DNA from: Nostoc linckia FACHB-104
GTDB taxonomy: Bacteria; Cyanobacteriota; Cyanobacteriia; Cyanobacteriales; Nostocaceae
Direction: 5' to 3'
DNA: 35,377 nt
NCBI RefSeq assembly: GCF_014696615.1
Contig: NZ_JACJQJ010000083.1
Coordinates: forward strand, 1-35,377
Position numbers and translations under genes: made by a program. This document shows positions 1 to 35,377 of this stretch, piece after piece. Below the pieces are notes generated by a model that was given only the letters and a program-made list of their open reading frames with translations, did no database searches and was not told where the DNA came from. Position 1 is the first letter of the stretch, and each line of letters opens with the position of its first letter.

Positions 1-237
1 TTTGTTGTCAATTTATTTTCTTAACTGAACTGTATTGATTTATAACCAATGACCGATGACTATTGACACAAGAAAATCATATTATAACCGATAAATTATT
101 CTTAATTTACTTTAAACCCCACCCCACCAAAGCTATGCTTTTTGTCTCAGCAATTATGGTTAGAAGGTGGGTAAGTTTTATCGTGTTAAATTTGCTAGCT
201 TTTTTGGCTATTAAACATAACAAATGATAAATAAAAA

Positions 238-1509
238 ATGCCCAAAACCCAACTAATTCTACCTGCACTAAAATCCAGAAACTATCGCCTGTTTTTTGCA
301 GGGCAAGGTATATCTCTAATCGGAACCTGGATGACACAACTAGCCACAGTTTGGCTAGTTTATAGCTTAACCAACTCCGCATTAATGTTAGGCTTTGTGG
401 GCTTTACCAGTCAAATTCCTAGCTTTTTTCTTGCTCCCTTTGGGGGTGTTTTTGTAGACCGCTTTTCGCGCTATCGTACCTTAATTGGTACACAAATTAT
501 GGCGATGATTCAGTCGCTAGCATTAGCAGCATTGGCGCTCACTGGTGTAATTCAGGTATGGCATATCATTGCTTTAAGCTTATTTCAAGGATTTATTAAC
601 GCCTTGGATGCACCAGCTAGACAAGCTTTCGTACCAGAATTAGTGGAAAAAAGAGAAGATTTAGCCAATGCGATCGCAATTAATTCCACCATGATTAATG
701 GGGCGCGATTAATTGGCCCAGCAATTGGCGGTTTAATCATTGCGAGAATTGGTGCTGCTTACTGTTTTCTCATTGATGGTTTAAGCTATATTGCTGTGAT
801 TGCTGCTTTATTAGCAATGACAATTAAACCTTGGAAATTTACAGTAAGTCACGGAAATGCCTTACAAAAAGTTAAAGAAGGATTTGTTTATGCTTTTAGC
901 TTTCCACCAATCAGAGCTATTTTATTACTATCAACTTTAGTTAGTCTAATGGGATTACAAAATACTATTCTTGTACCCATATTTGCTGAAGAAATTCTGA
1001 AAGGTGGTGCAGAAGCATTAGGCTTTTTAATGGCAGCTTCGGGAGTAGGAGCGTTATCAGGTGGGATTTATTTAGCAACGCGACGCACAATATTAGGAAT
1101 TGGCAAATTAATCGCTATAGCTCCGGCAATTTTAGGTGTAGGTTTAATAGCTTTTGCTTATTCCCGATATTTACCACTTTCTTTATTCACAATGTTATTT
1201 GTAGGATTAGGAACAATTCTCCAGATTGCAGCAAGTAACACATTTTTACAAACAATTGTTGAAGAAGACAAACGTGGTAGATTAATGAGTTTATATACCA
1301 TGTCATTTTTAGGCATGATACCTGTAGGTAATTTATTAGGAGGTTTCTTAGCAAGTCGAATTGGCGCTCCTAACACCTTAATTCTTGATGGCATAGTTTG
1401 TATTATCGGCTCTATATTTTTCTACAAACAATTACCAGCCTTAAGAAGGCTTGTTATGCCCATTTATGAAGAAAAGGGGATTGTCAAACCTGTAGGGGCT
1501 GCTAGATAA
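238..1509 (+). CDS. MFS exporter, EntS-like (MFS_3 family)
   Basis: A 423-residue inner-membrane transporter of the major facilitator superfamily, the length expected for a 12-helix member. The N-terminus (RNYRLFFAGQGISLIGTWMT, about residues 14-33) is the hallmark of the MFS_3/enterobactin-exporter-like group, and the first loop carries the MFS motif A variant GGVFVDRFSRYR. Hydrophobic helices run along the whole length. The substrate cannot be read from sequence; relatives export siderophores, macrolides or other small molecules. The ATG at 238 has no clear Shine-Dalgarno sequence, but the conserved N-terminus starts close behind it. The next gene on the same strand, 88 bp on, is a second MFS exporter of a different family, so the two may share a transcript. 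Family sure, substrate unknown. Confidence 0.9.
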   Translation: MPKTQLILPALKSRNYRLFFAGQGISLIGTWMTQLATVWLVYSLTNSALMLGFVGFTSQIPSFFLAPFGGVFVDRFSRYRTLIGTQIMAMIQSLALAALALTGVIQVWHIIALSLFQGFINALDAPARQAFVPELVEKREDLANAIAINSTMINGARLIGPAIGGLIIARIGAAYCFLIDGLSYIAVIAALLAMTIKPWKFTVSHGNALQKVKEGFVYAFSFPPIRAILLLSTLVSLMGLQNTILVPIFAEEILKGGAEALGFLMAASGVGALSGGIYLATRRTILGIGKLIAIAPAILGVGLIAFAYSRYLPLSLFTMLFVGLGTILQIAASNTFLQTIVEEDKRGRLMSLYTMSFLGMIPVGNLLGGFLASRIGAPNTLILDGIVCIIGSIFFYKQLPALRRLVMPIYEEKGIVKPVGAAR

Positions 1510-1534
1510 AGGTACGTTAGCCTACAGCATAACT

Positions 1535-1555
1535 TTCGTAATTAAGAATTACGAA
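1535..1555. repeat. TTCGTAATT inverted repeat between the two MFS genes
   Basis: Nine-base perfect arms (TTCGTAATT at 1535-1543 and AATTACGAA at 1547-1555) flank a 3-base centre. The same core appears as a gapless palindrome TTCGTAATTACGAA at 16364-16377. It is probably a dispersed cyanobacterial palindrome; it could form a small hairpin between the two transporter genes. There is no T-tract, so it is not a standard terminator. Confidence 0.5.
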
Positions 1556-1597
1556 TTGATATTTTTGTTTACCCAAATTTTACACTAGAGCAATTCT

Positions 1598-3184
1598 ATG
1601 GCTCATACAGGTGCTATCCAACAACATCCTACCCTACCACCAGACCATGTACCGCTAAGAACTTGGATTGGTGTATTAGCCAGTATGCTTGGTGCATTCA
1701 TGGCGGTTTTAGATATTCAAATTACTAACGCATCGTTACAAGAAATTCAAGCAAGTTTAGGTGCAACTCTAGAAGAAGGTTCCTGGATTTCTACTGCTTA
1801 TTTAGTGGCAGAAATTGTGGTAATCCCGTTAACCGGATGGTTATCACGGGTGTTTTCTCTACGGCGCTATTTATTAGTAAACACTGTACTATTTATTTTC
1901 TTTTCTATATGCTGTGCTTGGGCGTGGAATCTCAATTCGATGATTGTATTTCGCGCTTTACAAGGCTTTACTGGTGGAGTGTTAATTCCTGCTGCAATGA
2001 CAGTTGTACTGACGACTTTACCAGCATCTAAGCAAGCAGTAGGATTAGCAGCATTTGGCATTACTGCAGTATTTGCGCCATCAATTGGCCCCACATTAGG
2101 AGGTTGGTTAACCGAAAATTATAGTTGGCAGTATAGCTTTTATATAAATATATTTCCTGGGGTTTTAATGCTAACCGGAGTCTGGTATGGCATTAAACAA
2201 GATAAACTGCAATTACAATTGCTCAAGCAAGGCGACTGGTGGGGAATTATGTCAATGGCTATTGGCTTAGGTTCTCTACAAGTTGTGTTAGAAGAAGGTA
2301 GTCGCAAAGATTGGTTTAGTTCAGCTTTCATTGTGCGCTTAAGTGTGATAGCGGCAATTTTTGTCACCTTGTTTTTATTTATTGAATTAACGCGCAAGCA
2401 ACCATTTATTAATTTAAGGCTAGTCACTAAACGTAACTTTGGTTTAGCTAGTATTATTAATATTTCTTTGGGGGTGGGATTATATGGTTCAATTTATATT
2501 TTGCCCTTGTATCTTGCCCAAATTCAAAGATATAACGCCTTACAAATAGGTGAAGTCTTAATTTGGGCAGGGATTCCGCAATTATTTATTATTCCCTTAA
2601 TACCCAAATTAATGCAACGCATTGATGTGCGGTTAATGGTTGGTGTAGGTATTGCTTTGTTTGCCATCAGTGCGTTTATGAACGCCGGAATGACTTCTCA
2701 AACTGGATTAGATCAATTAAGATGGTCACAACTTGTCCGCGCAATGGGACAACCATTAATTATGGTTCCTCTAACTACTATCGCCACTGCTGGATTGAGT
2801 CCTAAAGAAGCAGGTTCAGCGAGTGGTTTATTTAATATGATGCGGAATATGGGTGGTTCTTTAGGGATTGCAGCCTTAGCAACCCTATTAACTAATAGAG
2901 AGCAATTTCACTCTAATAGATTAGGTGACAGTGTATCGCTATATAATCCCGAAACTCAACAGCGAATCGACCAAATGACGCAATATTTTATTAGTCGAGG
3001 AGCCGATTTAAGTACCGCCCAAAATCAAGCGATCGCATCTATATCTAATATTGTGCGGCGTGAAGCTTTTGTGATGGCGTTTAATGATTGTTTCTACTTT
3101 ATTGGCATTGCTTTGTTATTAAGTGGATTGGCGATTATCTTCATTAAAAGAGTTAAGCCAACTGGTGGGGCTGTGGCACATTAA
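1598..3184 (+). CDS. MFS drug exporter, DHA2 / EmrB-QacA family
   Basis: A 528-residue multidrug-type exporter with the length of the 14-helix DHA2 family. Helix 1 contains the family signature LGAFMAVLDIQITNASLQEI (about residues 31-50), and helix 5 has motif C-like glycines in FAPSIGPTLGGWLTENYSWQ (about 160-179). EmrB proteins normally work with a periplasmic adaptor (EmrA/HlyD type) and an outer-membrane channel; no adaptor gene lies beside it here, so it must pair with one elsewhere or act alone. The ATG at 1598 lies 88 bp after the preceding MFS gene on the same strand. A strong hairpin terminator follows at 3250-3289. The family assignment is secure; the exported compound is unknown. 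Confidence 0.92.
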   Translation: MAHTGAIQQHPTLPPDHVPLRTWIGVLASMLGAFMAVLDIQITNASLQEIQASLGATLEEGSWISTAYLVAEIVVIPLTGWLSRVFSLRRYLLVNTVLFIFFSICCAWAWNLNSMIVFRALQGFTGGVLIPAAMTVVLTTLPASKQAVGLAAFGITAVFAPSIGPTLGGWLTENYSWQYSFYINIFPGVLMLTGVWYGIKQDKLQLQLLKQGDWWGIMSMAIGLGSLQVVLEEGSRKDWFSSAFIVRLSVIAAIFVTLFLFIELTRKQPFINLRLVTKRNFGLASIINISLGVGLYGSIYILPLYLAQIQRYNALQIGEVLIWAGIPQLFIIPLIPKLMQRIDVRLMVGVGIALFAISAFMNAGMTSQTGLDQLRWSQLVRAMGQPLIMVPLTTIATAGLSPKEAGSASGLFNMMRNMGGSLGIAALATLLTNREQFHSNRLGDSVSLYNPETQQRIDQMTQYFISRGADLSTAQNQAIASISNIVRREAFVMAFNDCFYFIGIALLLSGLAIIFIKRVKPTGGAVAH

Positions 3185-3204
3185 AATAATTAGTAATTCG
3201 TAGT

Positions 3205-3230
3205 ACCCTGCGGGAAGCGCCAAGCGCTAT
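3205..3230. repeat. REP-like CCCTGCGGGA element
   Basis: This GC-rich stretch (CCCTGCGGGAAGCGCCAAGC core) is the reverse complement of a REP-like family also seen at 24004-24030 and 25679-25703. It sits between two fragments of a TTCGTA-containing palindrome (GTAATTCGTAG before it, TAGTTCGTAATT after it), as if inserted into it. No coding potential. Confidence 0.5.
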
Positions 3231-3249
3231 GTAGTTCGTAATTAAATTC

Positions 3250-3289
3250 AGATTCCCGACTTCTCAAATAAGTCGGGAATCTATTTTTT
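3250..3289 (+). terminator. Intrinsic terminator after the DHA2 exporter
   Basis: A perfect 13-bp stem (AGATTCCCGACTT at 3250-3262, AAGTCGGGAATCT at 3270-3282) with a 7-base loop is followed by six T at 3284-3289. It lies 65 bp past the stop of the exporter at 1598-3184. This is the clearest intrinsic terminator in the window. Confidence 0.85.
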
Positions 3290-3339
3290 CGCGAAGGGTT
3301 GAGGCTGCTATCCAATTACCATGAGATGCGTTCACGTAG

Positions 3340-3366
3340 GATGCGTTAGCGATAGCGTAACGCATC
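3340..3366. repeat. GATGCGTTA palindromic repeat
   Basis: Arms GATGCGTTA (3340-3348) and TAACGCATC (3358-3366) are perfectly complementary around a 9-base centre. It resembles the dispersed palindromes common in filamentous cyanobacterial intergenic DNA. The rest of the gap up to the helicase gene at 3583 is a pyrimidine-rich stretch (3385-3430) and AT-rich leader with no gene. Confidence 0.5.
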
Positions 3367-3582
3367 AGCAGGAAAGATAAATTCTCACCTCCCCCGTTCC
3401 CCGTTCCCCTTTTCCCTTTTCCCCTTCACCCAATTGCATGAGAGAGGCTGTAATTTGTCATCATATAAATATTAGTTAATTGATTTGTGATGGAAAATTT
3501 CTCAACCACAGAGATAAACTAATAATTTATAAAGTCTGCGATTTGAGAATCCTACCCCAAATTTCAAATTTAAATTCCTGTA

Positions 3583-6075
3583 ATGTCAGACGTTAATAAT
3601 ATTGATACTGTGACGCAAGAATTATCTGATAAATCTCCTGTTTCTACTCTACGGGCAGAAGCGATCGCACGCATCCGGAATAGCCTACGCCCTGGACAAC
3701 AGCAAATGGCTGATTGGAACTCAGGCCCTTTGGCTGTGTCGGCTGTACCTGGTGCGGGGAAATCTACAGGGATGGCGGCGGCGGCGGCGATCGCAGTTGC
3801 ACGTCAGTATGAACTTGCAGCCCAGTCGCGCCCTGCTTCCCGCCGTCAGTTGGTAGTTGTGACCTTTACCCGTTCTGCTGCTGCTAATATTAAAGCGAAA
3901 ATACGCAAATATTTACGCGATGATTTATCTTTGCCTCAGACAGGTTTTGTCGTTTATACCTTGCATGGTTTGGCGTTAAATATCGCCAGTCGCCATCCTG
4001 AATTATCGGGGTTGCAGTTAGAAAACGTGACATTAATTACACCAAATCAAAGTCACCGCTTCATCCGTACAGCGGTAGAACAGTGGATTGTGAATAATCC
4101 CAACCTTTATTTGCGCTTACTCGAAGGTAGCCAATTTGACGGTGAGGAAACAGAAAGATTACGTCGTCAATCGGTACTGCGAACTGAAGTTTTACCAGAC
4201 TTAGCAACAACAGTTATTCACGAAGCCAAAAGTTCTGGTTTATCCCCCGAAGACTTGCGCGAGTGGAGTAAACAAACCTCAGACCCCTACGCCATTTTAA
4301 ATATAGCCGCAGGTTTGTACGAGCAATATCAGAAGTTAATGCGATCGCGTGACTTCATTGACTACGACGACATGATTTTAGCCGCCCTGCGCGTCCTTGA
4401 AAACGACAGCGCCCGCCGCATCGAGCAAAACCAAGTTTTCGCCGTTTTTGAAGACGAAGCCCAAGATTCCAGCCCATTGCAGACGAGATTATTGGAAATC
4501 TTGGCGAGTAATACTGAGGAGGATGAGGGATATAAGGGGGATGAAAGAGATAATTTTCAACTTCTTACTTCTAACTCAGAACTCAGCAACGCCAGTTGCT
4601 ACAACGGAGGAAACCTCCGCAACGCACTGGCTCCTCAGAACTCAGCACTCAATCTAGTCCGCGTAGGCGACCCCAACCAAGCAATTAACTCAACTTTTAC
4701 CCCAGCCGATCCGATTTATTTTCGAGAATTTTGTGCCGAGTGCGATCGCATCAGCAGATTGGCGACAATGGATCAAGCTGGGCGGAGTACAAGAATTATC
4801 CTGGAAGCAGCTAACTTTACGTTGGAATGGATTAATAGTTTTTACGGAGTGAAGATGCAACAATCATCTCATGACTCCGTTATCTCTCTTCCCTTTCGTC
4901 CCCAAAGAATTCGGGCTGTGGATACAGGCGACCCGCAAAAAGACGCAAACCCAGCACCAGTAGGAAGGGGGTTAGAACTGTATACCCCACGTGATATTCA
5001 TCACACTGTTGAATTGCTTTCTCAGCGAGTCATTGAATTATTTGCTGATGACCCCAGCAAAATTAGTGCGGCGGTGTTAGTGCGGGAAAATCGCCAAGGA
5101 AGATGGCTAGCTGAGGCGCTAGAACCGATATGTAAAGAGCATAAAATTACACTTTATGATGTGGGAGAACGCGATCGCCGTTCCCAAATTCCCCAAGAAA
5201 TTTTAGCCTTACTCCAATTTTGCGATCGCCCCCATTCCCCAGATTACTTAAAAGCGGCTTTGGAAGTATTAGTGGAACGCCAGTTAATTCCCACCCAAGA
5301 CTTGAACGCACTGGCGAGTTTACCAGAAGATTTTTTATATCCTGGCCCCTTAGCCGCACCACAATCAGAAACAGTTCAAAAAGCCTCACACTTGTGTCGG
5401 AGTTTACTCCGCGCGCGCTTAGAATTGCCAATATATCAGCTAATTTCCTTTTTAGCTTTGGCTTTGAATTACGACCAAGCCGAACTCGCAACGGCTGACA
5501 AACTCGCAGAACGAGTAAACCAGCAAATTTCTGGTAATAGTTCTATGGGCGCAATGCTGTCAGCCTTAAGTGAAATTGTCAGTTCCGAACGCTTTGAAGC
5601 GGTAGAAACAGAAGATTTGGAAGCACGTTACACCCGTAACGGTCAACTGACAATTATTACCATGCATAAAGCCAAAGGGCTAGATTGGGACTATGTTTTT
5701 ATTCCCTTTCTCCACGAAAACTTAATTCCTGGTCGCTTTTGGGTTCCACCTCAAAGCCAGTTTTTAGGTGATTTTACCTTATCAGAAGTTGCCCGCGCCC
5801 AAGTACGTGCTGCTTTACATAATGAATCACAAATACCCGATGTTTCCCAAGCTTGGGAAGTAGCAAAACACCTCAAAACAGCTGAAGAGTATCGCTTACT
5901 TTATGTTGCCATGACCAGAGCCAAGCGTTTATTGTGGATGTCTGCAGCACAGAAAGCCCCATTCACTTGGAGCAAACCAGAGAATTTGCAAGAACAAGCG
6001 CCTTGTCCTGTTTTCCCAGCTTTAAAACGCCAATTTCCCGAAAATGTGCTTTCTTTAGCCACGATGGTTTCTTGA
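3583..6075 (+). CDS. UvrD/PcrA-like superfamily 1 DNA helicase
   Basis: An 830-residue ATP-dependent DNA helicase of the UvrD/Rep/PcrA type, expected to unwind DNA in repair or replication restart. Visible motifs in order: Walker A VPGAGKST (about 55-62); motif Ia VVVTFTRSAAANIKAKI; TLHGLALNIASRHP; Walker B FEDEAQD (289-295); motif III VRVGDPNQ (about 359-366); motif V MHKAKGLDWDYVF (from 694); motif VI YRLLYVAMTRAKR (about 770-782). All core motifs are present, so it should be active. Residues about 309-356, between Walker B and motif III, form an unusual polar insert encoded by an AACTCAG-type tandem repeat plus a 47-bp hairpin element (4587-4633), still in frame. The gene is flanked by terminators and is probably monocistronic. 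Confidence 0.92.
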   Translation: MSDVNNIDTVTQELSDKSPVSTLRAEAIARIRNSLRPGQQQMADWNSGPLAVSAVPGAGKSTGMAAAAAIAVARQYELAAQSRPASRRQLVVVTFTRSAAANIKAKIRKYLRDDLSLPQTGFVVYTLHGLALNIASRHPELSGLQLENVTLITPNQSHRFIRTAVEQWIVNNPNLYLRLLEGSQFDGEETERLRRQSVLRTEVLPDLATTVIHEAKSSGLSPEDLREWSKQTSDPYAILNIAAGLYEQYQKLMRSRDFIDYDDMILAALRVLENDSARRIEQNQVFAVFEDEAQDSSPLQTRLLEILASNTEEDEGYKGDERDNFQLLTSNSELSNASCYNGGNLRNALAPQNSALNLVRVGDPNQAINSTFTPADPIYFREFCAECDRISRLATMDQAGRSTRIILEAANFTLEWINSFYGVKMQQSSHDSVISLPFRPQRIRAVDTGDPQKDANPAPVGRGLELYTPRDIHHTVELLSQRVIELFADDPSKISAAVLVRENRQGRWLAEALEPICKEHKITLYDVGERDRRSQIPQEILALLQFCDRPHSPDYLKAALEVLVERQLIPTQDLNALASLPEDFLYPGPLAAPQSETVQKASHLCRSLLRARLELPIYQLISFLALALNYDQAELATADKLAERVNQQISGNSSMGAMLSALSEIVSSERFEAVETEDLEARYTRNGQLTIITMHKAKGLDWDYVFIPFLHENLIPGRFWVPPQSQFLGDFTLSEVARAQVRAALHNESQIPDVSQAWEVAKHLKTAEEYRLLYVAMTRAKRLLWMSAAQKAPFTWSKPENLQEQAPCPVFPALKRQFPENVLSLATMVS
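4575..4645. repeat. 47-bp hairpin element copy A inside the helicase gene, with 12-bp direct flanks
   Basis: The 47-bp element occupies 4587-4633 (minus-strand orientation relative to the copy at 21339-21385). It is flanked exactly by two identical 12-mers, CTCAGAACTCAG, at 4575-4586 and 4634-4645. Its centre folds as CGGAGG-AAA-CCTCCG and its ends as GCCAGT/ACTGGC. The flanks belong to an AACTCAG heptamer repeat, so the duplication may be either a target-site duplication or a pre-existing tandem repeat. The whole block is read through in frame by the helicase. Confidence 0.75.
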
Positions 6076-6080
6076 TATCC

Positions 6081-6108
6081 TTCCGCCACAGCTTTCAGCT
6101 TGGCGGAA
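6081..6108 (+). terminator. Hairpin terminator candidate after the helicase
   Basis: TTCCGCCA (6081-6088) pairs with TGGCGGAA (6101-6108), and AGCT pairs with AGCT inside with one bulged C, giving about 12 bp and a TTC loop. It begins five bases after the helicase stop codon. The downstream bases are only moderately T-rich, so termination may be partial. Confidence 0.55.
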
Positions 6109-6819
6109 TCATCTTGCTATTCTCAAATTGGTTTCACCACTTAGTATAAATACGGAATACTTCTCTTTATTTATGGAGAGTATCAGCAATAATTTTAAAT
6201 AGAATTGCCTTAGGTTAAAAAAATTTAGTTTCATTTAATTTCATTTTTATAACTTCTGACAAGGCATCTCTATTTATTAAGTGAATGTAAATTATTTTAG
6301 TTATATATATCACATATACATATTAATATTTGCCCATAAGCGTCAGCAAAATTAGTCCTAGGTATGAAATCCTGATAATTCAGCCTCAAACAAACTCAGT
6401 TACAACTTATTTATAGATTAAAAAAATAATTACATAAGTATGTTTTAAGTGTATATTCTCAATTATGATGTGTTCCGAAAAAACTATCGCAGTGCCTAAC
6501 ACACAATATTATGTTGTAGTACGCGATAGATTTTGCCCTGAGAAACTATACTTAAGCTTTACTTTATAAATATTTTTTTATGAAATCTGCCATTTCAATA
6601 TTAAGTATTGTCACGGTTTATATTTAATATCACCTTAAGGCATTCTATTAATTTAGAGACTTGTTATATAGCTTGAAGAACGACACATTTTCTATAGGTG
6701 CTTTGGCTGTGCAGCACAGCTAGTTGATAGATTATCTATAATTTTTGGGAAATTTTATATTCCCAAGATAATTGATTTAAATTAATTGATATCCCTTGAT
6801 AAAAGGTGGGTATATACTA
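6109..6819. other. 711-bp AT-rich gene-free leader with structured inverted repeats
   Basis: No gene is supported here on either strand. Three dyads stand out. CTATCGC (6484-6490) pairs with GCGATAG (6533-6539) across an internally semi-palindromic stretch. GCTGTGC-A-GCACAGC at 6706-6720 is a compact near-perfect dyad of operator size. TTGGGAA/TTCCCAA at 6745-6766 forms a small hairpin about 54 bp before the GAF gene start. The region probably contains the promoter and long 5' leader of the GAF gene. Confidence 0.5.
6706..6720. promoter_or_regulatory. Operator-like dyad upstream of the GAF photoreceptor gene
   Basis: Two perfect 7-base half-sites, GCTGTGC and GCACAGC, flank one central A. 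The dyad lies about 100 bp upstream of the ATG at 6820. The size fits a dimeric regulator site, but no regulator can be named and no -10/-35 pair is convincing around it. Confidence 0.3.
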
Positions 6820-7608
6820 ATGGCAGACTTGAATTCTGACTTTTCTAGCAATATTTCTCATATAAAAAATTTAAGTGTATATGATGCTAGCAATTATGAA
6901 TATTTACTGCGACAAAAGCTGCGTCAAGAAAAGTTACTCAGCAGAATATCTCTGAAGATTCGTGAAACATTAAAATTAGAAGAAGTTCTGCAAACAGCTG
7001 TAGAAGAAGTCAGACAATTACTAGCAACAGATAGAGTTGTTCTTTACCAGTTTGCAAACGATTGGAGTGGTTCAGTAGTAGTAGAATCTGTTAGCTCCGA
7101 TTATATGTCTATTTTAGACATAAATATTAATGATACTTGTTTTTCAAAAGAACATGCAGTTCTCTACCGCGATGGACGAATTAGAGCAATTAACGATATT
7201 TATCTAGAAGGATTAGCTAGTTGTCACGTTCAATTACTAGCTCAATTACAAGTAAGAGCAAATTTAGTTATTCCGGTGATCCGCCAAGATTTCTTATGGG
7301 GTCTTTTAATTGCTCATCATTGCCAAAACTTTAGAAAATGGGAAGATTGGGAGGTTGAGCTACTTAAGCAGTTGAGTGTTCAATTAGCGATCGCTATTCA
7401 ACAAGCACATCTTTATGAACAGCTAGAAGCTCAAGTACAACATTATAGTGTTAATGGTACCCCACAAGAAAATTCAGCTATAAATGCGTTGCAAAAACTC
7501 AAACTTCTGTTGCAACGGGAAGATATCTGTTGGGAAAATTTGAATGAAGTAGTGGAAGAAAGCTTAGATAAAGCTTATAAAGGAATCATTACTTGGGATA
7601 AAAAGTAG
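6820..7608 (+). CDS. Stand-alone GAF protein, candidate DXCF-type cyanobacteriochrome
   Basis: A 262-residue soluble protein: about 50 leader residues, one GAF domain (about 51-200) and a roughly 60-residue helical tail. The GAF domain has both cysteines of DXCF cyanobacteriochromes: DTCF (Cys107) and the chromophore-anchoring Cys-His pair in GLASCHVQLL (Cys135-His136), followed by the typical QVRANLVIPV and LWGLLIAHHC segments. In that family the second Cys covalently binds phycocyanobilin and the DXCF Cys adds to it, giving blue-absorbing forms. There is no kinase, GGDEF, EAL or methyl-accepting domain, so any output must go through a partner. I prefer the ATG at 6820, preceded by AAGGTGG at a spacing of about ten; a TTG 24 bp upstream in the same frame is also possible. 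Bilin binding is inferred from the motifs only. Confidence 0.88.
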   Translation: MADLNSDFSSNISHIKNLSVYDASNYEYLLRQKLRQEKLLSRISLKIRETLKLEEVLQTAVEEVRQLLATDRVVLYQFANDWSGSVVVESVSSDYMSILDININDTCFSKEHAVLYRDGRIRAINDIYLEGLASCHVQLLAQLQVRANLVIPVIRQDFLWGLLIAHHCQNFRKWEDWEVELLKQLSVQLAIAIQQAHLYEQLEAQVQHYSVNGTPQENSAINALQKLKLLLQREDICWENLNEVVEESLDKAYKGIITWDKK

Positions 7609-7786
7609 ATATCAGATTTTAAATATTTAGATTGATTCTGAAAATTTTTGTCTAGGAAGGAGAAAGATAAAAATAAATGGGGTAGCAGACGTAGTTAATC
7701 AAAGAGAAATTACCAGAAAAAATGATTCACAATCTGGAGTTTACTAAGTATGTGTGATTTATTTAAATGGAAAAATTAAATAATAA

Positions 7787-8080
7787 ATGCATGAAGAACT
7801 TATAATTCATACCTGTTTAGTACAAATATCTAAATTAGGCATATCGGGAGAAAAATACCCGGAAAAACAATATTTTTGGAAAATATCTCCAATATTAGCT
7901 AACGGTTCTAGAGAAGTATGGATAACTCTGGAATGGAAAACTCATCCAACAGACTGGACTTGCGGAGTAATCTGTAAAATCGCCAAAGATTTCCAAGTTC
8001 AACAATGCACACTTTTAACTCGGACTTGTGAAGGTAAAATAGTTGAGCAGTTTCTTTATGACAAAGCATCTGGGGACTAG
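7787..8080 (+). CDS. Small hypothetical protein downstream of the GAF photoreceptor
   Basis: A 97-residue product I do not recognise. It is soluble, has no signal peptide or membrane helix, and is rich in tryptophan and cysteine (Cys at about 10, 59, 63, 74 and 80; WITLEWKTHPTDWTCGVICK in the middle). The composition and even hydrophobic pattern look like a folded beta-rich domain, not random translation. It starts 178 bp after the GAF gene on the same strand, so the two may be co-transcribed and it could be a partner protein. The ATG at 7787 lacks a good Shine-Dalgarno sequence; the region before it is very AT-rich. No homolog can be named from sequence alone. Confidence 0.55.
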   Translation: MHEELIIHTCLVQISKLGISGEKYPEKQYFWKISPILANGSREVWITLEWKTHPTDWTCGVICKIAKDFQVQQCTLLTRTCEGKIVEQFLYDKASGD

Positions 8081-8092
8081 TACCGCAAGGCG

Positions 8093-8117
8093 GAATTCAA
8101 AATTCAAAATTCAAAAT
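8093..8117. repeat. ATTCAAAA short tandem repeat
   Basis: Three consecutive 8-base units of the ATTCAAAA type follow the small gene ending at 8080. This is a typical cyanobacterial short tandem repeat and has no coding value. Confidence 0.6.
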
Positions 8118-8245
8118 GAATACAGCGTAAGCGTTGCGTGAGTTTAGAATGGTCTGCTTCTTTACGCCGAGGTGTACTAGGGATTGGGAATTAGGGACAA
8201 GGAGAATAAATTTATTTTGACTTTTGACTCTTGTATAAATCCACT

Positions 8246-8653
8246 TTACCCAATTCGACTATGGCGATATTTCCAAATTCCGACTGCGAGTAAAATTCCT
8301 AAGAATACACCAATTAGCAAACCAGCTGGTGCTAAAGTGACAAAACTTAAATCGGCTTGAGTTCTATTAGGGTAACCGCCATACAAAATCACAGCTTTAA
8401 ATCCAATAATTGCGCCCACAATTGAGCCCAATATTACCCATAACATGACATTTAGGGATCTCATCTGTGAGGCGATCGCTAGCCCAACAAAACTAACCAT
8501 TAACCCAACAACAGATCCGATCACAGCACCATACCCGATAACATTTAGCACCCAGGTATAGTTGACAATCCAAGCACCCACACCGCCAATTATAGCTCCA
8601 AAGCTGAGCCAGAGTACAATTCCCAGTATGAACCAGAACAGTTTTGTCTGCAT
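8246..8653 (-). CDS. Small four-helix membrane protein, unknown
   Basis: A 135-residue integral membrane protein with four hydrophobic segments at about 5-30, 38-62, 68-92 and 104-126. They are rich in glycine and alanine (GAIIGGVGAW, GYGAVIGSVVG, LGSIVGAIIG), suggesting tightly packed glycine-zipper helices. The C-terminus is basic (WKYRHSRIG). No enzyme or transporter signature is visible, and I do not recognise the family. The ATG at 8653 was chosen; a TTG four codons upstream (8665) is also open, and neither has a clear ribosome-binding site. It lies on the same strand as the oxygenase gene, 112 bp downstream of it. Confidence 0.75.
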   Translation of the reverse strand: MQTKLFWFILGIVLWLSFGAIIGGVGAWIVNYTWVLNVIGYGAVIGSVVGLMVSFVGLAIASQMRSLNVMLWVILGSIVGAIIGFKAVILYGGYPNRTQADLSFVTLAPAGLLIGVFLGILLAVGIWKYRHSRIG

Positions 8654-8765
8654 AATCTTTGACAATTCAAAATTTCAAAACTGACACCAATTTTCTCAAA
8701 TTCAGCAACATATTCAAACTTATAAACATAGATTCAGTCTAATTCTCGCAATTACCAATTACCCA

Positions 8766-9377
8766 TTACTTACGTTTTTTCTGTGTAGACTTAGCCACTC
8801 TTGACTCAATAGTAAATTCTGGTATTTCTGCGAGTTCGACCTCGTTTAAACTATACTGCTCGCAAACTAAACTCAGACGGTTTCCAGGGGTTTGTACTGC
8901 ATTAACAGAATGAGTTAAATCACCTTGAAAGTGAACTAAAGTATTCATTTGCGGCTTAATTTGCCCAAGTTGGCGTTTGTGCGATCGCAGTACCAATTCT
9001 CCCCCCTGCATATCAGCAGGTACGCGCACATAAAGAACGCTGACAACTAAAGGCGGTTCAATAGTTTTACAGTATGAACGCAAAGAGCGATCAATATGCG
9101 GATCGACACGAGAGCCTTCTTTGAGCAATAAAGGATTGAGGTAAAAAGCGTTACAGTTAGGTAAAAGAGCTAAATCTAAATAAGGTTTGAAATAGGGAAA
9201 CTGCTGCTCTACCTGTGCTATATATGATTTTTGAAACACCACAGAAAATCCCTTCGTACCAACAAAATCGCGGTTGAGGTTATTGACAGAAAAGTAAGGA
9301 CAAGCATGGATTTCTCCCCATAATTTATTGAGATAATCGCTGGGGAAAGCGTTTGATTGTTGTTGATAGTTTTTCAC
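8766..9377 (-). CDS. 2-oxoglutarate/Fe(II)-dependent oxygenase family protein
   Basis: A 203-residue non-heme iron oxygenase. The double-stranded beta-helix motifs are visible: HxD iron ligands in VDPHIDRS (His94, Asp96), distal iron His156 in GDLTHSVNAV, and Arg167 in GNRLSLVCEQY as the likely 2-oxoglutarate anchor. Members hydroxylate proteins (often prolyl residues) or small molecules; the substrate cannot be told here. The C-terminus ends in a basic run (KSTQKKRK). No internal ATG is plausible, so translation starts at the GTG at 9377. A divergent AT-rich gap separates it from the DUF3067 gene. Fold and ligands are well supported, the substrate is open. Confidence 0.85.
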   Translation of the reverse strand: MKNYQQQSNAFPSDYLNKLWGEIHACPYFSVNNLNRDFVGTKGFSVVFQKSYIAQVEQQFPYFKPYLDLALLPNCNAFYLNPLLLKEGSRVDPHIDRSLRSYCKTIEPPLVVSVLYVRVPADMQGGELVLRSHKRQLGQIKPQMNTLVHFQGDLTHSVNAVQTPGNRLSLVCEQYSLNEVELAEIPEFTIESRVAKSTQKKRK

Positions 9378-9567
9378 AGTACGGCGAGGGGATTTACCAA
9401 ATTTTTAGCTGAAGGGTTAGTTACAATACTTCCCCGTTTTACGAGATTCCTGTTTGATTTTTCTCAGTCTATGCATCTCTACATTTTTTCTTTCCTGTTC
9501 CCTCTGTTTACAAGTCATTTCATAAATGACTGCACATATCTTTAAAGGAGCAAATTGTCAAGATAAA

Positions 9568-9876
9568 TCATAAGATCCATTCTGAAGAACGTTCACCCAA
9601 ATCAAGGGGGATGCTCACAGCTTTTCCCAGACGGGGGCGATCGCGTGTTTGAGTGATAAATGTTTGGACTTGAGTCGTTCCACCTAAAGCATTAAGATAA
9701 TTGGCAATGCTATCAAGATGGGCTTGATATTCCTCTTCGCTTAAGGGAAAAGAAGCTTGCTCAACATACTTCCACATGACTTGCAAAAAAATTTTCCCCT
9801 GGGATCGCCGCAGCTGCACATCATAAGAGCGTCCCCACTTTTCCAGCAACAGTTGACGTAATTGCAGTCCTGTCAT
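9568..9876 (-). CDS. DUF3067 family protein
   Basis: A 102-residue soluble protein matching the cyanobacterial and plastid family DUF3067, recognised by its N-terminus MTGLQLRQLLLEKWGRSYDV and the following QLRR and MWKYVEQ segments. The molecular function of the family is not established from anything seen here. It is divergent from petC, with 229 bp between the starts, so the two may share a regulatory region; this makes a role around thylakoid electron-transport complexes plausible, though only by context. I chose the ATG at 9876 because the family sequence begins there; a TTG four codons upstream (9888) is also in frame. Confidence 0.85.
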   Translation of the reverse strand: MTGLQLRQLLLEKWGRSYDVQLRRSQGKIFLQVMWKYVEQASFPLSEEEYQAHLDSIANYLNALGGTTQVQTFITQTRDRPRLGKAVSIPLDLGERSSEWIL

Positions 9877-10105
9877 AGGTTGTCTCAATTAGATTTTACA
9901 TTTAGTTATGATGTTAAGTTCCGTAACTCAAGTATGATAAGGATATAAAGAAATGTAATGCTAACAGAAAAGATGCTAGATATATCTTGGAACAAAGAAG
10001 TATGGCATTTTTGTGGGCGTTAGCATTTCGACTTAGATAAGAGTTGCTCAACTACTAGTACTCTTATCAAAATGCTTAACAAAATACACAAAGAGCGCGT
10101 AGATT

Positions 10106-10645
10106 ATGGCTCAATTTTCTGAATCAGCAGACGTGCCCGATATGGGGCGTCGTCAATTCATGAATCTGCTCACTTTTGGAACCGTCACTGGAGTGGCTCT
10201 GGGTGCATTGTATCCCGTTGTCAATTATTTTATTCCACCTGCTGCAGGTGGCGCTGGTGGCGGTGCAACGGCAAAAGATGAGCTGGGCAACGATGTTAGC
10301 GTCAGCAAGTTTCTAGCAAGCCATAATGTAGGCGATCGCTCCCTCGTTCAGGGACTCAAGGGCGACCCAACTTATCTTGTAGTAGAAAGCAAAGAGGCGA
10401 TTGGCGATTACGGCATTAATGCCATCTGCACCCACCTGGGTTGTGTTGTGCCCTGGAACGTGGCTGAGAACAAGTTTAAATGTCCTTGTCATGGTTCCCA
10501 ATACGATGCAACGGGTAAGGTTGTTCGTGGCCCCGCGCCGCTTTCTTTGGCTTTGGCGCATACCAAAGTAGAAGACGACAAAGTCGTAGTTACTCCTTGG
10601 ACTGAAACGGACTTCCGTACCGGCGAAGAACCTTGGTGGGCTTAA
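10106..10645 (+). CDS. petC: Cytochrome b6f Rieske iron-sulfur protein PetC
   Basis: The 179-residue Rieske subunit of cytochrome b6f, which passes electrons from plastoquinol to cytochrome f in the thylakoid lumen. It has a Tat-type N-terminal anchor (GRRQFMNLL then a hydrophobic helix, about 14-45), a glycine-rich hinge ([11 protein letters not shown], about 44-54), and the two cluster-binding boxes CTHLGC (108-113) and CPCHGS (126-131). Cys108, His110, Cys126 and His129 bind the [2Fe-2S] cluster; Cys113 and Cys128 form the conserved disulfide. Length and motifs are complete. The pairing with petA 125 bp downstream marks this as the main PetC copy of the genome; cyanobacteria often have extra copies elsewhere. 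Confidence 0.98.
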
Positions 10646-10651
10646 AAATTT

Positions 10652-10739
10652 TAGTCAAAAGTCAATAGTCAAAAGTCCACAATGTAAACCATTGAATCTT
10701 GACTCTTGACTGTTGACTGTTGACTGTTGACCAATGACT
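10652..10739. repeat. Inverted heptamer repeats between petC and petA
   Basis: AGTCAAA-type heptamers (10652-10678) are followed by TTGACTG-type heptamers (10698-10739). The second set is the reverse complement of the first apart from about one base in seven, so the petC-petA intercistronic RNA could form a long imperfect hairpin with a loop of about 20 bases. It ends just before the petA ribosome-binding region. Confidence 0.7.
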
Positions 10740-10770
10740 AATTCACGAGAGAATCGTTGCCCTTATAGAG

Positions 10771-11772
10771 ATGAGAAATGCTTCGATAACAGCGAGGTTC
10801 ACTCGCAGTACTAGAGCAATCGTCAAAACATTGCTCATAGCGATCGCCACGGTGACATTCTACTTCACCAGCGATTTAGCTCTGCCACAATCGGCTGCTG
10901 CCTACCCTTTTTGGGCACAGCAAACCTATCCAGAAACCCCCCGCGAACCAACAGGGCGGATTGTTTGCGCCAACTGTCACTTAGCTGCAAAGCCGACAGA
11001 AGTGGAAGTTCCGCAATCAGTGCTACCTGACACCGTATTTAAAGCTGTGGTGAAAATCCCCTACGATACTAGCGTGCAGCAAGTAGGTGCTGATGGCTCT
11101 AAAGTCGGTTTGAATGTTGGCGCTGTATTGATGCTACCCGAAGGCTTCAAAATTGCTCCTGAAGACCGCATTTCTGAAGAACTCAAAGAAGAAGTCGGCG
11201 ATACTTACTTCCAAACTTACAGCGAAGATAAGGAAAACGTCGTCATCGTTGGCCCTCTCCCTGGTGAACAGTATCAGGAAATCGTCTTCCCAGTTCTGTC
11301 TCCCAACCCTGCAACTGATAAAAACATCCACTTTGGTAAATATTCAGTTCACGTAGGTGGTAACAGGGGACGCGGACAAGTTTACCCAACTGGTGAAAAG
11401 AGCAACAACTCTGTTTACAATGCTTCTGCTGCTGGTACAATCACCAAGATTGCCAAAGAAGAAGATGGAGACGGCAACGTCAAATATGTAGTAAGCATTA
11501 AAACCGACGCTGGTGAAGTTGTCTCTGAGACGATTCCTTTAGGCCCCGAACTCATTGTTTCTGAAGGGCAAACTGTAAAAGCTGGTGATGCTTTAACCAA
11601 TAATCCCAACGTTGGTGGATTTGGTCAAAAAGATGCAGAAATCGTATTGCAAGACGCTAGTCGCGTCAAATGGTTGATTGCATTCATCGCGCTTGTGATG
11701 CTAGCTCAAGTCATGCTGGTGCTGAAGAAGAAGCAGGTTGAGAAAGTCCAAGCCGCAGAAATGAATTTCTAA
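10771..11772 (+). CDS. petA: Cytochrome f, PetA
   Basis: The 333-residue c-type cytochrome f of the b6f complex, which hands electrons to plastocyanin or cytochrome c6. It has a long signal peptide (residues 1-44) ending SAAA before the mature N-terminus YPFWAQQ; Tyr45 is the unusual axial heme ligand through its amino group. The heme site is CANCH (66-70). A lumenal beta-domain follows, then one C-terminal membrane helix ([18 protein letters not shown]) and a short basic stromal tail. It lies downstream of petC in the usual cyanobacterial petCA order and is closed by a terminator at 11798-11823. The ATG at 10771 gives a signal peptide of normal size. Confidence 0.98.
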
Positions 11773-11797
11773 ATTCTTTGCTAACTTACTTATTTGC

Positions 11798-11823
11798 AGA
11801 CAGGCAATTTGCCTGTCTTTTTT
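11798..11823 (+). terminator. Intrinsic terminator of petC-petA
   Basis: AGACAGGC (11798-11805) and GCCTGTCT (11811-11818) form a perfect 8-bp stem around AATTT, running directly into six T. It starts 26 bp after the petA stop. Confidence 0.85.
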
Positions 11824-12002
11824 ATTTATATAAAACTCATATTTGATTTTTGAAATTACGTAAGTAGCCGTCATGAACTGGGTACACCAGAACACATGAA
11901 AAATTCATTAATCCCCCTTGCTCCCTGCTTTTTCAAGTCACGTGGGCACAATTAAAGACAAATGACAGCCCTTGCAAGTTATTTTCAATTGCAACGCCCT
12001 AC

Positions 12003-13124
12003 TTAGTTGAGAAAACTCTCCCAATTGGGGACATCTACCCAGTTTCCTGTTTGATGGGATTGATGGGATAAATCCATCAATAATTGTGAATAAACTCCTT
12101 CTCGTAGGGATGGAATTAATTGTTGCTGGCGGTCAATTCCTTGTACCCATTGGTCTACAACACGGATAAATGCGGAAATGCGCCCATCAGCGTGATTGTG
12201 GGGAAACAGTAAATTTGATGGAATTTCGATTTCAGTTAAGGCTGTACCCAGTTGAGAACCCCAAACCCGAAAACCGTGAATATAGTCTTTTTGATTTTCG
12301 CTGCCTAAAACTAAAGTACCGCGATCGCCATACACTTCTAGCCAATGTGTTCTCGGCGCATGAACAACCGCACTAATGGTAAGTTGGCAAGGTGTACCAT
12401 CAGCTAATTCTAACGAAAGCACACAAGTATCATCTGTCTCCACTGGCTTGCTTTCGCCGCTAGCAGGGTCAATACGTGTGGGAATGGCGGTACTCAAATG
12501 GGCGCTTAATCGGCGTACTGGGCCAAATAGCCAGTAAATATAATCGAAGGCGTGGGAACCTAAAGAACCTAATGCACCGCCTCCCTTATCTTGAGAAGAA
12601 TACCAATTCCAAGGGCGAGAAGCATCGGCACGCGAAGAACCTAACCAATCAATTCTAATTAGACGCTTGTTGCCTACATAATCGGCTGATAATAGCTGTG
12701 AAAATTTCTGCCATCCTGGGACAAAGCGAAATTCAAAATCTACAGTAGCAATTACGCCTTTTTGCTGCGCTAATTGATAGAGTTCTTTCGCCTCATCGAC
12801 GTTTAAGGTAGTTGGTTTTTCTAGTAATAAATGTTTGCCTGCTTGCAGTACTGTTTTTGCCATTTCATAATGCAAAAATGGTGGGGTAGCAATACTAACT
12901 GCTTGCACTTCTGGCAAGTTGACAATGTCTGTAATGTGATCACAGGCATGGGGAATATCATGAGCTTGGGCAATAGCTTTGGCTTTATTGATATCGCGAT
13001 GGTAAACAGCTACTACCTCAGTGCGATGATGTGCTTTGAAACCAGGAATATGGACTTTTTGACCAAATCCTGTACCTACAATTGCCACGCCAATCTTCTT
13101 TTGAGTATGTAATGTAGAAACCAT
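12003..13124 (-). CDS. Gfo/Idh/MocA family oxidoreductase
   Basis: A 373-residue NAD(P)-dependent dehydrogenase. The Rossmann nucleotide-binding loop is GVAIVGTGFGQ (12-22), and the family EKP motif is at 102-104 (LLEKPTT), its Lys being the usual catalytic residue. The C-terminal alpha/beta domain carries GGGALGSLGSHAFDYIYWLF, the helix with the usual GxxxDxGxHxxD-like pattern. Members act on sugars, inositols, or biliverdin (the BvdR branch); sequence alone does not tell which, and I see nothing that favours biliverdin. It is the last gene of a four-gene minus-strand run, with a 16-bp palindrome at 13190-13205 upstream. No sugar-metabolism neighbour narrows its substrate. Confidence 0.9.
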   Translation of the reverse strand: MVSTLHTQKKIGVAIVGTGFGQKVHIPGFKAHHRTEVVAVYHRDINKAKAIAQAHDIPHACDHITDIVNLPEVQAVSIATPPFLHYEMAKTVLQAGKHLLLEKPTTLNVDEAKELYQLAQQKGVIATVDFEFRFVPGWQKFSQLLSADYVGNKRLIRIDWLGSSRADASRPWNWYSSQDKGGGALGSLGSHAFDYIYWLFGPVRRLSAHLSTAIPTRIDPASGESKPVETDDTCVLSLELADGTPCQLTISAVVHAPRTHWLEVYGDRGTLVLGSENQKDYIHGFRVWGSQLGTALTEIEIPSNLLFPHNHADGRISAFIRVVDQWVQGIDRQQQLIPSLREGVYSQLLMDLSHQSHQTGNWVDVPNWESFLN

Positions 13125-13189
13125 GTGAATAATTGAAAATTAAAATTCAGAATTAATTTGCTACAGATAAATCTGGTATAAAAATCAGG

Positions 13190-13205
13190 ATACATTTAAA
13201 TGTAT
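13190..13205. promoter_or_regulatory. 16-bp palindrome upstream of the Gfo/Idh gene
   Basis: ATACATTTAAATGTAT is a perfect gapless palindrome, 66 bp upstream of the oxidoreductase start and 10 bp past the DUF4870 stop. It could be an operator; AT-rich palindromes also arise by chance, so this is weak. Confidence 0.3.
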
Positions 13206-13214
13206 ACTTTTCAC

Positions 13215-13682
13215 TTACTTTAAAAATCTAATTGTTCCTGGATAGCGATAATGCTTACCTTTATAAGCTTTAATCGCTGCAAAGTTTACTAAAAATAATT
13301 GTAACATTATCATTAATGCAGTTAATCCCAACCATAATAATAATAAAGTATCTAAAACAGTTTTAATTACTTGTCCTGTACCATTATTAATTAATGCTAT
13401 ACCGAAAATAATAAATAGAATTAACAAGGATAAAATAATAACTAGCAAAATATAAAGTGTTAATGATATTTGAAAATTTAAAGCTTCTTTACCTTGAAAA
13501 TCAATCCAAGGAGATTTTAATTTATTGAATTGCCAAATTAATAGGGGAAATAAAATATTTAAGGGTAAATATAAAGGAATTCCGAGAAATAGCAAACAAA
13601 ACAAAAGCATCCAAGCGAATAAAGCCGAGAGATGACAAAACATTGCCCAGATACGTATTTGTTGATTTGGTTTTTCTCTCAT
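13215..13682 (-). CDS. DUF4870 family membrane protein
   Basis: A 155-residue membrane protein that matches DUF4870 by its layout: a short N-terminus, a hydrophobic hairpin (ICHL-like MFCHLSALFAWMLL, about 14-27, continuing to about 55), the conserved FQGKEALNFQISLTLY segment (about 82-97), and two or more further helices, ending with AAIKAYKGKHYRYPGTIRFL. The function of the family is not known. The gene is 72 bp downstream of the DUF1822 gene on the same strand and is probably co-transcribed. The ATG at 13682 matches the family N-terminus. AT content is higher than in its neighbours. Confidence 0.85.
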   Translation of the reverse strand: MREKPNQQIRIWAMFCHLSALFAWMLLFCLLFLGIPLYLPLNILFPLLIWQFNKLKSPWIDFQGKEALNFQISLTLYILLVIILSLLILFIIFGIALINNGTGQVIKTVLDTLLLLWLGLTALMIMLQLFLVNFAAIKAYKGKHYRYPGTIRFLK

Positions 13683-13754
13683 GGCTTTTTATTTATAGGG
13701 AAATTGAGGAAATAATTCTCCATCCTAGTATCTATAAAAAAGCCAACCAAAAGT

Positions 13755-14915
13755 TTAAAATTTGAGTATTTCTCGGTCATAGTTTTCCGGGAGAGGTTCT
13801 ATTTCCCAGACTATACCTTCACTTGGTTCGAGGGAAACTTCTACAAATAGTTGTTCTACAGCAGTTGTGGCGATATCTTCGTTGTTAGGGAAAGGTTGTA
13901 AATCTTCGGTGAGTAGTCGCAGTTTAAAACCGCCAGGAATAGCTGCACCAACTGTAGCGTTACGCAATTCAAACCGCCAAATAACTTGATCTGCTTCGCC
14001 TTGGGGTATAACTAAAAGTTCGTAAGTTTGACCTGCGATCGCTAACTGACGAGACAAGATAGAATCTGCTTGTGTTTCTTCCACACCTCGACCACCAAAA
14101 CTTAATTGCAAATTCAATCTTCCCCAACCGATAGTTTCCGCAGCTTGGGAAACACCACTTTGCAACCATTGCAGTACTGACCATTGTTCTGGTAATCCCA
14201 AACGTTGTTGATACAAGCTTTGTCGCCAACCGCCATGTTCAATTAACCCACCCCAGAGTTGAAACGGTATAGCTAACCGAGGTGTCACGACTTCCGGCTT
14301 TCCCAGGCGAGCGATGAGGTTTTGGGCTTGCGGTTGTGGTAGGGTTAGCAGGGGTGAAATAGCAGCGCGTGTAATTGCTTGCGGGCAAAATTCTTGGGTA
14401 AGCGCTAACACGCTAATATCATTGATGATTTCAGTCGTATTTAAAGCATAGGTGCGATCGCCTGTATCATAATTACCCCGATTCTTCAGTTGTTCGTGGG
14501 TACAGTAACCCCAAACCCTAACGTAGCCCTCATCTGGTTCTACTTGCACAGCTAAATAGTAATCACCAACCCAACCAGGTAAATCCACCCATTCTTGAGG
14601 AACCCGCAATTCGCTGTCATCAATATTTTCACTGGGAACCAGAATAAATCTCGTTACGTCTACTACAACAGCGGTTCCATTTACCAGTTCCCAAAAACTG
14701 GGTAAAACAGTGGTAGTTGGCCAGACCTTTGCCTGTGATGTAAATTCTTCTTGTATCCAAGGCAAGACTGCACTCAGGCAAAGTTCATTAATATAACCTT
14801 GATAGCGCGAAGTGGGGTTAGAAAAATATGAACTCCGAAGATCCGCCAAATTTTGATTGTTAGCCGGAATTTCTAGAAATAAATCGGTGGAATTGGCAAA
14901 AGTAAATGTTGTCAT
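13755..14915 (-). CDS. DUF1822 family protein
   Basis: A 386-residue soluble protein of the DUF1822 family, nearly confined to cyanobacteria. The family N-terminal pattern is visible (YQGYINELCLSAVLPWIQEE, about 38-57), as is the segment VPQEWVDLPGWVGDYYLAVQ (about 104-123). No catalytic motif is apparent. Family members commonly sit directly downstream of a sigma-70-like gene, as here (sigma gene ends at 15094), so a role as regulator or partner of that sigma factor is a reasonable inference, not shown. The 178-bp gap between them is filled with heptamer repeats. The ATG at 14915 is unambiguous. Confidence 0.85.
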   Translation of the reverse strand: MTTFTFANSTDLFLEIPANNQNLADLRSSYFSNPTSRYQGYINELCLSAVLPWIQEEFTSQAKVWPTTTVLPSFWELVNGTAVVVDVTRFILVPSENIDDSELRVPQEWVDLPGWVGDYYLAVQVEPDEGYVRVWGYCTHEQLKNRGNYDTGDRTYALNTTEIINDISVLALTQEFCPQAITRAAISPLLTLPQPQAQNLIARLGKPEVVTPRLAIPFQLWGGLIEHGGWRQSLYQQRLGLPEQWSVLQWLQSGVSQAAETIGWGRLNLQLSFGGRGVEETQADSILSRQLAIAGQTYELLVIPQGEADQVIWRFELRNATVGAAIPGGFKLRLLTEDLQPFPNNEDIATTAVEQLFVEVSLEPSEGIVWEIEPLPENYDREILKF

Positions 14916-14941
14916 GGCGGTTTCTCTGAAAAGTTGTTATG

Positions 14942-15094
14942 TGGTCATTGGTCATTGGTCATTGGTCATTGGTCATTTGTCATTTGTCATTTGTCATTTG
15001 GTAATGGGTAATTGGTAATTGGTAATAGAAATATCTCCTTGTCCCCAATCCCCAGTCCCCAATCCCCAGTCCCCAGTCCCCAGTCCCCAATCCC
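14942..15094. repeat. Heptamer repeat block between the sigma and DUF1822 genes
   Basis: Three STRR families in series: GGTCATT then TGTCATT units (14942-15000), GGTAATT units (about 15001-15026), and CCCCAGT/CCCCAAT units (15041-15094). The last one reaches the TAG stop codon of the sigma-factor gene. No gene lies in it. Confidence 0.8.
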
Positions 15095-16260
15095 TAAACA
15101 CCGTAGTAACTTTGCAACCACTCCTCCATTAATGTACTCATGCTTTTGAGTAGGTCGGGCGTAATGGAAATATGCAAGGTATCTTGACTCCAATTTGCTA
15201 AAGATTTCAACAAATTTTCTCTAGCCTTTGTCAATCGCCGCGATACTGTATATTGCTTTATTTCTAGCTGCTTGGCGATTTTATCTTGATTGAGTCCTTG
15301 AGCATAATATAGTTGCACAATCTGTTGTGCTTCTGGTTCTAATTGTGCGATCGCAGTAACTAAAATCTGATGAATTTCGCTTTGTTGAGAAGTTCTGGTT
15401 TGTTCTTCTTCTTGGCTAATAATTTCTTCAATTAAGGAGGGTTGTTGATTTCCCGGGAGGTTATCTAATAACTCAAATGAATTATCTCCGCCTTGGGCAA
15501 CATTTAGAGATTCAGGGGTGGGATAAAGGTATTTACGTGCAGCTTTGGCTGTTGTTAGCAACCATTTTTCCAGAGTGGAGATGCTGATTTGCTGGTTACT
15601 TTGAGAATTATAAGCCGTGGCGATCGCTTGCCATATTTGCTCATCTGGTCGAGACAGCTTACGGGAAGTTCCGGTGGTAGTGGGGACATAAAAGGTTTTA
15701 AAACCAGTCCACGCCAGGATATAAGCACGAATATCGTCTGCAGATAAGCCAGCACTTTGCAAGGCTTCCTGTAACCGCTTTTGGGAGATTTTGCGTAACA
15801 GTCCCCAATCGGTACAGATATCAACTTCGTGGCGTTGGCGTAAAGTTTCGCGGATTGCACTCGCAAACAAAGGCCCAGCATAGTTTTTTAAAGTAAAACC
15901 TTGGCTGGGGTTAAAACCTTTGAGGACGCGATCAATTTGGGCGATCGCAACTTGAAAACAATCTGATAATTGAAACTGAGTACTGGCGAAACCGTTCACG
16001 GTTTTTTGAGATACCCAATAGCAGGTTTCTTGCAAGTAAGCAGCCAGATGTTGCTTCGCCAAAGACTGAGATTCAGGAAGCTGCCAAAACTTATACCAAT
16101 AAAGCGCCCAAAAAGATTCTGAAGTTTCTTGGGGTGTGCGTTTGACGCAACCTTGCATACTACTACGCAATCTTGATTCTGTCGCCCAATGACCGAAGCG
16201 ATCGGCATCGAATTGCACAAAAGTTGAAAAGATTTCAATGATGCTTTGCCGAGGGTGCAT
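15094..16260 (-). CDS. Sigma-70 family RNA polymerase sigma factor (cyanobacterial, divergent)
   Basis: A 388-residue sigma-like protein. The C-terminal quarter (about 300-356) is a clear sigma region 4: IAQLEPEAQQIVQLYYAQGL, then the helix-turn-helix NQDKIAKQLEIKQYTVSRRL and TKARENLLKSL. Upstream, about 95-145 (SDCFQVAIAQIDRVLKGFNP, then FTLKNYAGPLFASAIRETL) looks like a divergent sigma region 2. The long middle and the extra N-terminal 90 residues make it bigger than a standard ECF sigma. The adjacent DUF1822 gene fits the common cyanobacterial pairing. It probably directs a specialised regulon; which one cannot be read here. A heptamer repeat abuts its stop codon. Confidence 0.85.
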   Translation of the reverse strand: MHPRQSIIEIFSTFVQFDADRFGHWATESRLRSSMQGCVKRTPQETSESFWALYWYKFWQLPESQSLAKQHLAAYLQETCYWVSQKTVNGFASTQFQLSDCFQVAIAQIDRVLKGFNPSQGFTLKNYAGPLFASAIRETLRQRHEVDICTDWGLLRKISQKRLQEALQSAGLSADDIRAYILAWTGFKTFYVPTTTGTSRKLSRPDEQIWQAIATAYNSQSNQQISISTLEKWLLTTAKAARKYLYPTPESLNVAQGGDNSFELLDNLPGNQQPSLIEEIISQEEEQTRTSQQSEIHQILVTAIAQLEPEAQQIVQLYYAQGLNQDKIAKQLEIKQYTVSRRLTKARENLLKSLANWSQDTLHISITPDLLKSMSTLMEEWLQSYYGV

Positions 16261-16363
16261 AAAAAACTCGAGGCCTACCTAGAGAAGTAGTGAAGGCGTT
16301 AAATACCAATTCACAAAAATCAGGTTAATGATTAAAACACTAAAACCTAGATTTTGTCAAAAT

Positions 16364-16377
16364 TTCGTAATTACGAA
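16364..16377. repeat. TTCGTAATTACGAA palindrome
   Basis: A perfect 14-bp palindrome 55 bp upstream of the secreted-protein gene and related to the inverted repeat at 1535-1555. It is probably a dispersed repeat, though it sits where an operator could be. Confidence 0.5.
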
Positions 16378-16431
16378 TTATGAATTGCTATCAAACTGCC
16401 TCAACAAACTTTACTACACCAAATTATTATC

Positions 16432-17223
16432 ATGTTGAGACTGTCATTGAAATCTTTAGCACTAGGTAGTATGGTAGCCCTGTCTGCGGCAACTAGTGCT
16501 TTTGCTCAAATACCTGGACTACAAAGTTTACATTTAACTCAAGTATCTGGCTTTAGTTGTGGCCCCTATACTCAGACTTACATTGTTAAACCTTTAGATA
16601 ACCGCCAAGGTCAAGGTATCCGTTGCGTCAAAGTCAGTGAAGGTAGACCTGGTACAAAAATTCCCAAATTAGCATGGTACGGCGAAGGTAATTGGGGTGG
16701 TGCAACCTATCGTCACGTAGGACAAGCGATTTACCGCAGTTCTAACCTAGTTGGTTTTGCTTCTGATATTTACGGCAATGGTGAAAATATTAATAATAAT
16801 TTTCCCGGAAATCTCAATGTACAAATCCTCAATTCCTCAACCATTCGTGTGACTGGTGCATGGAATGAAGAATGGCAATTAGTTAATGCTACTAACTATA
16901 AACCTTTATCCAGACCAACAACTTGCGGAGGCTATTTTGATGAATACAAGGTTTCTGATTTAACAGGAAATCGCAATGGTGAAGGTTTGCGTTGTGTTCT
17001 CCGCGTAGGGTTAAAAAATACAACTTGGTTTGGGAATGGTAATTGGGAAGGTTCTACTTATTCTCACATCGGTACTCGTTCATTTAATGGTTCCGGTGCA
17101 GGAGATATTTGTGGGAAAGGTTTCGGTCGAATTTGTAACAACTTTGATTGGGGTTCATTAAATTTAACTCCTGTAACTGGCGGTTTTGATGTTACAGGTG
17201 CATGGAGTGAAAAATGGCGTTAA
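16432..17223 (+). CDS. Secreted protein with two tandem copies of an unrecognised domain
   Basis: A 263-residue exported protein. Residues 1-25 are a classic signal peptide ending SAFA before QIPG. The mature part is two similar halves of about 100 residues. Half one runs from Cys43 to Trp148 (CGPYTQTYIV, GIRCVKV, AWYGEGNWGGATYRHVG, VTGAWNEEW). Half two runs from Cys165 to Trp262 (CGGYFDEYKV, GLRCVLRV, TWFGNGNWEGSTYSHIG, VTGAWSEKW). The paired Cys in each half suggests a disulfide; half two has two additional Cys (227, 235). I do not recognise the family. It is rich in Asn, Gly and aromatics, like extracellular beta-sandwich or lectin-type folds, but no function is claimed. A second secreted-protein gene follows 94 bp downstream. 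Confidence 0.8.
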   Translation: MLRLSLKSLALGSMVALSAATSAFAQIPGLQSLHLTQVSGFSCGPYTQTYIVKPLDNRQGQGIRCVKVSEGRPGTKIPKLAWYGEGNWGGATYRHVGQAIYRSSNLVGFASDIYGNGENINNNFPGNLNVQILNSSTIRVTGAWNEEWQLVNATNYKPLSRPTTCGGYFDEYKVSDLTGNRNGEGLRCVLRVGLKNTTWFGNGNWEGSTYSHIGTRSFNGSGAGDICGKGFGRICNNFDWGSLNLTPVTGGFDVTGAWSEKWR

Positions 17224-17317
17224 TTCGAGTAATTTTAACTGCCAATCCACGCCAATATTGATTTGATATTTCTAGCCAATTACAAAACTAAATTACTACT
17301 AATAATGGAGAAATAAT

Positions 17318-17794
17318 ATGCTGAAACGTTCTTTAATGATTGCTGCTTCTAGTGTTGCTTTAGCTGCTGCTGTTGCCAGTCCTAGTTTTGCTGCACCTGC
17401 TGATTTTGTGGGTACATGGGTAAATAAAGATAATAATACTCGTGGTGTGACTCGTTTAGTTATTACTTCAGCAGGTAGCAATAAATTAAATATTCAGGTG
17501 TTTGGTAAATGTCATCCTACAGATTGTGATTGGGGAACTGTACCAGTCGTAACCTATGGTTTAAATGTGCAAGATACAAACCATACCTATGCAACAGCTA
17601 ACTATACCAAAGGTTTTTCTAATACTTTATTGACCTTAGACCATGCAGGTTCTCAAATCATGTTGCAAGGCTTCACTCAATTTTTAGATAATAGTGGTCG
17701 GCAAAATTATTATTCCCGTGATTACTTTCAAAGAACACTCAAGGTAAAGATTCCAGGGAGTTTACCAATATCACCTATTCAACCAAATAGGTAA
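17318..17794 (+). CDS. Small secreted protein with a CHPTDCDWG motif
   Basis: A 158-residue exported protein with a signal peptide (1-25, ending SFA before APADF). The mature domain begins with FVGTWVNKDNNTRGVTRLVI, a pattern shared by small lipocalin-like secreted beta proteins, followed by FGKCHPTDCDWGTV (Cys about 64 and 69, a likely disulfide). I recall similar CHPTDCDWG domains in hypothetical bacterial secreted proteins but no assigned function. The start at 17318 is supported by GGAG at 17307-17310. It follows the duplicated secreted protein by 94 bp on the same strand, and the pair is closed by a hairpin terminator at 17913-17945; they are probably one operon. Confidence 0.82.
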   Translation: MLKRSLMIAASSVALAAAVASPSFAAPADFVGTWVNKDNNTRGVTRLVITSAGSNKLNIQVFGKCHPTDCDWGTVPVVTYGLNVQDTNHTYATANYTKGFSNTLLTLDHAGSQIMLQGFTQFLDNSGRQNYYSRDYFQRTLKVKIPGSLPISPIQPNR

Positions 17795-17837
17795 GGAAGA
17801 GGGTAAAGACTTGTTTTAAATTGACCCAATAAATGCT

Positions 17838-17945
17838 AGAGGGCAAGGCATTGCCTTACCTCTATAATCTGTCGCATTCTATTTTCCTATTAGTATGAAA
17901 TAATAGGAAAATAGGGAAGGTTAATTTTCAACCTTTCCCTTTTTT
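17838..17945 (+). terminator. Three successive hairpins ending in a T-tract
   Basis: First, an imperfect stem AGAGGGCAAGGC/GCCTTACCTCT (17838-17863). Second, a perfect 12-bp stem ATTTTCCTATTA (17881-17892) with TAATAGGAAAAT (17901-17912). Third, touching it, AGGGAAGGTT (17913-17922) with AACCTTTCCCT (17930-17940, one bulged base) running into TTTTT. The third is a standard intrinsic terminator for the two secreted-protein genes; the other two may be repeats or RNA-stabilising structures. Confidence 0.7.
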
Positions 17946-18048
17946 ATAAACCTACCAAAACAGCGTTTTTGCTTCTCTACGCATTGATTGGTAGGGTAAA
18001 GTTATGCAACTATTGTTAATAGTTAAAGCTTGTTGATGATAGCAACCT

Positions 18049-18531
18049 TTAAGCGCTTAATGCATAAGGTACAGCTACTTTTGTATGTTTATTGAGATAG
18101 TTGACAAATAATTGCTTCAGCTGAGGACTCACACCAGCATGTTCAAAAAATCCAAAACCCAGACTCTTTGCTTTCATTAAAGTTTGCTCTGGTGTTAATC
18201 CTTCTTGAATTGCTACACTCAACAATGCAATTCCCGTTGAGCGCATAGCTGCAGCACAATGTATAACTGTGGGTTTAGGAAGCTGATCCAGTGTCGTCAG
18301 GATTTTAGTAATCAACTCTTCATTTAAATTTTCTAGCTTCAACGGCACATTGACATAATGTAGCCCCAACTCTTCAACGACTTTTTGCTCATCCTTCAAA
18401 CATCCTAATTCATCAGGCGATCGCAAATTCAAAACCGACCTAAAACCCTCTTGCTTTGCTTGCTTGAGTTGGTGTGGTACGACTTGTCCTGTTGTTGTCA
18501 AATGGTCATTAATCCGTATAGCGTTGATCAC
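18049..18531 (-). CDS. DUF442 / beta-lactamase-hydrolase-like phosphatase domain protein
   Basis: A 160-residue protein of the DUF442 (BLH, protein tyrosine phosphatase-like) family. The N-terminus RINDHLTTTGQV and the segment GFRSVLNLRSPDE are typical, and the active-site loop HCAAAMRST (His91, Cys92, Arg97) keeps the nucleophilic Cys and the Arg with a short, rhodanese-length Cys-x4-Arg loop. Relatives act on phosphate or persulfide substrates, some linked to sulfide metabolism; none is shown here. The usual small and Gly residues of the loop are replaced by three Ala and Met, which could alter activity. I chose the GTG at 18531 because AAAGGAG precedes it by five bases; a longer GTG start at 18570 is possible. 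Confidence 0.83.
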   Translation of the reverse strand: MINAIRINDHLTTTGQVVPHQLKQAKQEGFRSVLNLRSPDELGCLKDEQKVVEELGLHYVNVPLKLENLNEELITKILTTLDQLPKPTVIHCAAAMRSTGIALLSVAIQEGLTPEQTLMKAKSLGFGFFEHAGVSPQLKQLFVNYLNKHTKVAVPYALSA

Positions 18532-18570
18532 GTTCACTCCTTTGAACTGTAAATAGTACTTTTGCAACAC

Positions 18571-18942
18571 AAAGAGTCAGGATTCCACAGTGAATCCCCG
18601 TGACTCGGGAATTGAGTCGGGTTTGAGAAGCTATGCAAATAAGCAAACCAAATCCAGCAAATATCTACAGATCCCTATTTACGACTGTGAAATTTGCTTT
18701 GTTAGGTTACTTTTATTAGTGTTAATTAAATACTGCAAGTCTATCGACGAACCGTATTTAATAATTATACATAATTCCGATAGATTTACGAGACTTTATG
18801 AAAAAGATTCTTTTACAATAGATAAAATGCTGCTTAAAACTCTTGAATAGTTTTCCAAAAGAGCCATTCACGTGCGGAGGTTCCCTCCGTTGAGTGAACT
18901 GGCGTTCAAGAGTTCAAGTTTAGCCTTAACTATGGTTCGATA
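18571..18942. other. Gene-free stretch containing 47-bp hairpin element copy B
   Basis: No convincing gene lies here; an 86-codon plus-strand frame (18590-18850, GTG start) has low-complexity, poorly protein-like content. Near its left end GTGACTCGGGAATTGAGTC (18599-18618 area) is palindromic. The 47-bp element is at 18861-18907, and it is enclosed by a perfect 10-bp inverted repeat, AACTCTTGAA (18838-18847) and TTCAAGAGTT (18905-18914), so 18838-18914 can fold as one long hairpin. This may be the remains of a mobile element or a structured RNA. Confidence 0.5.
18861..18907. repeat. 47-bp hairpin element copy B
   Basis: Same length and orientation as the copy at 21339-21385 and the opposite of the copy in the helicase gene. 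Its stems are GCCA/TGGC, TTCAC/GTGAA and CGGAGG/CCTCCG. The middle stem has different bases from the other copies but stays paired. Confidence 0.7.
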
Positions 18943-18982
18943 AAAGAAGCGATCGCCCATTTCAGCAAGCGATCGCTTCTTT
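18943..18982 (-). terminator. HIP1-containing hairpin, likely aspS terminator
   Basis: A perfect 14-bp inverted repeat, AAAGAAGCGATCGC (18943-18956) and GCGATCGCTTCTTT (18969-18982), holds one HIP1 octamer in each arm around a 12-base loop. It lies 31 bp beyond the aspS stop. Read on the minus strand it ends CTTCTTTTA, a weak T-tract; the aspS side makes this the likely use. Confidence 0.6.
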
Positions 18983-19013
18983 GAATGCACAACCAAATTT
19001 TACTTCGTCACTA

Positions 19014-20801
19014 CTAAGCCTTGGGCTTATAAGTTGAAGCCACGTGTAATTCTTTCAACTGTTTAGCATCAACGCTAGAAGGTGCATCCGTTAACAAGCA
19101 ACGGGCTTGTTGTGTCTTCGGAAAAGCAATGACATCACGAATCGATTCTTCCCCAGCTAGCAACATCACTAACCGATCTAAACCGTAGGCGATGCCACCA
19201 TGAGGCGGTGTACCATATTCAAAGGCTTCCATCAAAAAGCCGAATTTATTTTGGGCTTCTTCAGGCGACAAGCCGATCGCTTCAAATACCTGTTCTTGAA
19301 CTTCGCGCTGATAAATCCGCCGACTACCACCGCCAACTTCAAAGCCGTTAAATATTAAGTCGTAGGCTTGGGCGCGGGCGGTTTTTAAATCATCCAAGTC
19401 ATCGGGGTGGGGTGCGGTAAATGGGTGGTGTAATGCTTCCAAGCGTTTTTCGTCAGCATTCCACTCAAACATTGGGAAATCGGTAATCCACAGTAAATTG
19501 ATTTTATCTGGATCAATTAACGCAAATTCTTTGGCGATCGCTTGCCGTAATCTATCTAAAGTTTTGTTAACGGTAACTGCATCACCAGCCCCAAATAGCA
19601 GTAAATGGCCTGCTTTTGCGCCTGTACGCTCTAATATTTCCTGTTTTTGTTCAGGAGTGAGGTTATCTTTAATTGCACCGATGGTATCAATTTCGCCGTT
19701 TTCTCTAACGCGGATATAAGCTAAACCTTTCGCCCCAGCTTCACTGGCTTCTTTAAATAAGTCTCCGCCTGGTTTAATACGGACGTTAGAAATCGCATCG
19801 TTACCGTTGGGAATCGGTAGGATTTTTACAATACCACCGTGAGCGATCGCATCGCGGAAAACTTTAAAACCGGAATCTTTCAACACATCGGAAACATTGA
19901 CTAGTTCCAAACCGTAGCGGGTATCTGGTTTGTCACTACCGTAGCGTTCCATTGCTTCGGCGTAGGTAAGACGCGGGAAGGGATGGTGTAACTCAATTCC
20001 TTTAACTGTTTTGAAGATGTAAGAAACTAACTTCTCGTTGAGTTCGATAATTTCTTCTTGAGACATGAAACTCATTTCCATGTCTAACTGCGTAAATTCT
20101 GGTTGTCTGTCAGCGCGTAAATCTTCATCGCGGAAGCAACGAGCAATCTGATAATATCTGTCTAAACCAGATACCATCAGCAATTGTTTGAATAATTGCG
20201 GTGACTGCGGTAAAGCGAACCATTCACCAGGGTTAACACGGCTGGGGAGAATGTAATCACGCGCCCCTTCTGGGGTAGAACGAGTCAGTACGGGGGTTTC
20301 AACTTCTATAAAACCTTCCACGTCTTCCAAGTAGCGCCGCATAGCTTTCACAACTTGATGACGCAATTGAATATTTTGCGCCATCCGTTCCCGGCGTAAA
20401 TCTAAATAACGATATTTCAATCGCAATTCTTCCCGCACGGTTTCAGTGTCAGCTGTGGAAACTTGGAAAGGTAACTGTTTCCTAACACTGTTCAGCAAAT
20501 TAATCTTCTCGGCGTAGATTTCTACCTCGCCTGTGGGGATGCGGGAATTAAGTGATTCGTCGGGACGTTGTGTCACCCTACCAGTGATTTCCACAACATA
20601 TTCATTCCGGATATTATTAGCCTGTTCGTAGGAATCCGGGGTACGTTGCGGATCGCTGACAATCTGGACAATGCCAGAGCGATCGCGTAAATCTAAAAAT
20701 ATCACACCCCCATGATCGCGGCGACGGTCTACCCATCCGTACAAGGTAACAGTTTCTCCAATATGTTCTTTTCGGAGCGCGCCGCAATAGTGAGTTCGCA
20801 T
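19014..20801 (-). CDS. aspS: Aspartyl-tRNA synthetase
   Basis: A 595-residue class II aminoacyl-tRNA synthetase that charges tRNA-Asp. Order: N-terminal OB-fold anticodon domain (1-110, with [20 protein letters not shown]); class II motif 1 region (about 140-170); motif 2 [18 protein letters not shown] (223-240); the bacterial GAD insertion (about 290-420); and motif 3 [15 protein letters not shown] near 548-562. Length and insertion mark it as the bacterial type. His30 in the OB-fold is the residue typical of non-discriminating enzymes, which also charge tRNA-Asn for amidation by GatCAB; the second position used to tell these apart is not the expected Gly, so the specificity is undecided. 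Monocistronic by its surroundings. Confidence 0.98.
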
Positions 20802-20980
20802 AGTAGTTAATTGTGTTCTTCAGCTCTAGATGGGCAGTAAAATGTCAAAGCTTTCCCATTATCTAGCATCAATAGTATCTAATTGAAGTCAAGATGGCAT
20901 ATTATCTGTTGAATCTTAGGTTTGGGTCAATAGGAGGGCAAGGGGCAGGGGGCAGGGAGCAGGGGGAAAGGTGAGGTTCA

Positions 20981-21274
20981 GAACTCGGAGTGTTGAGTAA
21001 AAAGGTGGAATTATCGCCTTCCGAACTGGGAGTGTCGAGCAAAAAGGTGGAATTATCGCCTTCCGAACTGGGAGTGTCGAGCAAAAAGGTGAAATTATCA
21101 CTTTCCGAACTTGGAGTGTCGAGCAAAAAGGTGGAATTATCACCTTCCGAACTCGGAGTGTCGAGTAAAAAGGTGGAATTATCGCCTTCCGAACTCGGAG
21201 TGTCGAGTAAAAAGGTCGAATTATCGCCTTCCGAACTCGAAGTGTCGAGTAAAAAGGTGGAATTATCGCCTTCA
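20981..21274. repeat. Seven tandem copies of a 42-bp unit
   Basis: Units begin at 20981, 21023, 21065, 21107, 21149, 21191 and 21233, each exactly 42 bp, starting GAACT and ending near CGCCTTCC. Copies differ at a few positions (for example GTGGAATT, GTGAAATT, GTCGAATT). A degenerate eighth start (CAACTCAAATT) follows. With no unique spacers it is a minisatellite, not a CRISPR array. It reads as a 14-residue repeat in several frames. Confidence 0.92.
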
Positions 21275-21338
21275 CAACTCAAATTATCAAGTTCTATCTC
21301 CACCCATCTGTATTTGTTTAGAGACAATTTATGTAGGG

Positions 21339-21385
21339 GAGCCACTGCGTTGCGCGGGTTTCCCGCGTTGTAGCAAGTGGCGTTG
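21339..21385. repeat. 47-bp hairpin element copy C
   Basis: Aligns without gaps to the copy in the helicase gene (reverse-complemented) with six differences, and every one falls in a base-paired position that changes with its partner: GCCAG/CTGGC becomes GCCAC/GTGGC, and GAGG/CCTC becomes CGGG/CCCG. Confidence 0.8.
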
Positions 21386-21435
21386 TGTTACGGCTATGAA
21401 AGGATTTGAGACTAAGAGACAATTAAATTTAGCCG

Positions 21436-21522
21436 TAACGCACCGCCGCGTGGATGGTGCGTTAGGCGCTAGGATAGTTATTCCGTGGCAAATCATATCG
21501 AAAATAAGCGCCTAACACACCC
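21436..21522. repeat. GGTGCGTTA inverted repeats
   Basis: TAACGCACC (21436-21444) pairs with GGTGCGTTA (21456-21464). The extended arm GGTGCGTTAGGCGCT (21456-21470) also pairs, 14 of 15 bases, with AGCGCCTAACACACC (21508-21522), so two alternative hairpins are possible. Belongs to the dispersed palindromes typical of these genomes. Confidence 0.5.
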
Positions 21523-21714
21523 TACAGTCGAATGGCACTTAAGCAAAAGTTACTGCGGAGATCTAAATCTCGCTCAAGTGAGTTACACTCCACCCTATAG
21601 TCATTCTATTTTTACTTTATAAATAGCCTCTAATAGCATTCCAGGCTACAGATAATTCTCCCCCTGCCCTCTGCCCCTCTGCTGCCTATGTTGGAGAATT
21701 GATATAAGCCCTAT

Positions 21715-23097
21715 TTATATTGCCTTCGAGAAATGCTTTTCTTTGATTCTCATGTGATTATCAAAGATGACGGCAATATTTCTTACCAGCAATCTGCCAA
21801 TGTCTGTAACTAATATGTAGTTTTTTGATAAGCTTACCAGTCCATCGGCTTCTAGAGGTTTTAACATCTCTAGTTCATGGGCAAAGTATTCGTCAAAACA
21901 GATGTGATATTTATCTGCGATGTCTTGCTTTTGCAATTGAAAATGCGACATAATACCCATGATAACATCGCGTCTAATAATGTCATCTTGAGTTAATTTG
22001 ATGCCTTTACTCAACGGCAATGTACCTGTAGAAATTGCCTGATAATATTCTTTTAGTTGTTTATGGTTTTGGAAATACGCATCTTCTAACATACTAATAG
22101 ATGTCGCCCCAAAACCAAATAATTCTGTTTCGGCGTGGGTAGTGTAGCCTTGAAAATTACGCCGGAGAGTGCCATTGCGTTGCGCGATCGCTAATTCATC
22201 GTTAGACTTAGCAAAATGATCCATACCAATGAATAGATACTCATTATTTGTGAGTTCTTCAATGGTCATTTTGAGAATATCTAGCTTTTCCTGTGCCTTG
22301 GGTAAAGCTGCTTCAGGAATATTTTTCTGTGCAGGTTTAATCCAGGGAATATAAGCAAAGTTAAAAACCACAATTCTGTCTGGGTCTAACTTTATTGTCT
22401 TTTTCACTGTTTCCCGAAAACTCTGCCGAGTTTGATAGGGAAGACCATAAATCAGGTCTACATTTACGCTTTCAAATTCTGCTTCTCTGATCCAACTCAT
22501 GACATCAAAGAGCATTTCTTCCGGCTGGATACGATTAATCGCCACTTGCACTTCATGATTAAAATCTTGAATGCCAAAGCTAATGCGATTAAATCCTAAT
22601 TCCCTGAGAAATAAAATGTAATCTTTATCTACATAACGGGGGTTGATTTCAATGGAGATTTCTGCTTTTGGGTCAATAGTGAAATGTTGAGTAATGTGTT
22701 TCCACACAAACTCTACTTGTTCGCGGTCTAAATAATTAGGTGTACCACCACCCCAATGAATTTGCAGAACTTGGCGATCGGAATCAATTAAAGCGGCTGT
22801 TTGTTTAATATCTTGAGCTAAATGTTCTAAGTAAGGTTTGGCAATATTCTTATTGTTAGAAATTACCGTATTACAGCCGCAAAAATAGCACGCAGTCTGA
22901 CAAAAAGGGATGTGGAAATATAAAGAAAGGGGAGTTTTACGTTGATTCGAGGCTGCGATCGCATTTTGTAAATCGGTGGTGGTAAATGCTTCGCTTAACT
23001 CAGTAGCAGGTGGATAACTGGTGTATCTAGGTATTGGAGCATCATACTTTTGGATCATCTCCAAATCAAACTTGACACCAGGTAAGAGAAAAACCAT
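21715..23097 (-). CDS. hemN: Oxygen-independent coproporphyrinogen III oxidase HemN
   Basis: A 460-residue radical-SAM enzyme that decarboxylates coproporphyrinogen III to protoporphyrinogen IX without oxygen. The cluster motif is CQTACYFCGC, with Cys66, Cys70 and Cys73 as [4Fe-4S] ligands and Cys75 following, the CxxxCxxCxC pattern of true HemN, not HemW. Also typical are the N-terminal PIPRYTSYPPATE (21-33), WGGGTPNYL (about 109-117), and the C-terminal DGLVSLSKNYILVTDIGRLL. The ATG at 23097 is set by a strong GGAGG (23103-23107); a TTG at 23100 is less likely. It lies 122 bp downstream of the heme oxygenase gene on the same strand, with heptamer repeats between; it is probably co-transcribed and used at low oxygen. 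Confidence 0.95.
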   Translation of the reverse strand: MVFLLPGVKFDLEMIQKYDAPIPRYTSYPPATELSEAFTTTDLQNAIAASNQRKTPLSLYFHIPFCQTACYFCGCNTVISNNKNIAKPYLEHLAQDIKQTAALIDSDRQVLQIHWGGGTPNYLDREQVEFVWKHITQHFTIDPKAEISIEINPRYVDKDYILFLRELGFNRISFGIQDFNHEVQVAINRIQPEEMLFDVMSWIREAEFESVNVDLIYGLPYQTRQSFRETVKKTIKLDPDRIVVFNFAYIPWIKPAQKNIPEAALPKAQEKLDILKMTIEELTNNEYLFIGMDHFAKSNDELAIAQRNGTLRRNFQGYTTHAETELFGFGATSISMLEDAYFQNHKQLKEYYQAISTGTLPLSKGIKLTQDDIIRRDVIMGIMSHFQLQKQDIADKYHICFDEYFAHELEMLKPLEADGLVSLSKNYILVTDIGRLLVRNIAVIFDNHMRIKEKHFSKAI

Positions 23098-23108
23098 CAA
23101 AACCTCCG

Positions 23109-23219
23109 GGGTGGGGACTGGGGATTAGGGATTGGGGACTGGGGATTAGGGACTGGGGAGATGAGGGAGAATTATTTTGAATCTTGACCTTTCACCCTTC
23201 ACCTTTCACCCTTCACCCT
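23109..23219. repeat. Heptamer repeats between heme oxygenase and hemN
   Basis: GGGGACT/GGGGATT units (about 23109-23160) are followed by CCTTTCAC/CCTTCAC units (about 23188-23221). The last unit overlaps the TGA stop codon of the heme oxygenase gene. Confidence 0.75.
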
Positions 23220-23897
23220 TCAGTTAGTTAGGCTGTTAAATAAGGCTTGACCGATGGCTTGAATTAAATTCGCCTCTAAGCCTTGTACTATTTGCATATT
23301 CAAATGAAAGGCATTGTTAGCTTCTGCGACAATTTGGTCGGCGGTTACATCATCGATGGGTAATGCGTCCAAAGCATCACGGTATTTGTGCTTAAATGCC
23401 GTTTTATCGGTAATTTGGTCAAAATTATAAAAATTTGTACCTTCGTAGCCAGATAATTGCAAAGTTGATTGAGCAATTTTTTGCAACATCTGACCACCAG
23501 AAAGGTCGCCCATGTAGCGTGTATAGGCGTGTCCTAACAATAGGATAGGTTCAGTAGCAGATAATTCCCGAATTCTGGCGACAAATGTTTGAGTAGCAGT
23601 TGCAGGGGCAATTTGCTTTCGCCATTGCTTTCCATAGTAAAACATCATGTCCTTTTCTAGAGCAGCTTGCCGATTTAGCTCTGGAAAGTAAACAGCTGCG
23701 ATCGCCTGATTGTTAACATTAGTTACAATTGCCGCTTCTAGTTCGCTATAGACAAAATACAAATTACTCAAAAACTTCGCAAAGCAGTCTCTATCTACAA
23801 CTCCTTTGAGAAAACATTTCATAAAGCCTACATTTTCTGCTGCTGTATGAGCTTGTTCTGTTCCAGCGCGTAGTTTGACGGCGAGATTGCTACTCAT
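23220..23897 (-). CDS. ho2: Heme oxygenase (probably the low-oxygen Ho2 type)
   Basis: A 225-residue biliverdin-forming heme oxygenase; it opens heme to biliverdin, iron and CO with ferredoxin electrons, feeding phycobilin synthesis. The proximal heme ligand is His17 in RAGTEQAHTAAE, and the distal helix has GDLSGGQ (130-136). Its length matches cyanobacterial HO. Its position beside hemN and acsF, the arrangement known from the Synechocystis chlAII-ho2-hemN cluster, is why I call it the Ho2 type; the sequence by itself does not exclude Ho1. The start at 23897 is supported by AAGGAA a few bases upstream. The upstream gap is a 569-bp divergent region shared with acsF. Confidence 0.93.
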   Translation of the reverse strand: MSSNLAVKLRAGTEQAHTAAENVGFMKCFLKGVVDRDCFAKFLSNLYFVYSELEAAIVTNVNNQAIAAVYFPELNRQAALEKDMMFYYGKQWRKQIAPATATQTFVARIRELSATEPILLLGHAYTRYMGDLSGGQMLQKIAQSTLQLSGYEGTNFYNFDQITDKTAFKHKYRDALDALPIDDVTADQIVAEANNAFHLNMQIVQGLEANLIQAIGQALFNSLTN

Positions 23898-24466
23898 TTT
23901 GTTTCCTTAATTTCAAGCGCCAGATTTCTGCACAGCCAACGACTCAGGATGTCTGCTAGAGGGACTGGGGATTGGGGATTGGGGATTGGGGATTGGGGAG
24001 ATGTAGACGCGTAGCGGCTTCCCGCAGGGTGGGGGATGAGGAAGCAGGGGTGCAGAGGATGCAGAGGGGGTAGAGGATGCAATAGAGACATTTCCAATCC
24101 CCATTAGCAATTACCGATTACCCATTACCAAACACCAAATGACAAACACCAAATGCCAAATTTAGGGTTTAGGAGGGATTAGCATCAGTATTACGGCAAA
24201 TATACTTTCAATGCTCATCCCTGCTCTGTTTACCTCTCCCAAAAATATTTAACTATTTATATTTGTATAACTATTAAAGTATTAATATTTCTTTATTTTT
24301 GTCTGTCAGGGAAGGCACATTTTGAAATGGGCATGGGGCATTGGGTGTTTGTGATTTCCCCTCATCCCCAATCCCTAATCCCCAACCCCTTCGCACAACT
24401 TAACTGTTCTCAACAATATTTTATGCTTATATAGCTATTGAAAGATAGAGCGAGAGAAGGATTCTC
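23898..24466. promoter_or_regulatory. Divergent regulatory region between heme oxygenase and acsF
   Basis: This 569-bp gap must hold the promoters of both ho-hemN and acsF. Much of it is repeats: GGGGATT units (23961-24000), a REP-like element (24004-24030), ACCAAATG-like units (about 24120-24165) and CCCCAATCC units (24360-24390). Unique AT-rich DNA remains at about 24171-24330 and 24400-24466. The acsF start has AGAAGGA before it. No binding site for the low-oxygen activator ChlR can be identified by eye. Confidence 0.5.
24004..24030. repeat. REP-like element GCGTAGCGGCTTCCCGCAGG
   Basis: GC-rich element embedded in heptamer repeats, of the same family as 25679-25703 and the reverse complement of 3205-3230. 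No coding role. Confidence 0.55.
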
Positions 24467-25543
24467 ATGGTGAAGTCTGTTGAAACTCCGGAGCCTCAGT
24501 TATTAAAGCCAGGTGTAAAAGCGCCTGTGAAAGAAACATTATTAACACCCCGGTTTTATACTACTGACTTCGAGGCGATCGCAAAGTTAGATATTTCAGC
24601 CCATGAGACTGAGTTGTTGGCAATTGTAGAGGAACTGCGGGCTGACTATAATCGCCATCATTTTGTGCGTGATGAAGAATTTAAGCAGAGTTGGGAGCAT
24701 ATTGACGGAGAAACACGCCGTTCTTTTATTGACTTTTTGGAACGTTCGTGTACTTCCGAGTTTTCCGGGTTTCTTTTATTTAAGGAAATATCACGCCGTC
24801 TCAAAGACAGAAACCCGATTTTGGCGGATGCTTTTAATTTTATGGCCAGGGATGAAGCGCGTCATGCGGGATTTTTAAATAAGTCAATGGCAGATTTTAA
24901 CCTTTCCCTAGACTTGAGCTACTTAACTAAAAGCCGTACTTACACCTTTTTCCCGCCAGAGTGGATTATTTACACAGTCTACCTATCGGAGAAAATTGGC
25001 TACTGGCGCTATATATTGATGTATCGCCATTTGCAGAAAAACCCTGATTATCAGTTCTATCCCCTGTTCAGGAAATTTGAGAGTTGGTGTCAAGATGAAA
25101 ACCGACATGGAGATTTCTTTAAAGCATTACTGCGATCGCAACCACAATTATGGGATAACTGGAGAGCAAGGTTGTGGGTGCGTTTCTTTTTGCTGACGGT
25201 GTTTGTTACCCACACAATTACGGTATTTGAACGCGCCAGTTTTTACGAATCTATTGGGATTCATCCACGCAAGTATAATAACCAAGTGATCGCAGAGACA
25301 AATAACACCGCTTCTAGAGCCTTTCCCATCATTTTAGATACCAATCACCCGGCGTTTTTCTGGCGCTTAGAGCAGTGTTACCAGAATAATCAGAAACTCA
25401 CAGCGATTAACAACAGCGATCGCCCTCAGTTTCTCAAGTTCTGGCAAAAATTACCAGTCATTACCGCTATTATCTGGCATATGTTGCGGATTTATCTCGT
25501 CAAACCCATAGATGCGGAGTTAACACGGGAGACTGTGCGATAG
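24467..25543 (+). CDS. acsF: Mg-protoporphyrin IX monomethyl ester oxidative cyclase AcsF
   Basis: The 358-residue diiron enzyme that forms ring E of chlorophyll (ChlA/AcsF). Ferritin-like diiron ligands are visible in two ExxH motifs, DEARHAGF (Glu130, His133) and DENRHGDF (Glu211, His214), plus the upstream Glu in SEFSGF (about 98). The typical N-terminal TPRFYTTDFEAIAKLD starts near residue 27. Cyanobacteria often have two forms, one for normal and one for low oxygen; the divergent ho-hemN pair next door suggests the low-oxygen form (ChlAII), an inference from context. The ATG at 24467 has AGAAGGA at a suitable spacing. No co-transcribed gene follows; a palindrome-rich gap separates it from the convergent DUF5682 gene. 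Confidence 0.95.
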   Translation: MVKSVETPEPQLLKPGVKAPVKETLLTPRFYTTDFEAIAKLDISAHETELLAIVEELRADYNRHHFVRDEEFKQSWEHIDGETRRSFIDFLERSCTSEFSGFLLFKEISRRLKDRNPILADAFNFMARDEARHAGFLNKSMADFNLSLDLSYLTKSRTYTFFPPEWIIYTVYLSEKIGYWRYILMYRHLQKNPDYQFYPLFRKFESWCQDENRHGDFFKALLRSQPQLWDNWRARLWVRFFLLTVFVTHTITVFERASFYESIGIHPRKYNNQVIAETNNTASRAFPIILDTNHPAFFWRLEQCYQNNQKLTAINNSDRPQFLKFWQKLPVITAIIWHMLRIYLVKPIDAELTRETVR

Positions 25544-25594
25544 GGGATGAGGGAGATGAGGAAGAAATGAGACCGCTAATGGTGCGTTGCGCTA

Positions 25595-25731
25595 AGGGAC
25601 TTCCAGAAAATAAATTATCCCATGTTCATAGCGATAGATTCTTTCTCCTCTGCTTCTTCTGCTTCCTCTGCTGACAAAGCGTTCGCGTAGCGTCCCGCAG
25701 GGATGGAAGATTTTTTTAGTTGGAAGTCCCT
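25595..25731. repeat. AGGGACTTCCA inverted repeat enclosing a REP-like element
   Basis: AGGGACTTCCA (25595-25605) and TGGAAGTCCCT (25721-25731) are perfect 11-base inverted copies. Between them lies a REP-like element (25679-25703). The arrangement resembles the ends of a small non-autonomous mobile element of about 137 bp; no transposase is present. Confidence 0.5.
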
Positions 25732-25746
25732 AAATTCTACAGGTAG

Positions 25747-25767
25747 GGGCACAACATTGTTGTGCCC
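25747..25767. repeat. GGGCACAACA palindrome between convergent genes
   Basis: GGGCACAACA (25747-25756) and TGTTGTGCCC (25758-25767) form a perfect 10-bp dyad around one T. It lies between the convergent acsF and DUF5682 genes and could stop transcription from either side, but there is no T-tract. Similar dyads are common in Nostocales. Confidence 0.5.
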
Positions 25768-25816
25768 GGGGAATTTGTACTGTATATTTCAAAAACTAGT
25801 TTGCATGACTATAGCT

Positions 25817-28639
25817 TTAATTAAGCAGTCCAGCAAAATAATTTAATGTTGCTGGATAATTCTTAATTAATTCTTGGGTTTTGAGTTCCGTTTCAGATAA
25901 ACTTTCTTGATGCGCTTGATGTGTTTCTAAATTGTCTTGCCAAGTTAAATTTTCAATACCTAGTAGTTTAGCTAGCGCATTGGTTGTGGCTGGAGAATTA
26001 AACAGAAATTCTCTAATTGTTAACTCATTTTCGCTGAGTGTTGGTGCAGCCTCGACTTGTTTCACCTGTTCTTTAATTTCAGGTTGCTGTTTCCTCCAGG
26101 CGGGAACCCAGCTATTAAACCCAACTAAATTTTTCGGGAAATTACTTGAGGCTTCTTTAATTAATCCTTGCAAAATTTGAGCGTGGGGTCGCAGTTTAAG
26201 AATGAGGCTAGGTAGCCAAGGTAATAAAATTTTATCGGGAACTGTGGCGAATAATTTACTTAGGAGTTCGACAACAAATTTACTAATTCTGGGTGCAAAG
26301 GTTAGAGATAAGATAAAACCATTTAAATATTCGGGGAAAGATTTAATTAACATTTCGTTGTTAATCACATCATTGAAGAATTCCCGAATTTCTTCTAGTT
26401 TTCTTAATGTTAGTAACCATTCGGTTGTCCACAATAAACCAATTTTGGCGGGGTCGTCTAAACCTTGGCTGGATTGTTTGACACCGATTAATAATTGACT
26501 GCGGTTACAACCTAAAGATAACGCCAAACTTTCTAGGGTGAAAATAAAATTCAACATCCCAGCAATTTGTTCGGGTGTGGTTCCCCTATCTGCGAAGGCT
26601 TGGGGTAGTAAGGTGGCGTAATGTCCGTAGCCTGTGGTAACAAAACGCTCTATCCATTCCGGTAAGCCTGTGGGTGTGGCGCGGTAATAATGGACTAGGC
26701 GACGGACGCGTTCAAATACTTGCGGTGCGTCGCTGACACCTGTTTCTTGTTTGAGGAGAGAAATTGCGTGTTCTCCGAGTTCTTGGGTTAAGCGGAGGCT
26801 GCGCGCGTATAAAATGCTATCTTCTGTGGATTTGAGAACCTCGCTGGTTTTGGCTTGGGGAGAGAAAGCTGTTTGTTTAAGGCGCTGTTCTAAAACTTGC
26901 TCGATGCTTACACCTTCATAACCGAGCATAATAATATGACGCTGGTATTTACCGATGCGGATTTCCCAAGATTCTTGAATCGGCTTTGAACCAAGACTGC
27001 GATCGCCCATAATGGGTTTAACAATCGTATCGCCTGATAAATAATACAATCGCCACAGCACATCAGAACAGGGTAAAAGTTCTGGCTGCTGTTTGAAATC
27101 CATTAAGGCGCGTTGGTTGGTTTGTGCAAGTAGGTTGACTCCCAGTGGTTTTAGCCTGTCGTACACATCTTGCGCTAGGGGAGGTAAAGAAGCGTAACCA
27201 ACTGTACCAATGCGATCGCCTCCGAGTAAAATTTGGCAAAGTTGGTAAATATTGCGTTTTTTGGGAGTGCGGTCTTTTTCTAAACAGGTAATAGCTGCAT
27301 CTTGGAAATCGTAAGGCGTGGGGTGCATTCGGTTTCGCATCCCAGCTAGCAACATTGAGGTTTGATAGATGGCGATAGAGTCGGCGGTACTCGCTAAATA
27401 GGCATTTTTTCGCGCTAATCCGACAATATCCGCGCACCATTGCAATAATTGTTCGGTATCGGCTGCGGCTAGTTCTGGGGGACGGGTTAAAAAAGCGGTG
27501 AGGTTGGAATTTGTCGCTGTGGTTGCGGTTGGACTTGGTTTGGGTTTAGTTGCTTTCTCTTCTTTATTGAGGGAAAATCCCTTTAAACCTGTCACCTTGA
27601 GATTCTTTTTCCAAGTTGCTTCTGCTAGCGATACTGTACCCGCTGGGTGATGAAATTGGTATTCAATAGCCGCAAAACTAGAAGGAATTAAACCATATAA
27701 CCATTTGGTTTGGGTGCGTTCTGGGATTTCCCAGAGATTATTATTAGTAACGCTATATTCTTCTACATCGCTAGCAGAGTGCGCTGCACCACATATATAG
27801 ATAGCTTCTGATGGTGCAATATTATGCGCCGCCATGTGTTTTTTCATGGAAGTCCACATATAGCGTTCGCGCTGGCGGTCGATTTCGATATCTTTGTCAC
27901 GGGTTCCTAAACGGCGCATCAAGCTACCGATGAGGAACATGACTTGGCGGTAGGTGTCGTAGTCTGCGCCGATAATTGCTGTTTCTACATATTCATCCCA
28001 CCATTCCGAAAAGTGGCGAGTATTGGAGTTGCGGAGTAAAAAGCTTAAAAATTGCTCAAAAGTGGGGATGAGGCTACCGACTTCTACACCAACCGCCGAA
28101 CCATGCATTTTGGCTTCATCGCTGGCGGGTTCTTCGGATTCTTCAGCAAGTTTAGTATCTGGGGGTTCCCATTGAAAGACAAAATCCACCGCCCTATCAA
28201 CAAATACTAGCTGAGTTTCGGGATTTTGCAGAGCAAAAGCGATCGCTTGATATTCTGCGGAAGCTTCGGTAATAGGTGCAACCACACTCAACGGCATGAT
28301 TTTGGGCGAAAAATGCTCAGATTCCGCGGCGAAGGCTTGTAAAGCGACGGGTAATTTACAATCGCGGAGATTTTCAACGGTGTTTTGTAAGTCTTCGCAT
28401 AGTTCCAAGTAGATAACTTTTGGTGGTTTCTCGCGTAAACGTCGCACCATCTGCAAAGCGGAGGATGGGGAGTGATGACATACGGGGAAAATTTCTAAAG
28501 GTTCGCTGCTGGCTTTTTCTACATCTTTGATTAAAGCCGTTAGCATTTCGCTTAAAGGTTGAGCATCGTTAGCGAATTTTTCCGCCGCATTAAGGAGTTG
28601 TTCTTGGAGTGCGTTGAATGCAGTTGGGAGGTTAACCAT
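25817..28639 (-). CDS. DUF5682 (YehM-like) protein of a MoxR/VWA gene cluster
   Basis: A 940-residue soluble protein of the DUF5682 family, whose E. coli relative is YehM. The N-terminal third has the family signature VCHHSPSSAL (His55-His56-Ser57-Pro58), YLELCEDL (Glu79), FVDRAVDF (Asp148, Arg149), then IDRQRERYMW and YICGAAHSASD (His287). This spacing resembles the EreA/ChaN/TraB-type hydrolase fold, suggesting a metal-dependent hydrolase, which is my inference. The rest is helical. The last 75 residues hold two similar copies of a short helical motif (ENELTIREFLFNSPAT and ETELKTQELIKNYPAT). It is the most downstream gene of the minus-strand cluster, separated from the MoxR gene by a plus-strand Uma2 gene. 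Larger than YehM. Confidence 0.85.
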   Translation of the reverse strand: MVNLPTAFNALQEQLLNAAEKFANDAQPLSEMLTALIKDVEKASSEPLEIFPVCHHSPSSALQMVRRLREKPPKVIYLELCEDLQNTVENLRDCKLPVALQAFAAESEHFSPKIMPLSVVAPITEASAEYQAIAFALQNPETQLVFVDRAVDFVFQWEPPDTKLAEESEEPASDEAKMHGSAVGVEVGSLIPTFEQFLSFLLRNSNTRHFSEWWDEYVETAIIGADYDTYRQVMFLIGSLMRRLGTRDKDIEIDRQRERYMWTSMKKHMAAHNIAPSEAIYICGAAHSASDVEEYSVTNNNLWEIPERTQTKWLYGLIPSSFAAIEYQFHHPAGTVSLAEATWKKNLKVTGLKGFSLNKEEKATKPKPSPTATTATNSNLTAFLTRPPELAAADTEQLLQWCADIVGLARKNAYLASTADSIAIYQTSMLLAGMRNRMHPTPYDFQDAAITCLEKDRTPKKRNIYQLCQILLGGDRIGTVGYASLPPLAQDVYDRLKPLGVNLLAQTNQRALMDFKQQPELLPCSDVLWRLYYLSGDTIVKPIMGDRSLGSKPIQESWEIRIGKYQRHIIMLGYEGVSIEQVLEQRLKQTAFSPQAKTSEVLKSTEDSILYARSLRLTQELGEHAISLLKQETGVSDAPQVFERVRRLVHYYRATPTGLPEWIERFVTTGYGHYATLLPQAFADRGTTPEQIAGMLNFIFTLESLALSLGCNRSQLLIGVKQSSQGLDDPAKIGLLWTTEWLLTLRKLEEIREFFNDVINNEMLIKSFPEYLNGFILSLTFAPRISKFVVELLSKLFATVPDKILLPWLPSLILKLRPHAQILQGLIKEASSNFPKNLVGFNSWVPAWRKQQPEIKEQVKQVEAAPTLSENELTIREFLFNSPATTNALAKLLGIENLTWQDNLETHQAHQESLSETELKTQELIKNYPATLNYFAGLLN

Positions 28640-28748
28640 AGTTTATTAATTCGTCATTTGTGCGTAGGTGTAGCCTGTTGTAGACATCGCCTGTTTATTT
28701 TGGATTTCTCATAATATAAATACAACCCATGTCAGAATCGGAGGCTTT

Positions 28749-29291
28749 ATGTCACTGACAGTTGAAGATTTAGAGAAAATGCAGCAACAGTACCCCGACT
28801 ACCGCATGGAATTAGTTAAAGGTAATGTTATTGTCATGAGTCCATCAGGATACGAATCAGATGAAGTTGCGGCTGAGATGGTATCCCAGTTACGTAACTG
28901 GGTGAAACCACGTAAGCTAGGACGAATAACAGCTTCTAGTGCTGGTTTTAGATTGCCAAACTCAGATTTACGCGCACCAGATGCTTCGTTTGTGTTAGCT
29001 GAACGTTTGCGTCGCAGTCCCAAAACTTTTGCTCAATTGGCTCCTGATTTAATTGTTGAAGTCAAGTCCCCCAGCGATAATTTAGAGGATATCAGAGCGA
29101 AGATTCAAGAATTTTTGAGTTTGGGAACTAAAGTCGGAATTTTGCTGAATCCTGATGAACAAATTGTGGAAGTTTACAATGTGGGAAAAGAAGTAATAGT
29201 ACTGCACAATGGAGATGTATTAACTGTTCCCGAATTGCTTCCAGGTTGGGAAGTACCAGTTTCCGATTTATGGCCTGTGGAATTTGATTGA
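28749..29291 (+). CDS. Uma2 family endonuclease (DUF820)
   Basis: A 180-residue protein of the Uma2 family, which has a restriction-endonuclease-like PD-(D/E)xK fold. The pieces are visible: YRMELVKGNV with Glu21, LRAPDASFV with Asp78, and LIVEVKSPSD with Glu104 and Lys106. The catalytic residues are intact. The family is greatly expanded in cyanobacteria and its biological role is unclear; mobile-element or defence links have been proposed. It is read from a GGAGG (28740-28744) four bases before the ATG. It lies alone on the plus strand inside the otherwise minus-strand MoxR/VWA cluster, and a long imperfect inverted repeat (29316-29390) follows its stop, so it may have been inserted there. 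Confidence 0.92.
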   Translation: MSLTVEDLEKMQQQYPDYRMELVKGNVIVMSPSGYESDEVAAEMVSQLRNWVKPRKLGRITASSAGFRLPNSDLRAPDASFVLAERLRRSPKTFAQLAPDLIVEVKSPSDNLEDIRAKIQEFLSLGTKVGILLNPDEQIVEVYNVGKEVIVLHNGDVLTVPELLPGWEVPVSDLWPVEFD

Positions 29292-29315
29292 GGTACTCGT
29301 ATCACTTTTACGTTC

Positions 29316-29390
29316 CTCTCTGCGCCTCTGTGTCTCTGCGTGAGATAAAAGAGAAATAAACCGCAGAGGACGCAGAGAACGCAGAGAAAG
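29316..29390. repeat. CTCTGCG/CGCAGAG imperfect inverted repeat between convergent genes
   Basis: Left arm (29318-29340) is built of CTCTGCG/CTCTGTG units, the right arm (29362-29386) of CGCAGAG units, complementary with a few mismatches around a 21-base loop. It lies between the Uma2 stop and the MoxR stop and may act as a bidirectional terminator. Such blocks are common in cyanobacterial genomes. Confidence 0.65.
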
Positions 29391-29398
29391 AAGAGTTT

Positions 29399-30553
29399 TT
29401 AAAATAACCCCATCGCTTGTTTTCCACCTTCGAGGAAGGCTTCCCATTCACCTTTTTGTTCTTGACTGCGCTTCTCCACAACGGCGTGCCAAAATTGATT
29501 CATCACGGAAATATCTTCTGGTTGACGACGTACCAAAGTACCTACCAATGACTTGGCTAACGCACCCGCTTCTAAATTAGTCGCGCCAAAATATCGACTG
29601 TGTAAAATCGCATCTTCTAACACACCAATTTGTTCGGCTGTAGACAGCGCCGATTCTAAACGCTGGTCATCGGAACTAGCGGCGGCGCTGGTTTCGCGCA
29701 AGTCGGCAAAGGTCTGCAATAATACATCCAATAGTGTTGGTGGTACATCCACCTCAAAGCCGTGACGGTTCATTAATTCCTTGGTGCGGAAGAGGATAAT
29801 TTCTTTTTCTTGCTTCTTATTCGTCACCACCGGCATATGTACGAAATTAAACCGCCGTTTCAATGCGGAAGAAAGTTCATTCACACCCCTGTCGCGGCTG
29901 TTGGCTGTGGCGATGACATTAAATCCTGGTTGTGCGAAAGCTACGTTATCTGTCTTTAATTCGGGAATCGAAATATACTTTTCACTCAGTATAGATATCA
30001 GTGCATCTTGGACATCGGAAGTACAGCGCGTCAACTCCTCAAACCTACCCATTGCACCGCTATGCATAGCTGTCATAATTGGTGAGGGAATCAAAGAATC
30101 GCGGGATTGACCAGCCGCAATCACCATCGCTACGTTCCAAGAATATTTAATTTGGTCTTCTGTCGTTCCCGCAGTTCCTTGAACTACATAGGTGGAATTA
30201 CCAGAAATTGCGGCTGCGAGTAATTCTGCTAACCAGCTTTTACCTGTACCAGGGTCGCCAATTAAGAGTAATCCACGGTCAGAAGCTAAAGTGACAATAG
30301 CACGTTCTGCGATCGCACTATCGCCGTACCATTTCTGTTCTATTTGCCGATCTAACTTTTGCGATGGCGTACTTCCTAATACAAAGGTGCGTACCATTTG
30401 CGGCGACAGTCGCCAAGAAAATGGTTTTGTACCTTTATCAATTGAGGCTAAATATTCCAATTCTTCTGCATATTTCATTTCCGCCGGTTGGCGCAGCATG
30501 ACAGTATTATCTTTAGTCTCGCTATTTGTATTATTACTTTTAGCCTTTGCCAT
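29399..30553 (-). CDS. MoxR-family AAA+ ATPase (YehL-like)
   Basis: A 384-residue AAA+ ATPase of the MoxR group, closest in setting to YehL. Walker A is GDPGTGKS (99-106). The Walker B region, AMGRFEELTRCTSDVQDALI (about 167-186), has FEE where most MoxR proteins have DE, the pattern typical of this subgroup. Sensor 1 is in NVIATANSRDRG (Asn218) and the arginine-finger region is SALKRRFNFVHM (Arg233-Arg234). MoxR ATPases act as chaperones that remodel or load cofactors into protein complexes, usually with a VWA partner. That partner is the next gene upstream. The ATG at 30553 has AGGAG (30560-30564) before it. Function of this particular system is unknown. Confidence 0.93.
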   Translation of the reverse strand: MAKAKSNNTNSETKDNTVMLRQPAEMKYAEELEYLASIDKGTKPFSWRLSPQMVRTFVLGSTPSQKLDRQIEQKWYGDSAIAERAIVTLASDRGLLLIGDPGTGKSWLAELLAAAISGNSTYVVQGTAGTTEDQIKYSWNVAMVIAAGQSRDSLIPSPIMTAMHSGAMGRFEELTRCTSDVQDALISILSEKYISIPELKTDNVAFAQPGFNVIATANSRDRGVNELSSALKRRFNFVHMPVVTNKKQEKEIILFRTKELMNRHGFEVDVPPTLLDVLLQTFADLRETSAAASSDDQRLESALSTAEQIGVLEDAILHSRYFGATNLEAGALAKSLVGTLVRRQPEDISVMNQFWHAVVEKRSQEQKGEWEAFLEGGKQAMGLF

Positions 30554-30620
30554 TTTTATCTCCTAATAATTAATGTAAAATCTCTCTTAAACTCTCTTAC
30601 CTTCGCGTTCTTCGCATCTT

Positions 30621-30658
30621 CGCGGTTCGTTTTTATAAATCTTTTTTAACGAACCGCG
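30621..30658. repeat. CGCGGTTCGTT inverted repeat between VWA and MoxR genes
   Basis: Perfect 11-bp arms CGCGGTTCGTT (30621-30631) and AACGAACCGCG (30648-30658) with a 16-base T-rich loop, flanked by more GAAGCG-rich repeat DNA to 30690. It lies in the 181-bp gap between the VWA gene and the MoxR gene, so it could attenuate or process the shared transcript. Confidence 0.6.
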
Positions 30659-30734
30659 TTCGCGAAGCGTCTCGCAGAGAAGGCGCGAAGGTCACAAAGG
30701 AAGAAATTGCTGAAGGGAATAGGGTGAAGTATAT

Positions 30735-32162
30735 TCAAGTTATAATCACCTTCTTTAACTCCTGAATTAACTTCTTCGGACTCCCTGTTAAAATCGGCAT
30801 ACCCAATTCCTTCAACTTATCCCTAAACCATTGATTCACACTGAAATATCCCGAACTCGTCACCGCACCAACGGGAATAAAATGCAATCCCGACTCTTTC
30901 AACGATTTAATATAGTCAAATAAAACTTGGTCGCTACCACCTTCATAAAAATCAGAAATTAATACCATCGCCGTATTATTTGGCTCTAAAATCTTTTGTG
31001 CAGCTTCCACTAACGCAGCATAAATATGCGTCCCTCCACCTAATTGAGTTCGCAATAAAACCTCAAAGGGGTCATGTACCCAAGCTGTTAAATCAATGAC
31101 TCGCGTATCAAACGCCAATAAATGCACATCCACATTGGGAAGTCCAGCGAAAATTGACGCGAGGATAGTACATTGCACCATCGCATCCACCATTGAACCT
31201 GATTGATCAACAACTACAATCATGCGAGTTGGTGTTTTCTTCTTGGCTGTATGGTGGTAATACAACCTATCAACAAATAATCTCTGTTCTTGTGGGTTCC
31301 AATTAGTTAAATTCTTCCAAATTGTCCGCTTTAAATCTAAGTTGCGAAATATCCGTTTCGGCGGAACCGAATAATCAATTTTTCCAGCAACAGCTTGCGC
31401 GACTTGTAACCGTAAAACTTGCGCGAGTTCGTCTACATATTCCTGAATTAACCGTTTAGCATTTTTCAGCGCATTTCCTGATAAATTGGCTTTTTCTCGT
31501 AATAGCTGTTCCACCAAAGCCATTGATGGCGTAAGTTGGCTGGCTAACCTGTCATCTTTGAGAACTTCGTGTAAAGCCATGCGGTGAATTAATTCACCTT
31601 CCAACGCTTTCAGGGTGGCGCGGAGTTGTTCTTCGGTAACGGTGAAACCGCCACCAGTACCTAAACCCGCACCCATACCACTACTTTGACTGCTACCTTG
31701 TCCTTGATTTTGCTGTCCGGGGTTTTTCCCAATACCTGGCCCTTGTCCGCGTAAACTTCCTGGGGGACATCCTAAGGCTTTTTCTAAAAATCCCACATCT
31801 TTCAACCATTGCGCGTATTGTTGGGCGGTGACAACTCCGGTTTGGGTGTTGGGGCCGAAAGCATTTAGGAGTAATTTAGAGAAAACTAATCCTCGGCGTA
31901 AGGTAGCGGTTTCGGCTTCCGGTGTTGTGTCGTCTTCGGGAATGATGGGATTATTAAAATCTGCTTCTAATTCTGGATAGCGGTGGAGTAAGTTTTCAAT
32001 ACTAATATTAGGGTCGAGGATTAATTGGGGTAAATTTAACTCACTGACAACTTCCGTCGCCATGTGTTCAAAATTTGCACCCTGTTCGCTAAAGCCAAAC
32101 ATACTCGTTAGTAAGCGCCAGTATACAACTTGACGGCGTTGAGCAATTTGTTCTGTATCCAT
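30735..32162 (-). CDS. VWA domain protein, partner of the MoxR ATPase (YehP-like)
   Basis: A 475-residue protein with a C-terminal von Willebrand factor A domain (about 312-470). The metal-binding MIDAS motif is complete: DQSGS (Asp319, Ser321, Ser323), Thr378 in GGGTHIY, and Asp404 in LISDFYEGG. The N-terminal half is helical, and a low-complexity Gly/Gln linker lies at about 138-172 (for example GQQNQGQGSSQSSG). VWA proteins paired with MoxR ATPases couple ATP-driven remodelling to substrate complexes. The MoxR gene is 181 bp downstream, and the unknown 462-residue gene ends only nine bases upstream, so these are very likely translated from one transcript. E. coli YehP is shorter but of the same type. 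Confidence 0.92.
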   Translation of the reverse strand: MDTEQIAQRRQVVYWRLLTSMFGFSEQGANFEHMATEVVSELNLPQLILDPNISIENLLHRYPELEADFNNPIIPEDDTTPEAETATLRRGLVFSKLLLNAFGPNTQTGVVTAQQYAQWLKDVGFLEKALGCPPGSLRGQGPGIGKNPGQQNQGQGSSQSSGMGAGLGTGGGFTVTEEQLRATLKALEGELIHRMALHEVLKDDRLASQLTPSMALVEQLLREKANLSGNALKNAKRLIQEYVDELAQVLRLQVAQAVAGKIDYSVPPKRIFRNLDLKRTIWKNLTNWNPQEQRLFVDRLYYHHTAKKKTPTRMIVVVDQSGSMVDAMVQCTILASIFAGLPNVDVHLLAFDTRVIDLTAWVHDPFEVLLRTQLGGGTHIYAALVEAAQKILEPNNTAMVLISDFYEGGSDQVLFDYIKSLKESGLHFIPVGAVTSSGYFSVNQWFRDKLKELGMPILTGSPKKLIQELKKVIIT

Positions 32163-32171
32163 GTTTTTTCC

Positions 32172-33560
32172 TCAACTCTTACGCAGTAGTCGGCTAGAAC
32201 GTTCTTGTAAGATTCCCACAACACTATTTTTAATGGAATCTTTTTTCGCAATTACTGGCGCGGCGGTTTGTCCGGTATATGTGGTTTTGTTTTTCACTGC
32301 TACTGCTAAAGGTTGGACTGACCATTTACCCGCATCAAAGCGTAATAAGCCGAATATTTGCTGAGATTTGGCTATTATGTCTAAATTTAGTTCTGATAAA
32401 CTGCTGATACGTTCATTAGCAATGCTGAGTTCACCCGCATCACCCCAACTTAAAACAATATTCTCGTCATTTTTCACAACTTGATAATTACTGAGATATA
32501 TCGGTTCCGCAATTTGGATGGGATGGCGATCGCTCGCGGCGACTGTAGAATAAATCAAGCTATTACCTGTATTCTCAGCAAAAAATTCCGCCGCCCGCTT
32601 CATCAAGTTATAATTTTGACCAAGTTCGCCTTGACCTTGCCACAATAAATCTCCAGTAGGTAGCAAAGGTACATCTTTAATCTGCAATACCCGGTTTTGT
32701 GCAAATGCATCCAATAACACAGCCGCATTCGGAAATAGCAACCAAATTTGCTCATTATTAATTGCATCTACCTTGTAAGCTGACTGGCTAACTCGCACTA
32801 ACTGAGTTTGATTATTCGCATCTAGCAACCCATAAGCTGTAAAGCTAACTAAGTTGGCGTGTTGGCGTAAATCTAAACCTAAAATTTCTAAATTGCCTGA
32901 TATTAACTGCGATTTCGGTAAAATAGCTGGGCGTAAAGTGCCTAACATCGCCTGTGTCCACAAATCAACCCAACGATATTTCGGAATTTCTGCGCTATCA
33001 GCCACGGGAAGATTTCGCATCAATTCATTAAAATAGCCAGTCAGTAAAGCAGCTTGTCTGACTAATAAAGGTTCTGCTTGGATTTGTTCAAGTGTTCCTA
33101 AAAACGGCACCAAAGTTGCGATATCTAAACGCGCATAACCTACCAAAGCAATTTCCATTAACCAGTGACGCACACTTGCTAACAGAACTTTGACGTTATT
33201 TGGTGCTTCGCTGGCTTCATAGTCTAACTCAACCTCAGCAACTTGCAATCGCCCTAGCAAACTCTTGACGTGGGATTGCAATGTATCAAATATCGCTCCT
33301 TGGATTGAAGCGCGGACAGTCGCTATAACTGCAAAATGCTTATCTACAAACTCATTTGTAGTAATTGCCGCAGTAGCTTCAACTAAAGATTGCTGTAAAG
33401 GTGTGCTAGTAAATACACGCCCCAAAGCCTGTAAAGTTTGTAAATGTTGCTCATCTAAATTTGCAAAGCCAGTAATAAAACACTCATCTAAACTCGCAAT
33501 CAACTCGAATATTTCTTGATTGCTTTCGCTGATTTGATGCAATGCGCCGGGGAAAGCCAT
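32172..33560 (-). CDS. Uncharacterised 462-aa protein in the MoxR/VWA cluster
   Basis: A 462-residue soluble protein I cannot assign to a family. The N-terminal third is helical (NQEIFELIASLDECFITGFA, residues 14-33, and long Ala/Leu-rich helices to about 200); the second half looks like alternating strands (about 225-420). There is no signal peptide, membrane helix or obvious catalytic motif. The C-terminus is basic (QERSSRLLRKS). The stop is nine bases before the VWA gene, so the two are translationally linked, and it lies downstream of the SWIM gene. It holds the place between SWIM and VWA genes and is probably a structural or substrate-recognition part of the same machine. E. coli YehQ combines a SWIM finger with a long extra part, which could correspond to this protein. 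Confidence 0.85.
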   Translation of the reverse strand: MAFPGALHQISESNQEIFELIASLDECFITGFANLDEQHLQTLQALGRVFTSTPLQQSLVEATAAITTNEFVDKHFAVIATVRASIQGAIFDTLQSHVKSLLGRLQVAEVELDYEASEAPNNVKVLLASVRHWLMEIALVGYARLDIATLVPFLGTLEQIQAEPLLVRQAALLTGYFNELMRNLPVADSAEIPKYRWVDLWTQAMLGTLRPAILPKSQLISGNLEILGLDLRQHANLVSFTAYGLLDANNQTQLVRVSQSAYKVDAINNEQIWLLFPNAAVLLDAFAQNRVLQIKDVPLLPTGDLLWQGQGELGQNYNLMKRAAEFFAENTGNSLIYSTVAASDRHPIQIAEPIYLSNYQVVKNDENIVLSWGDAGELSIANERISSLSELNLDIIAKSQQIFGLLRFDAGKWSVQPLAVAVKNKTTYTGQTAAPVIAKKDSIKNSVVGILQERSSRLLRKS

Positions 33561-33771
33561 GTGTTGGGGATTGGGGACTGGGGATTGGGGAACTCGGGGC
33601 CCCCTCTGGGGATAAGGGGCAATGGGGATTGGGGATTGGGGACTGGAGATTGGGGACTGTTGACTGTTGACTGTTGACTTTTGACCCTTGACTCTTGACT
33701 CTTGACAAACACCAATTACCTAATGACAAATGACAAATGACAAATGACAAATGACAAATAACAAATGACAA
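33561..33771. repeat. Dense heptamer repeats between the SWIM and 462-aa genes
   Basis: GGGGATT/GGGGACT units (33567-33591 and 33624-33658), TTGACTG/TTGACTC units (33659-33706) and TGACAAA units (33724-33771) fill the whole gap and touch the SWIM stop codon. A GC-rich insert (33592-33621, CCCCTCTGGGG core) breaks up the first block. No gene lies here. Confidence 0.85.
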
Positions 33772-34242
33772 TCACACAAACCAACTCATTTCGGGGAGGG
33801 GAGAGTTGGAGGTTTGTAATTCTAGGTAGCGGAGGTAGTTTAAAAAGCGGCTGAAGACTTCGCTGGCTGGTTCTTTTTTGACTGTACCGTGACGGTTGAT
33901 AATGTCACCCAAGGATGTAATTTGGCTGGGGTCGCCGGGAACTTTAAGATAATTAATTACTTGGTCAATTCCGTAGGCGGCGATCGCTTCTTTCATCACA
34001 GCTTGCAAATGCTTACAGGGATAGCCTCCCAAACCTCCACAAGGACGATTGTTATTTGTACTACAATAAAAATCTAGGGTTCCTGCTTCAAAAAAAGAAA
34101 CGTAAACCCTCTCAATATCAGAACCGCTAGAAACGACTCCTTGCAATCGGTGATTATATAATTCCACAAACGGAACCTGCTTCACATCCCGCTTTGTCGT
34201 AGCATTTTTCTGGCTCGAACCTACAAATGATGAATCAGGCAT
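33772..34242 (-). CDS. SWIM-like zinc-binding protein of the MoxR/VWA cluster
   Basis: A 156-residue protein with a SWIM-like zinc-binding centre: Cys60 in DFYCST, Cys68 in RPCGG, and Cys76/His78 in YPCKHLQ. It differs from the classic CxC...CxH form because the first two cysteines are seven residues apart. SWIM domains bind DNA or proteins. In E. coli the related YehQ is much longer; here the finger is a separate small protein, with the rest perhaps in the 462-residue neighbour. It is the first gene of the minus-strand cluster. The ATG at 34242 has no strong ribosome-binding site. A heptamer repeat touches its stop codon. The zinc ligands are inferred from spacing only. Confidence 0.8.
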   Translation of the reverse strand: MPDSSFVGSSQKNATTKRDVKQVPFVELYNHRLQGVVSSGSDIERVYVSFFEAGTLDFYCSTNNNRPCGGLGGYPCKHLQAVMKEAIAAYGIDQVINYLKVPGDPSQITSLGDIINRHGTVKKEPASEVFSRFLNYLRYLELQTSNSPLPEMSWFV

Positions 34243-34526
34243 AATGATAATTTGTAACTTTTACATTTAAACCCGCTTTAAAAAAGCTGGATCTCAGGGA
34301 TTCCAAATCTCTCCATGCTCATCTGTAAATTTTAGCTATAGCAAGGCTTAAAATACGTAAAATTATACAAAGCTTATTATTTTTTATAAGTATTTATCCG
34401 TAATAGCAAGAGTGCGATCGCATCTCACAAAAGCTATTCCAGTAGGGTTTACTACTGCTAAGATTTTCGGCGCGTTGCGCTAAGAGACAAAACACCCTTA
34501 ATGTCATTTAGGTAAATGTGTGAAAT

Positions 34527-35183
34527 TTAGCGTAAATTGGCAGGTAGATTTTCAGGAATTACCCAATAATAAATAGTCTTGCCATTAACTTTTAAGGTTT
34601 GTTGTGGTTTCCAATCACCCATATCAAAAGCGTGGGAAACAATCCGAGTACCAGGTTTGAGTTGCTGAAATAATCTGGGGCGGAGTTTGAGGTTAACTTC
34701 GGGTAGTAGGTAAAGGGTGACTACTGTTGCTTCACTCAAATCAGTGTTAAATAAATCTTGCTGTATAAAGCGCACGTGATCGCTTACTCCTACCTTTTGG
34801 GCATTCTCATTAGCCTCTTTGATGCGATCTGGACTAATATCTATACCTACCCCTCGTGTACCGTAATTCTTAGCTGCTGTAATTACGATGCGTCCATCAC
34901 CACTCCCAAGGTCATACAGCATATCATTTTTACCAACTTTTGCCACTTTCAACATTGCATCTACTACTGGCTGTGGTGTTGCTACATAGGGAACATCACC
35001 AGGGCGTTCTTGGGGTTTGGTTTGGGGTGTAACGGTGGGAGTTAATGTTTCTGTTTGAGCAGTTAAACTAGGCTGTTTTAATGTTGTCTTCAGGTCTAGC
35101 TTTTGAGTTGCAGAGCCAGTAAATCCCCAACTTGTCAAACTTACGCCCGCAACTATCACAAGCAGAATTTTTCTCAAATTCAT
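34527..35183 (-). CDS. Exported class I SAM-dependent methyltransferase
   Basis: A 218-residue protein: an N-terminal signal peptide or lipid-free anchor (1-25, LLVIVAGVSLTSWGF), a Pro/Thr-rich linker (about 30-65), then a class I methyltransferase domain. Motif I is LYDLGSGDGR (89-98) and motif II is GVGIDISPDR (111-120), both intact; LLPEVNLKLRPRL follows in the usual motif IV/V position. Export is odd for an enzyme that needs S-adenosylmethionine, which is made in the cytoplasm; it may instead be membrane-anchored with the enzyme inside. Target unknown. The ATG at 35183 is preceded by GGGAG; a GTG one codon upstream is less likely. Not obviously part of the MoxR/VWA cluster, 284 bp away. 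Confidence 0.87.
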   Translation of the reverse strand: MNLRKILLVIVAGVSLTSWGFTGSATQKLDLKTTLKQPSLTAQTETLTPTVTPQTKPQERPGDVPYVATPQPVVDAMLKVAKVGKNDMLYDLGSGDGRIVITAAKNYGTRGVGIDISPDRIKEANENAQKVGVSDHVRFIQQDLFNTDLSEATVVTLYLLPEVNLKLRPRLFQQLKPGTRIVSHAFDMGDWKPQQTLKVNGKTIYYWVIPENLPANLR

Positions 35184-35295
35184 CACTCTTCTCCCATATA
35201 ATTTTACTATTTAGTGAATTGTGAATTTTCTACGTCTTACCGTTTTTCCCTATATTGCGAAAAATCAAAATTAGAACCGACATTCCGCAGGTTAG

Positions 35296-35377
35296 TTAAT
35301 AAAGAAGATAATATTTTCGACAAGGAGCACCAAAAAACTGGAGAATCCATTGCCTTTCCGGGGTTAAGTTGGTAATT
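35296..35377 (-). CDS. Possible 3' end of a gene cut by the window edge
   Basis: Twenty-six codons are open to the edge and end in TAA at 35296-35298. The translation ends LTPERQWILQFFGAPCRKYY plus three residues, which looks protein-like (mixed charged, aromatic and hydrophobic residues). I do not recognise it. It could be the C-terminus of a gene upstream of the methyltransferase, on the same strand, but a chance frame of this length is also possible. Confidence 0.35.
   Translation of the reverse strand, partial: ITNLTPERQWILQFFGAPCRKYYLLY

Follow-up and report, generated by a model that had tools for sequence, protein, structure and literature searches.

CoxD/CoxE is a machine of the MoxR/VWA type and shares with NorQ/NorD the pairing of a MoxR ATPase with a VWA protein that carries a MIDAS site. 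According to the excerpted text of two accounts, MoxR/VWA pairs drive metal insertion and bind their targets through the MIDAS (PMC9976466; PMC13036017). In E. coli ML35 a related set is arranged yehL-yehM-yehP-yehQ (MoxR-DUF5682-VWA-SWIM); upstream of it lie yehK and two DUF4132 genes. DNA matching detected a yehL-type gene in 5169 of 5426 E. coli genomes (the five matches listed are all annotated yehL). A further operon, SWIM-DUF5691-MoxR-DUF5682-VWA, is annotated in Deinococcus taeanensis, and related loci were seen in 15 fetched regions. In the mostly open-access papers covered, we found no role for the yehLMPQ set and no mention of DUF5682 or DUF5691; two or more of yehL, yehM, yehP and yehQ occurred together in only two papers, one announcing a genome and one presenting a strain resource, as far as the available text of these goes, and the literature on TIKI/ChaN and on SWIM/MoxR held nothing concerning the system reported here. 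This is consistent with the preliminary description of our locus, which had put it forward as a candidate for an undescribed system.

The window analyzed, a stretch of 35,377 nucleotides from Nostoc linckia FACHB-104 (contig NZ_JACJQJ010000083.1), carries five ORFs on the minus strand, all of them found where they had been placed before: a small SWIM-like zinc protein of 156 residues (33772..34242), a protein of 462 residues that we call u462 (32172..33560), a VWA (CoxE-like) protein of 475 residues (30735..32162), a YehL-type MoxR AAA+ ATPase of 384 residues (29399..30553) and a DUF5682 protein of 940 residues (25817..28639; Pfam PF18934, E 2.2e-26). The gaps between successive genes are 211, 9, 181 and 759 bases; the nine-base gap already remarked upon thus lies between the u462 and VWA genes.

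Do these genes form a unit in other genomes? The preliminary description had proposed that they do, and had named their not being found together elsewhere as a result that would count against it. A search of a public genome collection with the MoxR gene gave 481 relatives, of which 80 were kept: the MoxR, DUF5682 and VWA genes are linked in all 80 loci, the zinc protein gene is present in 78, and all five genes occur in the same order and on the same strand in 78, the remaining two being cut by a contig end. The hosts belong to the Cyanobacteriota, Actinomycetota, Myxococcota, Planctomycetota and Spirochaetota, with one proteobacterium, and the window's MoxR protein shares 72-74% identity with three cassette copies from Actinomycetota. 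Across 79 sequences, the pairwise distances computed for any one of the five proteins track those for the others, with correlations of 0.885-0.973, and with the synteny this bears out the idea of one unit. Omega in seven cyanobacterial comparisons was 0.015-0.036 for MoxR, 0.03-0.08 for VWA, 0.055-0.108 for DUF5682, 0.04-0.13 for the zinc protein and 0.12-0.16 for u462, the fastest-evolving of the five. The five genes are, on these estimates, under purifying selection and co-inherited.

The MoxR protein has the motifs GDPGTGKS (Walker A), FEE, TAN and ALKRRF, and its P-loop GKS, EE, TAN and ALKRRF are intact in 80 of 80 relatives. It matches Pfam AAA_5 (E 4e-38) and is 38.4% identical to YehL over 362 residues, so that its earlier identification as a MoxR AAA+ ATPase holds; the AAA+ core motifs together with the similarity to YehL make it a predicted member of the YehL subfamily. 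Similarly, the VWA protein (Pfam VWA_CoxE, E 2.8e-35; 30.5% identity to YehP over 334 residues) has the intact MIDAS ascribed to it: DxSGS at residues 319-323 and D404 (numbered after the relative L012, which has the same length), with the D, both S and the last D kept in 80/80 relatives and the T of the MIDAS conserved in 54 and replaced by N in 26. No PDB sequence was matched by MoxR at E 1e-4 or by VWA at E 0.01.

The remaining small proteins are less easily placed, and neither the zinc protein nor u462 matched a Pfam family at E<=1, in keeping with the 462-residue protein having been described as of unknown kind. Putative zinc ligands of the former are C60, C68, C76 and H78, invariant in 7 of 7 aligned sequences. 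The motif CxT[NS]x4C-x(4-9)-CxH occurs in 78 of 78 relatives and canonical CxC..CxH in none of the 78; the protein is therefore SWIM-like, as had been said, with a variant in place of the canonical SWIM motif. Its profile aligned weakly with type II SWIM proteins (E 0.02), and comparison of the whole protein with YehQ gave no match. The profile of u462 (alignment A4: the window's protein and 40 of the 80 u462 sequences) matched none of the compared E. coli proteins with confidence. Residues 105-215 aligned weakly with the helical domain at the YehQ C-terminus: hhalign gave a score of 26.6 and a probability of 30%, where 100 shuffles of the columns reached no more than 17.2, the segment having been picked after an earlier alignment; 19 of 21 sequences were kept in the YehQ C-terminal set, and fifteen further regions (L188-L202) were searched only for YehQ relatives. 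Kinship of u462 with DUF5691 was rejected (hhalign 0.1% to one annotated DUF5691 protein, script-made relatives likewise negative); the set comparison is rough because the script-made type II SWIM and DUF5691 sets overlap, one profile having caught both genes and some ORFs being fused frames. Kinship with DUF4132 was also rejected, profile similarity being absent, and the sole solved-structure match, to Mediator subunit 22 (E 0.0013-0.008, profile positions 341-417), was judged to be chance.

The DUF5682 protein is 22.6% identical to YehM, over residues 2-203 of the latter. Its family profile matched the TraB_PrgY_gumN profile in the N-domain with a probability of 94.75% (hhalign score 63.6, 196 columns), whereas 40 column shuffles reached at most 17.2 and the reversed profile 16.0; ChaN versus TraB, a related pair serving as positive control, gave 75.7%. 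The match is carried by the wider DUF5682 family: cassette sequences alone scored 35.0 (25%) and non-cassette sequences 56.8 (92%). In a first test with shallow profiles (three TraB sequences and cassette-only DUF5682) the probability was 1.0%, not significant, and against the first three TraB sequences alone it was 7.8%; significance came only once non-cassette DUF5682 proteins and 22 TraB sequences, all from one phylum, were included. The DUF5682 profile did not match the profiles of ChaN (0.4%) or EreA (2.6%; a small set in which one of six frames, L109, is doubtful), nor any solved structure among PDB sequences at E<=10. On this significant profile similarity we suggest, as a new observation, that the DUF5682 N-domain is probably related to the TraB/TIKI hydrolase superfamily, the TraB/TIKI-like domain of the window's protein spanning residues 43-302 (27734..28513, minus strand).

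The conserved residues of this domain are in keeping with such kinship. In an alignment of 33 cassette sequences (the window's and those of 32 of the 80 loci, with no motif-based selection), H55, H56, E79, E82, E129, D148, R257, E258, M261 and H287 are invariant; of these H55, H56, E79, E82, E129, E258 and H287 provide a candidate 2His/2Glu set, for which assigning a catalytic role to each residue would need a structure. Twelve DUF5682 ORFs with a stop in the script-computed frame were left out of the alignment, the first stop being at residue 918-970 in 11, with the tblastn match running past it, and at 548 in L076. YehM and three other non-cassette proteins carry the same motif blocks. In the larger TIKI set, 62 of 67 DUF5682 sequences were kept by a motif pattern. 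Because that pattern requires H56, R257, M261 and H287, and all but requires H55, E258 and G284, the invariance of these seven in 62/62 follows in part from the selection; the pattern places no demand on E79, E129 or D148. According to the excerpted text of PMC6254334, TIKI enzymes use His-Glu chemistry, and there are TIKI proteins that work independently of metal or in which the catalytic motif is missing. DUF5682 proteins resemble the TraB/PrgY/GumN-TIKI superfamily in matching its profile across most of the N-domain and in their His/Glu motifs, but have some 600 further residues and travel with MoxR/VWA.

How, then, does the cassette relate to the E. coli locus yehI-yehK-yehL-yehM-yehP-yehQ, which it had been said to resemble? 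The likeness held for three genes and failed for the set as a whole and for gene order. MoxR, VWA and DUF5682 are, judging by their sequences, homologues of YehL, YehP and YehM, and they are linked to a zinc protein, although this one is SWIM-like only; the E. coli order and DUF4132 partner are not seen here, none of the five being a DUF4132 protein. The E. coli locus has a canonical SWIM motif inside one large protein, YehQ (667 residues), which the zinc protein and u462 together approach in size (618 residues) but do not match significantly as a whole. The SWIM-DUF5691-MoxR-DUF5682-VWA operon likewise shares MoxR, VWA and DUF5682 homologues and an adjoining SWIM gene, whereas DUF5691 replaces u462, VWA stands last rather than third, and the genomes with this operon contain the five-gene cassette as well. 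Some genomes with the cassette carry both other architectures (types I and II), and the five-gene cassette is, as far as its sequences tell, a third architecture of YehL-type MoxR/VWA/DUF5682 systems. That MoxR, VWA and DUF5682 are accompanied by different partners in types I and II points to DUF5682 as the constant partner or client.

Our preferred reading, to which we give a probability of about 0.45, is that the products of the five genes work together as one AAA+-driven machine, in which MoxR and VWA would remodel or activate a TIKI-like DUF5682 hydrolase. MoxR would assemble as a hexamer, onto which the VWA protein may dock while gripping DUF5682 via its MIDAS site; ATP hydrolysis would then remodel DUF5682 by metal loading or exposure of the active site, yielding a peptidase- or esterase-type enzyme whose activity requires licensing. 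Adaptor or substrate-recognition roles would fall to the zinc protein and u462, which are perhaps a split and rearranged YehQ. Such a machine would resemble NorQ/NorD and CoxD/CoxE in its MoxR and MIDAS-bearing VWA pair, the VWA protein here matching the CoxE-like Pfam model, but its target would be the linked DUF5682 and the five genes include no redox enzyme. More tentatively, DUF5682 proteins (YehM and relatives in several phyla) may be TIKI-type hydrolases licensed by their own MoxR/VWA and would then form an unrecognized class of hydrolases gated by an AAA+ machine. At least three architectures would belong to this class, the cassette, with its two non-Pfam families, being the version of large-genome complex bacteria. 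If true, this would add hydrolase control to cofactor insertion as a task of MoxR/VWA machines; the TraB/TIKI kinship offers a concrete enzyme hypothesis that names residues and can be put to the test, and the strict five-gene cassette a minimal unit for purification.

Alternatively, MoxR and VWA could mature or repair another, unlinked complex, as RavA-ViaA and NorQD do, with the DUF5682 domain a non-catalytic scaffold or binding module. The known pairs have fumarate reductase, Rubisco and nitric oxide reductase as their targets (excerpted text of PMC9976466), and the TIKI superfamily includes a protein that lacks the catalytic motif (excerpted text of PMC6254334). We think this unlikely: the DUF5682 His/Glu residues are invariant in 33/33 cassette proteins, which catalysis or metal binding fits better than scaffolding, and no common neighbor gene points to a client.

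It is similarly doubtful that the cassette is a conflict (immunity) system of multicellular bacteria, in which the TIKI-like domain would be the effector and u462 would sense the invader. The preliminary description had touched on conflict by noting that some related systems are proposed to serve it. In the excerpted text of Kaur et al. (2020, PMC7159879), MoxR-vWA ternary conflict systems share with our cassette the MoxR and vWA core, the fixed gene order with congruent distances seen in VMAP systems, and a host range seemingly biased toward complex bacteria; the cassette, however, has no VMAP and no sign of variable vWA effectors, and is under strong purifying selection. No Pfam match over cut-off to a VMAP, iSTAND, FtsH or beta-propeller third component was obtained for the five window proteins, and the bpMoxR model scored 18.1 bits, below its cut-off of 27. 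Also below cut-off, MoxR matched NCBIfam MadB_ATPase (E 5.3e-12, 45.5 bits versus 475) and PADLOC mad8 (E 6.6e-6), and VWA matched PADLOC TerY (E 7.9e-4), which would favor conflict, as would the rapid evolution of u462. Judged by eye, from species names and Actinomycetota genome sizes, the hosts look biased toward a multicellular habit, and going by the habits of the named species they look mostly filamentous or otherwise complex. The zinc gene was found in 5 of 296 Actinomycetota, with genomes of 6.3-10.5 Mb (one being the center genome, known beforehand to carry it), and presence in cyanobacteria is patchy (2/244, the window's genome included). Against this, the VWA protein is strongly constrained (omega as given above; domains scanned in the window's protein), and its ORF is 402-537 residues long in 76 of 80 loci (298, 356, 374 and 628 in the others, by the script's choice of start), so that variable effector domains would have little space. 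In the host genus MoxR is present in 8/8 genomes examined, at 97-100% identity; none of the gene clusters flanking the cassette is shared by more than 8 of 80 loci, the largest encoding a kinase-like protein (named by eye from sequence). The zinc protein and DUF5682, the two proteins tried, had no match in 50,697 phage records; among viral contigs there was none with MoxR and one with the zinc gene (L165, zinc protein, u462 and VWA up to the contig end). An antiviral role is possible but not supported. The best explanation is that the cassette serves the cell in a function kept up by bacteria with large genomes, most of them filamentous or otherwise complex, rather than acting as a mobile defense cassette.

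That the five genes are chance neighbors, as the antisense gene between MoxR and DUF5682 in the window might suggest, has a negligible probability and is ruled out by the 78 of 80 loci, in several phyla, that keep all five in order. This antisense gene, of the Uma2 family (28749..29291, plus strand; Pfam Uma2, E 2.8e-39), interrupts the run in the window; the gene order previously reported stands, but the run is not uninterrupted, and co-transcription of the DUF5682 gene is doubtful there. Promoter and terminator scans were not above shuffles (18 versus 17.2; 7 versus 9.5). A Uma2-family gene was not found in this gap in the cyanobacterial loci L014, L018 and L019 and is present there in 5 of 8 cyanobacterial loci; it is a local insertion, outside the machine.

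The five minus-strand genes at 25817..34242, encoding in order a 156-aa zinc protein (S), the 462-aa protein u462 (U), a VWA protein, a MoxR ATPase and a DUF5682 protein, were confirmed as ORFs where the preliminary description had placed them, and its view that they belong together was borne out by their linkage: order and strand are the same in 78 of 80 loci, and in the other two (L020 and L087) the contig stops before the zinc gene. These loci are the best 80 of 481 relatives found with profile A2, built from four cassette MoxR proteins and searched against one genome per species in 84,980 species, and by record titles and tree labels they represent 63 Actinomycetota, eight Cyanobacteriota, five Myxococcota, two Planctomycetota, one Spirochaetota and one proteobacterium. 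Judged by median gaps, which are approximate because start codons were script-chosen, adjacent genes overlap or nearly overlap: S-U, -1 base (78 loci); U-VWA, -4, VWA-MoxR, 24, and MoxR-DUF5682, -4 (80 loci each). Gaps of 60 bases or less occur in 66/78, 69/80, 65/80 and 67/80 loci, respectively, with wider spacing at most gaps in cyanobacteria. Pairwise distances of the five proteins are correlated at 0.885-0.973 (79 sequences), no flanking-gene cluster recurs in more than 8 of the 80 loci, and the sole recurrence among five window neighbours tested in eight cyanobacterial loci was a methyltransferase, in one locus (L017). To judge from these comparisons, the cassette is a genuine, conserved unit.

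Constraint is strongest on MoxR, which has the lowest omega (0.015-0.036) between the window and seven close cyanobacterial loci, and u462 (0.12-0.16) is the highest of the five genes in six of the seven; in an eighth comparison, with L019, saturation affected four genes, and omega for S was 0.08. A quick tree of VWA, MoxR and DUF5682, with L020 and L087 left out and long branches on several rows, places Actinomycetota, Cyanobacteriota and Planctomycetota each on one side of a branch and requires two changes for Myxococcota; together with co-inheritance, this grouping is consistent with an old cassette that has seldom moved between phyla in recent times. All eight genomes searched in the window's genus, the source genome among them, have cassette-type MoxR at 97-100% identity. 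The single control, an AcsF-like neighbour gene, reaches 89-98% in six of the genus's other genomes and 64% in one, and so the cassette MoxR is no less conserved than this gene. Of 120 genomes in the order, 4 carry u462 (three plus the window's own); the zinc gene was detected in 2 of 244 cyanobacteria (one plus the window's own) and 5 of 296 Actinomycetota, one being the centre genome, a carrier known beforehand. Those five genomes measure 6.3-10.5 Mb, and 20 listed of the 291 Actinomycetota genomes with no zinc-gene match, 1.3-4.5 Mb. u462 lies on 5 of 72,556 plasmid records, one of which, at 11.85 Mb, is in effect a chromosome. In L165, from a viral contig collection, S, u462 and VWA (7962-11439) run to the end of a 76.6-kb contig, which may be a provirus or a mis-filed chromosome.

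The likeness to E. coli yehLMPQ claimed in the preliminary description holds in the homology of MoxR to YehL (38.4% identity, 362 aa), VWA to YehP (30.5%, 334 aa) and DUF5682 to YehM (22.6%, 248 aa), but not in gene order: the E. coli ML35 locus reads DUF4132, yehI (DUF4132), yehK, yehL, yehM, yehP, yehQ, whereas S-U-VWA-MoxR-DUF5682 constitutes a third architecture. A yehL-type gene has a DNA match in 5169 of 5426 E. coli genomes. DUF5682 was found in all 34 cassette genomes searched (of 80), 26 of which carry an extra copy that scores above 180 bits against the Pfam model, compared with about 125 at most for cassette-type copies. Twenty regions around such high-scoring copies, and four named loci, provided the other two architectures. 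Type I, (yehI)-yehL-yehM-yehP-yehQ, comprises L183-L187 (the yehI match being absent in L186), L092 and, in variant order, L008. Type II, SWIM/DUF5691-MoxR-DUF5682-VWA, in which the DUF5691 label is based on the L009 annotation and profile relatives, comprises L168-L182 and L009; a pattern search located the SWIM motif in L009 and in 11 of the 15 regions L168-L182, and the SWIM gene of L168 and L169 is on the opposite strand. L011 has MoxR, DUF5682 and VWA with no SWIM match. Genomes G135, G163 and G164 hold all three architectures. Systems of the yehLMPQ type are already known, and the S-U-VWA-MoxR-DUF5682 variant is new. A type I locus (L203, 659-11057) on a 77-kb mobilizable Iodobacter plasmid has its YehQ-like gene split over two overlapping ORFs and adjoins a restriction-modification gene set.

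Could a YehQ counterpart be present in the cassette? Pfam matches were obtained for VWA (VWA_CoxE), MoxR (AAA_5) and DUF5682, and none at E<=1 for the zinc protein or u462; isolated matches occur in 1 of 7 zinc proteins (E 0.25) and, one each, in 5 of 41 u462 relatives (best E 0.0062, SpoVG). The canonical SWIM motif is absent from the zinc protein (0/78 relatives), and the motif CxT[NS]x4C-x(4-9)-CxH is present in 78/78; the protein aligns weakly to a type II SWIM domain (E 0.02). Residues 105-215 of u462, a segment picked after a first weak match, resemble the YehQ C-terminal domain (score 26.6, probability 30%; 100 column shuffles reached at most 17.2 and six other profiles 20.2), and a short segment near 400-429 resembles the stretch directly before that domain (E 0.014). 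From these similarities S and u462 may together represent a YehQ that was split and rearranged, which we offer as a lead, not a result. Heptanucleotide repeat tracts lie in the gap between their genes (33564-33771).

The MoxR-DUF5682 gap of the window holds an antisense Uma2-family gene (Pfam; 28749-29291, plus strand). Because this gene occupies the gap in five of eight cyanobacterial loci and was not found in L014, L018 and L019, we regard it as a local insertion; additional ORFs (220 or 308 aa) in the gap of L012, L015 and L016 make it an apparent hot spot for insertions.

For DUF5682 we found no paper carrying the name in a mostly open-access literature. Ten compared proteins, including YehM, share HHSP/HHGP-, E-, SxE-, D-, RExxM- and GxxH-type motifs, and H55, H56, E79, E82, E129, D148, R257, E258, M261 and H287 are invariant in 33/33 aligned cassette sequences. 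An earlier shallow-profile comparison with the TIKI superfamily gave no significant match, but a profile of 62 DUF5682 N-domains matched 22 TraB_PrgY_gumN proteins with a probability of 94.75% (score 63.6, 196 columns; E 5.6e-8, for one comparison). Control scores were at most 17.2 in 40 column shuffles, 16.0 when reversed and 15-21 with other profiles (u462, VWA, MoxR, zinc protein, DUF5682 C-part, EreA), and the related pair ChaN-TraB gave 47.0 (75.7%); DUF5682 matched neither ChaN (0.4%) nor EreA (2.6%). Non-cassette members alone scored 56.8 (92.4%) and cassette members alone 35.0 (25.4%), and therefore the link to cassette DUF5682 runs through the family. In the available text of PMC6254334, a His-Glu pair is proposed to activate water in TIKI enzymes, part of which are metal-dependent and part metal-independent. 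DUF5682 as a putative TIKI-like hydrolase is a testable enzyme hypothesis.

All three architectures retain MoxR, VWA and DUF5682 as their core and differ in the other partners, from which we infer that DUF5682 would be the client or enzymatic arm of a MoxR/VWA complex. MoxR and VWA would license it, either by remodelling it or by loading a metal, and recognition would fall to S and u462 as adaptors. The sequence evidence covers homology, motifs, linkage and constraint; assembly into a complex, licensing, hydrolysis and the adaptor roles are proposed. According to the accessible portions of PMC9976466 and PMC13036017, MoxR/VWA pairs remodel targets and help with metal insertion, and NorD, whose action on its target depends on the MIDAS, places a VWA finger inside the NorQ pore; YehL is one of the MoxR subfamilies (PMC3893208, in part). 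That the cassette is instead a conflict system like the MoxR-vWA ternary systems, an idea raised in the preliminary description, we consider unlikely. In multicellular bacteria, according to Kaur et al. (PMC7159879), whose main text does not use the word SWIM, such systems are recognized by a third component (VMAP or the like), rapid evolution and effector domains that vary; the cassette has their fixed gene order and seemingly their host bias, but none of the remaining marks. Among the five proteins only MoxR has NCBIfam matches, all under the curated cut-off (best MadB_ATPase, E 5.3e-12, and GvpN, E 2.4e-11), and the weak MadB, mad8 and TerY matches count neither for nor against a conflict role.

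Beside the cassette, at 21715-25543, a HemN-like radical SAM gene, a heme oxygenase gene and a gene with a Rubrerythrin Pfam match, which we take to be AcsF-like, are grouped together, an arrangement like that of the cyanobacterial low-oxygen chlA2-ho2-hemN cluster. In the three other genomes with an acsF relative (closest copy) and the cassette on one contig (G121, G124 and G126), the two are at least tens of kilobases apart. At 20977-21280 a 42-base unit is repeated in tandem 7.2 times with 93% matches.
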